Positions 1 to 64,000 of a stretch of DNA of 64,000 bases are shown piece after piece; position 1 is the stretch's first letter; each line of letters starts with the position of its first letter. The stretch covers positions 1 to 64,000 of the forward strand of contig CAKZJB010000080.1 of the NCBI GenBank assembly GCA_936940865.1. The letters are read 5' to 3'. The position numbers and the translations under genes were made by a program. The notes below the pieces were generated by a model that ran no database searches, was not told the origin of the DNA, and worked only from the letters and a program-made list of their open reading frames with translations. The stretch comes from an uncultured Asticcacaulis sp. Lineage in GTDB: Bacteria > Pseudomonadota > Alphaproteobacteria > Caulobacterales > Caulobacteraceae.

Positions 1-55
1 AACTCGCCACATAACGGAATCCCCCCGCGATTCCGCTTAAGCGCCCGACGCTCTA

Positions 56-1639
56 ATGATTCCCGTCCTCGCCGGACTTCTGACAAAGGGCGCGATGGCC
101 GTCGGTGCCCAAGGCGAAGCCTTGTTGGGCAACTTCAGGTCTGGGGCGGAGAGCGCATCGTCCTCGTTGACCAGCGGCAACTGGAGCCTCGGCAACACCG
201 CCGTTGAAAACCACAGCTGGTGGAACGAAAGCGCAAATCAAAATGTGACCAGCCGTTACGAGGACCGGTCGCGCTCGACGACCGTGGGCAGCGATGGGGT
301 CACGATGACACGCTACGGTTCGGGCCTTACGATCGCCAACGCGGCTGTCAGCTCCGGCGCTCTGGATCTGGCGAGGCAGGAAGGGTACAGCGAGTCGCTG
401 TCGCGAACGTCCCAGAGCTACCTCGACGACAGCCGGTCGCTGACCGACGCGGTAAGCGTCGGGAAAACACGGTCGAAGACGGTCATGGACGAGGTTTTCC
501 GGGGCTGGAGCAACAACACCGTCAATCTTAGCGGCATGTCCAGCGAAGAGCAGGCGTCATCCGGCCGGGTGATCAGCGACCTTCAGCAGCTCTCCCGCTA
601 CTACCAGACCAGCCACCATATGTCGAAATCCGAGGCCGATGCCGAGGCCACCAGGGCAGGGGTGACGGCCTATGCGCAGGCTGAAGCCGGCGCGGACATT
701 GGTGGCTTCGCCTCCGTTAAGGCCGGCGTGAAAGGCGAAGCGTCCAAAGACGCCAGCACGACGGCGACCCAAGCGAAGTCGAACGATCAGGGCTTTTCGC
801 TAACCCAGTCCTTGTCGACCGAGATTGCGGACACCCACAACAGGATCAGCACCGATGCGGCGCGCTCGGCTTACGACCGCTCCCATTCGAGCGACAACGG
901 GCAGCGCCATGTCGACTCATCGAGTTTCAGCTCACTGGAATCAATCACCGACACCGCGACGCGCCTGCGCGCGACGGGCAATCGGTTATCGGAAGATGCG
1001 ACCAATGTCCGAAACGGCAGCGAGTCTGTCTCCGGAAACGAGGGAACCGCTTTCTTCAACTGGATGATCCAGGAGAAGGGTCTCACCGTCGGAGATGCCC
1101 GCCGCGTCTGGATCGGCGCGAACGCGGCTGACCTTGACCATGGTATGGCGCTGGCTCAGGAGTACAACAATCTGCAAGCGGATAGCTTGGCCGCCAAATA
1201 CGACGCCGCAGCAACGCCAAGGAAGGCCGATATTCCATTGACGCCAGACCTCGCCAGGGCGGAGCAAGTCACGAATGCGATCAGTGACAGATTGGACCTC
1301 CAACCTGCGGTGGCCGTTCCATCGCGCAAAGTTAGCCTGGCAAAGCGCAGCCGAGGAAGAGAAGGTGCCGAGCCGGATACGCCAGCATCCGCCAATTGGC
1401 AGCCGCAAGCGCCGTCTCTCGACAGTAGCCTCCAGGCAGCCGCCTTCGCACAGCGGAATGCCAGCGCGGCATCAACGACGGATGCCGTCAACCAGGGTGT
1501 CGCACATGGAGAGAACACGCTCGGAAACCAGCAGGTCCGCGAACACATCAACATTACTGATCAGGTTGGCTCGACCAAAGACAAGGTTGTCGATGCTGGG
1601 AAAAAGCTGATTTCTAAAAAGCGGAAGCCGGACGGCTAG
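56..1639 (+). CDS. traG: TraG-like mating-pair stabilisation protein, C-terminal portion only
   Basis: The 527-residue product resembles the C-terminal half of F-type conjugative TraG, which acts in mating-pair stabilisation and surface exclusion at the inner membrane and periplasm. It opens with a short hydrophobic stretch (MIPVLAGLLTKGAMAVGAQG). A long polar region rich in Ser, Ala, Asn and Thr follows (residues about 25-330), typical of the TraG periplasmic tail. A basic end (KKLISKKRKPDG) closes it. Full-length TraG proteins are usually about 900 residues or more, with an N-terminal multi-spanning domain. Here an in-frame TAA at 38-40 blocks extension upstream, so the membrane domain is absent from this frame. 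The gene is therefore probably 5'-truncated or frameshifted, unless the N-terminal half is a separate gene to the left of the window. The family call rests on recognised sequence style. Confidence 0.7.
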   Translation: MIPVLAGLLTKGAMAVGAQGEALLGNFRSGAESASSSLTSGNWSLGNTAVENHSWWNESANQNVTSRYEDRSRSTTVGSDGVTMTRYGSGLTIANAAVSSGALDLARQEGYSESLSRTSQSYLDDSRSLTDAVSVGKTRSKTVMDEVFRGWSNNTVNLSGMSSEEQASSGRVISDLQQLSRYYQTSHHMSKSEADAEATRAGVTAYAQAEAGADIGGFASVKAGVKGEASKDASTTATQAKSNDQGFSLTQSLSTEIADTHNRISTDAARSAYDRSHSSDNGQRHVDSSSFSSLESITDTATRLRATGNRLSEDATNVRNGSESVSGNEGTAFFNWMIQEKGLTVGDARRVWIGANAADLDHGMALAQEYNNLQADSLAAKYDAAATPRKADIPLTPDLARAEQVTNAISDRLDLQPAVAVPSRKVSLAKRSRGREGAEPDTPASANWQPQAPSLDSSLQAAAFAQRNASAASTTDAVNQGVAHGENTLGNQQVREHINITDQVGSTKDKVVDAGKKLISKKRKPDG

Positions 1640-1932
1640 TACCGGCGAGCCATAGAGAAAAGCCATATCGCGGCCACAGCCGGAGCAATGGTCAACAACA
1701 AAACTTTGAGAACGTCAACGTCACGGAAACCATCCGACAATGAAAGCCAGCCGAAAAACGCCGAAATGAGCAGAGGGGAAAGCGACAAAACTATCAGGGC
1801 GAACCGTGTGGCCTTGTAGCTCCAAATGATCCGTCGGTTGAGCTGCTTCTTCAGGATTTTCTGCGCTTCGGGCGTCAGCTCGACGCCCGGTAGGACCGCT
1901 ACCGTAGCAGGCTCCGATTTCTTGTCCACCAT
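1636..1932 (-). CDS. small two-TM membrane protein, unknown function
   Basis: This encodes a 98-residue protein with a polar N-terminus containing a VELTPEAQKILKKQLNRR segment. Two hydrophobic segments follow, at about residues 45-65 and 72-92, and the end is basic (SMARRY). I chose the ATG at 1932 because GGGAGG sits five bases upstream of it. A longer reading from 1956 would place the start before this site. The gene is tail-to-tail with the traG remnant, and the two stop codons overlap inside the palindrome CTAG at 1636-1639. I do not recognise a family. Proximity suggests the conjugation module, but no function can be given. Confidence 0.6.
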   Translation of the reverse strand: MVDKKSEPATVAVLPGVELTPEAQKILKKQLNRRIIWSYKATRFALIVLSLSPLLISAFFGWLSLSDGFRDVDVLKVLLLTIAPAVAAIWLFSMARRY

Positions 1933-2077
1933 GTCCACCTCCCTCGCGGCGATCACGGTTTGTTCGTACGCTTCTTTCGAAGAATTGGCAAGGCGAGCGC
2001 CACATTTGTTTAGTTGAGTCAGAAACTTAGTTGCCCGCAGATCACAGTTCGATCGCGATTACAGAAGGATATTAGAA

Positions 2078-2458
2078 ATGGATTGGGAAGATCTGATCCC
2101 CAATGACGAACTCGACCTGGGCGTGAAGGTCATTACCCGAAAAACGGCACTCTTGCTGCGGCTCGAACCGAAGATTATGGACCGGCTCAAATGGAAAGAG
2201 CGGCGCGTGAAAATCCAGGTCAGCCTGAAGCAGGGGAAAAAGCGCGTGCGGATCGTGCCAGCCTCGACCGGTTGGGATCTGGTCGACAAGAAAGCCAAGG
2301 GCGCCGAGATTTCGATCAGGCAACTGGTCGCCACCGGCAAATATACCCGCAAATGCGACGCCGCCATCGAAGGTGACGCGCTGGTCATTTCGCTGCCCGA
2401 TGACTTCGAATTGAAGAATCCGGCGATGGTAATGCCTCCGCGCGCCCGCGCCGCGTGA
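2078..2458 (+). CDS. hypothetical protein, 126 aa
   Basis: This is a soluble, charged protein with no signal peptide or membrane segment. The first half is rich in Lys and Arg (MDRLKWKERRVKIQVSLKQG). The second half carries an acidic stretch (EGDALVISLPDDFELKNPA) and a Pro/Arg/Ala tail. An AGAAGGA ribosome site lies nine bases ahead of the ATG. I do not recognise the family. The alternating beta-like segments could fit a small nucleic-acid-binding or regulatory protein, but nothing in the sequence proves this. The following thioesterase gene starts 57 bases downstream in the same direction and may be co-transcribed. Confidence 0.55.
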   Translation: MDWEDLIPNDELDLGVKVITRKTALLLRLEPKIMDRLKWKERRVKIQVSLKQGKKRVRIVPASTGWDLVDKKAKGAEISIRQLVATGKYTRKCDAAIEGDALVISLPDDFELKNPAMVMPPRARAA

Positions 2459-2515
2459 GTAAAGTTGACCTAGCGCAACCTTTCCGGCACCAAGGTGCGG
2501 ATTGGGGAGGTGTGC

Positions 2516-2932
2516 ATGTTCGAAGTGCGCTTTGCGGTTCGCGAGTACGAGATCGACAGCCAGGGCGTGGTGAACCATGCAATCTATGTCAACTACCTGG
2601 AGCATGCCCGTAGCTTTTTCTTGCGTGCGCATGGTTTCGAATATGGGCGGCTGGTCGAGCAGGGCCTTCACCTGATGGTCGCGCATATGGCGCTCGATTT
2701 CCGGGAAGCGCTGCGTTCTGGCGATGAGGTGCTCGTTCGACTGTCAGCCGAGCGCGTCGGCGCGAAGCTCCATTTCCACCAGCAGATTCTGAGGGGAGCC
2801 GACGAGAGGGTCTGCGTCACCGCGACGACACATATCGTTTGCGTGCAGAACGGCCGCGTCACGCGGGGTGATTTCTTCGAGCACCTGATCAAAGACATCG
2901 AAAACGACCGGACCGCGGAAAGGGACGGATAG
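2516..2932 (+). CDS. hotdog-fold acyl-CoA thioesterase (4HBT/YbgC type)
   Basis: The 138-residue product has the layout of the 4-hydroxybenzoyl-CoA thioesterase family, which hydrolyses acyl-CoA or acyl-ACP thioesters in the cytoplasm. The N-terminal strand and catalytic loop read REYEIDSQGVVNHAIYVNYL. The Asp and the following Gly occupy the usual active-site position, and the long hotdog helix (YLEHARSFFLRAHGF) follows. The ATG at 2516 is preferred because GGGGAGG lies just upstream. An ATG at 2495 is also in frame but has no comparable ribosome site. The next gene starts nine bases after the stop, which suggests one transcript. The substrate cannot be read from the sequence. Confidence 0.82.
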   Translation: MFEVRFAVREYEIDSQGVVNHAIYVNYLEHARSFFLRAHGFEYGRLVEQGLHLMVAHMALDFREALRSGDEVLVRLSAERVGAKLHFHQQILRGADERVCVTATTHIVCVQNGRVTRGDFFEHLIKDIENDRTAERDG

Positions 2933-2941
2933 GGGGAGACC

Positions 2942-3421
2942 ATGATACCAACGCGAGAGGCGCCAACACCTTTTGTCATCGACGGCCGGCTGAACACACT
3001 TGCCGCGATGGACGACTATTTCGCAATGGTCCGTCGCATGTTTCCCCACGATTTTGCCGAAGTGTCGCGACGGTACTTCTTCGAGTTTGACGACCCGACA
3101 AAGACCCTGGACGGACTCTATGATGCGAGTTCAGGTGCGCGGCTCGACAAGGATGCGCATTACGACCTGACCTGGTCGTTCGATCAGTATTGTCACAACA
3201 CTGTCGGCCGGCAGGGTTACAAAGCCATTGGAAACAAGGACCTGTCCCGCTTTCTCAAGGCCTATTGGGGACTGCGAAACTTGCAGGCCGATCGAGGCGT
3301 CGGGGCGGTGAGTCTTGACGTTGCGACCTACTACGCAATGTCCATGGGCGCAGCGTTGCAATCGCTGGCCCAGGTCAAAGGCCGTCAGTTCGGTCGGGAC
3401 ATTGAAGACTGGGCAGTTTAA
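2942..3421 (+). CDS. hypothetical protein, 159 aa
   Basis: This is a soluble protein rich in aromatic residues (MDDYFAMVRRMFPHDFAEVS; YDLTWSFDQYCHNT) and probably mostly helical, with one Cys and no signal peptide. It starts nine bases after the thioesterase stop and has a GGGGAG site just before the ATG, so the two genes are likely co-translated. I do not recognise the family. It faces the minus-strand XRE gene with only about 40 bases between the two stops. Confidence 0.55.
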   Translation: MIPTREAPTPFVIDGRLNTLAAMDDYFAMVRRMFPHDFAEVSRRYFFEFDDPTKTLDGLYDASSGARLDKDAHYDLTWSFDQYCHNTVGRQGYKAIGNKDLSRFLKAYWGLRNLQADRGVGAVSLDVATYYAMSMGAALQSLAQVKGRQFGRDIEDWAV

Positions 3422-3460
3422 GAGATATTGCCCCGGTATCTTCGGTCGGCGGAACGTGAC

Positions 3461-3883
3461 CTACACCTCCTCCGCCAACGACCTGACCAGTTCGACAAGT
3501 CGACGTCGTTGTCGTCCATTACCGATGCGCGGAAAGGCTGACGCCAGTTCGATCCCCTCGCTCGTCATCAGAAACCCGTAGACCATTTGCTCCGACGTCG
3601 ACTCGGAAAAGCCGTCGACGACGTCATGTCCGCCATAGCCTTCGAAGAAATATTGGATGGGCGCCTTGAGCGTCCTGGAAATCTCGTACAGCTTTGATGC
3701 GCTTATTCGATTGAACCCCCGTTCGTACTTTTGTACCTGCTGGAAGGTGAGATCGATCGTTGCCGCCAGCGCCTGTTGGCTCAGACCTAAGAATTTCCGG
3801 CGCATGCGTACGCGGGCGCCAACGTGAACGTCCACGGCGTTTGGCGTTTTACTTTCCGCTGCCTCGGCTCTTTGTAGTTTCAT
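3461..3883 (-). CDS. XRE-family transcriptional regulator
   Basis: The 140-residue protein has a Cro/C1-type helix-turn-helix at about residues 23-75 (VGARVRMRRKFLGLSQQALA, then TFQQVQKYERG). This matches the widespread alphaproteobacterial type in which the HTH is followed by the phrase ISRTLKAPIQYFFEGY. The C-terminal 60 residues lack a recognisable ligand domain and probably dimerise. An AGGGGAAC site precedes the ATG. It would bind DNA as a dimer. Its target is unknown, but the short upstream gap at 3884-3966 could hold an autoregulatory site. The gene is isolated from the czc operon by its own start region. Confidence 0.85.
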   Translation of the reverse strand: MKLQRAEAAESKTPNAVDVHVGARVRMRRKFLGLSQQALAATIDLTFQQVQKYERGFNRISASKLYEISRTLKAPIQYFFEGYGGHDVVDGFSESTSEQMVYGFLMTSEGIELASAFPRIGNGRQRRRLVELVRSLAEEV

Positions 3884-3966
3884 TCTGTTCCCCTAATATG
3901 TCGTGCGGGCCATTTCGCGCGCAGTTGGTAATACGCGATCTCGTTTCGATTGGCCTTGAGCCGCCG

Positions 3967-4302
3967 TCAGTCGAAGAAATCGAGTAGGTTGAACCGTCGA
4001 CGGCGTCCGCCGTGTTCGCCTCGGTGTCCATTGCCGTCGTTTCCATGACCGCGCCGGCCGTGATGATCATCTCGATAGTCCGCACGATCATCTTTTCGCG
4101 GACTATAGGCACGCCCGGTCAGTTGGTCCTCGGCCCCGTGGTCGCCGGAGAGCGCGCTGGCTTCCGCAAGGCTCAGCAATTTTTCAAGCTCACCTCGGTC
4201 CAACCAAACGCCTCGGCATTGGGTGCAGACATCGATCAGCACGCCTTCCTTAAGCACTTCGCGAAAGCTTCCCTGGCAAACTGGGCAGGTCATTGCAGAC
4301 AT
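3967..4302 (-). CDS. TFIIB-type zinc-ribbon protein
   Basis: This is a 111-residue protein. The N-terminus carries two CxxC knuckles (MTCPVCQG and DVCTQCRGVWLDRGELEKLL), the signature of the bacterial zf-TFIIB domain. The C-terminal half is a low-complexity run of His, Gly, Arg and Asp (about residues 65-100) that could bind metal. It ends in RRRFNLLDFFD. The ATG at 4302 is used. A TTG four codons upstream and an ATG three codons downstream are alternatives. The gene lies 31 bases after czcO on the same strand, so it is probably the last gene of the Zn/Cd operon. A role as a zinc-binding accessory is inference. Confidence 0.7.
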   Translation of the reverse strand: MSAMTCPVCQGSFREVLKEGVLIDVCTQCRGVWLDRGELEKLLSLAEASALSGDHGAEDQLTGRAYSPRKDDRADYRDDHHGRRGHGNDGNGHRGEHGGRRRRFNLLDFFD

Positions 4303-4333
4303 AGATTTTCTCAACTTGTCGACTGGTCAGAAA

Positions 4334-5446
4334 TTAAGATGCGAGGACGGCAGGGGCCGTCTTCTCCCGTGGCGCGTTGTGGAGTGGAATTTTTCCGACG
4401 ACGAATTCCGCGTCGCGACCGACGCCCATAATCAGCCCCGACGACGCGCTGGCTTGGTGGGGTCGGCCCAAAAAGAAGAGACCAGGGACGGGTGAAACGC
4501 CCTGATCCATCAGGAAATGACCCGCCGAGTCCTTCGCGGCAGGAATGTCGATCCATCGCGTGTCCAATAGGTGTCCCAACGCCCAAACCACAGACCTAAC
4601 CGTCGCCTGGCTGCCGTCCGAGAAGGTCACGACGTTGCCGGAGGCAGTGATCAGCCGCGGCTTCCATTTGACGCCGAGATCGACGAGAGCTTCCTTTTCG
4701 GGAACACTGGTTGGAATAAAGTCGATCCGCGGGCGGTTCGGCTTGAACTTCCGCACCTTGTAGACGCCGAGCTTTCCCAACCACCACCACATGGTCTTTC
4801 CAAGGAAACGCTCCGGGAGGACCACTCGGGGCCGCCCCGTCGCGAGGAAAACCTCATGAGTGGCCGCCAGTTCCGCTGCGATCTCCCGGCCTGCCGCGCC
4901 GTCGCCAGCTACAAGCACCGTACCGGGAGGGACATTCTTCGGATTGCCGTAATTGTAGGTGTGGAACTGAGCAACCTTGGGACTGAAGTCCTTGCGCATG
5001 GGTGGGAGCGCCGCGCCCGGATAGGTTCCGAAAGCGAGGACCACGTTTCGCGCCCGAATGATCGGGTGGTTGGGAATGACGAGAGTGAAAAATCCGTCCG
5101 CAGTTTGAGTGACGCGGTCGACCCGCACCCCAAACTTGACCGGAAGGTCAAACGCCTTCGCGTAGGTTTCCAGATAGTCGGCGAATTCACTGGCGGCCGG
5201 ACGGCCAGCCGGATCGCCGGGCATAAGCATGCCCGGCAACCCGTTCAATTCCCGCGGTGTGATTAGGACCAGGCTGTCATAGCGATTGCGCCACATCTGA
5301 CCGACACGCCGTTCCCGATCCACGATGAGGAAGTCCGCTCCCGCTTGTTTCAGGAAATAGCCGGCCGCCAGCCCTGACTGTCCGGCGCCGATGACCACGA
5401 CATCGATCACCTTCGAACGTGGAACAGTTTCGACCGGCTTAGGCAT
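4334..5446 (-). CDS. czcO: CzcO-type flavin-dependent monooxygenase-like oxidoreductase
   Basis: The 370-residue flavoprotein belongs to the family of FAD/NADPH monooxygenase-like proteins that includes CzcO, known to co-occur with the cation diffusion facilitator CzcD. An FAD dinucleotide fold is visible near the N-terminus (VVVIGAGQSGLAAGYFLKQA), followed by RVGQMWRNRYDSL. A second Rossmann motif for NADP lies at about residues 180-190 (VLVAGDGAAGREIA). The ATG at 5446 overlaps the stop of the upstream cadA-type gene by eight bases, which implies translational coupling. Its substrate is unknown. The context, with czcD two genes upstream, supports a metal-stress role, perhaps in redox homeostasis or detoxification. 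Confidence 0.82.
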   Translation of the reverse strand: MPKPVETVPRSKVIDVVVIGAGQSGLAAGYFLKQAGADFLIVDRERRVGQMWRNRYDSLVLITPRELNGLPGMLMPGDPAGRPAASEFADYLETYAKAFDLPVKFGVRVDRVTQTADGFFTLVIPNHPIIRARNVVLAFGTYPGAALPPMRKDFSPKVAQFHTYNYGNPKNVPPGTVLVAGDGAAGREIAAELAATHEVFLATGRPRVVLPERFLGKTMWWWLGKLGVYKVRKFKPNRPRIDFIPTSVPEKEALVDLGVKWKPRLITASGNVVTFSDGSQATVRSVVWALGHLLDTRWIDIPAAKDSAGHFLMDQGVSPVPGLFFLGRPHQASASSGLIMGVGRDAEFVVGKIPLHNAPREKTAPAVLAS

Positions 5447-7454
5447 TGCCGGCCCCCTTCCATCCCAATAGCCGCATGGCATTCAGGGTTACGAGGACAG
5501 TGGCGCCGGTATCGGCCAGGATGGCGGGCCAGAGGCCAGTGATGCCGATGATTGTCGTAACGAGGAAGACGGCCTTCAGGCCCAGGGCGATCGTAATATT
5601 CTGCGTGATATTGCTCATCGCAGATTTGGACAAGCCGATCATGTCGGCGATGTCCTTGACCCGGCCGTGCAAAATAGCAGCATCGGCTGTTTCAAGCGCT
5701 ACATCGGTTCCGCCACCCATTGCAATGCCGATGTCCGCTGCGGCGAGCGCCGGCGCGTCGTTGATGCCGTCGCCGACCTTGGCAACCGTTTCGCCTTTTT
5801 CCTGAAGCTCCTTGACGATTGCCTGCTTGTCCTCAGGTAACAGCTCCGCACGGGCTTCCATGCCGAGTTGCTGCGCGATCGCAGTCCCGGTTCGTTTATT
5901 GTCGCCGGTCAGCATGAGCGTCTTGATGCCGAGGTTCTTCAACGCATCGAGGCCGGCCTTGGCATCTTCGCGCGGCTCATCTCGAATTGCCACGTAACCG
6001 GCAATCTTGCCGTCGATCAGGAGGATCGAGACGGTCTTGCCATCGTCGTTTAGTTTCTCGATCTGCTTCTTGTCGTCCTCGGACAGTGGCACCTTTTCTT
6101 CTGCCGCCTTCGGGGAAAACAGGGCCACCTCCTTGCCATCCACCTTACCTACGACGCCTTTGCCGCCGATGGCCTTGGCGTCTTGAGCCGAGCCATGATC
6201 GACTTTGCGCGCCTTGGCTTCGTTAAGGATGGCAACCGCAAGGGGATGGTTGGAACCCGACTCCAGTGAGGCTGCCAGCTTCAGCAGCTCCGCGTCCTGC
6301 ATGTCCTTTCCGATGATATCTGTCACCTTGGGCTTGCCCTCGGTGAGGGTGCCTGTCTTGTCCATCGCTACGAACGTAACCTTCCGGAACGTCTCAAGGA
6401 CCGCTCCGCCTTTCATGAGCAGGCCTCGCCTGGCGCCTGCCGATAAAGCCGCTGCAATCGCCGCCGGCGTTGAGATGACGAGGGCGCAGGGGCAGCCGAT
6501 GAGCAGGACGGCGAGACCCTTATAGACCCATTGAGACCAGGAAGCGCCCATGAGCAGAGGAGGGATGACCGTCACCAAAGCTGCGAAGACCATGACGCCC
6601 GGGGTGTAGTAGCGCGAGAAGCGATCAATGAAGCGTTCGGTGGGGGCTTTCGATTCCTGCGCTTCCTCGACCAGCTTGATGACGCGGGCGATCGTATTGT
6701 CCTCGGCCGTCGCCGTGATGCGGACCTTGAGGACGCCTTCGTCGTTGATGGTCCCGGCATAGACCTGATCGCCCACGGTTTTCTTTTTGGGGACGGATTC
6801 GCCTGTGACCGGGGCCTCGTCGACGGCACTTTCGCCCTCGGTGACCTGGCCGTCGGCTGGGATGCGATCGCCAGGTTTTACGATGACGATATCATCGAGC
6901 TTCAGCTCGCTCGCCTGAACCTTGACCGGCTTGCCGTCGCGTTCAAGCGTGGCTTCTTTCGGGACGAGCGTAGCAAGGGCCTTGATGCTGGCGCGCGCGC
7001 GGCCGGCGGCGAAACCTTCGAGCAGTTCGCCCACCAGGAACAGAACGATTACGACCGCGGCTTCCTCCGCCGCGTTAATGACAATCGCGCCGACCGCGGC
7101 GACCGTCATCAGGGTCTCGATCGTGAACGGGTAGCCTTTTGTGATCCCCTTGAAGGCCCGTCCGGCAATCGGAACGAGGCCAACGAGCATGGCGACGATA
7201 TAACCCCACGGGGCGGTGTACGGTAAAAGCTTGGCAATGAGATAGGCCAGGCCGAAGGCGGCGGCACAGGCCAATGTCAGCCGCGCCTTGGCAGTCTTCC
7301 AGATCGGCCCGTCTTCCTCCTCGTGGTCGTGACCATGCAGACCTTCGAGTTCGTCGTCCTCGTGATGGTGCTCTGTGTTCTTAGCAGTCTTTCCCCCAGT
7401 CGCCTTCTTGGATTCCTTGCCCTCATCCGGAGGGCAGCATGGATCATGTGCCAT
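5439..7454 (-). CDS. cadA: Zn/Cd/Co-translocating P1B-type ATPase
   Basis: The 671-residue inner-membrane pump exports divalent soft metals using ATP. The N-terminus has no classical CxxC domain. It has Cys-Cys (DPCCPPDEG) and a His/Glu-rich stretch (EHHHEDDELEGLHGHDHEEE), a probable metal-binding tail. The phosphatase loop TGES lies near residue 218, the transmembrane metal site is CPC at about 320-322, the phosphorylated Asp is in DKTGT near 364, and the hinge is GDGIND near 559. A Lys follows DKTGTLTEG in the usual place. It sits between czcD and czcO. The start has no strong ribosome site, and the 99 bases upstream contain a short GC-rich hairpin (7526-7543), so expression may depend on read-through. 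The CPC and the context favour Zn/Cd over Cu. Confidence 0.93.
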   Translation of the reverse strand: MAHDPCCPPDEGKESKKATGGKTAKNTEHHHEDDELEGLHGHDHEEEDGPIWKTAKARLTLACAAAFGLAYLIAKLLPYTAPWGYIVAMLVGLVPIAGRAFKGITKGYPFTIETLMTVAAVGAIVINAAEEAAVVIVLFLVGELLEGFAAGRARASIKALATLVPKEATLERDGKPVKVQASELKLDDIVIVKPGDRIPADGQVTEGESAVDEAPVTGESVPKKKTVGDQVYAGTINDEGVLKVRITATAEDNTIARVIKLVEEAQESKAPTERFIDRFSRYYTPGVMVFAALVTVIPPLLMGASWSQWVYKGLAVLLIGCPCALVISTPAAIAAALSAGARRGLLMKGGAVLETFRKVTFVAMDKTGTLTEGKPKVTDIIGKDMQDAELLKLAASLESGSNHPLAVAILNEAKARKVDHGSAQDAKAIGGKGVVGKVDGKEVALFSPKAAEEKVPLSEDDKKQIEKLNDDGKTVSILLIDGKIAGYVAIRDEPREDAKAGLDALKNLGIKTLMLTGDNKRTGTAIAQQLGMEARAELLPEDKQAIVKELQEKGETVAKVGDGINDAPALAAADIGIAMGGGTDVALETADAAILHGRVKDIADMIGLSKSAMSNITQNITIALGLKAVFLVTTIIGITGLWPAILADTGATVLVTLNAMRLLGWKGAGNA

Positions 7455-7553
7455 GACATAGTCTTTCGTATGGGATCAGGTGGCCCGGATTTTCGGACGC
7501 AATTCACCTGTCGTGGAGTTGGTGGGCGCCGGTTCTCCGGCGTCCGGTCGGTG

Positions 7554-8573
7554 CTACACGTGCGTGTCCGGTTCGAGTGCACACGGAACACCCGTGTCCC
7601 CCAGTTCGATCTGGACAGTTGCGTGGTTGATGGCGAAGTCTTCTTCGAGCTCGTGGGCAAGGTGTCGAAGGAAGGCATCGCCGGGGTGTCCGCCCGGCAT
7701 GACAATGTGCGCGGACATGGCGGTTTCAGTTGTGCTGAGCCCCCAGATGTGAAGGTCGTGAACTGTGTCGACGCCCTCCTTACCTTGGAGGAATTCGCGA
7801 ACTTTTTGCGTGTCGACGCCAGTGGGAACGGCGTGCAGGGACAGGTTCATCGAGTCCTTGAGCAGGCCCCATGTGCCCAGCATGATGATGGCGGCGATGA
7901 CCAGACTGACAACCGGGTCGAGCCAGAGCCAACCCGTTGCAAGCATGATGGCACCGGAGACGACGACGCCGGCAGACACGGCGGCGTCGGCGGCGAGGTG
8001 CAGGAAGGCGCCCCGGACGTTGAGGTCGCCCTTGGAACCGCTCATGAACAGAAACGCCGTGAATCCGTTGACGAGTATGCCAACGCCCGCGACGATCATG
8101 ACGGTGACGCCGGCCGAAGGTTCAGGGTTTTCGAAACGCTGAATCGCTTCCCACGCGACGCCGCCAACGGCCACCAGGAGGAACACGGCATTTGCCAAGG
8201 CAGCGACGATCGAGGCGCTGCGCAGGCCGTAGGTGTATCGGCCGGAAGGTTGGCGCTTGGCCAGGATGGTGGCGCCCCATGCGACAAACAGGCCCAGCAC
8301 ATCCGAAGCGTTGTGACCGGCATCGGCCAGCAACGACAACGAATTGGCTTTGAGGCCATAAAGAATTTCCCCGCCGATAAAGAGCGAGTTGAGGAGAATA
8401 CCGACCAGGAAGGCTACGCCGAAATCCTTAGGCGCATGACTGTGTCCACCTGGACCATGTGAATGTCCGTGCCCGCCATGTCCATGCGCATGACCGTGGC
8501 CCTTGCCGGCGCCATGGTCGTGATCATGGGTATGCGAATGGTTGGGATCGGAATGGTCGTGAGTGTGAGCCAC
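7554..8573 (-). CDS. czcD: CzcD/ZitB cation diffusion facilitator
   Basis: The 339-residue protein exports Zn, Cd or Co across the inner membrane in exchange for protons. The first 55 residues are extraordinarily His-rich (MAHTHDHSDPNHSHTHDHDH, continuing as HGHAHGHGGHGHSHG). Six transmembrane helices follow, with the family metal site in LLADAGHNASDVLG (HxxxD) and a second HxxxD in FLHLAADAAVSAG. The C-terminal cytoplasmic domain carries VDTVHDLHIWGLSTTETAMS. The start is GTG at 8573 with GAGGAG nine bases upstream. It lies 45 bases after the lipoprotein gene in the czc operon. Confidence 0.95.
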   Translation of the reverse strand: MAHTHDHSDPNHSHTHDHDHGAGKGHGHAHGHGGHGHSHGPGGHSHAPKDFGVAFLVGILLNSLFIGGEILYGLKANSLSLLADAGHNASDVLGLFVAWGATILAKRQPSGRYTYGLRSASIVAALANAVFLLVAVGGVAWEAIQRFENPEPSAGVTVMIVAGVGILVNGFTAFLFMSGSKGDLNVRGAFLHLAADAAVSAGVVVSGAIMLATGWLWLDPVVSLVIAAIIMLGTWGLLKDSMNLSLHAVPTGVDTQKVREFLQGKEGVDTVHDLHIWGLSTTETAMSAHIVMPGGHPGDAFLRHLAHELEEDFAINHATVQIELGDTGVPCALEPDTHV

Positions 8574-8618
8574 GGTATTAACTCCTCGATGTCGTTGGAC
8601 TTGCCTGGATCGGTCCGG

Positions 8619-9047
8619 CTAGATCGGACTGGCCTGCCCGGTTAGGCTTTCGCAGAGCTTGCGTTGCCGGGTGATGTGGTCGGCTGCGGCGTCGCCATAC
8701 TTGCGAGAAATCGCCGCCAGTCGTTCATTGCATTGCTGCATGAGAGCTGGCGCTGTCGCGTCCGTCGCATTCGCCATTTGCCAGCAGAGGTTTCGCATCT
8801 CTTTGACCTCGGAGCCGGGGTCATTGTCGATCTGCGATCGACGCCTGGCGCCGCTGTTGCGATAATCCGCCTTCTGATGCGCAGGCCAGATGGCTTCCGA
8901 TTGGCATTGATAGCTTAGGCTCGTACGGGCCTTGGCGTCCTGGATGCTGTTTCCGGGAAACGGACCCGAAGGGGCGGTGGCGCATCCAACCAGCGCCACC
9001 GCCATCGCCGCTCCCGCGGCGACGTAAGGGAGGGCGTGGGGGGTCAT
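8619..9047 (-). CDS. small lipoprotein of the czc operon
   Basis: The 142-residue product starts with a hydrophobic signal and the lipobox LVGC (Cys at residue 22), so it is likely a lipid-anchored periplasmic protein. The mature part contains three more Cys (YQCQSE, NLCWQM, QQCNER) plus KLCESL near the end. The spacing is consistent with a small disulfide-bonded helical domain. Its ATG overlaps the stop of the DUF190 gene as ATGA (9044-9047), so the two are translationally coupled. I do not recognise a named family. The context suggests an envelope accessory of Zn/Cd resistance. Confidence 0.72.
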   Translation of the reverse strand: MTPHALPYVAAGAAMAVALVGCATAPSGPFPGNSIQDAKARTSLSYQCQSEAIWPAHQKADYRNSGARRRSQIDNDPGSEVKEMRNLCWQMANATDATAPALMQQCNERLAAISRKYGDAAADHITRQRKLCESLTGQASPI

Positions 9048-9361
9048 TTGTCGCCTACCCTTACGATTATGACCGCCTCCATCGTAATCAGGGCGATACC
9101 GTTGATGTCATCCAGGCTGTTGACGAAGGCCTGCAGTTTTTCCTGGTCGTCGATCATCTCGATGACGACCGAGCGTTCGTCCTCCAGAATGTGCCGTGTG
9201 CGCAGGTGCGCGTTGCGGCCAAAGCCCAGACGGGCATCCAGGACGGTTGCGCCGGCAATGCCTTGCTCGCGTGCTCGCTGGCAAATGATTTGGAAGACCT
9301 TGGTCGAGCCGGAATAGGCGTTTTCGCTTGTGTAGATTCTCAGCAGTTTGGTGGTGTTCAT
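9044..9361 (-). CDS. DUF190 (PII-like) protein of the czc operon
   Basis: The 105-residue cytoplasmic protein fits the DUF190 family. These proteins share the trimeric PII signalling fold and often neighbour transporters. The pattern is clear: LLRIYTSEN at the start, the central GIAGATVLDARLGFGRNAHL, then SVVIEMIDDQEKLQAFVNSL and IALITMEAVIIVRVG. It presumably senses a small ligand or metal and modulates a neighbouring pump, but no ligand residue can be assigned. A strong AGGAGAG ribosome site lies ahead of the ATG. A hairpin at 9381-9412 separates it from czcA. Its last bases overlap the lipoprotein start. Confidence 0.8.
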   Translation of the reverse strand: MNTTKLLRIYTSENAYSGSTKVFQIICQRAREQGIAGATVLDARLGFGRNAHLRTRHILEDERSVVIEMIDDQEKLQAFVNSLDDINGIALITMEAVIIVRVGDK

Positions 9362-9380
9362 GAAATTCTCTCCTGTAGGG

Positions 9381-9412
9381 AGTCTCGGCGCACGCTGCGC
9401 GGCGCCGAGACT
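9381..9412 (-). terminator. intercistronic hairpin between czcA and the DUF190 gene
   Basis: The arms AGTCTCGGCGC (9381-9391) and GCGCCGAGACT (9402-9412) are perfect reverse complements over 11 bp with a 10-base loop. In the direction of transcription (minus strand) no T-run follows. It may therefore act as a partial terminator or an mRNA processing and stability element that lowers expression downstream of czcA, rather than a strong terminator. Confidence 0.5.
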
Positions 9413-9418
9413 TTCTGC

Positions 9419-12400
9419 CTATGCGTGGTGGTTGACTTCCGCCGGAGCTTCAGTGGTTGGCTTTACGCGCTTTTTCTGAAAGGCGCCCAGGACAACGGCC
9501 GAAATCGCCGGAAGGACCAGGAGCGTGAGGAAGGTCGCACCGACAAGGCCGCCGATGACGACCATGGCCAGGGGCTTTTGAACCTCGGCGCCGGTACCGT
9601 GGGCTAGAGCCATCGGGATGAAACCGATGGCCGGCACCAGGCCGGTCATGAGGACCGGACGCACCCGCTCGTACACGCCGTTGATGATGGCGGTCTTCAG
9701 TTCCACACCGCTTTCGATGTGGCTTCTGATGTTGCTCATCACGACCAGGCCGTTGAGGACGGCGACACCCGACAAGCAGATGAAGCCGACGGCGGCCGAC
9801 ACCGAGAAGGCGATGCCGGTTGCGGCAAGGGTGAAGACACCTCCGGCCAGGCCAAGCGGCACGGCGGTGAACACTGCGATAGCGCGACCGAAGCTGCCGA
9901 GTGCGAGGTAGAGCAGGCCGAAGATCACCGCGAAGCAGATCGGCACAACCAGCATCAGGCGATCGGAGGCCGCCTTCAGGTTCTGGAATTGGCCACCCCA
10001 TTCCAGGTAGGAGCCGGCCGGAATTTCGACGGCTTCGACCTTAGGCAGGGCTTCCGCGACGAAAGAACCGACGTCCCGGCCGCGAACGTTGGCCTGGATG
10101 ACCACGCGGCGCTTGCCGTTTTCGCGGGAAATCTGGTTCAGCCCGTCGGTGAAGTTGAAGCGCGCAACCTGGCTTAGCGGGATGGTGCCTTTGCCGTCCG
10201 GCAGGACGATCGGCAGAGCCATCAGCTCATCTAGATTGTTGCGAGTCTGCTGAGGCACGCGAACCATGATCGGAAAGCGACGGTCGCCTTCGAAGACCAG
10301 GCCTGCCTCGCGTCCGCCCATGGCGGCCGAGACGGTATCGGCAACGTCCTCGACCGACAATCCGTACTGGGCGATAGCGGCCCGGTCGAACTGCACGTCG
10401 AGGGTAGGGGAGCCGCCCGTTTGTTCGGCTTTCACGTCGGCGGCGCCTGGAACGGATTGAAGTGCCGCTACGATCTTTGCCGCCGATGCCGACATCTTGT
10501 TGAGATCGTCGCCGTACAGCTTGATCGCGACGTCGCCGCGAACGCCGGCGATCAGTTCGTTGAAGCGAAGCTGAATCGGCTGGCTGAGTTCGTAGGCGTT
10601 CCCAAGTTGGGCATTCGCCGTCTTTTCGATCTGCTCGACGACCTCAGACTTCTTCTCGACGCCTTTCGGCCACTTATCCTTCTCCTTCAGGATGACGAAG
10701 CCGTCCGAGACGTTGGGCGGCATTGGGTCGGTGGCGACTTCTGCCGTGCCGGTCTTGGAGAACATCAATTCGACTTCGGGCAGGGCCGTTATGGCCTTTT
10801 CGACGTCGAGCTGCATCTTGAGCGACTGCTCAAGCGAGGTCGAAGGCACCCGCGAGGAGGAGAGAGCGACGTTCTTCTCATCGAGCTGCGGGATGAACTC
10901 CTGGCCCAGTGTAGTGTAGACGACGCCCGCCAGAAGAAACACGGCGGCGCCACCGGCGATGAAGCGCCACGGCTTAACCACAGCCATCTTCAGGAAGGGT
11001 TCGTAGATCGTCTTGGTCTTTGCGACCAGCCAGACATCTTTTTCCGCGACCTTGCCGCGGATCAGGATCGCGACCATTGCCGGGACAAAGGTGAGGGACA
11101 GGACGAAGGCCGCGCCCAGCGCCAGCATGATGGTGATGGCCATGGGTGAGAAGGTCTTGCCTTCAACCCCGGAGAAGGTGAACAATGGAGCGAACACGAG
11201 GAAGATGATGGCTTGGCCAAAGATGGTCGGCTTGATCATTTCCTGGCCCGCGGCCATGGTTTCTTCCAGGCGCTCTTTTAAAGACAGGAGACGACCTTCG
11301 TGGTGCTGACGTTCGGCTAGTCGCCTCAGACAGTTCTCGATGATGATGACGCTGCCGTCCACGATCAGGCCGAAGTCCAAGGCGCCAAGGCTCATCAAGT
11401 TTCCAGGCACTTTGAAGTAGTTCATGCCGCTCGCCATCATCAGGAACGAGAACGGGATGATGAGCACGGCGATCAACGAGGCCCGCCAGTTGCCAAGCAG
11501 AAGGAACAGAGCTGCGGCGACGAGGATCGCGCCCTCCGTAAGGTTTCGTTCGACGGTCGAGACGGTAGCATTGACCAGCTTGGACCGGTCGAGCGTGGTG
11601 GTGATCGAGATGCCGGCAGGGAGGGACTTCTTGACGTTTTCAAGACGTTCACCGACCGCCTTTGCGACGGTGCGGCTGTTCTCGCCGATCAGCATCAAGG
11701 TGGTGCCCACGACGACTTCGTGGCCGTTCATGCTGGCTGCACCTGTGCGCAGGTCGCCACCGACTGAAACGTTGGCTACATCACGGACAGGGATGCCGAC
11801 GCCATTGCGTGTGGCGACAATCGCCGAGCTGATTTCTTCCTGCGAACGGATGCGGGCATCGGCTCGGACCAGGAAGGCTTCGCCGCCGCGGTTGAGATAG
11901 TTTGCACCAGCGGAAAGGTTTGACGCCTCGAGCGCCTTGGCCAGTTCCGAATAAGAGATCCCAAGGGCTGTCATGCGTGAGGGGTCAGGCTCGACGACAA
12001 ACTGCTTCTCGTAGCCGCCGATGGAGTCGACGCCGGCCACGCCCTTTACGGTGCGTAGTTGAGGGGCGATGATCCATTGCTGAACGGTACGCAGGTAAGC
12101 AGCACGGGCCACATCGGTCGTCAGACGATCGCCTTCGGGTGTGAGGAACGAACCGTCGGATTGCCATCCCGGCTGACCGTTATTGATCTTGGCGCCCTTA
12201 CCGCCTGGGTTCGTGAAGTCCACCGAATACATGTAGACTTCGCCGAGGCCGGTCGTGACCGGGCCAACGCCAGGCTGAACGCCATCGGGCAAGCTGTCAC
12301 GTGCTTGGGTCAGGCGTTCGCTAACCTGTTGGCGAGCGAAATAAAGGTCGGTCTTGTCGGAGAAGACCGCCGTGACCTGGCTAAAGCCGTTACGCGAAAG

Positions 12401-12652
12401 GGAGCGCGTGGTTTCAAGGCCGGGAATACCGGCCAAAGCCGTTTCGATGGGGAAGGTGACGCGCTTCTCCATTTCGATCGGAGAGAGGCCCGAACTGACC
12501 GTATTGATCTGGACCTGGCGGTTGGTGATGTCGGGCACGGCATCGATTGGCAGCTTGGTCAGCTGCCAAGCACCGAACGCGCCGACGAGCACGGTTAAGA
12601 TGAGAACCAGCCATCGTGCTCGGACGGACAGGTTGATGAGGTTGCCTATCAT
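9419..12652 (-). CDS. czcA: CzcA heavy-metal RND efflux pump
   Basis: The 1077-residue inner-membrane RND pump uses proton uptake to drive Zn, Co or Cd out of the periplasm or cytoplasm through CzcB and CzcC. It shows the normal 12-TM, duplicated layout. The proton-relay segment in TM4 reads DFGLIVDGSVIIIENC (about residues 425-440), the HME1 (Zn/Co/Cd) signature. It differs from the [17 protein letters not shown] found in the CusA of this window. The N-terminus (MIGNLINLSVRARWLVLIL) is complete, and the length matches family norms. It starts one base after czcB. The C-terminal tail is basic and His-containing (EVNHHA). Confidence 0.95.
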   Translation of the reverse strand: MIGNLINLSVRARWLVLILTVLVGAFGAWQLTKLPIDAVPDITNRQVQINTVSSGLSPIEMEKRVTFPIETALAGIPGLETTRSLSRNGFSQVTAVFSDKTDLYFARQQVSERLTQARDSLPDGVQPGVGPVTTGLGEVYMYSVDFTNPGGKGAKINNGQPGWQSDGSFLTPEGDRLTTDVARAAYLRTVQQWIIAPQLRTVKGVAGVDSIGGYEKQFVVEPDPSRMTALGISYSELAKALEASNLSAGANYLNRGGEAFLVRADARIRSQEEISSAIVATRNGVGIPVRDVANVSVGGDLRTGAASMNGHEVVVGTTLMLIGENSRTVAKAVGERLENVKKSLPAGISITTTLDRSKLVNATVSTVERNLTEGAILVAAALFLLLGNWRASLIAVLIIPFSFLMMASGMNYFKVPGNLMSLGALDFGLIVDGSVIIIENCLRRLAERQHHEGRLLSLKERLEETMAAGQEMIKPTIFGQAIIFLVFAPLFTFSGVEGKTFSPMAITIMLALGAAFVLSLTFVPAMVAILIRGKVAEKDVWLVAKTKTIYEPFLKMAVVKPWRFIAGGAAVFLLAGVVYTTLGQEFIPQLDEKNVALSSSRVPSTSLEQSLKMQLDVEKAITALPEVELMFSKTGTAEVATDPMPPNVSDGFVILKEKDKWPKGVEKKSEVVEQIEKTANAQLGNAYELSQPIQLRFNELIAGVRGDVAIKLYGDDLNKMSASAAKIVAALQSVPGAADVKAEQTGGSPTLDVQFDRAAIAQYGLSVEDVADTVSAAMGGREAGLVFEGDRRFPIMVRVPQQTRNNLDELMALPIVLPDGKGTIPLSQVARFNFTDGLNQISRENGKRRVVIQANVRGRDVGSFVAEALPKVEAVEIPAGSYLEWGGQFQNLKAASDRLMLVVPICFAVIFGLLYLALGSFGRAIAVFTAVPLGLAGGVFTLAATGIAFSVSAAVGFICLSGVAVLNGLVVMSNIRSHIESGVELKTAIINGVYERVRPVLMTGLVPAIGFIPMALAHGTGAEVQKPLAMVVIGGLVGATFLTLLVLPAISAVVLGAFQKKRVKPTTEAPAEVNHHA

Positions 12653-12653
12653 C

Positions 12654-13832
12654 CTATTCCTCCTCTGCGCTCTTGCTGATTTCGGCCTTCAGGAGGAAGG
12701 CGTTCTTCGTGGCGATGGCGCTACCGGATGGCAGCCCGGACACGATCTCAATGCGACCGGCGCTGCGTTGGCCTGTCACGACCGGTTGGGGTTTGAAGCC
12801 CGTGCTGGTGCGGACGAAGACTACGTCCCGGCCATCGACTGACTGCACCGACTCCTCCGGCACGACGATCGCTGAAGTCCCGCCTGCTGCGGCTCCCGAA
12901 ACGAACATGCGCACACGGATGCTGCGGCCAGGAACGAGTTGAGCACCTGGCGCGTCGATGACGGCCGTAGCGGTACGCGTTGCAGCATCCAGTGACGGCG
13001 TAACCGAACGGACACGGCCTTCGACATTCTGGCCGTCACCGGTGTCGATCAGGACGCGGTCGCCAGCTGCCACGCGCGGCGCATCGACGGCGCTGATCGC
13101 CGCTTCGATTTGCGTTTTGGCCGGGTCGGAAACGCGGAAGAGTTCCGTTTCCGGTTGGACGAACGCGCCCAAACTGGCGGTCGCGGCGGTGACGCGGCCC
13201 GAGATCGGGCTGATCACGCGCGTGCCACGGCCATCGGATGTGACGCCGGCGTTGCTGGCGGCGATGCTGGCGCGAGCAGCGTCCGCGTTGGCTGCTTCGG
13301 CTTCTGCAACCGCTTGCTGATACTCTGCCTTCGGCGTAATGCCCTGCTCGAAAAGAGACTTTTCGCGAGCGAGCGTCTGTTGGGCAAGTGTCGCTTTGGC
13401 GGCGGCGGAGCGACGGTCGGCTGCGATTTGAGCTGCGTCGTTGCTGCTGACCAGGGCCAGTGTTTCACCGGCCTGAACCGGATCACCAAGCCGTTTGAAG
13501 ATTTGCGTCACCGTGCCGCCGGCGCGCGCCGTCATGACGGCTTGACCGGAGGGGGCCGACATTACCGAACCCTGAGCGAGGATTTCGGAAGACAGTCCGC
13601 CAGCTTCGACAGTCTGGACGATAATGCCGGCCTGTTGAATTGTCTCTGCCTTGACGGTCAGGACCTTCGGAGCGGCTGCCTCAGCTTTTTCCTCGGTGGC
13701 CGCTTTCGGAGCCGAAGGCGACGTCATTTTCGCGATGCCGAAGCCCAGAAGGGCTGCTACGATTACGGCTGCAGCGACGCCGCCGTAAAGGGTCTTGTTG
13801 GTCGCTTTTTTGGGAAAGGTTTCGTTACGCAT
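12654..13832 (-). CDS. czcB: CzcB periplasmic adaptor
   Basis: The 392-residue membrane-fusion protein links CzcA to CzcC in the periplasm. It has an N-terminal transmembrane anchor (YGGVAAAVIVAALLGFGIA, about residues 16-34) and an Ala/Glu-rich linker. A split biotinyl-lipoyl domain follows (GGTVTQIFKRLGDPVQAGET and ISGRVTAATASLGAFVQPET) around a helical hairpin rich in Ala, and then beta-barrel domains. Its ATG overlaps the czcC stop as TAATG, and its stop is one base from the czcA start, so CzcC, CzcB and CzcA are translated as a unit. It lacks the long N-terminal His-rich metal domain seen in some CzcB proteins. Confidence 0.93.
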   Translation of the reverse strand: MRNETFPKKATNKTLYGGVAAAVIVAALLGFGIAKMTSPSAPKAATEEKAEAAAPKVLTVKAETIQQAGIIVQTVEAGGLSSEILAQGSVMSAPSGQAVMTARAGGTVTQIFKRLGDPVQAGETLALVSSNDAAQIAADRRSAAAKATLAQQTLAREKSLFEQGITPKAEYQQAVAEAEAANADAARASIAASNAGVTSDGRGTRVISPISGRVTAATASLGAFVQPETELFRVSDPAKTQIEAAISAVDAPRVAAGDRVLIDTGDGQNVEGRVRSVTPSLDAATRTATAVIDAPGAQLVPGRSIRVRMFVSGAAAGGTSAIVVPEESVQSVDGRDVVFVRTSTGFKPQPVVTGQRSAGRIEIVSGLPSGSAIATKNAFLLKAEISKSAEEE

Positions 13833-15085
13833 TAGAGGTCTCCGAATGGGGCGACGCCTTGCAGACGCGCGAGCGTCGCTTCGGCGTTGAGGCGCTCGAC
13901 ACGTGCGGTCAGGGCCTGGGACCTTGCGTCCGTCAGGGCACGGCGAGCGTTGAGAACTTCAGCCAGGGGGATTTTGCCGCTTTCGTAGCCGACCCGTGTC
14001 AGCCGATAGGCCTCCTCGGCTGTGGTTTCGGCATTTCGGGTCGCGGTCACATGCGTACGTGCGGCAAAGAGGGACGCCAAGGCTGAGCTGGTTTCGGAGA
14101 CCGCGTCCAGGCGCGCCTGTTCGAGGCGAGCCAGCGCCGCGTCGCGTTGCGATCCAGCGGCAGCGACGTTGCCGCGATTACGGTCGAATACCGGGAAGGG
14201 CATGCTCACCCCGCCCACCAGCGCACTCGTGCGGTCGGCCTGAAGGCGCCGGACACCAAGAGACACCGTGGCGTCCGGTACGCCAAGGCTCTTCTGCACC
14301 TTGATTTGGGCTTGGGCGCTTTCGACGTCTGCCTTCGCTGCCAAATACGACGGCGTCGTCAGAGGGTCGATGTCGGGCGGCGTTTCATTGACGTCCGCGT
14401 GCGCCAGGATGTCCTGCGAGACGGAAGTGAAAGGAACCGGCGAACCCGAAATCGCCGTCAATCTGGCGAACGCTTCAGCCCGCGCGGCCTTGGCTTCGTC
14501 GACCTCGGCGCGCGCAGACTCTGTGGCGGCCCGGGCTTGAGCCTGACGAAGCTGGGCTTCTTTCCCGGCATCGACCAAGGCTGTGACCCGGCGATCGTCC
14601 TCTTCGGTCAGCGTGAGGGCGTCGGTCGCTAGAGCGAGTCTTTTGTCTGCCGCTTCAGCTTGGATATACGCAAGCGCGAGGTCGTAGCCATAGTCGGCGA
14701 CGGTTTGGGACTTCTGCGCTTGAGCGGCTCCAACCCCCGCTCGGCCCGCTTGAATTCGGGCCGAACGTTTGCCGCCGAGTTCTAGGGTTTGGTCGATGGA
14801 GAAGGTCGTCTCGGCAGACCGGAAATCGCGGTACGAATCTCGGCCGCCGAAATTTTCGGACTGGAGATTGAGAGACGGGTTCGGGCGCGCACGCGCTTGT
14901 GTCAGGAGGTTATTGGCCTGATCGACATTGGCGTTAGCTTCACGCAGGCGAGGGGAGTTGGCGGACTGAGCAAGCAACTCTTTGTACGACGGCGCCGCGT
15001 CTGCGAGCGCCGTGTTGAAACACAGCCCCCACAGACCAGCCACCGCCACCGCTGCCACGAGCGGCTTTGGGGACATGAATGTCAT
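13832..15085 (-). CDS. czcC: CzcC outer-membrane channel (TolC family)
   Basis: The 417-residue product is the outer-membrane exit duct of the Czc system. A signal peptide (KPLVAAVAVAGLWGLCFNTALA) precedes two repeats of long amphipathic helices rich in Ala, Gln and Arg, the TolC pattern (QANNLLTQARARPNPSLNLQ; YRLTRVGYESGKIPLAEVLN). An AGAGGATC ribosome site precedes the ATG at 15085. It is the first large gene of the operon, 63 bases after the small czcI-like gene. Length and architecture are normal. Confidence 0.92.
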   Translation of the reverse strand: MTFMSPKPLVAAVAVAGLWGLCFNTALADAAPSYKELLAQSANSPRLREANANVDQANNLLTQARARPNPSLNLQSENFGGRDSYRDFRSAETTFSIDQTLELGGKRSARIQAGRAGVGAAQAQKSQTVADYGYDLALAYIQAEAADKRLALATDALTLTEEDDRRVTALVDAGKEAQLRQAQARAATESARAEVDEAKAARAEAFARLTAISGSPVPFTSVSQDILAHADVNETPPDIDPLTTPSYLAAKADVESAQAQIKVQKSLGVPDATVSLGVRRLQADRTSALVGGVSMPFPVFDRNRGNVAAAGSQRDAALARLEQARLDAVSETSSALASLFAARTHVTATRNAETTAEEAYRLTRVGYESGKIPLAEVLNARRALTDARSQALTARVERLNAEATLARLQGVAPFGDL

Positions 15086-15148
15086 TAGATCCTCTGGATA
15101 TTGAAAAAATGTGCAGATTCACTGCGTCAGGTCGTGACGCAGGTGCAC

Positions 15149-15520
15149 TCAGCCTCGCGGAGGCTGTTCAATATCCGACGGTCCAGCTTGCTTCAGCTGA
15201 GCACCGTTGACAGGGCGCGACAGGCGCGCAGAAAGCGTCGGCGGGAACGCGACGCTGACAAAATCGTTGATTGCGCCCAGTTGTACGCAACCGCCGCAGT
15301 GATGATGGTGAGGGACGGGTATGCTGTCGTGCGCCAGGCCGCCACCGTCGTCTTCCGGGCTACACACCGTCTGTTTTACACAAACGTCTGTCCATCCGCC
15401 GTCAGCCACCATAACTTCGCCTGCAGCTTTATGCTGCAGCGTGACATAGGCTTCCGCTTGCGGGGCCATCGAAACCATCAAGCCGAACATCGCGCACAGA
15501 ACCGTCAGCGCGTTGCGCAC
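15149..15520 (-). CDS. CzcI-like small secreted His/Cys protein
   Basis: This small exported protein precedes czcCBA, the place CzcI occupies in known czc operons. From the GTG at 15520 the N-terminus reads VRNALTVLCAMFGLMVSMAP and ends in QAEA, a good signal peptide. The mature part has Cys pairs and a metal-binding-like segment PVPHHHHCGGCVQ. A TTG at 15559 would give a longer form, but that codon sits inside an inverted repeat (15554-15567), so I prefer the GTG. No strong ribosome site is visible for either. Similarity to CzcI is by position and composition, not by a firm motif. Confidence 0.6.
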   Translation of the reverse strand: MRNALTVLCAMFGLMVSMAPQAEAYVTLQHKAAGEVMVADGGWTDVCVKQTVCSPEDDGGGLAHDSIPVPHHHHCGGCVQLGAINDFVSVAFPPTLSARLSRPVNGAQLKQAGPSDIEQPPRG

Positions 15521-15553
15521 GCGGCAGAGGTTTGCACAGATGGTTATAAGCCT

Positions 15554-15567
15554 GAACAAGGGTGTTC
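15554..15567. promoter_or_regulatory. short inverted repeat upstream of the czc operon
   Basis: GAACA (15554-15558) and TGTTC (15563-15567) form a perfect 5-bp dyad with a 4-base spacer. It lies just upstream of the czcI-like start, a suitable place for a repressor or activator of the czc operon. It is short enough to occur by chance. Confidence 0.25.
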
Positions 15568-15745
15568 GATCCGATTGGGCTAGGGCACCTAGTTAGATAC
15601 ACGCGAACATAGGCGAAAACTAGTAAGAAAACCGTTTATGCGACAAATAGTCCGTCAACGCCGATCTTACTGTTATTGTGTTTCACTTAGTGGCGCCGGG
15701 TATTTGATACGGTGTAACACGCCGCCGCCCGCGAAAATCCAGGCA

Positions 15746-15982
15746 TCAAGGCGTTGATGAACTGGAATCGTCGCTTTCGGACGAAGATTTACTACAGTCG
15801 TCTTTAACGATCTTATAGAATTTGTCTCGCGGATTGCGAGACATCTTTTCAGTATGATAGCTGCACGTAGGTTCGGTGCCTGGGGCAGGGGTATCGACCG
15901 AAGCACAGCCGGCGGCCGACAGAGCTGCCAGCGAGGAGATTATCAGGGCGCGAAAGCGGCGGGGCGAGGTCATGGCTCTCAT
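15746..15982 (-). CDS. small Ser/Asp-rich lipoprotein
   Basis: This encodes a 78-residue protein (or 75 from the ATG at 15973). It has a basic n-region, a hydrophobic segment and the lipobox SAAGC, followed by a short mature region with Cys at PTCSYH and DDCSKS. The tail is very rich in Ser and Asp (SSSESDDSSSSTP). It is likely a lipid-anchored periplasmic protein. It is divergent from the ZIP gene, and an inverted-repeat-rich intergenic region lies between them. Function unknown; the Cys pair and the setting suggest a metal-linked role. Confidence 0.6.
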   Translation of the reverse strand: MRAMTSPRRFRALIISSLAALSAAGCASVDTPAPGTEPTCSYHTEKMSRNPRDKFYKIVKDDCSKSSSESDDSSSSTP

Positions 15983-15985
15983 TAC

Positions 15986-16040
15986 ACTCTAGTGGAGTAA
16001 AAATACGATCTTGTATTTTCTTTCGCGGCGGACTTATCAA
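15986..16040 (+). promoter_or_regulatory. divergent control region of the ZIP-merR pair with two dyads
   Basis: Two inverted repeats lie between the lipoprotein and ZIP genes. The first is ACTC (15986-15989) with GAGT (15995-15998), a MerR-like arrangement. The second is AAAATAC (16000-16006) with GTATTTT (16013-16019), perfect over 7 bp with a 6-base spacer. A possible promoter toward the ZIP gene is TTGTAT (16011-16016), an 18-base spacer and TATCAA (16035-16040), which the second dyad overlaps. The boxes are seen; regulation, possibly by the MerR-like protein encoded downstream, is inferred. Confidence 0.4.
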
Positions 16041-16078
16041 GTTGTACGGTAACTTAGATATTTCGGATCGGAGACACC

Positions 16079-16771
16079 ATGGCTGCACTGATATTCATGC
16101 TCGTGCCGTGGTTTGCGCTTGCGATTGGCGGACTTATCGCCATGTTTCGTCCCCCGAGCGACACCTTTTCCGCGTCGACTCAACACCTGGCCGCGGGCGT
16201 CGTCTTCGCCGCCGCCGCGACTGAAGTCCTGCCGGACCTGACGCACCAGGGGTCAACTGCAGCAATATTGATTGGCGGCGGGCTTGGCCTACTCGCCATG
16301 TTTGGCATCAAGCAACTGGGCAAATACCTGAAGGGAGGCTGGTCTCTGATCATTCTGATCGCCATCGATATTTTGGTCGATGGCGTCGTATTGGGAATTG
16401 GCTTCGCCGCAGGTGCTCGCCAGGGCCTGCTTCTCCTCGTGGCCCTGACCCTCGAAATCTTCTTCCTCGGGCTGACTGCGGCCGAAGAGTTGAAGGAGAC
16501 TTTAAAAACGCCGCTCAAAGTATTCCTTGGCCTGTTCCTTTGTGGTCTCTTGCTGCCGCTGGGGTCGCTTCTCGGGGCTCCAGTCCACACGCTGCCTCCA
16601 TTCTACCAAGGGATTGCGTTCGCCTTTGCGCTGATAGCGCTGCTTTATCTGGTGACTGAAGAATTGCTGGTAGAAGCCCATGAGAAGCCGGATAGCCCAT
16701 TCATAACCAGCATGTTCTTCGTCGGATTCCTGGGCCTGCTGGCCCTGGAGTCCGCCGTGCCGGCCGGCTGA
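16079..16771 (+). CDS. ZIP-family metal transporter
   Basis: The 230-residue inner-membrane protein has about seven or eight hydrophobic segments and the ZIP layout. TM2 reads HLAAGVVFAAAATEVLPDL, with His and Glu placed for metal contact. TM4 reads IDILVDGVVLGIGFAAGARQ, and TM5 carries LEIFFLGLTAAEELKE. ZIP proteins move Zn, Mn or other divalent ions into the cytoplasm down their gradient. Some bacterial relatives in resistance clusters may work in the other direction, so direction is not certain here. A GGAG site precedes the ATG. The MerR-like gene starts eight bases downstream and is surely co-transcribed. Confidence 0.85.
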   Translation: MAALIFMLVPWFALAIGGLIAMFRPPSDTFSASTQHLAAGVVFAAAATEVLPDLTHQGSTAAILIGGGLGLLAMFGIKQLGKYLKGGWSLIILIAIDILVDGVVLGIGFAAGARQGLLLLVALTLEIFFLGLTAAEELKETLKTPLKVFLGLFLCGLLLPLGSLLGAPVHTLPPFYQGIAFAFALIALLYLVTEELLVEAHEKPDSPFITSMFFVGFLGLLALESAVPAG

Positions 16772-16779
16772 CGTCGCGA

Positions 16780-17127
16780 ATGCTTTCCTTGAGGCTCGGT
16801 CAGCTTGCAATCACCGCCGGGTGCACCACGGCGGAGATCAAGAAATTCATGCGCGAGGGAGTGTTGCCCGCGCCAAACCTAAAGGGTACGAAGTTGGAAA
16901 GTTTCGATCAGCGTCATCTCAATCGATTGGAGCTGATTTTAGTTTGCCGCGAAGTCGACCTCTCGTTTCCGCAGATACGGGCACTGATGTCGACCGGCGA
17001 CGACGCACTTCTCAGTGACGCCGCCGAGGTCGATTTGGCACGCCGAATTCAGACAAAGATCGAACGGCTGGAAAATTTGAGACGCTGGCTACGAACGAAA
17101 GCGAACAGCCGCCAAAGCGGCAGCTGA
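16780..17127 (+). CDS. MerR-like transcriptional regulator
   Basis: The 115-residue protein has a MerR-type winged HTH (LGQLAITAGCTTAEIKKFMR, then EGVLPAPNLKGTKLESFDQRHLNRL) and a coiled-coil-like tail (VDLARRIQTKIERLENLRRW). It lacks the C-terminal Cys-rich loop of metal-sensing MerR proteins such as ZntR or CueR. It has Cys only at two positions (GCTT and VCRE), so a metal-sensing role is not shown. It follows the ZIP gene by eight bases and may autoregulate the pair through the dyads at 15986-16019. Confidence 0.75.
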   Translation: MLSLRLGQLAITAGCTTAEIKKFMREGVLPAPNLKGTKLESFDQRHLNRLELILVCREVDLSFPQIRALMSTGDDALLSDAAEVDLARRIQTKIERLENLRRWLRTKANSRQSGS

Positions 17128-17213
17128 TCAGTGAAAGGCCGCGAAACAGCGCATTGCCGCCGACGATTTTTGAGAGTCGTGCCGCGAGCCGATGGCGCTT
17201 GGCGCGACAATGT

Positions 17214-17696
17214 CTACCTCTGGGCCTGATTAGGTGAGGTGAGTATCGCATTCATTTGATCGATTTCCTGCTGCTGGGATTTTTCGATCGACTGGCATAG
17301 CGAGACGATCCGGAGGTCTGTGATTTTGGCCTTGCGGCACATCAGGATTGCACCAGAATGGTGAGGGATCATCGATTGCAGGAAGCCTGTATTGCCGACG
17401 AACGCTTGGGTGCGGATAAAGGCGAAAGACAGGACGAACGCGGCGGCGAGGCCCGCGTAGCAGATCGCGTTTTTTCGTTTGTCGGGATACATCATCGGCA
17501 TGGACGCCAGCATGATGATCCCCATCGGCGCCGCCATAACGATGGCCATGTAGACGAAATTGATATTGGGGATGACGTCGGCGAAGGTGTTCACCATGAC
17601 GAACATCAGGACGAACATCAAAACGGCATTAATGCCGAGCGATATCCAGAATTTAGGGTAGGGCGATTTGTTTTCGTGGTCGGTATGCGACTGCAT
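17214..17696 (-). CDS. DUF305-domain membrane protein
   Basis: The 160-residue protein has three or four hydrophobic N-terminal segments and a C-terminal piece of a DUF305 domain. The hallmark MIPHHSGAILMCRKAKITD is present, followed by a helix ending in QSQQQEIDQMNAIL-like residues (KSQQQEIDQMNAIL). DUF305 proteins are common beside copper resistance genes and may bind copper through the Met/His helices. The ATG at 17696 is the natural start. The longer in-frame reading from 17894 runs into the acyltransferase gene and is not protein-like. It is the last gene of the minus-strand copper operon. Confidence 0.8.
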   Translation of the reverse strand: MQSHTDHENKSPYPKFWISLGINAVLMFVLMFVMVNTFADVIPNINFVYMAIVMAAPMGIIMLASMPMMYPDKRKNAICYAGLAAAFVLSFAFIRTQAFVGNTGFLQSMIPHHSGAILMCRKAKITDLRIVSLCQSIEKSQQQEIDQMNAILTSPNQAQR

Positions 17697-17745
17697 GACA
17701 GGGCTCCATGAGGTTGGTCGTGACAGGTGGGTGCCCCCCCTGATT

Positions 17746-18867
17746 TCAGTCGATCGGCGTGTGTTCCGGCGCCGACGGCCGGTAGGTCGAGAATTTGAAT
17801 TTGCGCATGTGGTGGCGAGCCGGGAGTTCGACGAGGTGGTGCAACACCATCGCGGCGGGTATGACGCCAATGACGAGGGTAAGCCAAAGCGCAAGCGGAA
17901 GGTGGTCCGGGTCGAGGTGAGCGACTTTTTGCAGGCCTTCGACGCTGACCAGTTGCCAGGGGATACAGACCATGTAGATGGCGAAACTGACCTCGCCGAG
18001 ATAGACTAGGGGCGCCTGCGACAACAGGGTGGCCCCGTGGCGCGCAGCCAGGCCAAGCCCGAGGATAAGTAATGTGCAGCAGAGCACGGCGACCAGGTCT
18101 GGCCCGTTCAGGCACACCGTGAGCAGGAGCCCTGCCAAGCCCGTCCCCGCAATAGCCATGGACGCCGTTCGGGAGGTGATCCGTCCGGAACGCCAGACAA
18201 GCCAGGCGGCGCAGCCCAGCGCGAAACAGGGCACGATCCGCAAGGCGCCCCAGAACATCGTCGCTTCGGTCAGAGGAAAACCGGCAACCAGGGGAAACAC
18301 GATATACAAGACCGCAAGCAGGACCGCTACAAGGCCTAGTGCGACGACCGGTCGAGACCACAGGGCAACCGCCGCAACGGCGAAAACGGGGAAGGTAAGG
18401 TAGGCAAACCATTCGGCTGAAATCGACCAGGACGGATGATTCCAACCACCATGCGGCGCAAGACCCCAGGCCTGGGTCAACGTCAGGTGAGCAGGCAGCG
18501 ACGACCAGATGATCAGCTTGTCGCCGGCATGGATGCCAGCGAAGGACAAACCGCCAATAAGCAAGGCAAGCCCTGCGATGATCGACAGGTGCATGGGATA
18601 TATTCGCGCGAGCCGCGCCCACAGGAAATCGCGATAGCCGAAGCGGCGGGCGCGAAAGCTCTCGAGATAGACGTGGCAAAGGATGAAGCCCGACAACACG
18701 AAGAACAGTTCAACGCCGAGATAACCTCGCGCGATGATGTTGGGGCGGTCGGCCTGAAGGTTCGGCCAGAAGTGGTAGAGCACGACCCACATCGCGGCGA
18801 AAAAGCGCAACGCCGTGAGCGGTTTCAGGTCCTGGGGCCGGTCGGCCGGCACGGTCTCGAAAGTCAT
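17746..18867 (-). CDS. acyltransferase-3 family membrane protein
   Basis: The 373-residue protein has the typical Acyl_transf_3 layout of about ten transmembrane helices. The N-terminal motif LKPLTALRFFAAMWVVLYHF includes the catalytic-type His. GYLGVELFFVLSGFILCHVY follows, and the catalytic-type Arg lies in WARLARIYPMHL. Members transfer acetyl or other acyl groups to surface polysaccharides or lipids. AAGGGGAAAC precedes the ATG. Its position, 26 bases after copD, suggests co-transcription with the copper genes, which is unusual. It may modify the envelope under metal stress, but that is inference. Confidence 0.85.
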   Translation of the reverse strand: MTFETVPADRPQDLKPLTALRFFAAMWVVLYHFWPNLQADRPNIIARGYLGVELFFVLSGFILCHVYLESFRARRFGYRDFLWARLARIYPMHLSIIAGLALLIGGLSFAGIHAGDKLIIWSSLPAHLTLTQAWGLAPHGGWNHPSWSISAEWFAYLTFPVFAVAAVALWSRPVVALGLVAVLLAVLYIVFPLVAGFPLTEATMFWGALRIVPCFALGCAAWLVWRSGRITSRTASMAIAGTGLAGLLLTVCLNGPDLVAVLCCTLLILGLGLAARHGATLLSQAPLVYLGEVSFAIYMVCIPWQLVSVEGLQKVAHLDPDHLPLALWLTLVIGVIPAAMVLHHLVELPARHHMRKFKFSTYRPSAPEHTPID

Positions 18868-18893
18868 TCTTGTTTCCCCTTATTATTTCGAAG

Positions 18894-19829
18894 TCATTGC
18901 GCTGCCGGCGGTTCCATCATGCCCAGCACCGCGATCAGAGCCAGGACGGCGGCGCCCGCCAAGGTTTCCCAGACAAGGCTGCGACGCAGATCGCCGATCG
19001 CCTTTGCCGTACCGCTGGCTGTGTTGGCATTCTCAAGAGCGGGCGTGAGACGAAACCTGTTCATGGCAGCAAGTCCGAGCATTGCGACGAACACCATGAG
19101 CTTGATGGCGAGAAGTCGCCCCCAACCGGTCGTAAGAACAGCCGAAAGGTTCGACAGGGAGATCAGAAACAGGCCGTTGACGATGCCCGTGGCAACCAGG
19201 ATCGCGACCAGCAGGGTTCCTGTTCCGGAAAAACCCCTCAATGCGTCGATGAGTACCGAACGGTTTGGCTCCGAAGCCGCGTCGCTCGAACCCAGCAGCA
19301 GGAGGAAGGCGACGAGTGCACCGAGCCAGACGCCGGCCGCGAGGCTGTGCAGGATATCGCTGCCGACATGAAGCCAACCCAGAGACCCGTCGGTCGCCGC
19401 GCCGTGGCCGGTGAAAGCGAACGTGGCAAGACTCACGGCGCCGAACGCCAGGCTGGCCGAAATGGCAGGTCGGCTTGGCCTCAGGACTAGGGTCATGAGT
19501 AAGACGGCGAGGCTTGAGACGAAGCGGACAACCAGGGCATGGCCCCAGGACATGTCGGTCAGAATGGTGACGGCCGTGGCATAGTCCACTTGCGCGAGGG
19601 GTACCCCGCCCATGGTGGCAGATTGCGCGATCCACGACAAAAGACTGCCAATGAGCAGCGTCAGGGCTGCGCCGGCGAGCAAGGGTTTCGGCCAGCGCAA
19701 ATGGCTGGCCGAAGCGTCGCCAGAGGGCGGCAGGCTCTTCAGGCAGAACAGGGCGGTACCGAAGACGATAACGGCGCCGCCATATTGAAGAAAGCGGGCC
19801 AGGTCCGCCAGAAGGCCTGCAGCGTCCAT
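18894..19829 (-). CDS. copD: CopD copper resistance inner-membrane protein
   Basis: The 311-residue polytopic protein (eight predicted hydrophobic segments) matches CopD/PcoD. This family works with CopC to move copper across the inner membrane. Family features are AFTGHGAA, followed by WLHVGSDILHSLAAGVWLGAL with the conserved His residues, and GRLLAIKLMVFVAMLGLAAMNRFRL near the end. It begins nine bases after copC on the same strand. Length and layout are normal. Confidence 0.9.
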   Translation of the reverse strand: MDAAGLLADLARFLQYGGAVIVFGTALFCLKSLPPSGDASASHLRWPKPLLAGAALTLLIGSLLSWIAQSATMGGVPLAQVDYATAVTILTDMSWGHALVVRFVSSLAVLLMTLVLRPSRPAISASLAFGAVSLATFAFTGHGAATDGSLGWLHVGSDILHSLAAGVWLGALVAFLLLLGSSDAASEPNRSVLIDALRGFSGTGTLLVAILVATGIVNGLFLISLSNLSAVLTTGWGRLLAIKLMVFVAMLGLAAMNRFRLTPALENANTASGTAKAIGDLRRSLVWETLAGAAVLALIAVLGMMEPPAAQ

Positions 19830-19838
19830 TCGCCGCCC

Positions 19839-20201
19839 CTATTTCACGGTAAAGGAGAGGGTGCCCTGGGTGCGGTGGCCGTCATCGGTCACGGCATGCC
19901 AGTTGACCTTGTAGACGCCTGGCGCGAGCGGCTTCGACGGCATGGCATGCAACATGGTGCCACCGCCAGCCACGGAGACCATGACTTCGACCTTGGTGCC
20001 ATCGGCCTTGACGACCTCGAAGCCCGAGAGCTTGCCTTCGACCTTTTCATTGAAGGTCAACATGATCATTTGGGGGGAGGCGGTCGTCGAGCCGTCGGCC
20101 GGGGTAGCCTTGACGAGCTTCGCATGCGCGGAAGCCTCGCCAGCCACAAAGGGAAGGGCGACGAGAGCCGCGGCGAATACAAGATTGGTCAGTTTTTTCA
20201 T
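19839..20201 (-). CDS. copC: CopC periplasmic copper-binding protein
   Basis: The 120-residue exported protein belongs to the CopC family, which binds Cu(II) in the periplasm. A signal peptide (MKKLTNLVFAAALVALPFVA, then GEASA) should be cleaved so that the mature protein begins HAKLVKATPADG. That places a His at the free N-terminus, which is a Cu(II) ligand in CopC. Other expected residues are present: the Asp-His in VTDDGHRTQGTLSFTV and LHAMPSKPLAPGVYKVNWH. No Met-rich Cu(I) loop is obvious, so this is probably the single Cu(II)-site type. It is coupled to copD. Confidence 0.92.
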   Translation of the reverse strand: MKKLTNLVFAAALVALPFVAGEASAHAKLVKATPADGSTTASPQMIMLTFNEKVEGKLSGFEVVKADGTKVEVMVSVAGGGTMLHAMPSKPLAPGVYKVNWHAVTDDGHRTQGTLSFTVK

Positions 20202-20226
20202 GGGTTAGTCCTTTTGGTTGGGAAGG

Positions 20227-20997
20227 TTAGAACATCCAGCGGATGCCGACGCTCAATCGGGTATCCGTTGGCTTTTCGCCGCGAAGGCGGGCATAATCTG
20301 CTGTGCGGCCGAATTTCTGGTCGTAGGTAAGGTCGAGATAGGGCGCGAATTCCCGCCGGATCTCGTAGCGGGTCTGGATACCGATACTGGCATCCGTCAG
20401 GCCTGTGCCGAGACCAAGCGCGGGATCGTCCTTGCCGTTGAGATTGATCTCAATGCGCGGCCGCACGATCAGTCGCTGGGTGATCAGCCACTGGTTTTCC
20501 TGCCGCAGGCGGGCGCTGATGGCGCCGTCATCCCGCACAAAGACGTGCGCCTCGGTCTCGAAGAAGTAAGGCGCCAGACCTTCGACGCCGGTAGTGAAGT
20601 AGGTATGGGCCTTGGCCGCCGGCACGCCGGGCAGGGGGGAGAGAGAGGGCCTGAAATCTTCCCGCACGCCGACCTGCACGTCCCAGAAGGTCGCAACGTT
20701 GCGACTGTACATCGCCCAAAGCTCAGCCTTCTCGGTCTTGCCTCCTGTTACCTCGCCCTCGCTTTTCAGCCAGAGCTTGTTGATGTCGCCGCCGACCCAG
20801 CCGTCGAGGTCCCACCGACCGGTCGTCTCGTCGTCTTTCCGAGACAGATCGGTTTCGAGCGTGAACCCGTGGTAAATTCCGGGTTTGTGCATGTCAGCCA
20901 TGGCGTCGAGGCCAGGTTGGCGGGTCTGGGCTTGTGCGTGCGCCGCGAGGGCAAGAGCGATGGCCGACACCGCCCCGCAGATAAGGCTAGTGCGCAT
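20227..20997 (-). CDS. copB: CopB outer-membrane copper resistance protein
   Basis: The 256-residue protein matches CopB/PcoB, an outer-membrane beta-barrel implicated in copper sequestration or export. It has a signal peptide (MRTSLICGAVSAIALALAAH-type) and then the family core (GFTLETDLSRKDDETTGRWD; WLKSEGEVTGGK). It ends with LSVGIRWMF, a terminal aromatic as in barrels. It lacks the long Met-rich N-terminal region of some CopB proteins. The ATG at 20997 has GGGAGG six bases upstream and overlaps the copA stop by 11 bases. A GTG at 21003 is a less likely start. Confidence 0.92.
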   Translation of the reverse strand: MRTSLICGAVSAIALALAAHAQAQTRQPGLDAMADMHKPGIYHGFTLETDLSRKDDETTGRWDLDGWVGGDINKLWLKSEGEVTGGKTEKAELWAMYSRNVATFWDVQVGVREDFRPSLSPLPGVPAAKAHTYFTTGVEGLAPYFFETEAHVFVRDDGAISARLRQENQWLITQRLIVRPRIEINLNGKDDPALGLGTGLTDASIGIQTRYEIRREFAPYLDLTYDQKFGRTADYARLRGEKPTDTRLSVGIRWMF

Positions 20998-23059
20998 GGT
21001 CACCTCCCATGTCCATATGGCTCATATCCATCCCAGGCATACTCGGCATGGACTCCTTCTTCTGTTGTTTCGGTTTGGGCTTGGCTTTCGGTTTCGCTTT
21101 TGAAGCCTTGGCCGGTGCCGTCGTCTTGGGCGGCGGTTGAGTTCCGGAACTCGATGTCGAGGTTGAGTCTGCGGCCGCTGGCTTGTCCGTAGCTGGGGCG
21201 GTCATATCCATGTTGGACATGTCCATCTGGCCCATGCTTTCCGGCTTCGTCGCGGGTGCCTGGGTCGGCGCGGCGGCGGGTGCGCTCATCTGCATGCCGC
21301 CATGATCCATTGTCATGCCCGATTGCGGATTGGAGGCGTCTGTCTGAGGTGAGCCCATGTCCATGTTCTTCATGTCCATGGCCTTCATGTCGCCGTGGTT
21401 CATGTCCATGCCGGCGGCCATCGGCGCCATCGTGCCGGGGACCGGCTTTACCGGCGCTCCATCGGCGGTCCTGTCATCCGGAAGAACGGGCTGCCCTGGA
21501 GGCGACACCACGACATCGGTCATCATGCCTGACAGCATGTGGAACATCAGATGGCAGTGGAACGCCCAGGTGCCGACGTTGTCCGCGGTCAGAAGGACCG
21601 ACACGGTTTGGCCCGGCGGAACGATGACCGTGTGCTTGTTCGGCAGCTTGTCGGCCGGTTGACCGTTGTCGAGCTGGACGAACATGCCGTGCAGGTGCAT
21701 CGGATGCGCCATCATGCTGTCGTTGATGAAGGTGAGACGGACCCTTTCGTTGTAGGCGAGGTGGATGCCGACCGCCGGATCGAAGGTCTTGCCGTTTATG
21801 GTCCAGATGTAACGCTCCATGTTGCCGTCGAGATGAACCGTAATCTCGCGCGTCGGCTCCCGGAGGTCGGCCTGAACCCCTGCAAATTTAAGGTCGCTGT
21901 AATCGAGTATAGTCGTCCCGGCAGGCGCATGATGATCGCCCCAGGCGGCGGGCGCATCCATGGCGGACATGTCCATCTTCGGGTCGTCCATCATCATCTT
22001 CTGCATGTTCATATCTGACATGCTCAGAATCGAGCGTGGACGCTGCGCGGGAATTTCGCCCTTCATGCCTTCCCGTGGCGCCAGGGTACCGATCGCGAAT
22101 CCGGTCCGGTCGATCGACTCGGCGGCAATCGTGTAAGCCTTGTCGTCCTGGGGCGTGACGATGACGTCGTAGGTCTCGGCATTGCCGATGCGGAACTCGT
22201 CGACGTCGACGGGCTCTACGGGTTGGCCGTCCGCTGAAACAACGGTCATTTTCAGGCCAGGAATTCGGATGTCGTACATCGTCATGCTGGCGGCGTTGAT
22301 GAAGCGGAGCCGGATGCGTTGGCCGGACTTGAAAAGGCCGGTCCAATTTTGCCCGGGCGTCATGCCGTTGATCGTGAAATGATAGCCCTCGACGTCGGAC
22401 AGGTCGGTGGGGAGCATGTTCATCTTGCCCCACATGCCGGCAGAGGCGAGTGCCTTGCCGAGCCCCATCTTGTGAACGTCGTTAAAGAAGTCACCGACGG
22501 TGCGGCGATGGTACTGGTAGTAGTCCGAGGACATCTTCAGGTGCGCCTGGATATCCTCAGAATCTTCGAGGCTCTCGTCGGCAAGGACAATGGTATAGTC
22601 TTGATCGGACTGGACGAGGTCGGCGCTCGCTGGCGCAATCAGGAGGCCAGCATAAAGGCCGTCCTGTTCCTGTCCCATCGAGTGGGCGTGGTACCAATAG
22701 GTTCCGGCCTGTTTGATCGGGAAACGGTAGGTAAAGGTCTGGCCCGGCGCAATGCCGTCGAAACCGTTGAAGCCGGGGACGCCGTCCTGTGACCCCGGCA
22801 CGATCATGCCGTGCCAGTGGATCGAGGTTTCCTCCTTCAGCGTGTTCGTCACGTGGATGACGGCCTCGTCGCCTTCGGTGAAACGCAAGACCGGGCCAGG
22901 GATCGTTCCGTTGATCGAGATCTTGTTACGTGTATGGCCATCGATCGAGACGGATTTGCTCCCGATCGTGAGATTGTATTCGCGGATTTCGGCCTGGGCC
23001 GCCATTGGCGCGAACGCGACGGCGAGCCAGCCCAACACCGCGTAAAGCAGGTGTTTCAT
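20987..23059 (-). CDS. copA: CopA/PcoA periplasmic multicopper oxidase
   Basis: The 690-residue multicopper oxidase should oxidise Cu(I) to the less toxic Cu(II) in the periplasm. After a signal peptide (cleavage near AQA, residue 23) come the four copper motifs in order: HWHG at 81-84, WYHAHS, HPMHLHG and HCHLMFHM. A long Met/His-rich tail (about residues 540-690) has repeats of the type MDMNHGDMKAMDMKNMDMG and a basic Lys/Pro stretch, and ends MDMSHMDMGGDHAH. This Met-rich part is at the C-terminus here. The start at 23059 is preferred because it opens the signal peptide, although its ribosome site is weak. Confidence 0.93.
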   Translation of the reverse strand: MKHLLYAVLGWLAVAFAPMAAQAEIREYNLTIGSKSVSIDGHTRNKISINGTIPGPVLRFTEGDEAVIHVTNTLKEETSIHWHGMIVPGSQDGVPGFNGFDGIAPGQTFTYRFPIKQAGTYWYHAHSMGQEQDGLYAGLLIAPASADLVQSDQDYTIVLADESLEDSEDIQAHLKMSSDYYQYHRRTVGDFFNDVHKMGLGKALASAGMWGKMNMLPTDLSDVEGYHFTINGMTPGQNWTGLFKSGQRIRLRFINAASMTMYDIRIPGLKMTVVSADGQPVEPVDVDEFRIGNAETYDVIVTPQDDKAYTIAAESIDRTGFAIGTLAPREGMKGEIPAQRPRSILSMSDMNMQKMMMDDPKMDMSAMDAPAAWGDHHAPAGTTILDYSDLKFAGVQADLREPTREITVHLDGNMERYIWTINGKTFDPAVGIHLAYNERVRLTFINDSMMAHPMHLHGMFVQLDNGQPADKLPNKHTVIVPPGQTVSVLLTADNVGTWAFHCHLMFHMLSGMMTDVVVSPPGQPVLPDDRTADGAPVKPVPGTMAPMAAGMDMNHGDMKAMDMKNMDMGSPQTDASNPQSGMTMDHGGMQMSAPAAAPTQAPATKPESMGQMDMSNMDMTAPATDKPAAADSTSTSSSGTQPPPKTTAPAKASKAKPKAKPKPKQQKKESMPSMPGMDMSHMDMGGDHAH

Positions 23060-23134
23060 TGGGGAGATGTTCCTGGAAATGGACAAGGGGTGGCGCACGC
23101 GAACGCGTGACCGAGGGTGACTTGTCGATCAGGA

Positions 23135-23557
23135 TCAGGCTCTGGGAGGTCGCTTCAGTGTATCGGCGAGGTAGGAACGCAGGATTTGCGTCTTCGAGGC
23201 GCCTGTGTTGGCGGCTTCTATATGAAGAATTGCAAATCCGACAGGCGCCAAGACCGGCGCTGTTGCCGGACAATGGCTGAGAGGACAATTGCAGCCTTCC
23301 GCGCAACACCCTTTTCCGTGGCCTGTCGGCGCCTTTGCCGGCTTCGCCTTGTCGTGTGCGTGCTCGGCCGCCATTGCCTTGGCGCAGGCGTCGCTCATTC
23401 CGGCCATTTCCGGCATGACCGACTGCGCGGAACCTGCCGTTGATACTTTGTCCTCAGGGCCAACGCTCATGGCAGCGGCGTGCATGGGCGCTGATATCGT
23501 CACGAAGACGAATATCAGTCCCACCATCAACCGTGTCCAGAGCTTGAGCATGCGCAT
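23135..23557 (-). CDS. CopL-like secreted Cys/Met/His-rich protein, first gene of the cop operon
   Basis: The 140-residue product has a signal peptide (LMVGLIFVFVTISAPMHAAA) and a Met/His linker (MPEMAGMSDACAKAMAAEHA). A Cys cluster follows, CCAEGCNCPLSHC, well suited to bind Cu(I). In position (just upstream of copA) and composition it resembles CopL, which controls or supports copA expression in xanthomonads. I cannot claim family membership from sequence alone. It is the first gene after the palindromic promoter at 23601-23634. An upstream in-frame stop limits the start to 23557 or the ATG two codons later. Confidence 0.6.
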   Translation of the reverse strand: MRMLKLWTRLMVGLIFVFVTISAPMHAAAMSVGPEDKVSTAGSAQSVMPEMAGMSDACAKAMAAEHAHDKAKPAKAPTGHGKGCCAEGCNCPLSHCPATAPVLAPVGFAILHIEAANTGASKTQILRSYLADTLKRPPRA

Positions 23558-23600
23558 CAGTTAGAGCGATTATTGTTAAAATGAAATGAGAATGTGGCGA

Positions 23601-23634
23601 TGCGCACTATACCCCTATAGGGTATAGTGCGCAA
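23601..23634 (-). promoter_or_regulatory. cop operon promoter inside a near-perfect palindrome (CsoR-like operator)
   Basis: The 33 bases at 23601-23633 read the same on both strands except for one extra C. Each arm is TGCGCACTATACCC with a TA centre. Read toward the cop genes (minus strand), the palindrome contains -35 TTGCGC (23629-23634) and -10 TATAGT (23606-23611), spaced by exactly 17 bases. A dimeric or tetrameric repressor bound here would block RNA polymerase directly. The TATACCC/GGGTATA core matches the pair of sites upstream of csoR. It could also form an mRNA hairpin after the ATPase gene, but no T-run follows it. Confidence 0.75.
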
Positions 23635-23637
23635 CAA

Positions 23638-26001
23638 CTAAAGACGGACATTCCGGATGCGCAAGCTGTTGCCGATCACCGAAACCGAGCTGAACGCCAT
23701 AGCCGCTGACGCTATGATCGGCGACAGCAACAATCCGAAGGACGGATAGAGGACGCCAGCGGCGATGGGCACGCCGAGCACATTGTAGGCGAAGGCGAAG
23801 ACGAGGTTTTGCTTGATGTTCCGCATGACCGCCTGGCTGAGGGCGCGCGCCTTGACGATGCCGCGCAGGTCGCCTTTGATCAGGGTGATGCCGGCGCTCT
23901 CCATGGCAATATCGGTACCATTGCCCATGGCGATACCGACGGTCGCGGCGGCAAGGGCGGGTGCATCGTTGACGCCGTCGCCGGCCATCGCGACCTTGCG
24001 GCCTTTAGCCAACAAGCCCTCGACGACCTCGGCCTTGCGGTCGGGCAAGACGCCGGCTTCGACCTCCTCGATTCCAAGCGTCTTGGCGACCGCGCGTGCC
24101 GTAGCCTCGTTGTCGCCGGTCAGCATGACCAGTCGCAAGCCCTCGGCCTTCAAGGCCTTGAGCACCTCGGGCGTCGAGGCCTTCACCGGATCGGCCACAA
24201 CGATGATGCCAGCGGGCTTGCCATCGAGCGTGGCATAGATGGCTGTCTGGCCTTTTTCTCGGAACGGTCGGGCCAGTTCGGTGAGGGTCTCGTCTTCACC
24301 GACCAGGGCCGAGTTGCCGAGCGCCACGGAGACTCCGTCGACGGTTCCCGTTACGCCCTTGCCTGTCGGAGATTGAAAATCATCGACCTTACGGCTTGCC
24401 AGGCCCTTCTCCCTGGCGCCTCGAACGATGGCGTCGGCGATCGGATGTTCGCTCGCGGATTCCAAGGCTGCGGCGAGGGTGAGCAACTGGTCGGCATCGA
24501 CGCCGGCCAGGGTTTCAACGGCAATAAGGGTAGGCTTGCCCTCGGTAAGGGTTCCCGTCTTGTCGAAAACGAGCGTGTCTACGCCCTCGAAGGCCTCAAG
24601 AACCGCCGCATCGCGCACCAGGATGCCTTCGCGCGCGGCCCGCCCGGTGCCCGCCATGATGGACATCGGCGTAGCCAGTCCCAACGCGCAGGGACAGGCG
24701 ATGATCAGGACGGCAATGGCGTTCAGGATGGCGTGGCCGAGTTTCGGATCGGGGCCCCAGATCATCCACGCGGCGAAGGTCAGCGCTGCTGCCGCAACTA
24801 CTCCCGGCACGAAATAGCCCGAAACGATATCCGCGACCCTTTGTATCGGCGCGCGAGAGCGCTGGGCCTGACCGACGCGTGCGACGATTTGGGCAAGAAG
24901 CGTGTCATTGCCAACGCGAACCGCCTTCATGACGAAGCTGCCCGCCTGGTTGACCGTTGCCCCAGTAACCTTGTCGCCCGCCCGCTTGGCGACGGGCATC
25001 GACTCGCCGGTCAGCATGGACTCGTCGACATGGCTTGATCCTTCAACGACCTCGCCGTCCGTCGGTATTTTTTCACCAGGCCGAACGCGTAAGTGATCCC
25101 CCACCTGGACCTGTTCCAGAGGAACCGTCTCCTCGGCGCCATCCTTCAGGCGATGCGCTGCAGCCGGCGCGAGCTTGAGAAGGGCGCGAATGGCATTGCC
25201 GGTCTGGGCCCTTGCGCGCAGTTCGAGGACCTGGCCGACCAGGACGAGCGCGGTAATCACCGAGGCCGCCTCGAAATAGATGTCCGGCGTCATGCCTGGC
25301 ATGTGCGGGAAGGCATCGGGTGCCAGGACCGCGATGACCGAATAACCCCAAGCGACGAGGATGCCGAGGGCGATCAGCGTGAACATGTTGAGGTTACGGG
25401 TGCGAAGCGAATCCCAGCCGCGGGTCAGAAACGGCCAGCCACCCCACAGCGTGACTGGCGTCGCCAATCCAAGCTGAAGCCAGACCGAAATCTTGTCTGG
25501 CACGAACGTGGCCAGCCCAAAATGCGCTCCCATTGCGAGCACGGCGACCGGGGCCGCGAGGATCGCAGAAACCCAGAGCCGCCGCGTCATGTCGCGCAGT
25601 TCGGAATTGTCGCCCTCTTCGAGCGTGATGGTTTCGGGTTCGAGCGCCATGCCGCAAATCGGACACGAGCCAGGGCCTTCCTGCCGGATTTGGGGGTGCA
25701 TCGGACATGTATAGAAGATGCTTTGCCCCGCCTTGGCCACAGGCACCGGTTTGGCTTCGTGGCCACGGTGATGGCCGTGATGCGCGCAATGGCCGTGCTC
25801 GGAGGGTTCGGCCGATTTCTGGGCCGCGTCCTCACCGATCGGCACGAGGTTCATGTGGCAGATTGGGCATTGGCCTGGACCGTCCTGACGGACTTCCGGA
25901 TGCATCGGGCAGGTGTACTGACCGGTGCCGCCAATTACCGACTTGCCGTGGCAGCAAGACTTTGTGGCGTCCTGGCCTTGATGGTGATGTTCCATGGCCA
26001 T
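23638..26001 (-). CDS. copper-translocating P1B-type ATPase with doubled YTCPMHP domain
   Basis: The 787-residue pump exports Cu(I) from the cytoplasm. In place of the classical CxxC HMA domains, the N-terminus has two heavy-metal-binding domains of the YTCPMHP...CPICxM type (about residues 28-55 and 97-125), joined by a His-rich linker ([14 protein letters not shown]). The core has TGES, the membrane site CPC in [13 protein letters not shown] (near 436), DKTGT (near 476), the HP motif (SEHPIADAI) and GDGVNDAP (near 670). Its ATG directly follows the csoR stop, so the pump is co-expressed with its likely repressor. Names in use include copA, copB, silP and actP, so no symbol is assigned. Confidence 0.93.
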
Positions 26002-26277
26002 CTACTCGTACTTCTTGAGGAGGAGCATGATCTCGCCGATCTGCTGGTCGCGCTGGGTTTCGTCTCCACATTGGCAGGACTTCGCCAGGCATGATTTCAT
26101 ATGGGTTTCGAGGACGCTGAGCTCGATCGTCTTGATCGCGCTTCGGACTGCGCGCAACTGCGTCAGGATGTCGACGCAATATTGGCCCTCGCCGATCATG
26201 CGCTTGATGCCTTCGAGCTGCCCGATGGCGCGGTTGAGGCGCGGCGATTGTTCCGTGTGACTGGGGTGTTCCGACAT
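26002..26277 (-). CDS. csoR: CsoR/FrmR-family copper-sensing repressor
   Basis: The 91-residue all-helical protein belongs to the CsoR/RcnR/FrmR family of metal-responsive repressors. It shows LNRAIGQLEGIKRMIGEGQY followed by CVDILTQLRAVRSAI, and later LETHMKSCLAKSC. The Cys, His and Cys at the positions used by Cu(I)-sensing CsoR (C34, H59 and C63 by my count) are all present. Copper binding would release it from the promoter. A GGAGG site precedes the ATG. The two palindromes at 26287-26325 indicate autoregulation, and the downstream gene, immediately adjacent, is the copper ATPase. Confidence 0.9.
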   Translation of the reverse strand: MSEHPSHTEQSPRLNRAIGQLEGIKRMIGEGQYCVDILTQLRAVRSAIKTIELSVLETHMKSCLAKSCQCGDETQRDQQIGEIMLLLKKYE

Positions 26278-26286
26278 GAGACCTCC

Positions 26287-26325
26287 ATATACCTATGGGG
26301 GGTATATATACCCCTGGGGGTATAT
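26287..26325 (-). promoter_or_regulatory. tandem CsoR-type operators at the csoR promoter
   Basis: Two overlapping palindromes are visible. The first is ATATACC (26287-26293) and GGTATAT (26301-26307). The second is ATATACCCC (26306-26314) and GGGGTATAT (26317-26325), with a two-base centre. The AT-flanked G/C tract matches operators of the CsoR/RcnR family. The sites end about ten bases before the csoR ATG and cover any plausible promoter there. They could also influence the divergent reductase gene starting at 26469. Confidence 0.8.
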
Positions 26326-26468
26326 TCGCAAGTGTCCGGCAGATGCCGGCAACGAAGTTTTTGGACGAAGCTGAACAGCACGTCCATTTTGTCCCGGAAA
26401 ACTTATATGAATCAGTTCCTACCGAGCCTATCGTCCAGTGAGGCAGAGCAAGGTCGAGGAGCGTATCC

Positions 26469-27473
26469 GTGGATCACGAGCACATGCGGCGCCTGCACGG
26501 CGGGAAGGCAGGGGGCTTCGAGCGCGTCGGTTTCGACGTGGCTCTGAAAGGCAAGGCAGCCATTGCAACCGACACCTGGGAGTTTCGTTTCGAGCGGCCT
26601 GCCGGATTTGTCTACCAGGCCGGGCGGCATGTTCGCATGACGGTCTTGAACCCGCCTTATCGGGATAAGGCCGGTGAGGCGCGATTCCTCTCGTTTGCCA
26701 GCGCGCCGCAAGATGAAGACCTGGTTTTTGTCATGCGCATGCGTGAAACGGCTTTCAAGCGATCGCTCATGGCGCTGGCCGAGGGCAACAATGTACGGAT
26801 CGAGATGCTGGTCAATGCGCCTCACGGCGCCTTTGCGCTCGACGACCATGCGACCGAGCCGGCGGTTTTTCTGGTGGGCGGGATCGGTGTCGTGCCGGCC
26901 TATTCGATGATCCGGGATGCACTGGCTAAGTCGACCGGGCGGAAGCTATTCCTTTTCTATTCGTCGCGGACCCCCGCGGATGCTCCGTTTCTCGCTGAGT
27001 TACAGGCCTTGGCCGGGCGCCATGAAAACCTCGTGTTCGTTCCGACCATGACCGGAGCGGAGCTAGCGACCTGGACCGGGCAAAAGGGGCGCATCGACGC
27101 GGATCTCGTTCGCCAACATATCGGCCAGTTCGTACCGGCCACCTACTACATCGCAGGTCTTCCAGACATGGTGTCGGCGATGCGGTCCTTGCTCAAGCGC
27201 GAAAAGGTTCCGGCGGCCCGCGTTCTCGCCGAGGAATTCGGAGGTTTCACCATGGCGCACGGTCACGGCAAGTCACGCGGCGGTCTTCTGACGCTCGGCA
27301 TCGGACTTGCCGTCCTTGCCATTGTCGCTGCCCATCTTGCAGCGGGTGCATTCGTGCTTCGGCTGGGGGAGTTCGACCTGTCGAACCCGGCATTGATCGC
27401 TGTCGGAGGCGTTGCCGCCGTGCTACTCTTGGCGAAGCTGATATTCATCCTGAGATCGGGACATCGAAAATGA
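26469..27473 (+). CDS. ferredoxin-NADP reductase-like oxidoreductase with C-terminal membrane anchor
   Basis: The 334-residue protein begins at a GTG with GAGGAG eight bases upstream. Residues about 15-110 form an FAD-binding barrel (FRFERPAGFVYQAGRHVRMT; RFLSFASAP supplies the flavin phosphate contact). Residues about 120-245 form the NAD(P) domain (VFLVGGIGVVPAYSMIRDAL). After a basic His-rich linker there are two transmembrane helices (about 277-300 and 308-328), an unusual addition that would hold the reductase at the inner membrane. No 2Fe-2S domain is present. It overlaps the TetR gene by four bases. A role in reducing metal or a membrane partner is inference from the copper context. 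Confidence 0.82.
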   Translation: MDHEHMRRLHGGKAGGFERVGFDVALKGKAAIATDTWEFRFERPAGFVYQAGRHVRMTVLNPPYRDKAGEARFLSFASAPQDEDLVFVMRMRETAFKRSLMALAEGNNVRIEMLVNAPHGAFALDDHATEPAVFLVGGIGVVPAYSMIRDALAKSTGRKLFLFYSSRTPADAPFLAELQALAGRHENLVFVPTMTGAELATWTGQKGRIDADLVRQHIGQFVPATYYIAGLPDMVSAMRSLLKREKVPAARVLAEEFGGFTMAHGHGKSRGGLLTLGIGLAVLAIVAAHLAAGAFVLRLGEFDLSNPALIAVGGVAAVLLLAKLIFILRSGHRK

Positions 27474-28081
27474 CGCATGGGCCTGGGAATGGGCACCTGC
27501 ACCTGCATGGTGCGCCCGGCCAGGCGGTACTCGCTCAGGCAATCGATCGCCGCGTCGCTCGGACGCGGACGCGGCTTGAACGTGCCTTCTTTCATCTCAT
27601 TAAGGAGAGGGGATACGATGCGGTCACGATCCAGGACATCTGTGCCAGCGCCGGCGTAGGACGCTCCACCTTCTATTCGCACTTTACCGGCAAAGACGAT
27701 TTGAAACGCAGGAGTCTGGAACACCTGCGGGCTGAATTGGTCGAGGGCCAAGCGAGGCTCCAGGCGACGGACGATGCCCGTCCATTCGGATTCACGCTCG
27801 CCATGTTCGAACACGCCAGGCATCACGTCGGAGCTTACCGTGCTCTTATTGGTAGCGAGGGATTGTCAGTCAGCCTCGGCGGCATTCGAGACATCATTGC
27901 CGATCTTGTGCGCGCAGAACTTAGATCCAACGGACGAGGCGATGATCGGGACGTCAAGGTGGCCTTCGTCGTCGGCGCTTTCATGGCAGTTATGACGCAG
28001 TGGCTGGACGGCGGCGCCAGGACGGAACCGGCGGAAATCAATTCGCATTTCCGCCGGCTGATTGAGCGCGGTGTTGGATAG
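27470..28081 (+). CDS. TetR/AcrR-family regulator
   Basis: The 203-residue protein has a His-rich start (MTHGPGNGHLHLHGAPGQAV). A clear TetR HTH lies at about residues 35-80 (LIKERGYDAVTIQDICASAG, VGRSTFYSHFTGKDDL), followed by a helical ligand domain. Its ATG overlaps the reductase stop (ATGA), so the two are translationally coupled and it likely controls that gene. The ligand is unknown. It converges on cusF with 19 bases between stops and no obvious terminator. Confidence 0.85.
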   Translation: MTHGPGNGHLHLHGAPGQAVLAQAIDRRVARTRTRLERAFFHLIKERGYDAVTIQDICASAGVGRSTFYSHFTGKDDLKRRSLEHLRAELVEGQARLQATDDARPFGFTLAMFEHARHHVGAYRALIGSEGLSVSLGGIRDIIADLVRAELRSNGRGDDRDVKVAFVVGAFMAVMTQWLDGGARTEPAEINSHFRRLIERGVG

Positions 28082-28100
28082 GGCACCACCTGCCAATGCC

Positions 28101-28496
28101 TTATTGAATAGAGGTCACTTCGGCATCGCTGCCCTTGACCGAAACTCCGAAGGTGACTTTCTGGCCGACCTGGGCGGTATCGAGAAGCGAAGCCGGATTG
28201 GCCTTGAAGGCCATGGTCATCGCCGGCCAATCGACCGCTGGAATTGCTTCGTGCTGGATCGTTATCGTTCCGGCCGTCTTGTCGATGGCCGTGATGGTGC
28301 CTACGCCGGTGCCGGTCTTTGTGGAGCTATCCATGGCCATTCCGGACATTCCAGCCATGCCGGACATTTCCGCCATCGCGGCGGCCGGACTTTCTGTTGA
28401 AGCGGACGAGGTGTCAGCCGCAGGTTTCGGACTGCAGGCCGCCAGCGTCGCCAGGGCGGCCAAAGCCGACAGGGTGAGGAAAGGTTTGGTCTTCAT
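28101..28496 (-). CDS. cusF: CusF-like periplasmic copper/silver-binding lipoprotein
   Basis: The 131-residue protein has a signal with lipobox LAAC, so it is probably lipid-anchored, unlike free E. coli CusF. A Met-rich linker (MAEMSGMAGMSGMAM) leads to the CusF OB-fold domain (about residues 62-131). The Cu(I) ligands are all visible: His in IQHEAIPAVDW, Trp, and the two Met in WPAMTM. It hands metal to CusB/CusA. It starts nine bases after cusA and is the last gene of the operon. Confidence 0.9.
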   Translation of the reverse strand: MKTKPFLTLSALAALATLAACSPKPAADTSSASTESPAAAMAEMSGMAGMSGMAMDSSTKTGTGVGTITAIDKTAGTITIQHEAIPAVDWPAMTMAFKANPASLLDTAQVGQKVTFGVSVKGSDAEVTSIQ

Positions 28497-28505
28497 GGAA
28501 GTCTC

Positions 28506-31500
28506 CTAGGGTTGGGAAGATGAGGATATCGATGGGGAACGCTTGCGCCGGATCAACAGATACGCGGCGGGTACAACCAGCATGGACAACAGCGGCGCCG
28601 TGAGCATTCCGCCGATCATGGGCGCGGCGATGCGGCTCATGACCTCGGAACCGGCACCATGTCCAAGTAGGATAGGGAAAAGCCCGGCCAGGATTACGGC
28701 AACGGTCATCGCCTTGGGCCGGACCCGCAGGAGCGCGCCCTCACGAACGGCGGCTTCGACGTCCGCGGGGGTTGGATCGGCGCCACGGTGGCGCAGCGCG
28801 TCCTTGAGGTAGATCAGCATCACGACGCCGAACTCTGCCGAGACGCCGGCCAGGGCGATGAAGCCGACGCCCGTAGCCACCGACTGGTGGAAGCCCAGCC
28901 AGTAGAGTGTCCAGATGCCGCCGGTCAGGGCGAACGGCAGGGTCAGCATGATCAGGGCTGCCTCGTCGAACCGCCGGAAGGTCACGTAGAGCAGCAGAAA
29001 GATGATCATGAGGGTCGCCGGGACAACGAGTTTCAGGCGTTCGACCGCGCGCTGAAGATATTCAAACTGGCCCGAATAGGCGACCGATACGCCTGGCGAC
29101 AGCTTGACGTCCTTGGTCACTGCCTTTTGCAGGTCGGCGACGACCGAGGCCAGGTCGCGTCCCCGTACATCGACATAGACCCACGTCGACGGCCGGCCGT
29201 TCTCGGTCTTCAGCATCGGCGGCCCTTCGGCGATCTCGACCCTGGCCACGGTGCCGAGCGTGATTTGCTGCCCCATGGACGTGAGGATGGGAAGATTGCG
29301 CAGCCCCTCCAGACTGTCGCGCTCTTCGCGCGGGTAGCGGACGTTGATCGGATAGCGCGCCAGGCCGTCGACCACCTCGCCGACATTTTCGCCGCCAACG
29401 GCACCCGAGACGATCGCCTGAACGTCATTGATATTGAGTCCGTAACGGGCGGCCGCAGCGCGATCGATATCGACATCGACATAGCGCCCACCTGTCAGCC
29501 GTTCAGCAAGGGCGGAGCTGACACCTGGCACAGTCTTGGCGACTGTCTCGACGTCATGGGCAATACGATCGAGCTCCGCCAGATCGCTGCCGGACACCTT
29601 GACGCCGATCGGGCTCTTGATGCCGGTCGCCAGCATATCGATGCGGTTGCGGATCGGTGGCACCCAGACATTGGCGAGGCCAGGGACCTTGACCGTCCGG
29701 TCCAGTTCCTCGACGAGCTTGTCCGGTGTCATGCCCGGTCGCCACTGGTCGCGGGGCTTGAAGCGGATGGTGGTCTCGAACATTTCCATCGGCGCTGGGT
29801 CAGTCGCCGTTTCGGCGCGGCCGGCCTTGCCGAAGACGCTGTCGACCTCCGGCACCGTCTTGATCATCCGGTCGGTCTGCTGCAGCAGCTCCGACGCCTT
29901 GTCCGCCGAAAGACCCGGCAGGGCGGACGGCATATAGAGCAGGTCGCCCTCGTCGAGCTGCGGCATGAACTCGCCGCCCAGGCGGGTCAGCGGCCAGGCT
30001 GTGGTCGCAAACGCGAGCACTGCCAGGATAAGCGTCGTTCGTGGCCGCCTCATTACCCAGCCAAGTATGGGCGCATAAATCGCCGTCAGGAAGCGATTTA
30101 GCGGGTTCGAAGATTCAGCCGGAATTTCGCCGCGGATCAGGTAACCCATCAGCACCGGCACCAGGGTCACCGACAGGATGGCTGCGCCGGCCATGGCGTA
30201 GGTCTTGGTGAAGGCCAGCGGCGAGAACAGCCGGCCTTCCTGGCCCTGCAAGGTGAAGACGGGGATGAAGGAGAACGTGATGATCAGCAGGCTGAAGAAC
30301 AGGGCCGGACCCACCTCTGCGGCGGCTTCCGTCAGAACCTGCCAACGCTCTTCGCCCTTCACGCTCTCCCCGGGGTGATCGTGTTCCCAGTGCTCGATCT
30401 TTTTGTGGGCGTTCTCGATCATGACGACGGCGGCGTCGACCATGGCGCCGATGGCGATCGCAATCCCGCCCAACGACATGATGTTGGCGTTGACGCCCTG
30501 GCTGTGCATGACGATCAGCGCGACCAGGACGCCGACCGGCAGGGTGATGATGGCGACCAGGGCCGAGCGCACATGCCAAAGGAACAGCGCGCAGACGACG
30601 GCAACGACAATTAACTCCTCGATCAGCTTTTCGCGGAGATTATCGACGGCTCGATCGATCAGTTGTGAGCGGTCATAGGTGGTGACGACCTCGACGCCGG
30701 CAGGCAGGCTCTTTTTCAGTTCCGTGAGCTTGGTCTTGACCGCGGCAATGGTCTCGCGGGCATTCTTGCCGGATCGCAGGATGACCACGCCGCCCGCGAC
30801 TTCCCCCTGGCCATTCAATTCGGCGACGCCCCGGCGCATTTCGGGCCCGATCTGGATCGTGGCGACATCGCCCAGAGTCACGGGAATACCGCTACTCGCC
30901 GTTCTCAGCGGAATGGCGCGGAAATCGTCGAGTGTCTTCAGGTAGCCTCCAGCGCGGACCATATATTCGGCCTCTGCCAGTTCCAGCACCGATCCCCCGC
31001 TTTCACCATTGGCGTTCTGGATAGCCGCCACGACCTGCCGGTGAGTCACGCCGTAGGCGGCGAGCTTCACCGGATCGAGCACGACCTGATACTGCTTGAC
31101 CATTCCGCCGATACTGGCGACCTCGGCGACGCCGGGCAGGCTCTTCAGCTCGTAGCGCAGGAACCAATCCTGCAACGAGCGAAGCTGTGACAGGTCATGC
31201 TGGCCGGTCTTGTCGACCAGGGCATATTCATAGACCCAGCCGACCCCTGTCGCGTCGGGCCCGAGCGACGGCTTGGCGCCGGCCGGCATGCGGCTTTGTA
31301 CCTGGTTGAGATATTCGAGTACGCGCGAGCGGGCCCAGTAGAGATCGGTACCGTCTTCGAACAGGACATAGACGAAGCTGTCGCCGAAGAAGGAATAGCC
31401 GCGCACCGTCTTCGCTCCAGGCACGGAAAGCATGGTGGTGGCCAAGGGGTAGGTGACCTGGTTCTCGACGATCTGGGGTGCCTGGCCAGGATAGGGCGTG

Positions 31501-31649
31501 CGTATGATGACCTGGGTGTCGGACAGGTCCGGCAAGGCATCGACTGCGGTCTGTCGCAGGGCGAAAATACCGGCCGCGACGATGGCCACGGCACCTATCA
31601 GCACGAAGAAGCGGTTGGCGACGGACCAGCGGATGAGCGCAGCGATCAT
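28506..31649 (-). CDS. cusA: CusA copper/silver RND efflux pump
   Basis: The 1047-residue inner-membrane RND pump drives Cu(I)/Ag(I) export with proton uptake. The TM4 signature [20 protein letters not shown] (about residues 398-417) is the HME4 type specific to monovalent copper and silver. Methionines expected for the metal relay are frequent in the porter domains (for example [10 protein letters not shown] and [11 protein letters not shown]). It is complete, from [17 protein letters not shown] to a basic tail. The ATG overlaps the cusB stop as ATGA, and cusF follows nine bases after the stop. Confidence 0.95.
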
Positions 31650-33136
31650 TGACCACCTGCCGGCACAAGCGATTCAATAACGGGACCATCTGGCATCTGA
31701 ACAAACTTGAAGGTGACGTGATCTCCCGGCTTTACGCCTTTAGCCAGGGCAACCGTCTTCAGCTTGAAGGTCATGGTCATGGCCGGCCAGCCGATAGCGG
31801 GAACGGGCTCGTGGCTGAGAGTGATGGCGTCGCCTTTGACGACTTCTACGCGCCCGCGTGTCTGGTACATCGCCGGCATTTCGACGGCTGCCGGGTTCGA
31901 GGGCGATTGCATGGTCAGGGGCCTGGCGCTTACACCAGCCAAACTGGCTTCCGAGTCGATCAGGAACTGGGCCGATGCAACGACCTTGTCGCCTTCATTC
32001 AAACCGGCCAGTATCTCGGTCCGATCGCCGCTTTCGCGGCCTGTCTGCACTTCGGCTGGCGTGAACCGGCCCTTGCCGTCAGCCAACATTACCAATGTGC
32101 GTTTTCCAGTCCGGATAACCGCTTCAGTTGGAACGAACAGCGCAGATGAATTCGTCCCGGTCAGATGAACGGTAGCGAACATGCCGGGGCGAAGTCTGCC
32201 GTCACGGTTCGGCAATTCGATACGAACGCTCAAGGTCCGGCTGTCAGCCTGTGTCGTCGGCAGGATAGCCGAGACCCGACCGGTTGTCGGTTGTCCCGGA
32301 AAGGCGGTCAGGTCCGCCGACACGGGCTGACCGACCTTGATGCGGGCTGCCTGGGTTTCCGGTACGGCCGCCGTCAACCAGACAGACGACAGGCCGGAGA
32401 CCTGCGCCAGCGTCTGGCCCATATTGACTGTCATGCCTTGCCGGACATCCAACGTCTGGATCGTGCCGCTGATCGGCGTCGATATGGTTATCGCCGTCAC
32501 GGGCCGGCCCGTCTTGGCCACACTGTCGATCAAGCCCTGGGACATGCCGAGCAAAACCAGCCGCTGGCGGGATGCGGCTTCAAGTGCGGCATTACCCGTG
32601 CGTCTCACGGCCAGGTATTCGTTCTGCGCCCCGCCCCAGCTCGGCACCAGAATATCAGCAATCGGGGCCCCGGCGCCGATCACGTCTCCGGGCGCGCGGG
32701 CATAGACGCGCTGCACGAAGCCGTTGGCGCGCGCCTGGATGATGGCGATGTCGCGCTGGTTGAAGTCGAGTTGGCCCGCGACGGTCATGTCGTCGGCGAA
32801 GTCGCCGCGCTGGACCGCGGCGAGACGCATTCCAAGGTTCTGCAGACGGACTGGGTCGATCTGGACGCCGCCCTGGCCGGCTTCGTCCTCGCCGGCGTAA
32901 CGGGGTATCAACTGCATGTCCATGAAAGGAGACTTGCCAGGCTTGTCGAAATGCTGGGCCGGCACCATGGGATCGTACCAGTAGAGGACTTTGCGATTGT
33001 CGCTTGAGCCCATAACCGCAGGTGTGTGCGTCGAGTCGAGATGGGCGAGTCCAAAACCCACGGCACCCGCGATCAACGCGATGCCTGCCGCCGAGCCGGC
33101 GAGGAGGGCAGGGGAGAGCGTGAGGGCCGGTTTCAT
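31646..33136 (-). CDS. cusB: CusB periplasmic adaptor with fused C-terminal CusF domain
   Basis: The 496-residue membrane-fusion protein joins CusA to CusC. An N-terminal anchor (about residues 8-33) precedes a heavy-metal-binding segment, [20 protein letters not shown] then PFMDMQLIP (about 50-78), where CusB metal ligands lie. The adaptor core spans about 90-400. The last 75 residues are a complete CusF-like domain: [12 protein letters not shown], His in [11 protein letters not shown], and WPAMTM. This adds a second copper-chaperone domain to the operon. The start and stop overlap cusC and cusA by four bases each. Confidence 0.93.
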
Positions 33137-34374
33137 TGAGCATCCGTTCCATAGGTGAGGTTGATGCGAATGCCGTCACGGGCGACATCGGCCTCGCGCG
33201 AAAGGGCATCGATACGTGCTTCAGCCAGTGCGAGCTGGGCCTGCTGGACGTCCGACAGCGACGCATTGCCGGCGCCGTAACTCGCGGTTTCGAGTTGGAC
33301 CTTTTTCTCGGCCAGTGGCACCAGTGTCGTCTGTGATCGGATCAGCCGGTCATGGTGCATGGCGTGGTCGGCCAGGTCGGCATCGAGCTGGGCGTGGAGC
33401 TGGCGATACGCTGCGTCCTGGTCGAGCCTGGCGCGCGTCAGTCCTGCGGCCTTGGCTTCGACAACCGGGTCCTGCCTCGATTTCTGGAAGAGTGGCAGGC
33501 TGATCGTGACGCCTGTCGACACCATGTCGCCCCAGCGGGGATCGCGATGCTGATAGGTGACATCCCAGCCCCAGTCGGGACGCTTGTCGGCGCGCGCAAG
33601 GACGACGTCGGCGTTGGCCTGCTGGGTCATCGCGCCCAGGGACAGCAATGCCGGATTGTGGTCGAGGCCGGCGCGGAGATTGGCCTCATTGACCACGTAG
33701 TCAGGAGGACTGCCAGCGACATCGGCGGACTCGTCACCCGTCCAGCGGATCAGCTCGGCACGGGCCTTCGCGACATTGGCGGCGAGTTCCACCCGGCGGT
33801 CTGCCAGTTGGGCATTGAGAAGGTCGCCATCCAGGGACTGCGCTGGCCGAAGCGAGCCGGCGGCGACCTGTGATGGCGCGGTTGCGCTTATCGACTGGAT
33901 CGCCTGCTGTGCTTCATCGAGTGCCGCCAGCTTCCTTTGGGCGTAATAGAGGTCGATCCACGCGAGAGCCGTATTCAGTCGAACGTCCCGGGTCTCCAGG
34001 GCAGCGTTGGCGCTGGCGAGATCGACGTCAGCCGACGCCTTCAGGCGCTCGGCTCTGCGTTTCGCGCCATTGGGCATGTCTTGCATGACGCCCACCGTAG
34101 CCATTGTCATACTGTCGGCCGTGAAGGATCCGGCCGGCGGGCCCGAGACCGGGTAGTTTTCGACGCCGAAGCGTAGTTTGGGATCGGGCAGGCGTCCCGC
34201 CGCCAGCGCAGCGGATCTGGCGCCGTCCACATCGGCCGCCTTCGCCTGGAGGCTCGGTGCGTTATGCAGCGCCAACCGCAAGGCAGTGTCGAACGTCAAG
34301 GGTTCTGCCACGGCGGCGGATGCACAGATCGGCGCCAGCACGGCAGCCAAGACTGCAATAGATATAGATCGCAT
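33133..34374 (-). CDS. cusC: CusC-like outer-membrane channel (TolC family)
   Basis: The 413-residue outer-membrane efflux protein forms the exit duct for CusBA. The ATG at 34374 starts a signal peptide (MRSISIAVLAAVLAPICASA). The longer reading from 34401 adds a polar lead that does not fit. Two TolC repeats are visible: FDTALRLALHNAPSLQAKAA, the long Ala/Leu-rich helices, and LETASYGAGNASLSDVQQAQ near the end. It has no lipobox, so it is not lipidated, unlike E. coli CusC. Its stop overlaps the cusB start. Confidence 0.92.
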   Translation of the reverse strand: MRSISIAVLAAVLAPICASAAVAEPLTFDTALRLALHNAPSLQAKAADVDGARSAALAAGRLPDPKLRFGVENYPVSGPPAGSFTADSMTMATVGVMQDMPNGAKRRAERLKASADVDLASANAALETRDVRLNTALAWIDLYYAQRKLAALDEAQQAIQSISATAPSQVAAGSLRPAQSLDGDLLNAQLADRRVELAANVAKARAELIRWTGDESADVAGSPPDYVVNEANLRAGLDHNPALLSLGAMTQQANADVVLARADKRPDWGWDVTYQHRDPRWGDMVSTGVTISLPLFQKSRQDPVVEAKAAGLTRARLDQDAAYRQLHAQLDADLADHAMHHDRLIRSQTTLVPLAEKKVQLETASYGAGNASLSDVQQAQLALAEARIDALSREADVARDGIRINLTYGTDAQ

Positions 34375-34408
34375 GGGATGTCCCTGAAATGGAGATCGCA
34401 AACGGACA

Positions 34409-34437
34409 GCCCCCTGCCGTCAGAGACGGCGGGGGGC
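34409..34437 (-). terminator. strong GC hairpin between a small gene and cusC
   Basis: The arms at 34409-34420 (GCCCCCTGCCGT) and 34426-34437 (ACGGCGGGGGGC) pair over 12 bp with one G-T wobble and a five-base loop. On the minus strand it is followed by TGTCCGTTTG, a weak T-tract. It may attenuate transcription into cusCBAF or protect the 3' end of the upstream message. Confidence 0.5.
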
Positions 34438-34443
34438 CACGCG

Positions 34444-34665
34444 TTACTTTGCTGATTTCAGGCAATCGCCCATCTGTTCCGGCGCGCACGGAACTTTGAC
34501 GATCTTCGGCATTTGATCGTGCGGGTTCGACGATGGCGGCGCGGTGCGATAATCGCACTTGTGGCAAGGCTGGCCATCTTTCGTGCCGGCCATGGCGGAA
34601 GACGTGGCCAACAGGGTGATAGTAATCGCGCACGCAGTGGTGGCGAGCATTTGACGCATAGTCAT
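34444..34665 (-). CDS. small secreted protein, 73 aa
   Basis: This is a short exported protein. A signal peptide (MLATTACAITITLLATSSAMA) is followed by a 47-residue mature part with four Cys (PCHKCDYR, VPCAPE, GDCLKS) and two His, enough for a small metal- or disulfide-stabilised domain. GAGGA lies ten bases before the ATG. It sits between another Cys-rich secreted protein and cusC on the same strand. I do not recognise a family. The context suggests periplasmic copper handling. Confidence 0.65.
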   Translation of the reverse strand: MTMRQMLATTACAITITLLATSSAMAGTKDGQPCHKCDYRTAPPSSNPHDQMPKIVKVPCAPEQMGDCLKSAK

Positions 34666-34801
34666 TGGAAAATATCCTCAAATCATCAGAGGCTTGGCCG
34701 CGGCACGTGGCATCACGGTCAAGCGAGAAACAAGGCTCACCGGCGCGCGAAGGCGGGAGCCGGTATGCCTTGAGCGGCCTGGAGAGGGCGGATTACGCCC
34801 G

Positions 34802-35173
34802 TTAGGCCTGAGATTTGGGAGGAGGAACGACGAGGCCTGGCTCTTGTGTAAAGAGCGGAGCCGCCTTGGCGTTAAATGAAATCTGACGAACGGTTAGCAC
34901 CGGTCGCACAACCGATCCGTCGGACGCAACCGCGTTCGCGATGCTGCACATGGCGATGCAATTGTCGATGCAGGCCTTGTTTTTGGAGCTGTCCTTGGAC
35001 GGCTTCGCTATGTCCTTGTCGCAGCAGGACGACATATCCATGGACGCCATGGAGTCCGCTTTTGCCGTCACTTTCGCGATCATAGCCATGCAGTCGGCTT
35101 GCGCCGCCTGAGCATGAATTGGCGACAGCAAGAGCCCTATGACGGCCAAAAAGGAAAGGATGGCTTTCAACAT
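34802..35173 (-). CDS. secreted Cys/Met-rich protein, first gene of the cus cluster
   Basis: The 123-residue product has a clear signal peptide (MLKAILSFLAVIGLLLSPIH, then AQAAQA). The mature region is rich in Met and Cys (DCMAMIAK; MASMDMSSCCDKD; KACIDNCIAMC), a composition suited to Cu(I) binding. The tail (QISFNAKAAPLFTQEPGLVV) is conserved in style with other small copper-cluster proteins, but I cannot name the family. A sigma70-like promoter at 35182-35209 ends only eight bases before the ATG, so the message may be nearly leaderless. Confidence 0.65.
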   Translation of the reverse strand: MLKAILSFLAVIGLLLSPIHAQAAQADCMAMIAKVTAKADSMASMDMSSCCDKDIAKPSKDSSKNKACIDNCIAMCSIANAVASDGSVVRPVLTVRQISFNAKAAPLFTQEPGLVVPPPKSQA

Positions 35174-35181
35174 CTAGCTTT

Positions 35182-35209
35182 AGGATAGGTGCAGCCTGTT
35201 AAAAGTCAA
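35182..35209 (-). promoter_or_regulatory. promoter of the cus cluster
   Basis: On the minus strand TTGACT (35204-35209), a 16-base spacer and TATCCT (35182-35187) form a good sigma70 promoter ahead of the gene starting at 35173. I see no CsoR-like palindrome and no CueR-type dyad in the spacer. Confidence 0.55.
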
Positions 35210-35272
35210 TGACGCGCTGACCATTGAGGTGCGGCAAATAATCCTCGACTATCTCAAATCTTGTCCATTCGG

Positions 35273-35503
35273 TCAGATGGCCGGCTTATAGCCTCGGCCA
35301 GTTTTCTGCCGCGCGATGCGCTCAGCGATTGTGGCCGCGGCATCTTCGTCGCTGAACCAACCCTCCAATGACTGTCCATTCGTTCCTATACGGCCCCAAT
35401 GCCTCAGCACGGAAAAATCTCCGAAAAGACCTGGCTGGATGTCGATTTCGTAGAACCGGGCCATGTTTTTAGCAGGGTCAATCTTGGTCATTCTTTGGGC
35501 CAT
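35273..35503 (-). CDS. WGR-domain protein, 76 aa
   Basis: This is a short protein consisting almost only of a WGR domain, named for its conserved Trp-Gly-Arg: FYEIDIQPGLFGDFSVLRHW continues as GRIGTNGQ. WGR domains occur in poly(ADP-ribose) polymerases and in several bacterial DNA-related proteins, and bind nucleic acid. Stand-alone copies are common in alphaproteobacterial accessory DNA, with unknown role. It has its own near-consensus promoter at 35536-35564. It marks the border between the copper genes and the defence island. Confidence 0.82.
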   Translation of the reverse strand: MAQRMTKIDPAKNMARFYEIDIQPGLFGDFSVLRHWGRIGTNGQSLEGWFSDEDAAATIAERIARQKTGRGYKPAI

Positions 35504-35535
35504 CGGGGGTTCCCATATGGAAGAGGAATGGCAAT

Positions 35536-35564
35536 TTTATATAGTGATTTCCGCGACTTGTCAA
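35536..35564 (-). promoter_or_regulatory. near-consensus promoter of the WGR gene
   Basis: TTGACA (35559-35564) and TATAAA (35536-35541) on the minus strand are spaced by exactly 17 bases. It lies within an AT-rich gap of 113 bases between the WYL regulator stop and the WGR start. This is the strongest sigma70 match I found in the window. Confidence 0.7.
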
Positions 35565-35616
35565 AAAACGCATAATATATCTTATGGGAAATTATGGGGC
35601 GGTTGCTATTCGGTCG

Positions 35617-36480
35617 CTACGCCTTTTCGAGATGATAACCGGGCGCAATGTCAAGCGTCTCCACGCCGTAAAGCGCCTGCCAATTTCGGAGCCAAAGCTG
35701 GTATTCGTTACCCTCAAGGTGGTGATCCGACGAGCAATCGACATTCCAGCGGCGTAGGAAATATCCGGCCACGGCAGCGCGCAGCTTCAGCCGCAGGACG
35801 CCGTCCTCCATCCTATGTTCAAAAATACAAGTATCCGGGTGCGGCCGTTTGGGGTGCGGAACAAGCTCCAGTTCCAGAATTCGGTTCCATTGAATATCGT
35901 GGTCCCATTGCTCTTCCTCGGCTATTGCGCCCTCGATGATCTTAGGCGCGCCGATACGCGCGAGCACGAAATCAGAAAACCGGCGTCGACGGCGGTCATA
36001 GGCGCGGACATGCCACCGTAGGCCATTATCAACAAGCGCAAACGGAACGATCTCGCGGGTTGTTAAGCCACTGCTGTGCGAGCAGTACTGCGTAGAGATC
36101 GCTCTTCCCTGGTGGATCGCTCGCGTCACAGCGGCCACTACCTCGGTCGCGGGTCGATCGAGCTGTACCGGCAGTTCGGCACGCAATATCGACTTCTTCC
36201 GACGTTCAGACAGTGCAGAGTATCCTTCGGTTATCAGGACAAGGGCGTCCTCACCGCTGTGCAAATAAATGGGTTCGAAGGAATCGGTGCGAACATATTG
36301 CCGAAGAACATGGTCGTATTCCAGGTTCTGGGGCCGCATTTCTCTGTATTCCGCCAAGTCTCGTGTCGCTGCAGGTTCAGAAATTCCAAACCTGTCGGTC
36401 AAGTCCTGTCGGCTGATATCGCCAAGAAACATGAGTCGGAAGTCGATGAAGGTTAGTCGTTCGGTTTGGATGGCGGACAT
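35617..36480 (-). CDS. BrxR/CapW-like WYL-domain transcriptional regulator
   Basis: The 287-residue protein has the three-part design of defence-island regulators BrxR and CapW. These are an N-terminal winged HTH (RLTFIDFRLMFLGDISRQDL, then TDRFGISEPAATRDLAEYRE; about residues 7-55), a central WYL domain (about 130-200, with ISTQYCSHSSG, then REIVPFALVDNGLRWHVRAY) and a C-terminal dimerisation region. Such proteins repress defence operons and respond to a ligand through the WYL pocket. The gene is divergent from the ubiquitin-like operon. The inverted repeat at 36564-36578, inside that operon's promoter, is its likely target. AAGGGAG precedes the ATG. Confidence 0.88.
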   Translation of the reverse strand: MSAIQTERLTFIDFRLMFLGDISRQDLTDRFGISEPAATRDLAEYREMRPQNLEYDHVLRQYVRTDSFEPIYLHSGEDALVLITEGYSALSERRKKSILRAELPVQLDRPATEVVAAVTRAIHQGRAISTQYCSHSSGLTTREIVPFALVDNGLRWHVRAYDRRRRRFSDFVLARIGAPKIIEGAIAEEEQWDHDIQWNRILELELVPHPKRPHPDTCIFEHRMEDGVLRLKLRAAVAGYFLRRWNVDCSSDHHLEGNEYQLWLRNWQALYGVETLDIAPGYHLEKA

Positions 36481-36557
36481 GACGGCTGCGACTCCCTTAG
36501 TTTTTCTGGATTCTCACCGATTTCAAATTGATCTGCAACAAAAATCGTGACGATCAC

Positions 36558-36586
36558 TTGTCATAATCAAAATGATTAGCTATATG
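36558..36586 (+). promoter_or_regulatory. promoter of the ubiquitin-like operon with an operator filling its spacer
   Basis: TTGTCA (36558-36563), a 17-base spacer and TATATG (36581-36586) form the promoter. Within the spacer lies a perfect inverted repeat, TAATCA (36564-36569), AAA, TGATTA (36573-36578), so a bound dimer would exclude RNA polymerase. The divergent WYL regulator gene makes it the obvious candidate binder. An ideal ribosome site AAGGAGG follows at 36607-36613, six to twelve bases before the Ubl ATG. Confidence 0.7.
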
Positions 36587-36618
36587 GATCATATCGACGT
36601 TAACTAAAGGAGGCCTTC

Positions 36619-36885
36619 ATGGCCAAAGAGACCGCCCCCGGGCAAAACAAGCTCATCGAAATCGTAATTAACGGGACCCTGGTGGAGGTCGAGGATCGCG
36701 ATCTTACCTTCGACGAGATCACCCTCCTCGCCTTCCCGAATTTCGAACGCACTGAAAACACGATCTTCACCGTCGCCTACAGCCGAGGCCAGGGGAACAA
36801 GCCGGAAGGCACCCTCGTAGCGGGCGAGACGCTCAAACTCAAAAAGGGGATGATCCTCAATGTCGCCCACACTGATAAATCGTAA
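36619..36885 (+). CDS. ubiquitin-like (multiubiquitin-type) single-domain protein
   Basis: The 88-residue protein resembles one unit of the prokaryotic multiubiquitin family (beta-grasp fold): LIEIVINGTLVEVEDRDLTF, then DEITLLAFPNFERTENTIFT, and a final strand LKKGMILNVAHTDKS. Family members often have two or more tandem copies; here there is one. The C-terminus lacks a Gly-Gly, so it may need processing, or may be activated in another way. It has an excellent ribosome site and is the first gene of the operon under the promoter at 36558-36586. The E1-like gene begins inside its last 26 bases. Confidence 0.75.
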   Translation: MAKETAPGQNKLIEIVINGTLVEVEDRDLTFDEITLLAFPNFERTENTIFTVAYSRGQGNKPEGTLVAGETLKLKKGMILNVAHTDKS

Positions 36886-38050
36886 CGAGGACCTTAAGCG
36901 CTTGCGTGACACCGGCTATGAAATCGTTGTCACGCACGGCCATCTGATCGTTCATTCGATCCCTTACGTGAAATCCAATCGGGAGATTGCCTACGGCTCG
37001 TTGGTTTCCGTGCTGGAGCTGCATGGCGACCAGACGGGCTCACCAATCCAAGACCACATCGCCTATTTTACTGGCGACCAGCCCTGCAACAGCGATGGCT
37101 CGGTGATCAAGCAGATCGAACATTCTGTTTCGGCCCGAACCATCGTTCCGGGACTCACCGTTCAGCGCAGCTTCTCAAATAAGCCCCAGGGTGGCTACCA
37201 AAACTACTACGACAAGATGGTGCGCTATATCACGATCATGTCTAATGCGGCCAAGGCAATCGATCCCGGTGTCACGGCTCAGACCTACAAGTTGATCGAG
37301 AACGACGACGAGGACAGTGTGTTCCTTTACCAGGACTCTGCATCTAGCCGCGCCGGCATCGCCGCGATCAGCGAGAAGCTTAAGATGTCGAAGGTAGCGA
37401 TAATCGGTTTAGGTGGTACAGGTTCATGGGTTTTGGATCTCGTGTCCAAGACGCCGGTCCGCGAAATCCATTTGTTCGATGGGGACAAGTTTCTGCAGCA
37501 CAACGCCTTTCGCTCTCCATCGGCGGCGCCAAAGGAAACTTTCGAGGGGGTTGCACCCAGCAAGGTCGTTTATTGGGCGCAGCACTATGGGAGGTTCCGG
37601 CGGGGAATCGTGCCGAACGAGCTGTATGTGACCGATGAAAATATAGACCTCCTCGACGGCTTTGACTTCGTTTTCATCTGTGTCGACAAGGGCTACGCCC
37701 GCCGTCAGATCATCACAGGCCTGCGGGCGCGAGGCGTCCCGTTCGTCGACACCGGCATGGGCATTTACGTTCAAGACCAGAGTCTAAATCTCTTCGGGAT
37801 GTGCCGGGTTACGCTTGGGACGCCGGAAAAGTTCGACCACCTGGATGCGCGTGTCCCCATGGGCGACGACTTCAACATCGATGACGCGTATGTTCGCAAT
37901 ATCCAGGTCGCCGACTTAAACGCTCTGAACGCCACTCTTGCCGTTATCAAATGGAAGAAGCACTGCGGTTTCTATCAAGACTTCGGGAAAGAGTGCAGCA
38001 TCACTTTCTCGATCAATGACAACCTGCTGGCAAATGACGAGCGCCTATGA
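36860..38050 (+). CDS. E1-like ThiF-family adenylyltransferase with N-terminal DUF6791 domain
   Basis: The 396-residue enzyme should activate the Ubl C-terminus by adenylation. Residues about 1-165 match the DUF6791 type (HIAYFTGDQPCNSDGSVIKQ; SFSNKPQGGYQNYYDKMVRY). Residues about 175-390 are a ThiF/E1 Rossmann domain: VAIIGLGGTGSW (nucleotide loop 183-190), LFDGDKF (Asp 207/209) and FICVDKGYARRQI with the metal-site-like Asp 276. Cys 76 in the N-terminal domain and Cys 274 or 315 in the ThiF part are possible thioester carriers; none is proven. No separate E2 gene is visible, so the N-terminal domain might take that role. It overlaps both neighbours (26 and 4 bases). Confidence 0.85.
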   Translation: MSPTLINRNEDLKRLRDTGYEIVVTHGHLIVHSIPYVKSNREIAYGSLVSVLELHGDQTGSPIQDHIAYFTGDQPCNSDGSVIKQIEHSVSARTIVPGLTVQRSFSNKPQGGYQNYYDKMVRYITIMSNAAKAIDPGVTAQTYKLIENDDEDSVFLYQDSASSRAGIAAISEKLKMSKVAIIGLGGTGSWVLDLVSKTPVREIHLFDGDKFLQHNAFRSPSAAPKETFEGVAPSKVVYWAQHYGRFRRGIVPNELYVTDENIDLLDGFDFVFICVDKGYARRQIITGLRARGVPFVDTGMGIYVQDQSLNLFGMCRVTLGTPEKFDHLDARVPMGDDFNIDDAYVRNIQVADLNALNATLAVIKWKKHCGFYQDFGKECSITFSINDNLLANDERL

Positions 38051-38505
38051 AAATCGAGAAACTGGATCCTCTTTTTGTCGAATTCATCCCGAGAGAACTT
38101 GAGGATGGTATCCTTTACGTTTCAATGACGTACTCGACAGCGTCGCACCGGTGCTGCTGTGGTTGCGGTACGAAAATTGTTACGCCGCTTTCCAAAACGG
38201 ACTGGCGCCTAACCTTTGACGGTACGGTCTCCTTAGCTCCGTCCATTGGCAACTGGAGCATTCCCTGCCAATCCCACTACTGGATCAAGAGCAACGCGGT
38301 TCAAGCGGCTGGGCCGATGTCCAAGCAACTTATCGATGCTGGCAGGGACCAAGATCGGCTGTCGAAGCAGAGGTATTACGACCGATCGCCGCAAGCCCAG
38401 ACCGTGGAACCTGAGAAGGCACGACTGATCGAGCAAGCGCCGGCCCCGAGACGTGGTTTCTTGGGCGGGATAGTCCAGTGGCTCAAGGCATTTTTTGAAC
38501 CATAA
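38047..38505 (+). CDS. DUF6527 protein of the ubiquitin-like operon
   Basis: The 152-residue protein fits DUF6527, which regularly accompanies DUF6791-ThiF and Ubl genes. Visible marks are a Cys cluster (HRCCCGCGTKI, Cys 36, 37, 38, 40), WRLTFDGTVSLAPSIGNWS, and CQSHYWIKSNAV with Ser 76 and His 77. I recall proteins of this kind being assigned a peptidase role (BubE) that trims the Ubl, but I am not certain of that link. The C-terminus has an amphipathic, Trp/Phe-rich helix (GFLGGIVQWLKAFFEP) after a Pro/Arg linker, which could touch the membrane. Its ATG overlaps the E1 stop (ATGA). Confidence 0.78.
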   Translation: MKIEKLDPLFVEFIPRELEDGILYVSMTYSTASHRCCCGCGTKIVTPLSKTDWRLTFDGTVSLAPSIGNWSIPCQSHYWIKSNAVQAAGPMSKQLIDAGRDQDRLSKQRYYDRSPQAQTVEPEKARLIEQAPAPRRGFLGGIVQWLKAFFEP

Positions 38506-38716
38506 TGAAAACCCGGTCCGACTTCTTCGGTCTATAGGCGCTTTATATCATGCGTTTCAAAAAAGAACGGAATACAGGCTCTTGCATTGAACGCGCGAAA
38601 GTATTTGGCTGGTCAACCGAAGGGTGCGGAGCGATTCGGCAAAGTTTCACCGCTACCGGCGATCGCGGCTGAACGTGCATAGTAGCCAATTGCTGGAATG
38701 TTTAAGGGGGTTTGCT

Positions 38717-41371
38717 ATGACCTTTTTGTCTCGCTCTACGAAGATCGTGGGTGGCCGCTTGGCGATGCGGCAGGCGCGGTTAGAAGCTGCACGTGCCCGT
38801 CATCACGGCCTCCAGATCATGACCTTCGAGCAAGCTGCGGTCCGGCTCGCTGGCGGGTTTGTTAGGTCAATAGACGACGAGAGCTTGCGCAGGGCGGTCC
38901 AATTGGCACTGCCCCTGACGCCCATGGGAGAATTGGAAGCAATCAAGATGCTTCCGGGCATGATTGGCGCGGCATCGGAGACACTTCAGAAGGCTTGGCG
39001 CGCAGGGATCGATTTAACGGGCCTCGCGTCCGACCATCCGCGCTTGAGTGCCATTGCTCGGCTCGAAGCCTCAGTTCTCGAGCAACTTGAGGTCGGCATG
39101 CTGCGGCCTGTTGATATCGCGGCGGCCGCGACCCAGCGCATCGCCCATGCGCAAGCGATATTTGGCACTGTGGAGATCGTTGGTCTCACCGAACTTTCTC
39201 CATGCTGGCGGCCACTTTTAGAGGCGCTTACTGCGAAAGTTACGGTGCAATGGACGGCCGGCCCCAGAAGTGTGCCCGCATGGCTGAACGGAATGGAAAT
39301 AGCCATCTCGCGCGCAGCTCCGCAAGCACCGGAAATCGACGCTGTAAGCGCGGCGACAGCCTATCACGAGGCCATTGAGGCGATGCGGTGGACGCGCGGC
39401 CTGCTCACCTCAGGCGTGTCACCCTCGGAAATCGCCATCGCAACCGCCTCGCCCGCCGATTATGACGCTCATTTCTTGGCTTTGCGCGTCGATGCAAATA
39501 TCGATTTGCATTTTGTCCATGGCATTCCAACTGTGGCGACTGTCGAAGGGCAAGCAGCGGCAGCGCTGGCTGACATAGTCATTCGTGGCCTGTCGCAGTC
39601 TCGCCTACGTCGGCTCGCATCTCTCTGTCGAGATTGTGGGCTGTTCGAGAACCTTCCCGATGGGTGGCTGCGTATGTTGCCCACTGACGCGCCTCTTTCG
39701 ACGTTGGGCTCTTGGAACCGCCTCCTAACCCGTCTGAAGCCGGAAGACTGGCCCGACGGCGTCAACCACGCTCCGGTACTACGTGCTGCGGTCGAGACGC
39801 TTGCTAAAGGATCTGAGTTCGCCAGCGAGATCGGAGACGTCGTTCTCAAGGGACGCGCGCTCGCGATCTGGCGCAAGGCACTGCTCGCTGGTCCGGCGGC
39901 TTCGATCGATGTGACACTTGAAGCTCTGAGGCAGGACGACGGTCTGGATGCGTGCGTAAGTGTCGCCTGGATGCCAGCCAGTGCGCTCGCGGCCTCGCCG
40001 CGCCGCTTCGTGCGGCTCATTGGTCTCAATTCTTCTCGCTGGCCGCGCGGAATTTCCGAGGATCGGCTGATTCCAGACCATATTATCCCGACCTCGGTGC
40101 TCGATCCCCTGCCAGTTAATCTCGCCGACCGCCGCGACTTCGAGACCATCCTCGCCACAACGAAAGATACCGTCGTTCTGTCGCGCGCTCGGCGCGACAG
40201 CGACGGGCGCCTCCTGGGTCGCAGCCCTCTGCTTGCCGGACGTGGCGACGAAACGTATCTGCGCCGGAACGCGACGCCGACGCATGCTTTCAGCGAGACC
40301 GACCGCCTCATGGCCCGGCCGCACGAGTTCGCCGCCGATCCCCAAGCGGTTGGTGCGCAAAGTTGCTGGCGCGACTGGCGGCAGACAGAGATTACTTCTC
40401 ATGACGGGCTCGTAAGGGCGGATCACCCACTCATCCTCGCTATCCTCGGGCGCACGCAGTCCGCCAGTTCGTTGCGCCGCCTGCTTCGCAATCCGCTGAG
40501 TTTCGTGTGGGTCTACGCGTTTGGCTGGCGCGAACCACAGAGCAGCGCCGAACCACTCGTGCTCGACGCGCTTGGGATCGGCGACCTCGTTCATTTGGTT
40601 CTCGATCGCGCGTTGTGCGACCTCGAAGCCGGAAGCGGTCTTGCCTCTGCCGACGCCAAGACCATCGAAGCGGCGGTGGCTCGGGCGGCGCAATCCGTCG
40701 CCAGCGTTTGGGAAAGCGAGCGTCCGGTTCCGCCGGCCGTCATTTGGAGCCGCACCCTCGACGACGCCCGCGTGATGGCGGGTCGCGCCTTGTCCTATGG
40801 TGATGATGTTCTGCCGGGCGCACGCTCCTACGGAGAGGTGCCCTTCGGCGGCTTGGAGCCGAAATCCGACGCGGAAACCCCCTGGGATGCGAGCGCGCCC
40901 GTCACGATTCCCGACACGGCCTTCAACATCGCCGGCTATATCGACCGGCTCGACATCTCGGGCGACGGCAAGCGCGCCCTCGTGCGTGACTACAAGACCG
41001 GTCGGCCGCCGCGCGGCGACATCCGCCTGAACGGCGGACGTGAGCTTCAGCGGTGTCTCTATGCCTTCGCGGTGAAGGCGCTGCTCGGCGACGACGTCGC
41101 GATCAGCGCCTCACTGCTCTATCCGCGCGAGCCCGTCGATCTCCAGCTCGACGATCCCGAGGCCGTCCTTGCGGAGATCACTGGCTATCTGCGGGCGGCA
41201 CGGGCGAGTCTCGCCGGAGGTGCGGCCCTGCCTGGCCCGGATACCGGCGGCGACTATGACGACCTCGCCTTCGCCCTGCCGGCCAACGCCAGCGCCACCT
41301 ATTGCAAACGCAAAATGCCGGCCGCCACGGAGCGGTTTGGCGAAGTCGCTCAGGTCTGGGAGGCGGAATAA
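38717..41371 (+). CDS. AddB-like PD-(D/E)XK nuclease, first gene of a five-gene operon
   Basis: The 884-residue protein resembles AddB-type subunits. A helicase-like N-terminal two thirds has no Walker A. A C-terminal RecB-family nuclease follows: LVHLVLDRAL near residue 640, then GYIDRLDISGDGKRALVRDY with KTG near 755. The Cys residues that form the Fe-S cluster in true AddB are not seen; the usual CP motif is replaced by LLRNPLSFVWVYAFGW. The ATG at 38717 follows TAAGGGGG. The 5' part is less GC-rich than the 3' third. Its stop overlaps the AddA-like start as TAATG, so both act together, probably on DNA ends. This is not the chromosomal addAB by context. Confidence 0.82.
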   Translation: MTFLSRSTKIVGGRLAMRQARLEAARARHHGLQIMTFEQAAVRLAGGFVRSIDDESLRRAVQLALPLTPMGELEAIKMLPGMIGAASETLQKAWRAGIDLTGLASDHPRLSAIARLEASVLEQLEVGMLRPVDIAAAATQRIAHAQAIFGTVEIVGLTELSPCWRPLLEALTAKVTVQWTAGPRSVPAWLNGMEIAISRAAPQAPEIDAVSAATAYHEAIEAMRWTRGLLTSGVSPSEIAIATASPADYDAHFLALRVDANIDLHFVHGIPTVATVEGQAAAALADIVIRGLSQSRLRRLASLCRDCGLFENLPDGWLRMLPTDAPLSTLGSWNRLLTRLKPEDWPDGVNHAPVLRAAVETLAKGSEFASEIGDVVLKGRALAIWRKALLAGPAASIDVTLEALRQDDGLDACVSVAWMPASALAASPRRFVRLIGLNSSRWPRGISEDRLIPDHIIPTSVLDPLPVNLADRRDFETILATTKDTVVLSRARRDSDGRLLGRSPLLAGRGDETYLRRNATPTHAFSETDRLMARPHEFAADPQAVGAQSCWRDWRQTEITSHDGLVRADHPLILAILGRTQSASSLRRLLRNPLSFVWVYAFGWREPQSSAEPLVLDALGIGDLVHLVLDRALCDLEAGSGLASADAKTIEAAVARAAQSVASVWESERPVPPAVIWSRTLDDARVMAGRALSYGDDVLPGARSYGEVPFGGLEPKSDAETPWDASAPVTIPDTAFNIAGYIDRLDISGDGKRALVRDYKTGRPPRGDIRLNGGRELQRCLYAFAVKALLGDDVAISASLLYPREPVDLQLDDPEAVLAEITGYLRAARASLAGGAALPGPDTGGDYDDLAFALPANASATYCKRKMPAATERFGEVAQVWEAE

Positions 41372-44300
41372 TGACTAGCGTATCTAAGGTACTGAAAGAC
41401 GATAACGCTCGCCGCGATGCGATCAGCCTCCACGATCGTTCGATCCTGGTCGAGGCCGGCGCGGGTTCGGGCAAGACCGCTGTTATGGCCGGCCGCATCG
41501 CAGCCATGCTGGCGGAAGGCGTTGCGCCGCGTTCGATTGCCGCCGTCACCTTCACCGAACTTGCGGCCAGCGAACTGCTGTCGCGTGTCCGCGAGTTCGT
41601 CGCCGATCTCTCGGCCGGCACAATCACAACCGAATTGCGCGTGGCGTTGCCCGATGGACTGTCCCAAGCCCATCGCGACAATCTCGCCGCCGCCAGCGCC
41701 GCGATCGACGAGATCACCTGCACCACCATCCACGGCTTCTGCCAGCGCCTGATCAAGCCCTATCCGGCGGAAGCCGACATTGATCCCGGTGCCGGAGTCA
41801 TGGATCGCAACCAGGCCGACCTCACTTTCCTCGAAATTGTCGATGGTTGGCTGCGCGAACGCCTGTCCGGCGGCCAGGGCGGCATCCTCGCCGAGCTGGT
41901 GCTGCACAGCCCCGGAGAAACCGTGGCGCTCATCCATAAGATCGCCGAAAGCCTGCGCCGCCGCCCCACGCTCGCGGCCCCGACCGTCTCTCCACTTAGC
42001 GGCCACCTGACGGCGTTCCGCCAAGCCACGGCAGATTTCGCGAGCTTCATGGATGACACGGCAGCGGCCGAGCCGGAAACGGTGACGATTGTCGAACGGC
42101 TGGCTGAAATGGCGACCGCCGTGGCGAACGGTCCCGATCCCGCGACGCCCGCGGGCCTCGTCGGGCTCCTGACCTCGCGGCCCCACCCGGACCTTTGCAC
42201 AAAGACCGGCACCTTCGCCTCCTACCGCAAGAAGGGCAAATGGGCTGCCGCAGCCAAGCAGGCCGGCCTCTCCAAGGCCGACGGCGACCGGCTGAACGAC
42301 GCGGCCGAGACCAACTACACCACCTGTTGCGACGCCTGGGTCGCGTTGGCGCAAGGCGTCGCCGGCCATGCGTTGGCAGCGCTGATCGACGAAGCGCATC
42401 AGATCCTGCAACGCTATCGCGTCCACAAGCGCGCCAGCGCCCAACTCGATTTCGACGATCTCATCTTCGCCGCGCGCGACTTGCTGCGCGACCACGATGC
42501 CGTGCGCCAGGCGCTTGGACAGCGTTTCGCCCATGTCCTCGTCGATGAATTTCAGGACACCGATCCGCAGCAAACCGAAATCTTCTGGCGGCTATGCGGC
42601 GAGCCGGTCGATGACGATAGCGACTGGACCCGGTTCCAAATCCGGCCCGGCGCCCTCTTCCTGGTCGGTGACCCCAAGCAGGCGATCTATCGCTTCCGGG
42701 GCGCCGATGTCGGCGCCTATGTGCGGGCCCGCGACGCCTTCCGCGCCCAGGACCCCGGCAGCCTCCTGTCGATCTCGACCAACTTTCGCTCCTGCGCCTC
42801 GATCCTCACCTTCGTCAACGAGCGCTTCGCAGCCGTACTCTCTGCCGACGGCCAGCCGGGCTTCACCGCCCTCGACCCGTTCCATGACGATCGGGGCGGC
42901 CTGTGCGTGGCGGCCCTCGACATCGCCGTGGCCGACGAAAATGGCAAGGCCAGCGCCGAACGTCAGCGCGACGCCGAAGCCGACGCCATCGCCGAGTTGT
43001 GCGCCCGGCTGATCGAAAGCCATCCCATCATCGACCGTCGCAGCGGAGCCGAACGCCCCTGTCAGCCGGGCGACATCGCCTTGCTGGCGCCAACCGGCGC
43101 GGAGCTGTGGCGCTATGAAGAAGCCTTGGAACGCCGCGGCGTCCCCGTGGCGACCCAAGCCGGCAAAGGGCTGTTCCGCCGCCAGGAAATCCAGGATCTG
43201 ATCGCGCTGACCCGTGTCCTGGCCGACCGTCGCGATACGCTGGCGCTCGGCTCGCTTCTGCGCGGGCCTTTGGTCGGTCTCACGGAAGAAGACCTGCTGG
43301 ACATTATCTGGGGACTTCCGCGCTCGGAGGAACAGCCGGATCGGATTCCGCGCCTGGATCTCAGCATCGACCCTGCCGTCGTCACGCACCCGCTCGCGCG
43401 TGAAATCATAGAGCGCCTGCAATCGCTGTCCCGGCGCGGCAATAGCACGACCCCTCACGAGTTGCTATCGCAGGCCGTGGATGTGATGCGTGTCCGTCCG
43501 CTACTCCTCGAGCGCCATCGCGGCCAGGCCGAACGCGCACTCGCCAATGTCGATCTTTATCTTAGCCTTTCGACCGGCTACGCCGTGCGCGGTCTGCGCG
43601 CCTTCGCCGAGGCCATGGCAGCGGCGTGGTCCGACGAGGCCCGCGCCGTCGAGGGACGGCCGGACGCCCAGGAGGAAGCGGTCGCGCTCTTCACGATGCA
43701 CGCGGCGAAGGGGTTGGAGTGGCCGATTGTCATTCCAATCAACACCATGACGGGCGTCATGGCGCCCGACAGCGCCGTCATTGACCGCCAGGCCGAGACC
43801 TTTTATTGCCCGGTCTTGGGCGTCACGCCCGAGGGCTACGAAGCCGTGCGCGAGGCGGAAAAGGAGGAGCTGGACCGTGAACGCATTCGGCTTTGGTATG
43901 TCGCAGCCACCCGCGCCCGCGAACTCCTCGTATTGCCTCGGCTCGACGTCGCGCCGTCGAAGTCCGCCTGGATCGGACTTGTAGATCTTTCGCTCGCCGG
44001 CCTGCCCGCCCTGGACTTTTCTCACTTTCCGGACGGTTTCGCGACCGCTGGCGCGGGCGCACGCAACACTCAGACCCGCGCGAGTTTCGCCGCCGAAGCC
44101 GAAGCCATCATGGCCGCTGAGTCGCGACTGATCTGGCTTGCCCCCAGCCGTGATGAAAGCGTTGCCGGGACTGTGCTTCAGGAGGAACAAGTCACTGTCT
44201 GGACGGTGGCGGCCGACGACCAGCCTCTGGGGCAAGAGGCGGCCGCCATTGTGCAGGGCGGTCGAGAACGTGGCCTTATTCTCCACAAGCTCATGGAGGA

Positions 44301-44769
44301 GGTTCTGACCGGCGAGACCTTCGAGTCCATAGCCGCTCTTAGCGAACGGGCTACAGAACTGATCCACGCAATTGGGCAGTTGCCGACTGCCGACCCTTCG
44401 ATGGGGCTGTCGGCTCAGGAACTGGCGGCCTGTGTCGTCCGGACCCTGGCCCTGCCCGACATCGCAGCCCTGCGGTCGGATTTACTGGCCGAATTTCCCG
44501 TCTATGCTGCACAGGCGGCCGACGGCGTGGAAACCGCAACCGCGGGGATTGCCGACGCCCTAACCCTTACGACCGAGGGCCGCCCCGCCGTCGTTGTGGA
44601 CTGGAAGAGCGATGTGACGCCGGCGCCGGGGACACTCGATCACTATCGCGCGCAGGTGCGAGCCTATCTCGACATGACCGGTGCCGAGCGCGGACTGATC
44701 GTGCTAATGACCTCCGGATCCGTCATTTCCGTCCAGCCGACGAAGCCGGGCGAGAGCGAGGCAGCCTGA
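41371..44769 (+). CDS. AddA-like UvrD helicase-nuclease
   Basis: The 1132-residue protein is a UvrD/RecB-type SF1 helicase with a C-terminal nuclease. Walker A is AGAGSGKT (29-36), the Q/motif Ia region reads AAVTFTELAASELLSRV, motif II is VDEFQDTD (about 391-398), motif III GDPKQAIYRFRGAD, and motif V TMHAAKGLEWPIV. The C-terminus has a PD-(D/E)XK domain with ILHKLMEEVL, EFPVYA, and VVDWKSDV near residue 1077, followed by YRAQVRAYL. It should unwind and degrade DNA together with the AddB-like partner. The DUF6361 gene starts four bases after its stop. Confidence 0.9.
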   Translation: MTSVSKVLKDDNARRDAISLHDRSILVEAGAGSGKTAVMAGRIAAMLAEGVAPRSIAAVTFTELAASELLSRVREFVADLSAGTITTELRVALPDGLSQAHRDNLAAASAAIDEITCTTIHGFCQRLIKPYPAEADIDPGAGVMDRNQADLTFLEIVDGWLRERLSGGQGGILAELVLHSPGETVALIHKIAESLRRRPTLAAPTVSPLSGHLTAFRQATADFASFMDDTAAAEPETVTIVERLAEMATAVANGPDPATPAGLVGLLTSRPHPDLCTKTGTFASYRKKGKWAAAAKQAGLSKADGDRLNDAAETNYTTCCDAWVALAQGVAGHALAALIDEAHQILQRYRVHKRASAQLDFDDLIFAARDLLRDHDAVRQALGQRFAHVLVDEFQDTDPQQTEIFWRLCGEPVDDDSDWTRFQIRPGALFLVGDPKQAIYRFRGADVGAYVRARDAFRAQDPGSLLSISTNFRSCASILTFVNERFAAVLSADGQPGFTALDPFHDDRGGLCVAALDIAVADENGKASAERQRDAEADAIAELCARLIESHPIIDRRSGAERPCQPGDIALLAPTGAELWRYEEALERRGVPVATQAGKGLFRRQEIQDLIALTRVLADRRDTLALGSLLRGPLVGLTEEDLLDIIWGLPRSEEQPDRIPRLDLSIDPAVVTHPLAREIIERLQSLSRRGNSTTPHELLSQAVDVMRVRPLLLERHRGQAERALANVDLYLSLSTGYAVRGLRAFAEAMAAAWSDEARAVEGRPDAQEEAVALFTMHAAKGLEWPIVIPINTMTGVMAPDSAVIDRQAETFYCPVLGVTPEGYEAVREAEKEELDRERIRLWYVAATRARELLVLPRLDVAPSKSAWIGLVDLSLAGLPALDFSHFPDGFATAGAGARNTQTRASFAAEAEAIMAAESRLIWLAPSRDESVAGTVLQEEQVTVWTVAADDQPLGQEAAAIVQGGRERGLILHKLMEEVLTGETFESIAALSERATELIHAIGQLPTADPSMGLSAQELAACVVRTLALPDIAALRSDLLAEFPVYAAQAADGVETATAGIADALTLTTEGRPAVVVDWKSDVTPAPGTLDHYRAQVRAYLDMTGAERGLIVLMTSGSVISVQPTKPGESEAA

Positions 44770-44773
44770 GCCC

Positions 44774-45952
44774 ATGTCGTCTCTTGCCTGGATCGACTTC
44801 GATGAAGCTGAGCGGCAGCGTGCGCAACGCATCATGGCGCTCTTTCAGGAGCGCGAGACTCGCGACGAGCTTGGGCTGGGTGCGATCCGCGATTCTATCG
44901 CCGATCACCTCTTTCCGGGCACGAGCACGATCCAGACGCGCCTACGATACATGGTGTTCATCCCCTGGCTCTATCGGGCGCTAGAGAAACGCGAGGTCTC
45001 CGAGGCGCAGCTCCGCGCGCAGGCGCGCGACACCGAAATCCGGCTTGCCGACGCCTTGAAAGCCGGTGGCGAGTCTAACGGCATTATAGGCCGCGATGCC
45101 GGACCGCGGCTCCAGCGGCTGCCGAGTTCCGTCTATTGGGCTGGGCTCGGCACGTGGGGCATTCGGGTGTTTCCCGGCTCGCTCGACAGTTTGTTCGTTA
45201 CCTTACGGGGCCGTGGCCGTTCGCGCGGCGCAGGCGGCGGCGAAGACGCTCTGGCTGGTGCGCAGGTGCCCGCCATCTGGAATCCGGCCTTGCCGCAGAT
45301 GCCCGGGGACCTGCTCGAACGCGCAATCTTCCGCCTGACCACGGACGAAGCGCAATTCCTGATCGACCGCCTGGTCGCGAGCCAGCCCACCGCGCTGCTC
45401 ACGATGCTCGCGCGTGAAGGAATCGACGCGGACTGCGACTATATCTGGACGCATCCCCACCTCTCGGCCTTTCCGCCTGCCGCGCGCTGCCTTGTCCAGC
45501 ATGGGGAAATCTTCTCCCATGTAATGCACGGCGCGGCGCTGCTTTATAACCTCGCACTCAGCGAACTGCGTCAGCGCGACGACTGGATTGAGGATTATCG
45601 CGCTCGGCTTGAAGCCTGGAGCGACGAACTCGATTCCGGAGCTGTCCGTGCGTGGTCGCTCGATGAATTTTGGAATGTCGTGGAGCACCCGGCGCATGCC
45701 GTCCGACCGGCCGCCAAGCGGTTCGTGAGCGATTGGCGCGATCTGGTTCTGGCCGGAACAGAGCAGGTAATCTCGGCGCCGGCGGCGCGGCGGGTTGTCG
45801 AGGAGCGCGAACGCCGGCTCAAGACCAGCCAGTCACGCTACGCCAATCACGCTGTCCGCGATCGCTGGACCGGCGCATCGGGTGCCGACCGCCTCAGCTT
45901 CCGCTGGGCGCAAGCCAAATCCCACCTGCGGGATCTCGCACATGCTGAATAG
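44774..45952 (+). CDS. DUF6361 family protein
   Basis: The 392-residue soluble protein matches the DUF6361 family: LAWIDFDEAERQRAQRIMAL, then LGLGAIRDSIADHLFPGTST and RLRYMVFIPWLYRALEKREV near the N-terminus. It has no catalytic motif I can name and looks mainly helical. The family occurs in defence clusters beside a phospholipase D-like protein and a helicase. I associate this trio with the anti-phage system Azaca, from memory and unverified. It lies four bases after the AddA-like gene, and its last 11 bases overlap the PLD gene. Confidence 0.8.
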   Translation: MSSLAWIDFDEAERQRAQRIMALFQERETRDELGLGAIRDSIADHLFPGTSTIQTRLRYMVFIPWLYRALEKREVSEAQLRAQARDTEIRLADALKAGGESNGIIGRDAGPRLQRLPSSVYWAGLGTWGIRVFPGSLDSLFVTLRGRGRSRGAGGGEDALAGAQVPAIWNPALPQMPGDLLERAIFRLTTDEAQFLIDRLVASQPTALLTMLAREGIDADCDYIWTHPHLSAFPPAARCLVQHGEIFSHVMHGAALLYNLALSELRQRDDWIEDYRARLEAWSDELDSGAVRAWSLDEFWNVVEHPAHAVRPAAKRFVSDWRDLVLAGTEQVISAPAARRVVEERERRLKTSQSRYANHAVRDRWTGASGADRLSFRWAQAKSHLRDLAHAE

Positions 45953-47798
45953 GCGGAGCCTCGATCCCGAGCAGCGAACGCTTTACGGCGCCAATCTGCA
46001 GCCGCCAGCGGGCTATGTCTTCGACGCGGCGGTCGCCACGACCTTTTCGCTCGATTTCGAGACCGCGCTTGCCGTGCCGGTCAGTTTGGCGCTCTTCGCC
46101 GCCGAGAACCGCGACGACATTCTCACTCATCCGCTGGCGCTGCTTGAGGGCGCCGAGCGCATCGCTGGCCGCCTCGTCATCTTTACTGACGCCGGCCATA
46201 TCCAGGCGAGCGCGCGGCCGCATTCTCGCCTTTGCTCTCTGCTCGAACGCATCGTCGTCGAGGTCGCCGCCCCTCAAGGCGGAGCCTTCCACCCAAAGAT
46301 GTGGGCGCTGCGCTTCACGCCCCTTCGGCCCGAAGACCCGGCCCGCTTGCGCCTGCTCATTCTCTCCCGAAACCTGACGCGCGACCGCTCGTGGGACATT
46401 GCCGCCACCCTCGACGGCGCAATCACCAAGCAGCCCAAAGCCATCAACCGCCCGGTCGCCGACTTCCTTCGCCAGCTTCCCGACCTCGCTACCGTCGGAG
46501 TTCCCGACGGAACAAAGACGCTTGTCGATGATTTGGCCGAAGACATGCGCCGCACCGAATGGAGCCTGCCCGAACCGTTCCAGAGCGTCTCCTTCGCCGT
46601 CAATGGCCTCGGCGGAAAACCATGGCGCCCGGAACCCTGCGCACGGCTGGGCGTCGTGTCGCCCTTCTGCGACGATCAAACCTTGTCGAAGCTCGCTGGC
46701 CTAGCCAGCGCAACAAAGCCAATCTTCATTGGGCGATCCGACGAACTCGCCCAGGTGCCTGCCGCCACGCTCGATGGCTTTGCCCGCGTGGCCGTGCTCG
46801 ACGAAATGGCTGCGACAGAAGATGGCGAGGAGGAGGACGCATCGGCCCTACAAGGGCTGCATGCCAAGGCGTTCATCGCCGAACGTGGCTGGGACACCGC
46901 GATCACGGTCGGCTCAGGAAACGCCACGCGGCCGGCGCTGCTGACCGGCAGCAATGTCGAGATATTCATTACCCTGACCGGAAAGCGATCGCAGGTCGGC
47001 AGCGTCGAGGAAATCCTCGGCGACAAGGGCTTTGGCCGGTTGACGCGGCCGTTCGTTCACGACGAAACGACAGCCGCCGATGCGGCGCAACGGGCCGCCG
47101 AAGCGCGTTTGGATCAGGCCCGGCGTGAGATTTGCCGTAGCGGTCTCACGCTCCGCTGCGAACGCGGCGAATACGCCGCCGATGCCGCGCCGGTCTGGCG
47201 GGTCTGGCTGGTCCCGTCCGAACCGCTGCCCGTTACGGGGCTCGGCGCGCTTCGTGTTTGGCCGATCACAAGGGGCGAAGGCCATGCGTGCGATGTGCTT
47301 GAGCCGCTCCGGCAGGGACAACCCGCCGACCTTGGCGCAATGCCGTTGGTCGACCTCACCCGGTTCCTCGCCTGTCACCTAACAGACGAGACAGAAGGCG
47401 TCTCTCTCCTGTTCAGCACCGGGCTCTTGATGGAGGGACTGCCTGCAGAGCGCCATTCCGCCATCCTGCGCTGGGTCATCGACAGCAAGGACGCCTTTTT
47501 CCGCTATCTCCGGCTGCTTCTCTCCGAATTGGGCGATCCCTTCGCGGCCGCCCTCGCGGCGCAGGACGGGTCAGGTCAGGGCGCCTGGCGAGCGGCCAGC
47601 GACGATGCCCCCATTCTGGAGGATATGGTTCGCGCCTTCTGTCGGGGCGGAGACCAGCTTCGCGCCATCGAACGGCTCATCACACGCCTGGAAGCCGGCG
47701 ACGGTGACGATACCGATCCGATTCCGGCCGAGTTCCGCGCACTCTGGAACACATTCCGAATTGCACTCGCCACGCAGGATGCCGCGCATGCCGAATGA
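45942..47798 (+). CDS. phospholipase D-like domain protein
   Basis: The 618-residue protein has two half-sites of the PLD superfamily. The first is FHPKMW (His 117, Lys 119) with LSRNLT about 25 residues on. The second is LHAKAF (His 307, Lys 309) followed by GSGNAT near 325. In defence systems such proteins act as nucleases or phosphodiesterases. The C-terminal 250 residues have no recognisable domain. The ATG at 45942 overlaps the DUF6361 stop, and its end overlaps the helicase start by 11 bases. The longer frame upstream of 45942 lies wholly inside the DUF6361 gene and is not used. Confidence 0.82.
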   Translation: MLNRRSLDPEQRTLYGANLQPPAGYVFDAAVATTFSLDFETALAVPVSLALFAAENRDDILTHPLALLEGAERIAGRLVIFTDAGHIQASARPHSRLCSLLERIVVEVAAPQGGAFHPKMWALRFTPLRPEDPARLRLLILSRNLTRDRSWDIAATLDGAITKQPKAINRPVADFLRQLPDLATVGVPDGTKTLVDDLAEDMRRTEWSLPEPFQSVSFAVNGLGGKPWRPEPCARLGVVSPFCDDQTLSKLAGLASATKPIFIGRSDELAQVPAATLDGFARVAVLDEMAATEDGEEEDASALQGLHAKAFIAERGWDTAITVGSGNATRPALLTGSNVEIFITLTGKRSQVGSVEEILGDKGFGRLTRPFVHDETTAADAAQRAAEARLDQARREICRSGLTLRCERGEYAADAAPVWRVWLVPSEPLPVTGLGALRVWPITRGEGHACDVLEPLRQGQPADLGAMPLVDLTRFLACHLTDETEGVSLLFSTGLLMEGLPAERHSAILRWVIDSKDAFFRYLRLLLSELGDPFAAALAAQDGSGQGAWRAASDDAPILEDMVRAFCRGGDQLRAIERLITRLEAGDGDDTDPIPAEFRALWNTFRIALATQDAAHAE

Positions 47799-50700
47799 AC
47801 GGTTTCGCGCCGACGTGGCGCTCGCTCCTCTCAAGGTCTTTCAGCGGCGGACCGTCGACTACGTCTTCGATCGGCTATACGGCCAGAACGATCCTGTCCG
47901 CCAGTTCCTTGTCGCCGACGAAGTTGGCCTCGGCAAGACGATGGTGGCGCGCGGGGTCATAGCCCGCATGATAGAACACCTGTGGGACAGCACCAAGCGG
48001 ATCGACATCCTCTACATCTGCTCGAACCAGGCGATCGCCGCCCAGAACCTCAACCGGCTGAACGTCCTCGGGCGGCGCGAGGTGGCCCTGCCAACCCGCA
48101 TGACGCTCGTTCCTCTGCAACTACGCGACCAGTCGGGCCTCGACGCCAACAAGGTGAACTTCATCAGCCTGACGCCAGGCACGACCTTCGATCTGCGCTC
48201 CTCGACAGGCGTGACGCAGGAACGCGCCTTGCTGCTCCATCTCCTGCGTGACCTCGTTACGCGCCCGCGCGGCCTGCACAACCTGTTGCAAGTCACGGCT
48301 GGCGTCGATGGCTGGAACCGTGCCGTGGACAATCTCACCCTCGACGGCGTCGACAAGCACATCATCGAGCGTTTCCGCCGCGACGTGCAGGCGGATCGCG
48401 ACCTCTTCGAGGAACTCGAACGAGTTTGCGAACTCTTCCCGCGGCGCCGGGACTCCTATCCCGCAGAAATGACAAAGCCCCGCAACAACCTGGTCGCTCG
48501 GCTCCGCGCCAAGCTGTCTCACGCCTGCGTGGATGCGCTGCAACCCGACCTCATCATCATGGACGAATTCCAGCGGTTCCGGGATCTGCTGCATGGCGAC
48601 AGCGACGCAGCGATCCTCGCACGCGAGCTTTTCGACTACTCTGGGGGTGACGGACACGCCGCCCGCACCCTGCTACTCTCCGCCACACCCTACCGGATGC
48701 TCACGCTAGCCGGCGACGAGCCCGACGAAGGCGACCACTATCAGGATTTCCTTGAGACCTTGAGTTTCCTCTACGGTCGCGAAAACGGGCCGGAAGTGGC
48801 CGCCAAGCTGGCGCAAGAAATGCGCGCCTTTCGTGGTCTCCTACATGCCCTGCCGCAGTCGCATGCCTCCGCTGTCGAAACTCGCCGGGCTATCGAACAG
48901 CGCCTGCGCCAAGTGATTGCTCGAACCGAGCGGGTCGCATCCACAGTCGAGCGCGACTCCATGATGAGCGAACCCGCCATCACGGTCTCGATCGCGCCCG
49001 CCGACCTCGTGCAGGCATCGGCCTTGTCGCAAGTGGCGCGCACGCTCGATGCGCCGGAAATCATTGAATACTGGAAATCGGCACCTTACCTGCTCAACTT
49101 CATGCGCCACTACAGCCTGAAGCAACTTCTAACGAACGAGGCGGCGGCGCCTTCGGCGACCCTCCGCGATGCCATTCAGGCGGCGCGGCCGGCCATGCTC
49201 GATCACGAGGCCATCAACATTTATGCGCCGTTGGAGCCGGCCAACGGCCGCATGCGCGCAATCATGGACGACATCTTCGGCCAGAACCTCGAGCAAAATC
49301 TCTGGATACCCGCCGCCATGCCATACTACGGCGATGCACGATTTGGCGCGCCGCTGACCAAGGCGCTGATATTTTCGTCATGGTCGATGGTGCCCGATGC
49401 GGTCGCGGCCCTGCTTTCCTTTGAGGCTGAACGCCGCATGGGCGTCGGGGAATCCGGCCGGCGCTATTTCGAGCAGCATCGTCTGCGCCCCTTGCAGTTC
49501 CGACAGGATCAGGGCCGGCACGTGGGACTGCGCGCGCTGCTTCTGATCTATCCATCGCCGACTCTGGCCGAGTTGGCCGATCCGCTCGCGGTTTTCAGTG
49601 AAACCGAAACTGTCTTGTCGCAGGAGGGCATGCGCGCAGCCATAAGCGATCGCCTCAAGCCCGCTCTTGAGGCTCTGAGCAAAGGGGCTGTGTCGCAGCC
49701 GGACGCCAATAGCGCCGAGTGGGCCGCTCCCGCCGTGATCGATGACCTGCTGGGCGCGCGATCCCGCCCTTGGCTGGAGGCGCCTCACGGCATGCGCGCC
49801 CTGGCGAGCGAAGACGCCTTTCAGGATCATGTCGCCGAACTGGCGGCAGCGGTGGAGGCACACGACATCGGCGCTTCGTCCGCCGATCTCTCGGATCTGC
49901 TGGTTGACGTGGCGCTCGGCAGCCCAGCCGTCTGCGCGCTTCGCGCCCTCAAGCGGATCGCACCGGAGCTGTCATGGGACGACCCGCACTTGCTCAGCGG
50001 TGCCGCTGAAGTCGCCTGGTCGTTCCGGGCATTGTTCAACCAGCATGATGCGGTCGCCTTGCTGCGGCGGGATACCGACGATCACTACTGGCGTCGCGTG
50101 CTGGTCTATTGCTGCGAACACAATCTCCAGGCCGTCCTCGACGAATACGCCCACTACCTTGTCGATGCCGAGGGCCTTGGCGCGCGCCCTGCCGAAGAGC
50201 GCGCAATGGGTGTCGCCCGCGCCATGGCCCAGGCCTTGGCTATCCGCCCGTCGCAGATCGACGTTGACGACGTGCATGTCGATGGCGACACCCTCTCCAT
50301 AAGCAAATTCCAGATGCGCGGGCGCTTCGCTATGCGGCTCTCCGACTACAAGGACGAAGACGGCGCCGTCGCGCGGCTCGGAGGCGTGCGCGATGCGTTC
50401 AACTCGCCGTTCCGGCCGTTCGTTCTCGCCACCACGTCCGTCGGCCAGGAGGGACTGGATTTCCATCCCTATTGCTATCGCGTCTATCACTGGAACCTGC
50501 CCAGCAATCCGGTGGACCTTGAACAGCGTGAAGGCCGTGTCCACCGCTTCAAGGGCCACGCCGTGCGCCTCAACCTGGCGGAGCGCCAGGTCAGTGTAGT
50601 CAGTGGTGGTGGGGAGGCGCCGGACGATCCGTGGAAGCTGATGTTCGAGCGCGCTCGATCCGAAGCGACGGTCGACACCGATCTCATTCCCTATTGGATC

Positions 50701-50934
50701 TACGAGGGCTCCGTCCGGGTCGAGCGGCGCGTGCCAATGTTGCCGTTCAGCCGCGAAGTCACGCGGCTCGCCTGGCTCAAACGCAGCCTGACGGTTTATC
50801 GCTTGGCCTTCGGTCAACCGCGGCAGGACGACCTGCTCGATTACCTGCAAACGCTGGCCGGCGACGGGATGGACTCCAACATGCTTACAGACTTGCAAAT
50901 TCGGCTTGAGCCGCGGCTGTGGCCCTTCGAATGA
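47788..50934 (+). CDS. SNF2/DEAD-type superfamily 2 helicase
   Basis: The 1048-residue protein is an SF2 helicase or translocase. Walker A is DEVGLGKT (residues 44-51), motif II is the variant MDEFQRF (near 258-264), motif III is LLLSATPYRML, and the C-terminal lobe has SVGQEGLDFHPYCYRVYHWN with a DLEQREGRVHRFKGH arginine-finger motif (about 885-925). The DEFQ box in place of DEAH is typical of defence-linked helicases. About 350 residues between the lobes are unassigned. It is the last gene of the five-gene operon, coupled by overlap to the PLD gene. Confidence 0.88.
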   Translation: MPNERFRADVALAPLKVFQRRTVDYVFDRLYGQNDPVRQFLVADEVGLGKTMVARGVIARMIEHLWDSTKRIDILYICSNQAIAAQNLNRLNVLGRREVALPTRMTLVPLQLRDQSGLDANKVNFISLTPGTTFDLRSSTGVTQERALLLHLLRDLVTRPRGLHNLLQVTAGVDGWNRAVDNLTLDGVDKHIIERFRRDVQADRDLFEELERVCELFPRRRDSYPAEMTKPRNNLVARLRAKLSHACVDALQPDLIIMDEFQRFRDLLHGDSDAAILARELFDYSGGDGHAARTLLLSATPYRMLTLAGDEPDEGDHYQDFLETLSFLYGRENGPEVAAKLAQEMRAFRGLLHALPQSHASAVETRRAIEQRLRQVIARTERVASTVERDSMMSEPAITVSIAPADLVQASALSQVARTLDAPEIIEYWKSAPYLLNFMRHYSLKQLLTNEAAAPSATLRDAIQAARPAMLDHEAINIYAPLEPANGRMRAIMDDIFGQNLEQNLWIPAAMPYYGDARFGAPLTKALIFSSWSMVPDAVAALLSFEAERRMGVGESGRRYFEQHRLRPLQFRQDQGRHVGLRALLLIYPSPTLAELADPLAVFSETETVLSQEGMRAAISDRLKPALEALSKGAVSQPDANSAEWAAPAVIDDLLGARSRPWLEAPHGMRALASEDAFQDHVAELAAAVEAHDIGASSADLSDLLVDVALGSPAVCALRALKRIAPELSWDDPHLLSGAAEVAWSFRALFNQHDAVALLRRDTDDHYWRRVLVYCCEHNLQAVLDEYAHYLVDAEGLGARPAEERAMGVARAMAQALAIRPSQIDVDDVHVDGDTLSISKFQMRGRFAMRLSDYKDEDGAVARLGGVRDAFNSPFRPFVLATTSVGQEGLDFHPYCYRVYHWNLPSNPVDLEQREGRVHRFKGHAVRLNLAERQVSVVSGGGEAPDDPWKLMFERARSEATVDTDLIPYWIYEGSVRVERRVPMLPFSREVTRLAWLKRSLTVYRLAFGQPRQDDLLDYLQTLAGDGMDSNMLTDLQIRLEPRLWPFE

Positions 50935-50970
50935 AACAAATAGCAGTTGAAAAGGTATGCCGACTATTTG

Positions 50971-50989
50971 ATCCGTTGGGAGAACGGAT
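50971..50989. promoter_or_regulatory. inverted repeat between the helicase operon and the UvrD gene
   Basis: ATCCGTT (50971-50977) and AACGGAT (50983-50989) are perfect 7-bp arms around GGGAG. With no T-run after it, this is a poor terminator. It may be an operator for the following UvrD-Mod-Res genes, 27 bases before the ATG used for the UvrD gene. Confidence 0.35.
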
Positions 50990-51015
50990 TAAGAGCTAAC
51001 CTGCGGCCCTGGTGA

Positions 51016-53928
51016 ATGAGGGAAAGCAAGCGGGGTTTATCGTTGCCATTTATCAATCAGGAGCAACGGCAGGTTATCGAGGCCCTGGACGGGCCAGTTC
51101 TGGTGGTTGCAGGGCCGGGCTCAGGCAAAACGTTTTCACTCGTAGAGAGGACTGTTAATCTTCTTCTACAGAGGCGAATAGATCCCAAACGAATTTTACT
51201 TTCGACGTTCACCGAGAAAGCCGCGAAAGAGCTGAAAACGCGGATCAGCAATCGACTGCAAAGATCGAGCTTGGAAGTGAACCCGCTCGATCTCACAATC
51301 GGAACGCTTCACGCAATTTGCCTGGAATTGATCGATGAGTTCAGGGCGTTCTCCCGACTGCGCCGAAACTACACCGTTCTCGATCAATTTGATCAGCAAT
51401 ACTTCGTCTTCCAGCGCATGTCCGAATTCCGTCAGATCGACGGTCTCGAAGCGTTCGTAACGCCATACGCGAATGCTTCCTCTTGGCGGATCGCAGAACG
51501 CCTATGCGCTTATTTGAACAAAATATCGGAGGAGGCTATCGACGGTACAGCGTTGGGAACCGCCTCCGCGCCTGAACTTCAAGTCTTGAGCCAGGCATAC
51601 GTTCGGTACCGGGAACTGCTCGATCAGTACAATTACATCGACTTTTCGACAATTCAGGTCGAGCTTTTGAGACTTTTGAATTTGCCCGACGTGGCCGACA
51701 AACTGTGCGATCGCTACGACTATTTGATGATCGATGAGTATCAAGACACCAACACTATCCAAGAAAAAATCGTGCTCAAACTGGCCTCGCGCCACAACAA
51801 TATCTGCGTTGTCGGAGACGACGACCAGTCGCTATATCGGTTCAGAGGCGCGTCAATTCGCAATATTTTGGAATTTGAAAAGCGCTTCCCTGCCGGAATT
51901 TGCCGCCAAATTTATTTGACAAAGAACTACCGGTCGCACCCTGACATCGTGGAATTTTACAACGGTTGGATGCTCCAGGCCGACTGGCGAGGTGCCGACT
52001 ATGACTACCGATTTGCCAAGGTTATCGAGGCCGCTGGAGATGACCGTGCGAAGCGGCCGGCCGTGTTTAAAGTCTCAGGGCATGACGGCGAAAGCGACTG
52101 GTCTGCCGAGGTTATTGCCCATCTGACCCGACTGAAGGCCGAGAGAATTTTAAAAGATTGGAACCAGGTTGCCTTCTTATTTCGCTCAGTCCGTAATCCC
52201 AAAGTTGTGCAATTCGCGAGCGACCTTGAGGCGGCGGGCATACCGATCTACGCGCCGCGTTCAAACATGTACTTCGAGCGCGAAGAGATCAGGCTCATGG
52301 TCGGCGCCTACATGTTCATGTTCCCCCAATATGGTTCGCTTCGGGTCACACGCGACGGGATGCAACTGGACGTCTGGACTTACTTCGACGACTGCCTTGC
52401 TCAGTTCATCACGCATTTAAGGACCGGGACTGATCCGCAGATTGGAGCTTGGATCAAAGACCGTGCGAAACAACATCTGACCTTGTCAGAAAATACCAAC
52501 TACTCGTTCGCCAGTCTTTTCTATCAGCTAATCCAGTTCCCGACCTTCAGTCGGTTTCTAGGCGAGGATGTAGCACACGGCGGTTTAAGGGATAGTCGGC
52601 CCGCCCGGAATCTAGCGAAGTTTTCCAGGCTGCTGAACAAATACGAATACTTGTATCACGTGATCGTCCTTCAGCCTGACAGGCTGGAACGGGACCTAAT
52701 CGGTCTGTTCAATTATTTCTTTCGTTTTCTGTGGGATGGGGGCATCGACGAATACGAGGATCAAACCGAATACGCGCCGTCGGGATGCGTTTCCTTTATG
52801 ACAATTCACCAGTCGAAGGGGCTGGAGTTTCCTATCGTGTTCGTCGGCTCTCTTGACGCATTTCCACGTCGTCAGCAGTCGCCACTGGACGACCTTCTTG
52901 ATTCGGAGTTCGGTGACGGCCTGCCATTCGAACCCTTGGATCGCGTGAAGACGTTCGATTTCTGGCGACTGTTTTACACGGCGTTTTCACGCGCCCAGAA
53001 CATACTGGTACTTACATGTCAGGAAAACACCCCGAAGGGGCGCGGACAACGGAATGTGCCATCGCAATATTTCCAGCCCATATACGCAAATCTTGAGGAC
53101 TGGCGCGCTCTGACTTTCAATCCTTCTGAGGTGACCTTAGCAACGATCAAGGACAGCAATATCAAGAATAGCTATTCGTTTACGTCCGACGTGCTCATTT
53201 TTGAAGCGTGCCCGCAACAATATCGATTTTTCAAAGATCTCGATTTTGCGCCAGTTCGAACGAACGCTATCCTGTTCGGCACGTTGGTCCATCAGACCAT
53301 TGAAGACATTCATAAGGCCGTGCTGCGGGGCGAAGAAACGAAGGTCACGAGCGATCAAATCGACCTATGGTTCAAAAGCAATTACGCCAATATCTCTCAG
53401 AAGGAACGGGTGTACCTCGCGGACGCAGCATTGAGGATCGCTAGACGCCATGTCGCTAACTATGTGGACCGTGAGCGCAACAACTGGCATCGATTGCGCG
53501 AGGCTGAAATAGAACTTAGCCTCTTGAAGGACGACTACGTACTCACAGGGACCGTCGATCTGATCGAAGCGGACGATGGGGCTTGGGAGATCGTCGATTT
53601 CAAAACCGAAAAAAAGCCCGACCTGATCGACGATGTGGAAAAACTTGCCCGTTATCGTCGCCAGTTGCAGATATACGCCCATTTGTTTGAAGAGAAGCGA
53701 GGGGTGCGCGTTGACCGAATGACGATCTATTACACTGGAGAAGAGGCAGGCAACCCACGGATTACCTTCCCAAGGGAGACCGCCGACATCAGGGGAACAA
53801 TTGAAAAAGTGGACGGCGTCATCGGCAAAATAGTTGCCAAGAGGTACCAGATGAACGAACGTCCAGAAAAAATCTGTAAGAACTGCGACTTCCGGTCATT
53901 CTGCGACATGACGTTCTGCCGTCAATGA
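51016..53928 (+). CDS. UvrD-type helicase fused to a Cas4/AddB-like Fe-S nuclease
   Basis: The 970-residue protein starts with a UvrD/PcrA SF1 helicase: Walker A AGPGSGKT (32-39), LSTFTEKAAKELKTRI, motif II IDEYQDTN (about 240), GDDDQSLYRFRGASI and TIHQSKGLEFPIVF. The C-terminal 250 residues are a RecB-like nuclease with ILFGTLVHQTIEDIHKAV, GTVDLIEADDGAWEIVDFKT (near 850) and four Cys at 954, 957, 963 and 968. With CPQQYRFF near 732 they form the Fe-S signature of Cas4 and AddB. The start is uncertain because no strong ribosome site is visible; a TTG near 51043 is an alternative. Base composition turns AT-richer here, and the Mod gene follows 29 bases on. Confidence 0.88.
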   Translation: MRESKRGLSLPFINQEQRQVIEALDGPVLVVAGPGSGKTFSLVERTVNLLLQRRIDPKRILLSTFTEKAAKELKTRISNRLQRSSLEVNPLDLTIGTLHAICLELIDEFRAFSRLRRNYTVLDQFDQQYFVFQRMSEFRQIDGLEAFVTPYANASSWRIAERLCAYLNKISEEAIDGTALGTASAPELQVLSQAYVRYRELLDQYNYIDFSTIQVELLRLLNLPDVADKLCDRYDYLMIDEYQDTNTIQEKIVLKLASRHNNICVVGDDDQSLYRFRGASIRNILEFEKRFPAGICRQIYLTKNYRSHPDIVEFYNGWMLQADWRGADYDYRFAKVIEAAGDDRAKRPAVFKVSGHDGESDWSAEVIAHLTRLKAERILKDWNQVAFLFRSVRNPKVVQFASDLEAAGIPIYAPRSNMYFEREEIRLMVGAYMFMFPQYGSLRVTRDGMQLDVWTYFDDCLAQFITHLRTGTDPQIGAWIKDRAKQHLTLSENTNYSFASLFYQLIQFPTFSRFLGEDVAHGGLRDSRPARNLAKFSRLLNKYEYLYHVIVLQPDRLERDLIGLFNYFFRFLWDGGIDEYEDQTEYAPSGCVSFMTIHQSKGLEFPIVFVGSLDAFPRRQQSPLDDLLDSEFGDGLPFEPLDRVKTFDFWRLFYTAFSRAQNILVLTCQENTPKGRGQRNVPSQYFQPIYANLEDWRALTFNPSEVTLATIKDSNIKNSYSFTSDVLIFEACPQQYRFFKDLDFAPVRTNAILFGTLVHQTIEDIHKAVLRGEETKVTSDQIDLWFKSNYANISQKERVYLADAALRIARRHVANYVDRERNNWHRLREAEIELSLLKDDYVLTGTVDLIEADDGAWEIVDFKTEKKPDLIDDVEKLARYRRQLQIYAHLFEEKRGVRVDRMTIYYTGEEAGNPRITFPRETADIRGTIEKVDGVIGKIVAKRYQMNERPEKICKNCDFRSFCDMTFCRQ

Positions 53929-53957
53929 CCAAGAAACAAAATCCGCTAAGGCATTAG

Positions 53958-55901
53958 ATGAGCAAAGAGACCCAAGAAGCATTCGAGACATTTGAATTCG
54001 ACCTACCCCCAATTCGCGGCTTTCCCGAATTGCGCTGGGCTGGGAAACGCCCTTTTAAGTCCACACAGTATTTTCCCGCCCAACGAAAGGAAGCCTACGG
54101 CGACCCGTGCGGCGGCTGGTGGAACCGTATCTATTGGGGTGACAATTTACAAGTGATGTCTCACCTGCTCAGAGAGTTTCGGGGCAAAGTAGACCTTATA
54201 TATATTGACCCGCCGTTTGACAGCAAAGCAGATTACAAGAAGGTTGTATCTGTTAAATCCGTGAGCCTAAAGAATGATTATACATCCTTTGAAGAAGCGC
54301 AATACGGCGATATATGGGTAAATGATCAATATTTGCAATTTATGTATGAGCGATTGATCGTATTGCGTGAGTTGCTAAGTGAAAAGGGCAGCATATTTGT
54401 TCACTGCGATGTAAATAGAAATTACGTGATACGCTTGATAATGGATGAGATTTTCGGCCGTGCAAATTTTAAAAATGAAATAATTTGGAAACGGCGCGTC
54501 GGCAGCAGTAGTGCCGTACACGACTCCAACCAATTTGGCGTCTCAACCGACACCATTTTGTTTTATTCTAAAAGTGCGGATTCCACGTTCATTCCGCAGT
54601 ACAACAAAGACACGGAAGAGTATCAAGAATACATTAGGACGCGCTTTACAAGCAAAGACGCGAGTGGCCGCCTTTACCAAGCCACAAGCCTTGTGAACCC
54701 TGGCTATCGCCCAAACCTGATCTACGACTACAAAGGGTACAAGTCGCCTCCGAACGGTTGGATGATTGGCCGTGAAAAAATGGAACAGTGGGACAAAGAA
54801 GGTCGGCTACATTTTCCCGAAAGCAAAGAGGGGCGCATTAGGCGGAAGAGCTTCGCAGACGAACTTCTCGGGATGCCCATTCAGAATATCTGGACTGACA
54901 TCAAAGAGGTGAACTCCCAAGCCGCTGAGAGATTGGATTATCCAACCCAAAAGCCTGAGCAGCTTTTACGCCGTATCATTGGTACGACGACGCAGCCAGG
55001 CGATCTCGTTTTGGACTGCTTTATGGGGTCTGGCACCACTCAGGCCGTTGCTATGAAAATGGGGCGACGTTTTATTGGCGCCGACATCAATATCGGCGCG
55101 GTGGAAACGGCCACTAAACGTCTCAATGAAGTACGTCAGTCCGCCGAGGTGCCTGATTCGCTATTTCCTGAAAATCAAACGGATTTTTCCGGCACAACTT
55201 ATGCCGGATTCGAGGTGTTCAACGTAAACAATTACGACCTGTTCCGGAACCCTATCGAAGCGCGCGCGCTGATACGCGAAGCCATGGAATTGCAACCACT
55301 CCCTCCCAGCAGCGTCTTCGATGGGCAACGTGATGGATACCTTGTCAAAATCATGCCCATGAACCGGATAGCCACGCGACAAGACCTCAATGAAATCCTG
55401 AACGGCCTAGATTTTAAAGCTTTTGAACGCCGCCAGTCCGAGGCCCCGAACAAGCCCGTCGAGCGTATTCACCTCGTATGCATGGGACATGAGCCCGACC
55501 TAGGGCCAGAACTGGTGAAGGAGACCAAGCCCTATGATATCGAGGTGATGGTCACTGACCTAATTAGGGACAAAGCGCATCTGCATTTCAAGAAGGCCTC
55601 CGATGCGAGACTTGCAATCGAGTCAGGCAATCTAATCGTTAAGGGCTTCTACCCGATGAACCTTTTGCAAAAGCTGTCCGTGGCAAAAGAGGCAGTGGAT
55701 GATTGGCGGCAACTTGTCGAAAGCATTAAGGTTGACTTTAATTACGACGGTGCTGTTTTGACACCCGCAATTGTTGATTCACCTGGCGAAAATCAGCTAG
55801 TGGCCGGGACCTATCCCATTCCTTCAGACGCCGGCACGATCAGAGTGAAGATTACTGATTTGCTCTCCGAGTCTTGGGAGGGGGAAATCGATAATGGCTA
55901 A
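53958..55901 (+). CDS. mod: type III-like N6-adenine DNA methyltransferase (Mod)
   Basis: The 647-residue enzyme transfers methyl from SAM to adenine in DNA. The catalytic motif DPPF (with VDLIYIDPPFDSKADY, near residue 84) precedes the SAM motif LVLDCFMGSGTT (near 350-360), the order of beta-class enzymes such as type III Mod. GGWWNRIYWGDNLQVMSHLL is the typical entry to the domain, and SEKGSIFVHCDVNRNYVIRL follows. The C-terminal 250 residues are the usual poorly conserved region. AAGG lies eight bases before the ATG. Its last eight bases overlap the Res gene, confirming a two-subunit restriction-modification pair. Confidence 0.92.
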   Translation: MSKETQEAFETFEFDLPPIRGFPELRWAGKRPFKSTQYFPAQRKEAYGDPCGGWWNRIYWGDNLQVMSHLLREFRGKVDLIYIDPPFDSKADYKKVVSVKSVSLKNDYTSFEEAQYGDIWVNDQYLQFMYERLIVLRELLSEKGSIFVHCDVNRNYVIRLIMDEIFGRANFKNEIIWKRRVGSSSAVHDSNQFGVSTDTILFYSKSADSTFIPQYNKDTEEYQEYIRTRFTSKDASGRLYQATSLVNPGYRPNLIYDYKGYKSPPNGWMIGREKMEQWDKEGRLHFPESKEGRIRRKSFADELLGMPIQNIWTDIKEVNSQAAERLDYPTQKPEQLLRRIIGTTTQPGDLVLDCFMGSGTTQAVAMKMGRRFIGADINIGAVETATKRLNEVRQSAEVPDSLFPENQTDFSGTTYAGFEVFNVNNYDLFRNPIEARALIREAMELQPLPPSSVFDGQRDGYLVKIMPMNRIATRQDLNEILNGLDFKAFERRQSEAPNKPVERIHLVCMGHEPDLGPELVKETKPYDIEVMVTDLIRDKAHLHFKKASDARLAIESGNLIVKGFYPMNLLQKLSVAKEAVDDWRQLVESIKVDFNYDGAVLTPAIVDSPGENQLVAGTYPIPSDAGTIRVKITDLLSESWEGEIDNG

Positions 55902-58590
55902 AGCCAAGAAAAACGTTCGCCAGGATTTTGCGTTCTTCCAAGCCATAGTAAATTTCTATTTCACGAACCGTGGCCGCATTCGCCAAAAGTACAAGCAACT
56001 CACTAAGCAAATTCTTGATTTTAATGATCCTGACCTTCGCGCGGACTCTTTCTTGCGCCGCCCACAATTTGAAGCTCTAGAAATCTATGTTTTCCTTAAA
56101 GAATTTAGCGACAACTCGCACGTACACCAGCTCTTTCACCACTGGGCAAAAAATGACGGTGTGTTCGCCGGCTATCAGACGACCGGAGCTGACAAATCGG
56201 GTCAAGGGTCGCTTTTGCCGTTTCTGGAAATCGAAGGCGAGGACCAGTATAACTCAATATTTAAGCGCCTTAGCGAGCGAGCGCGCAGCTATCCCAACTA
56301 TATATTTGCGCTGACCATGGGTTTGGGCAAAACAATCCTAATGGCCACCTGCATATTCTACGAGTTTTTGCTTGCAAATAAGTTCAGCAAGGATTCCAGA
56401 TTTTGCAAAAATGCTCTGGTGTTTGCTCCTGATAAAACTGTTTTACAATCTTTAAAAGAAATTCAGACTTTCGATTTGGATTTAGTCATACCACCAGAGT
56501 ACGCAAACTTCTTAAGATCAAATCTAAAGTTCCACTTTCTAGACGATACTGCTTCAACAATCGGCGCCCAGGACGGATCATCTTTCAACGTTATCATATC
56601 GAATACTCAGAAAATAATTTTGAAGAGGCGGGCCGCAAAGCAGTCTGCAACGGAAAAACTATTTTCGGAAAAAAGCACTACGCTTTCTGACGTCTACAGC
56701 GAATTGTACGAAATGTTGGGCGAGGCTGCGCCAGAAACAGATGCCGATCTAGCAGTGAACGCGAGGTTCCAGCGCATAGCCCGGCTTCCACAATTAGGTA
56801 TTTACGTCGATGAGGCCCACCATTCTATGGGGGCAGCCCTGGAAAAAGACCTCGGTCAGTCAAAGCAAGATTCGGCCCTGAGAACAACGATAGATGAACT
56901 GGCTCGCGCGCTCGATCATAAAAAGACGAGCGTTGTGGCGTGCTATAATTTCACCGGCACGCCCTATGTTAAAGACACTATCATGCCAGAGGTTGTTTAT
57001 GCTTATGGGCTGAAAAGCGCCATTGAAAAAGGTTATCTGAAACAGCCTGACTTCGTAGACTTTTCGGGCAACGTGAAATCAGATGCCTTCCTTAAGGTGG
57101 TAGTAGAAGATTTTTATTCGCGGGAGGGTGAAAATCGCCGCGAAGGAATGCTGCCGAAATTGGCTATTTTTGCATCTACGATTGCGGAGCTTGATAATGA
57201 AATCAGGCCTGCGCTCGAAAAAATCCTATCTGAGCTTGGCGTGTCTCTAAATCGTATCCTGGTGAACGTGGGTGACGAAAGTTTGACAACGGCCGAAGAT
57301 ATCCGAGAGTTTAACCGGCTTGATTCACCAGCATCAGAAAAGCAGTTCATCCTTTTGGTTGGTAAAGGACGGGAAGGCTGGAATTGCCGCTCTTTATTCG
57401 GCGTCGCACTTTATAGGAAACCAAACTCTCGAATATTCGTGTTGCAGTCGACCATGCGCTGCCTAAGGGCTATTGGGGATGTCCAGGAGACTGGACGAAT
57501 ATATCTCTCCGCCGAAAATATGGAAATTCTGCGAGACGAGTTACAACAGAATTTTAGAGTCACTACAGACGAGATCGGCCCAAAGAAAGACGACGAGAGC
57601 GAGACCTACGTTGTTACAGCTGTGCCTCCTCCAGTCGTCATGACGGTAACACGGCGTCGTGAACTGTTTCAGACCCGGCGCCGCGAGCAGCCGGAATGTT
57701 TGTCATTTGATCTGTCGGAGTCGGCCCTCGAACCCTATAGAGGTACCTTGCGGCGCCGTAAAAGTGTGAATGCGTCTGCATACGAGCAACAAGATGTAAC
57801 TGATAAGGTCGCTAACCGGATGTTTTCGGAATTCAGTCTCGTCGGTGAAGTGGCCCGATATTTTGCCGGCGACAACGTTTCTCCTTTCGAAATTTCTGAA
57901 ATGTTAGAGTCCGCAGAGCCTAACTTGGAAAGTTTGGTTGCCGCAGTAAACCTGTCAAATGACATTCTATATGAAGTTGTTATTCCGGCAGTGTTCCGCG
58001 CTCTGTTCGAGATCAAAAGCTTTGAAGACCGCGTCGACGAGCAGATTGAATTAGTGAAGGGATATAACGGCGGTTCAAATCGGGTGCCTTCTTTCCAATT
58101 TCGGGCCAAACCTCACCTAGTCGCGAGCAGAGATTTTCCGAAATATGGTGGTCTTCGAGACAGGACATTTCATCTCGACCATTATTGCTTCGATAGTCAA
58201 CCCGAACTCGATTTTTTTGAGAAGGTGCTCGGTTTAAACGCCGGTGATCGAATCTATTTCACCGGAATGCTGGTTCATGGGCAGTCCGGGTTCCGAGTAA
58301 ATTATATCCACCCGGAATCTCATACCGTTTGCAATTATTATCCAGATTTCTTGATTATTAGAGAGGACGGAACGACCCATCTCGTAGAAGTCAAATCAGT
58401 TTGGAAATCCAACGATCCAGTAGTAATTGCAAAAAAGGAAGCCGCGCAATTGCTGGCTGAAGGCAACCGCTTTTACTACACGTTGATCACCAGCGAAGAT
58501 TTTGACGATTTTCTACATGCGGAAGATGGTTGGCATTCGTTCGTGTCGCGCTCTGCTAATCTTTCGAACTCTACTAATATGGCTATCTAA
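55894..58590 (+). CDS. res: type III-like restriction endonuclease subunit (Res)
   Basis: The 898-residue protein combines an SF2 helicase with a nuclease. Walker A is TMGLGKT (about 141-147), the DEAH box lies in YVDEAHHSMGAAL (near 306), motif III is NFTGTPY, and the C-terminal lobe includes VGKGREGWNCRSLFGVALYR and an arginine finger region VLQSTMRCLRAIG. The C-terminal PD-(D/E)XK nuclease reads NYYPDFLIIREDGTTHLVEV with KS (about 815-835), as in type III Res. It should cut after ATP-driven movement from unmodified sites. Its stop overlaps the convergent dnaE2 stop region, which may be the right border of the island. Confidence 0.92.
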   Translation: MAKAKKNVRQDFAFFQAIVNFYFTNRGRIRQKYKQLTKQILDFNDPDLRADSFLRRPQFEALEIYVFLKEFSDNSHVHQLFHHWAKNDGVFAGYQTTGADKSGQGSLLPFLEIEGEDQYNSIFKRLSERARSYPNYIFALTMGLGKTILMATCIFYEFLLANKFSKDSRFCKNALVFAPDKTVLQSLKEIQTFDLDLVIPPEYANFLRSNLKFHFLDDTASTIGAQDGSSFNVIISNTQKIILKRRAAKQSATEKLFSEKSTTLSDVYSELYEMLGEAAPETDADLAVNARFQRIARLPQLGIYVDEAHHSMGAALEKDLGQSKQDSALRTTIDELARALDHKKTSVVACYNFTGTPYVKDTIMPEVVYAYGLKSAIEKGYLKQPDFVDFSGNVKSDAFLKVVVEDFYSREGENRREGMLPKLAIFASTIAELDNEIRPALEKILSELGVSLNRILVNVGDESLTTAEDIREFNRLDSPASEKQFILLVGKGREGWNCRSLFGVALYRKPNSRIFVLQSTMRCLRAIGDVQETGRIYLSAENMEILRDELQQNFRVTTDEIGPKKDDESETYVVTAVPPPVVMTVTRRRELFQTRRREQPECLSFDLSESALEPYRGTLRRRKSVNASAYEQQDVTDKVANRMFSEFSLVGEVARYFAGDNVSPFEISEMLESAEPNLESLVAAVNLSNDILYEVVIPAVFRALFEIKSFEDRVDEQIELVKGYNGGSNRVPSFQFRAKPHLVASRDFPKYGGLRDRTFHLDHYCFDSQPELDFFEKVLGLNAGDRIYFTGMLVHGQSGFRVNYIHPESHTVCNYYPDFLIIREDGTTHLVEVKSVWKSNDPVVIAKKEAAQLLAEGNRFYYTLITSEDFDDFLHAEDGWHSFVSRSANLSNSTNMAI

Positions 58591-61500
58591 AATCCCGACT
58601 TGAATGCCGCAGGCTGCCGTCTTCGACAAATCCCGGCACACGGCGATCCCAATTCGGTCCGCCGTTCCGGAATTCATCGCCAGGCTGCCGGGGCGCCTTG
58701 AGCGGCACGTCGCGCCGGCCAACACTGGCCAGCATTGGCGACAAGTCGGCCAGCGACCGGGTGATGAGGTGAACGACCTCCCCTTCCCGCTGGATATAGC
58801 CGCTTACGAGCAGCATGCTGGCGCCGTACAGCACCGATTTGTACTCGTCGCTTGTCTTTTCCCAAACGACGATGTTGGCGTCACCGCTCTCGTCCTCGAT
58901 CGTCATGAACACGACGCCGTTGGCCGAGCCCGGCCGCTGCCGCACGAGGACCATGCCGGCGACCTGGACGTAGCGCTTGTCCTTTGAGCGCATGGCGTCT
59001 TTGCATGTGATAATGCCGCGCTCGGCAAGCTCTGACCGCAGGAAGCTAAGCGGATGTGGACCTAGGGTCAGGCCGACATGGTTATAGTCCTCGACGACCT
59101 CGGCGCCGGCCGTCATGGGCTTCAGGTGCATGGCGGGTTCGCTCACGCCAGGCGCGCTGTGGCTTGCGCCGTCGATCAGCCGATCTAAAAGCGGCAACTC
59201 GCCGTCGCCGAGTGCGCGGATAGCGAACAGGGCATCGCGTCGCGCAAGGCCAAACGCTGGTTTGAAAGCATCCGCTTTGGCCAGGCGCTGCAGTGTCGCA
59301 GTCGAGGTTCGCGCCCGGCGCCAAAGCTCGGGAATGGATTTGAACGGCAACTCGCCGCGGTGGAGCACCATCTCCGCGATGTCATGGCTGCGGATGCCAC
59401 TTATCATTCGCAAGCCCAGCCGGACAGCGAACCGTCCTTCCCGACTTGTAGATTCCAAGGTGCAGTCCCATCTGGACGCGTTGACGCAAACCGGCCGGAT
59501 CTCCACGCCGTGTTCGATGGCATTTCGGACGATCTGCGCCGGCGCATAGAAGCCCATGGGCTGGCTGTTCAAGAGGCTGGCGCAGAAAACGTCGGGATGA
59601 TGGCACTTCATCCAGGCCGAGGCGTAGGCGATAAGGGCGAAACTTGCCGCGTGGCTCTCTGGGAAACCGTAAGAACCAAAGCCTTCGAGCTGGCCGAACA
59701 ACTGCTCGGCATATTCGCGGCTGTAGCCATTGCCGAGCATGCCCTCGATGATCTCGTCCTTGAACTTCGAGACCCCGCCGGTGTGCTTGAAGGTGGCCAT
59801 GGCGCGACGCACAAGGTCGGCTTTACCCGGGCTGAAGCCCGCGCAGGCCACGACTACCTTCATAGCCTGTTCCTGAAAAAGCGGAACGCCCAGGGTCTTG
59901 CCAAGGATCGCCTCGAGTTCAGGTTTTGGAAAAGACACTGGCTCCTTGCCTTCACGGCGGCGCAGATAGGGATGGACCATGTCGCCCTGGATCGGGCCGG
60001 GCCGGACTATCGCGACCTCGATGACCAGGTCATAGAACGTCCGGGGTTTGATCCGCGGCAGCATGGCCATCTGCGCCCGGCTTTCGATCTGGAAGGTGCC
60101 AAGCGTGTCCGCCCGCCGTATCATGGCATAGGTCTTTGGGTCCTCGGCCGGGATGGTCGCGATATCAAGGTGAACGCCCTTGCAGTCGGCCAGCAGATCG
60201 AACGAGCGCTTCATGCAGCTCATCATGCCGAGCGCCAGGCAATCGACCTTCATGAACTTCAGCGCGTCGATATCATCCTTGTCCCATTCGATGACCTGGC
60301 GGTCCTTCATGGCGGCCGGCTCGATCGGCACCAGTTCGTCGAGCCGGTCGTGTGTGAGGACAAAGCCACCCGGATGCTGTGAAAGGTGACGAGGTACATT
60401 CAACAGGTCGCGGTGAAGCGCAATGGCCAGCTGCAGGCGCCGGTCATTGAGGTTGATGCCAAGTCCTTCGGCATCTGCCTCCTGAAAGCCGCCTCGATGC
60501 CAGTGGTGGATCTGGCTCGACAACGTCTTGATGGTGTCCTCCGGGAAGCCCATGACCTTCAGCACTGCGCGAATGGCGCCTCGCGTACGGAAGCGGGTGA
60601 CGACAGCGGTCAAGGCAGCATGGTTTCGACCGTAGGTCTCGTAGACCCACTGCAAAACTTCCTCTCGGCGCTGATGCTCAAAGTCGACGTCGATGTCCGG
60701 CGGCTCGCGCCGCTCCTCGGAGATGAAGCGCTCGAACAGCAGGTCATTGCGGTCTGGGTCGATTGAGGTGATGCCGAGCACGAAACAGACGCAGGAATTT
60801 GCGGCCGACCCCCGGCCCTGGCACAGAATGTCCTTCGAACGGGCGAACTGGACGATGGAATTGACGGTCAGGAAGTACGGCGCATATTCTAGCCGTTTGA
60901 TCAGGTCGAGTTCGTGCTTTAGGAGGCCGACGACCTTGTCAGGGACGCCTTCTGGGTAGCGCCACTTGGCGCCCTGCCATGTCAGCCGGCGCAGGGCTTC
61001 GTCGGCGGATAGACCATCTAGCTGTTCTTCCGGATATTGGTATTTGAGCTCATTGAGGGAGAAGCGGCAACGGTCGGCGATTTCGACGGTCCGCGCCAAC
61101 GCTTCGCGATAGGACGGAAAAAGGCGCGCCATTTCAACGCCGTCCTTCAGGTAGCGGTCGGCATAGAGGTGGCGAAGATCTCCCATCGTGTCGATGGTGC
61201 AGTTGTGCCGGATGCAGGTGACGACGTCGTGCAGCATGTCGCGGTCATGGACATGGTAGAGGACATCATTGGTCACGACCGTCGGGACGCGATGCCGGAA
61301 GGCCAGTTGCGACAGCTCATGCAGACGCATGTGGTCGCCTTGGCGCCGCCGCAGGCTAAGCGCCATATAGGCGCGGTCGGCGAAGAGCGCCTTGAATTTG
61401 CGCAGGCGCTGGGCACACAGCTCGTCGGCGTTGTCCGGCACTAAGACCGCGATCAAACCTTCATGGAAATCCTCCACATCCGCCCAGGTGAGGTCGCACT

Positions 61501-61810
61501 TTCCCTTCCCTGCCCGGCTCTTGCCAAGCGACAGGATGCGGCACAGCCGGCCGTAGGCCGCCCGGTCGGTCGGATAAACGAGGATCGACATGCCGTCGTT
61601 GAGTTCCAGCCAGGAGCCGATGATCAGCCGCACACCTGTTGCCTGCGACGCGACATGGGCGCGAACCAATCCCGCCAGCGTATTGCGGTCGGCAATCGCC
61701 AGCGCCTCCATGCCCAAGGCCTGGGCCTGGAAGAACAGCTCGTCCGGAGCACTGCAGCCGCGCAGGAAGGAAAAGTGCGACGCGCATTGGAGTTCGACAT
61801 AGTCAGCCAT
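58583..61810 (-). CDS. dnaE2: DnaE2/ImuC error-prone DNA polymerase III alpha subunit
   Basis: The 1075-residue polymerase performs mutagenic translesion synthesis with ImuA and ImuB. The N-terminal PHP domain starts YVELQCASHFSFLRGCSAPD. The polymerase core has CVCFVLGITSIDPDRNDLLF, then FERFISEERREPPDIDVDFE, giving the PDIDVDFE catalytic Asp pair, and GRGSAANSCV. A C-terminal OB-fold (VQVAGMVLVRQRPGSANGVV) follows. The end SSRDFR is normal for the family. It lacks the tau-binding tail of replicative DnaE. It starts five bases after imuB. Expression would be SOS-driven from a promoter upstream of imuA, outside the window. Confidence 0.95.
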   Translation of the reverse strand: MADYVELQCASHFSFLRGCSAPDELFFQAQALGMEALAIADRNTLAGLVRAHVASQATGVRLIIGSWLELNDGMSILVYPTDRAAYGRLCRILSLGKSRAGKGKCDLTWADVEDFHEGLIAVLVPDNADELCAQRLRKFKALFADRAYMALSLRRRQGDHMRLHELSQLAFRHRVPTVVTNDVLYHVHDRDMLHDVVTCIRHNCTIDTMGDLRHLYADRYLKDGVEMARLFPSYREALARTVEIADRCRFSLNELKYQYPEEQLDGLSADEALRRLTWQGAKWRYPEGVPDKVVGLLKHELDLIKRLEYAPYFLTVNSIVQFARSKDILCQGRGSAANSCVCFVLGITSIDPDRNDLLFERFISEERREPPDIDVDFEHQRREEVLQWVYETYGRNHAALTAVVTRFRTRGAIRAVLKVMGFPEDTIKTLSSQIHHWHRGGFQEADAEGLGINLNDRRLQLAIALHRDLLNVPRHLSQHPGGFVLTHDRLDELVPIEPAAMKDRQVIEWDKDDIDALKFMKVDCLALGMMSCMKRSFDLLADCKGVHLDIATIPAEDPKTYAMIRRADTLGTFQIESRAQMAMLPRIKPRTFYDLVIEVAIVRPGPIQGDMVHPYLRRREGKEPVSFPKPELEAILGKTLGVPLFQEQAMKVVVACAGFSPGKADLVRRAMATFKHTGGVSKFKDEIIEGMLGNGYSREYAEQLFGQLEGFGSYGFPESHAASFALIAYASAWMKCHHPDVFCASLLNSQPMGFYAPAQIVRNAIEHGVEIRPVCVNASRWDCTLESTSREGRFAVRLGLRMISGIRSHDIAEMVLHRGELPFKSIPELWRRARTSTATLQRLAKADAFKPAFGLARRDALFAIRALGDGELPLLDRLIDGASHSAPGVSEPAMHLKPMTAGAEVVEDYNHVGLTLGPHPLSFLRSELAERGIITCKDAMRSKDKRYVQVAGMVLVRQRPGSANGVVFMTIEDESGDANIVVWEKTSDEYKSVLYGASMLLVSGYIQREGEVVHLITRSLADLSPMLASVGRRDVPLKAPRQPGDEFRNGGPNWDRRVPGFVEDGSLRHSSRDFR

Positions 61811-61814
61811 GCGT

Positions 61815-63332
61815 CTAACTGAACTTGCCGTGGAGATACCAATTCAGCGACCCGGTCTCGCCGTGTTGACCGTCGCCGGCACGGAACACCCAGAAACGCT
61901 CGCCGCTGTCGACCTCCAGCACGAAGTAATCGCGGACCTTTCCGGCTTCGCCGTCCGTCCGCCACCATTCCCCTTTGACCCGTTCCGGACCATCAGCCCG
62001 GATGACGGAGTAACGCTGGCCACGCCAGGTAAACGCCCTCGGCGGATGGTCGGGCAAGACCGACAGCGCCTGGATCGATTCCGGCCGGTAAAGGCGCATC
62101 GGCCGCCGGAACTGGGCATTGCGCCTTGATCCAATCTCAATCGACGTCGGCGGCAGGCGCTTTACGGCTCGCTCTGGGATATCGGAGGCTACCGATACCG
62201 CGCGAAACAGGCGTCCACCGCCGTAACGGTTCGTCAGCGTGTCCCAGAGGTCCTCGACGTCGGCGCGCGGGGGTTCCGCGAAGCTGCTGCCAATCTGGCT
62301 GAAGACAAGCGCCTCGGTATGGATCGCCGTCATCACCATCTTGTCGATGCCGAAACCGGGCTCGACGGTCTCAATCTTATCGCACAGAAGTTTCGCCAGG
62401 CGCTTGGGGTCGCGCACCGGCTTTGCGGTCGCGACCGAGATGGCCTCGATACGATTGTCGACGCGCACGAACCGCAGATCCAGGCGCCGGGCGCCCTGAC
62501 CCGCCTCTTCCAGCCGTTCACAGATTTGGCCGACCAGCCGCCGGGTATATTTCTCGATGGTTTCCGGCGCGCCGATGGGCTCAGCGAAGACCCGGTCGAC
62601 CGATATCAGTTCCGGGCATTCGACCGGTATGATGGGTTCGGCGACCCGTCCGAAGGCTTGGTCGACGCGGCGGAACATATTCGGACCGTATCGGCGCGCC
62701 AGCGGCGCGCGCGGCTTGGCGGAAAGCTCGCCGACGGTTTCGATGCCGAGGAGCATCAGTTCCTGGACGAGATCGTTGTCCAGCCGGAGTGCCGCGACTG
62801 GCAGAGACGCAATGGCCTCCCCCGTTTTTCCCGAGGGAACGATCGAGACCGATTTGCCGCCAAACCGGGCAAGGCCGTGTGCCGCACCCCAGGTGTCGGC
62901 GAGCGCTGCAAATGTGTGGACGCCGACGTCTTCAAGACGCCGGCGGATGTCTTCGACGAGCCCGTTTTCGCCGCCATGAAGATGATCGCAGCCGGCGATG
63001 TCCAAGACTAGCCCATCCCTGGGATCTGCGGCGACGATTGGCGAGTAGTGCTTGAGCGCCCAACGCGCCAGCTTGCCCAAGGCAACGGCATCGGCTTCCG
63101 GATCGGCATCGATCAGTTGCAGATCAGAGACAAGGACCTGAGCCTTGGCGACAGGCAAGCCACGGTATAGTCCGGCCTGGCGCGCCAGATCGTCGACGGC
63201 CGAGATGATACGCTTCGAGCCGACTTTGGTTTTCAGTGCAAGCGGCACGTCACGAGGCGGCGCGTCGCTGTTCGCCCGACGTAGCCGATCGGTCGGCCAT
63301 GTCGGAAGGAAAAGCGATAAGACCCTTGGCAT
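61815..63332 (-). CDS. imuB: ImuB Y-family polymerase-like protein
   Basis: The 505-residue protein belongs to the Y-family polymerase superfamily but is catalytically inactive in the known ImuB proteins. It acts as the hub that binds the beta clamp, ImuA and DnaE2. The start MPRVLSLFLPTWPTDRLRRA is typical. The region VLDIAGCDHLHGGENGLVED lacks the Y-family Ser-Asp-Glu catalytic motif. SLPVAALRLDNDLVQELMLL, then GIETVGELSAKPRAPLARRY forms the HhH region. The C-terminus is the ImuB-specific extension. The ATG at 63332 is chosen over a TTG at 63350. It overlaps the imuA end by about 80 bases. Confidence 0.94.
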   Translation of the reverse strand: MPRVLSLFLPTWPTDRLRRANSDAPPRDVPLALKTKVGSKRIISAVDDLARQAGLYRGLPVAKAQVLVSDLQLIDADPEADAVALGKLARWALKHYSPIVAADPRDGLVLDIAGCDHLHGGENGLVEDIRRRLEDVGVHTFAALADTWGAAHGLARFGGKSVSIVPSGKTGEAIASLPVAALRLDNDLVQELMLLGIETVGELSAKPRAPLARRYGPNMFRRVDQAFGRVAEPIIPVECPELISVDRVFAEPIGAPETIEKYTRRLVGQICERLEEAGQGARRLDLRFVRVDNRIEAISVATAKPVRDPKRLAKLLCDKIETVEPGFGIDKMVMTAIHTEALVFSQIGSSFAEPPRADVEDLWDTLTNRYGGGRLFRAVSVASDIPERAVKRLPPTSIEIGSRRNAQFRRPMRLYRPESIQALSVLPDHPPRAFTWRGQRYSVIRADGPERVKGEWWRTDGEAGKVRDYFVLEVDSGERFWVFRAGDGQHGETGSLNWYLHGKFS

Positions 63333-64000
63333 CACACGCCTCGACTTCAAAATCGGCGCAGTCCCCGCCCCTGCACCGCATCAACTCCAATAACCATCGC
63401 GCCCTTCCGACGCCGCAGACAGGCAAAGGGGCAGACTGTGTTTCCGTGACCCGCCAGCGCGTATAGGCGGCCGTGGGATTACCGAAGTCCCGGGCATCGA
63501 CCTGGCGCTTCCATCGGCGCACGGCGATTGCCATGGTGCCGGTCGTCTCGGCAGCCAGTTGCAGGCGCTGTGACGACGTGCGGGACAACTTTGCGACCTC
63601 GCCGACAACCGCCGTCAAGCCTCCATGCCTCAGTGCCTCTTCGCAGCACCCGAGAATGGTGTCGTCGTCAGGTGCCTCGAAGAAAACGACCCGGTCTTCG
63701 GTCAGACCCGATTGTGCCAGCGCCGGACTGAAAAGGTCGGCCTGGCTGAAACACCAGAGCACCTGGCCTCCTGTCCGCGCGGCAATGCCGGCGGCAAAGG
63801 CAATGGCAGCGGCGCCATCTACGGCTCCATTGGCGCCGCCGGCGATCTCGTGAAGAGCGCCCAGGGCAAGCCCACCTTTGGGAAGCCGATTGTCGATCTC
63901 GGAAATACCGAACGGAAGAACGGCGCGCGTACGCGTGGCGACGCCGCTGATCCGTTCGATCTGGTCACGCAGCTCTGCAATGCGGACGGCGTCTTGTCGT
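63250..64000 (-). CDS. imuA: ImuA, N-terminus beyond the window
   Basis: The frame is open from the stop at 63250 to the right edge, giving about 250 residues of a RecA-fold-like ImuA. The visible start of the fold reads VLPFGISEIDNRLPKGGLAL, then GALHEIAGGANGAVDGAAAI, equivalent to the RecA Walker A region but without a GKT motif. It continues as GGQVLWCFSQADLFSPALAQ and ends with a charged tail. ImuA helps ImuB and DnaE2 in SOS mutagenesis. The start codon and any LexA box lie to the right of the window. Confidence 0.9.
   Translation of the reverse strand, partial: RQDAVRIAELRDQIERISGVATRTRAVLPFGISEIDNRLPKGGLALGALHEIAGGANGAVDGAAAIAFAAGIAARTGGQVLWCFSQADLFSPALAQSGLTEDRVVFFEAPDDDTILGCCEEALRHGGLTAVVGEVAKLSRTSSQRLQLAAETTGTMAIAVRRWKRQVDARDFGNPTAAYTRWRVTETQSAPLPVCGVGRARWLLELMRCRGGDCADFEVEACDAKGLIAFPSDMADRSATSGEQRRAAS

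Follow-up and report, generated by a model that had tools for sequence, protein, structure and literature searches.

A DUF6791-type operon of the Bub kind in an uncultured Asticcacaulis sp. probably attaches a serine-ended ubiquitin-like protein to its targets

The window, a 64,000-nucleotide stretch of DNA from an uncultured Asticcacaulis sp., contains an operon for a ubiquitin-like protein (Ubl), an E1-like enzyme and a DUF6527 protein. It is a member of the Bub (bacterial ubiquitination-like) family, described recently, and is not new in kind. Since a JAB peptidase is absent from both the E1 and the operon, it was assigned to the DUF6791 branch of this kind and not to the complete four-part Bub operons. 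The operon probably attaches the Ubl to targets under stress. The best explanation, which we hold to be reasonably probable, is a DUF6791-type Bub operon for repressed, stress-inducible Ubl conjugation via oxygen nucleophiles and not cysteines. Among the literature matches listed, as far as their text was available, the branch is touched on in PMC1779556, PMC13373217 and a review mention (PMC12687455) and in nothing beyond these; the names DUF6527 and DUF6791 were found in no paper of the literature searched. This search suggests that the Ubl serine end, DUF6791 residues H66, S106 and K108, the DUF6527 helix placement and helix-less DUF6527 proteins of phages are apparently undescribed.

Gene content and distribution of the operon

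A preliminary description had listed four genes (WYL, Ubl, DUF6791-E1 and DUF6527), and all four reading frames were confirmed, each with a Pfam match. The WYL gene (35617..36480, minus strand) is divergent from the operon; the genes of the Ubl (36619..36885), the E1 (36860..38050) and the DUF6527 protein (38047..38505) follow on the plus strand. The same description saw no separate E2 and no JAB peptidase at the locus. Indeed, neither gene was found in the operon. Prok-E2_E had no match in the organism's own genome, either with the family profile or with our own E2 alignment, and no E2 was found in 60 DUF6791 loci, near-copies included. In the own genome the Prok-JAB profile gave two matches, an unlinked one above the cut-off (on contig C27, 27.5 bits) and a second that fell short of it; the profile also matched in 11 of 14 control genomes. 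The absence of JAB holds for the locus, not strictly for the genome.

Within a sample of 299 genomes from the phylum, which included the own genome, DUF6791 was detected in 7. Multi_ubiq occurred in 10 and DUF6527 in 12 of these 299 genomes, and all seven DUF6791 genomes carry both, far from what chance would give. In plasmids, the E1 was found in 115 records (E limit 1e-5) and DUF6527 in 120 (E limit 1e-3), and both DUF6791 and DUF6527 were matched by profile in each of 17 plasmid loci.

The E1-like adenylating enzyme

The 396-aa E1 matched ThiF (1.8e-11, aa 171-300) and NCBIfam NF004805 (3.9e-159), with weak ThiF/MoeB matches besides. The preliminary description had proposed a conjugation-type pathway, and comparison with solved structures bore this out. 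With an E1 profile, Citrobacter BubCD came first (2.3e-10), above TcdA, UBA5, MccB and MoeB, and BubCD was also ranked first in a fold search with Foldseek (4.5e-11). The relationship to BubC is weaker with the single E1 sequence, where UBA5 (6.3e-5) and TcdA (1.6e-4) stood above BubCD (0.016). Alignment of the E1 core with JAB-type Bub E1s gave 99.05% and 2.1e-18. In an E1 tree the DUF6791-E1s formed a single clade (100/100) whose branch is very long; the JAB group was weak (64/34). The tree does not decide between JAB-type and sulfur-transfer E1s as the sister group of the DUF6791-E1s, since three unrooted groups say nothing on this point.

Conservation was analyzed in 29 E1s, five of 34 being left out as incomplete; the set keeps the near-identical loci L003/L004, L008/L092 and L095/L096. 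Cysteines 76, 274 and 315, previously proposed as catalytic, turned out to be kept in only 22, 20 and 4 of the 29 E1s, and no cysteine is invariant. Cys274 had seemed invariant in first alignments of eight and nine sequences. Tyr344 (codon 37889..37891, plus strand) is invariant in 29/29 E1s and is the proposed acyl-acceptor (oxyester) residue. It aligns with an invariant Tyr of nine JAB-type E1s that corresponds to Y370 of Citrobacter BubCD, a match made from PDB titles and residue counting by hand in the alignment. From a mutant title in the PDB we infer that Y370 is the acyl acceptor of BubCD.

The N-terminal DUF6791 domain

E1 residues 10-160 form the DUF6791 domain (36887..37339, plus strand; Pfam 1.3e-54). 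Three of its residues, H66, S106 (37175-37177, plus strand) and K108 (37181-37183, plus strand), are invariant in all 29 E1s. A profile comparison of DUF6791 with E2 by hhalign was not significant. When a full-length alignment was forced, S106-x-K108 fell on the S-x-H motif of E2. Scores as high as the forced one were obtained in 28 of 100 column shuffles and in none of 43 circular shifts, and the reversed profile scored higher. An E2 role of DUF6791 is plausible in that the position fits, with homology unsupported by sequence. DUF6791 did not match the JAB-E1 profile, and a search for a second Pfam family in 23 DUF6791 domains gave nothing beyond single weak chance matches.

The Ubl and its serine end

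The 88-aa Ubl consists of a single Multi_ubiq domain (PF14452, 1.7e-13) and ends in T-D-K-S. Its nearest PDB relative is 9cd2 (2.9e-11), the ZDHYS365 multi-ubiquitin domain protein, a 222-aa protein where the window Ubl has one domain. The likeness covers its last domain and the last four residues, which are identical (TDKS), and judging from this tail 9cd2 may belong to the DUF6791 branch.

The Ubl and E1 reading frames overlap by 26 nt (36860..36885, plus strand), a feature absent from the preliminary description. This overlap is kept in 33 of 34 loci with differing DUF6791 sequence. Ser88 (codon 36880-36882, plus strand) is Ser in 29/29 distinct overlap sequences, which between them use all four TCN codons; detection of the overlap required a stop codon there, which makes the stop a product of the search itself, unlike the Ser. 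Including L015, the sole exception to the overlap, the C-terminal Ser is found in 30/30. Because E1 residue 8, in the overlap region, is variable (R 14, H 9, L 5, P 1), the C-terminal Ser is selected in the Ubl frame.

The Ubls of JAB-type Bub operons have a terminal Gly, whereas those of the window's branch end in Ser. A serine at the C-terminus sets the Ubl apart from known Ubls, whose families, as far as we know, have the Gly rule in common, and the adenylation step could therefore differ. As the last residue of the Ubl is invariant, trimming may be unnecessary.

The DUF6527 protein

The 152-aa DUF6527 protein (Pfam 1.2e-22) is a probable serine protease, judging from conservation and from the name of a homologue: in one RefSeq record the name 'ubiquitination-like system serine protease' is given to the DUF6527 protein of the same operon type. 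Three residues are nearly invariant, C36 (38152-38154), S66 (38242-38244) and H77 (38275-38277, all plus strand). S66 is present in 34/34 rows of the window's operon type, in 7/7 JAB-type rows (that of L137 excluded) and in 54/57 others (2 Cys), this last group being mostly viral with some operon-type or bacterial copies. S66 and H77 are the likely catalytic pair. A plain zinc finger was considered and rejected, as C36 and H77 are kept and C38, C40 and C74 vary; C74 is replaced by Tyr in 16 of the 57 rows of the remaining group. A non-protease reading was dropped given the RefSeq name. DUF6527 had been suggested earlier as the trimming enzyme. A protease is compatible with the RefSeq name, but it is not simply a stand-in for JAB because it is also found in 8 of 9 JAB-type loci. 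Searches for relatives of DUF6527 in the PDB found no credible one by sequence (8prj-type hits were repeat matches with no stretch significant alone) and none by fold (best E 1.2).

The last 18 residues (38449..38502, plus strand) form a predicted Trp-containing amphipathic C-terminal helix, based on an AF2 model, in which residues 140-150 are helical at low confidence, and on the statistics of 33 tails. These were 33 of 34 complete tails, L003 being dropped as its tail looks frame-shifted compared to L004; nine incomplete tails were unused. The Trp-rich helix is C-terminal in the window's branch and N-terminal in JAB-type operons. Tails of at least 16 residues occurred in 6 of the 57 complete proteins of the other group, and many phages carry a helix-less DUF6527. 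For the phage copies, 67 loci yielded 110 script-listed neighbours (the core ORF was recognised in part of the loci). After removal of near-copies, of operon-type loci and of frames judged spurious, 66 proteins from 26 loci were taken, and at most 2 of them were matched by any one Pfam family.

The WYL regulator and the shared intergenic region

The divergent gene encodes a 287-aa WYL-domain repressor (Pfam WYL 4.4e-12) of the BrxR/CapW family. It matched PDB 7qfz along its full length (1.9e-79, residues 2-283), and also CapW 9c5g (1.1e-32) and BrxR 7t8k (3.5e-22). Whole-length match and divergent placement are as in BrxR and CapW; it differs from these in that the operator is putative and the palindrome weak. 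This candidate, a 6-bp perfect inverted repeat with a 3-bp spacer, lies at 36564..36578 in the 138-bp shared intergenic region, and shuffling the region gave equally good arms in 253 of 1000 cases. A promoter scan found none, with 2.1 expected by chance. The preliminary description had drawn attention to a WYL-controlled minimal form. Such control does not set the locus apart: control of Bub operons by WYL/CapW proteins is already published, 219 of 544 carrying CapW or CapH+CapP according to the available part of PMC13373217.

Proposed mechanism and alternative explanations

We propose that the WYL protein, like its CapW and BrxR relatives, keeps the divergent promoter repressed until there is a signal of the DNA-damage type. 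The Ubl would be made with its final C-terminus T-x-K-S, with no need for JAB trimming, and the ThiF domain, by its motifs and family, would adenylate this end. Bub-type pathways reportedly use oxyester intermediates and conjugates instead of thioesters, and by the same chemistry the Ubl may pass to the conserved Tyr344 as an oxyester. DUF6791 with S106, K108 and H66 could, going by its position, do the transfer job of the separate E2 of JAB-type Bub operons. DUF6527, with the Trp-rich helix as an anchor, may act at a membrane or a docking surface to trim or remove conjugates.

DUF6791 could instead be a peptidase or regulatory domain that replaces JAB, the E1 transferring the Ubl directly to targets with no E2. 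The domain occupies the place of the fused JAB in JAB-type E1s, its invariant H66, S106 and K108 could be hydrolytic, and sequence gives no support for homology with E2. Iyer et al. 2006, in the available text (PMC1779556), gave only a guess at the function of the domain, finding a JAB-like action tempting. We regard this reading as unlikely, though worth keeping in mind, as a JAB-like enzyme would find no variable or Gly-exposing extension to cut on the Ubl, a protease by one record's name is already present in DUF6527, and the JAB-E1 profile does not match DUF6791. Far less probable is a sulfur-transfer or small-molecule/peptide-modifying ThiF system (MoeB/ThiF/TcdA/MccB-like) in place of protein conjugation. 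Such enzymes share the ThiF-type adenylation motifs with the E1, the weak NCBIfam matches and the rank of TcdA with the single sequence point the same way, and the tree is compatible with it. Against it stand the first rank of BubCD by profile and fold, the lack of an invariant Cys in the 29 E1s and of a rhodanese by Pfam, a Ubl that is a Multi_ubiq member and has no C-terminal Gly-Gly, and the constant partner DUF6527, which is also found in E2-containing operons.

The third alternative leaves the biochemistry as it is and is compatible with the other readings: the operon may be a stress-response or plasmid-maintenance module and not phage defence. Conjugative or mobilizable plasmids account for 83 of the 115 records with the E1. 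Upstream, regulators belonging to several DNA-damage types are exchangeable among loci, and neighbours across loci include UmuDC, SOS peptidase, DarT-like, UvrD/AddAB-like and DnaE2/ImuB genes. According to the available part of PMC13373217, phage protection by Bub operons is not demonstrated. However, the window copy has ZacA/ZacC and a methyltransferase of type II-like character as neighbours, the setting being that of a defence island, and known phage-defence systems accompany 48% of BrxR homologues (PMC9122601, available part). We consider such a module a serious possibility, at slightly less than even chances.

Beyond the preferred reading of a DUF6791-type Bub operon, a more far-reaching one is doubtful and is offered as speculation. 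The operon would encode a cysteine-free two-protein machine with E1 and E2 in one polypeptide, forming Ubl oxyesters on Tyr344 and then on Ser106 (with Lys108 as base). Activation of the Ubl at its C-terminal Ser would make JAB maturation unnecessary, DUF6527 would be the sole protease, and the helix-less DUF6527 proteins of phages would be counter-defence deconjugases. The presence of DUF6527 in phages suggests that such pathways are the object of an arms race. The branch may be the smallest Bub-type version, with no separate E2, JAB or conserved E1 cysteine and with a Ser-ended modifier. If the Ser end is truly activated, the Gly rule, as we know it from Ubl families, would be broken, and the operon would offer a simple three-gene study system. 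Residues Y344, S106, K108 and H66 of the E1 and S66, H77 and C36 of DUF6527 supersede the cysteines, which were the wrong targets, and open the mechanism to direct tests.

Comparison with known systems

Bil (BilABCD) and type II CBASS (Cap2/Cap3) carry out E1-driven conjugation with JAB peptidases and a Cys-type E2. The window operon probably shares the E1-driven conjugation; PADLOC E1-E2 models aligned weakly and with the ThiF core only. JAB peptidase and Cys-type E2 are absent from the locus, the genome-wide E2 search covering the Prok-E2_E family, and the earlier view that the gene content is unlike both systems stands.

The operon layout was sketched in 2006 by Iyer, Burroughs and Aravind as type 6e (PMC1779556). 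All features of the subset, as given in the available text, were found here: Ubl repeats (one to three), an E1 with a non-JAB N-terminal domain and a C-x3-C signature protein. We infer that the uncharacterized N-terminal domain of that subset is DUF6791. The last motif is written there as H-x2-C, where C-x2-H was seen here, and the zinc-finger guess of that paper is hard to square with C38, C40 and C74 being variable.

The closest likeness is to the Citrobacter BubA/BubB/BubCD operons, whose E1s have PDB structures, and the resemblance to the Bub family noted previously was substantiated. The window operon differs in the lack of the Prok-E2_E protein (BubB) and the JAB domain (BubD), with DUF6791 instead, and in a Ubl that ends in Ser and not Gly. 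It shares with them the Multi_ubiq Ubl, the E1 core nearest to BubCD, a conserved Tyr that replaces the catalytic Cys (Y344 at the acyl-acceptor place), the downstream DUF6527 partner common to most JAB-type loci and the same kinds of exchangeable regulators (CapW, CapH+CapP-like).

Results

All four genes named in the preliminary description are present in the window: a divergent WYL regulator (35617-36480, minus strand), a ubiquitin-like protein (Ubl; 36619-36885), an E1 (36860-38050) and a DUF6527 protein (38047-38505). Their Pfam matches are WYL, Multi_ubiq, DUF6791 plus ThiF, and DUF6527, respectively. The whole E1 is matched by the NCBIfam equivalog NF004805 (PRK06153, 'hypothetical protein'; 3.9e-159). 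PADLOC holds no model for the four-gene set; the E1 gave weak E1-E2 matches covering the ThiF core only, and the WYL protein matched WYL models.

The E1 was compared with the JAB-E1 proteins of bacterial ubiquitination-like (Bub) operons. With an eight-sequence profile of the window's E1 family, BubCD, the Citrobacter JAB-E1, ranked top among solved structures (2.3e-10), and Foldseek with the E1 model also placed it first (4.5e-11). A search with the window E1 as single sequence listed UBA5 (6.3e-5) and TcdA (1.6e-4) ahead of BubCD (0.016). The DUF6791-type E1 core aligned with nine JAB-type E1s at 99.05% probability (E 2.1e-18), and two JAB-type E1 queries matched BubCD across the JAB and E1 domains (5.9e-26 and 1.1e-39). 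No E2 or JAB gene is annotated in 17 plasmid loci (one without annotation) and 7 genome loci, and an E2 profile had no match in 60 fetched DUF6791-containing loci, near-copies included. Because E2 and JAB were looked for and are absent, the operon is assigned to a DUF6791 branch of Bub and not to four-part Bub. The earlier idea of a conjugation pathway was right in kind; the kind is already known as Bub, and a 2006 paper (PMC1779556) foreshadows it.

A set of 299 genomes of the phylum, among them that of the window, yielded 7 with DUF6791, 10 with Multi_ubiq and 12 with DUF6527, and each of the 7 DUF6791 genomes carried all three. The E1 occurs in 115 of 72,556 plasmid records and in none of the phage collection searched. 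Of 5,426 E. coli genomes, 3 contain a related operon. The 17 plasmid and 7 genome loci come from Pseudomonadota, Bacteroidota, Cyanobacteriota, Actinomycetota and Bacillota. The genes run from Ubl (one to three domains) through E1 to DUF6527; where the Ubl was unannotated or genes were called 'hypothetical', they were identified via profile or reading frame. The upstream gene is variable: WYL in the window and in two other loci (L001, L010), elsewhere a HTH and ImmA/IrrE peptidase pair, which resembles CapH and CapP, an ATP-binding protein with MarR, others, or none. A DUF2188 protein lies between regulator and Ubl in some loci of both Bub branches (L008, L014, L092, L141). In plasmids of several groups a UvrD-like helicase gene stands immediately upstream of the Ubl (L009, L011, L093, L095), and in L015 further upstream. 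A small WGR-domain protein is located near the operon in some loci of both branches (window 35273-35503; L014, L015, L142).

Over its full length the WYL protein is related to BrxR (7qfz, 1.9e-79) and to CapW, and an inverted repeat near its gene is a weak candidate operator. The window setting is a mixed defence and DNA-repair island. Downstream of the operon follow an AddAB-like pair (named in this analysis), ZacA-like and ZacC-like genes next to the operon (44774-50934; PADLOC 1.8e-135 and 0), with a middle gene (45915-47798) that had no Pfam match, DnaE2/ImuB-like genes, and a UvrD-helicase/PDDEXK fusion, a type II-like DNA methyltransferase and an 898-aa protein (51016-58590). The latter has a weak TnsA-like end, below cut-off. 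GC content is 47-51% at 52-58 kb, below the flanks.

The preliminary description had proposed Cys 76, 274 and 315 of the E1 as catalytic, and these are kept in only 22, 20 and 4 of 29 complete E1s. Tyr344 is conserved in all 29. PDB titles name the BubCD mutants D104A and Y370F. Counting in the JAB-E1/BubCD alignment shows that both numbers equal the chain index minus 2; D104 thereby falls on the last Asp of the JAMM S-x-x-D, and Y370 on the Tyr of a 'GYITG...PSVITLN' stretch. The latter Tyr is invariant in nine JAB-type E1s and aligns with Tyr344. In UBA5 the catalytic Cys sits at the equivalent position, just ahead of this helix. We infer that Tyr344 carries the Ubl as an oxyester.

The AF2 model of the E1 has a mean pLDDT of 73.8 (about 85 in the N-terminal domain), and the predicted DUF6791 fold consists of helices, six strands and one helix. 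L15, P35, H66, G72, P75, S106, K108 and Y123 are invariant across 29 E1s. Bub E2 proteins share an invariant W-S-x-H (7/7), on which a forced alignment placed S106-x-K108, but the sequence test for E2 kinship fails its controls. By its position, its length and the Ser, DUF6791 may plausibly act as an E2.

The Ubl and E1 reading frames share 26 nt in 33 of 34 loci; L015 has a longer annotated overlap. Every one of 29 distinct overlap sequences gives the Ubl a final Ser, with each of the four TCN codons in use, whereas the E1 residue read from the same bases varies (R, H, L, P); hence it is the Ubl end itself that is under selection. The penultimate residue is K, R or Q (29/29); the L015 Ubl also ends in Ser, preceded by Glu. 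Terminal Gly is absent from all these Ubls. In contrast, JAB-type Ubls have Gly at or near the end (eight readable loci: TTEG twice, QTEG, PGR, FGHGNH, FGL, and two with Gly at a Ubl-E2 junction). The DUF6791 branch thus has neither JAB nor a Gly for JAB to uncover. Most simply, its Ubl would be made in mature form; alternatively, the end might be a short protease-recognition tail. PDB 9cd2 has the same tail as the window Ubl, and thus a structure of such a Ubl is already public.

The AF2 model of DUF6527 is confident (core about 97). No fold relative was found in the PDB, and one 89-aa protein of a viral structure library matched it closely (TM 0.97 of target). Conservation was scored in this operon type (n = 34), the JAB type (n = 7) and the rest, mostly viral (n = 57), excluding two truncated rows. 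C36, H77 and S66 are conserved throughout the first two groups and in 56, 55 and 54 of the rest, respectively (for S66, the others have 2 Cys and 1 Met); C38, C40, C74 and S76 are variable. S66 and H77 are the natural candidate for a catalytic pair. A RefSeq record of the same operon type (E. coli ES2) names the protein 'ubiquitination-like system serine protease family protein'; two further E. coli records of the related operon are labelled DUF6527.

In the DUF6791 branch a C-terminal linker of DUF6527 is followed by a Trp-rich helix (Trp 8.9% in the last 18 residues versus 1.3% just before). Of 33 tails, 26 have a helical moment above the mean of their shuffles, a descriptive statistic as the loci are related. 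A DUF6527 core of ~90 aa is also present in most of 67 IMG/VR loci (L022-L084; 7 of the 67 on contigs over 200 kb) and in three named phages (H41-H43). DUF6791 was detected by profile in only three of the 67 viral loci (L019, L020, L021), and most viral copies miss the C-terminal helix. One of 66 scanned neighbours is a Tad8-like Thoeris inhibitor. Possibly, viral DUF6527 acts as a deconjugase or decoy.

Discussion

Among the literature matches listed, with the main Bub papers outside the search, we found no description of a Ubl ending in Ser, of the alignment at Tyr344, of the S106/K108/H66 set, of a DUF6527 helix that changes ends or of DUF6527 copies in phages.

Two JAB-type loci carry an additional gene between JAB-E1 and DUF6527: a protein annotated as phosphotransferase (L142, 4094-5698) and a 502-aa protein resembling it by eye (L137, 3943-5451).

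JAB-type Bub has E2 and JAB, whereas the window branch has DUF6791 instead. An E2/UBC gene or domain was found in 8 of 9 JAB-E1 loci, and DUF6527 likewise in 8 of 9; L138 is the one locus without either. DUF6527 is therefore common to both branches, and DUF6791 replaces E2 plus JAB. JAB-type DUF6527 carries, judged by eye, a similar hydrophobic, mostly Trp/Phe-rich stretch at its N-terminus, whereas that of the DUF6791 branch is C-terminal. The same element at opposite ends of the protein suggests an anchor or docking helix.
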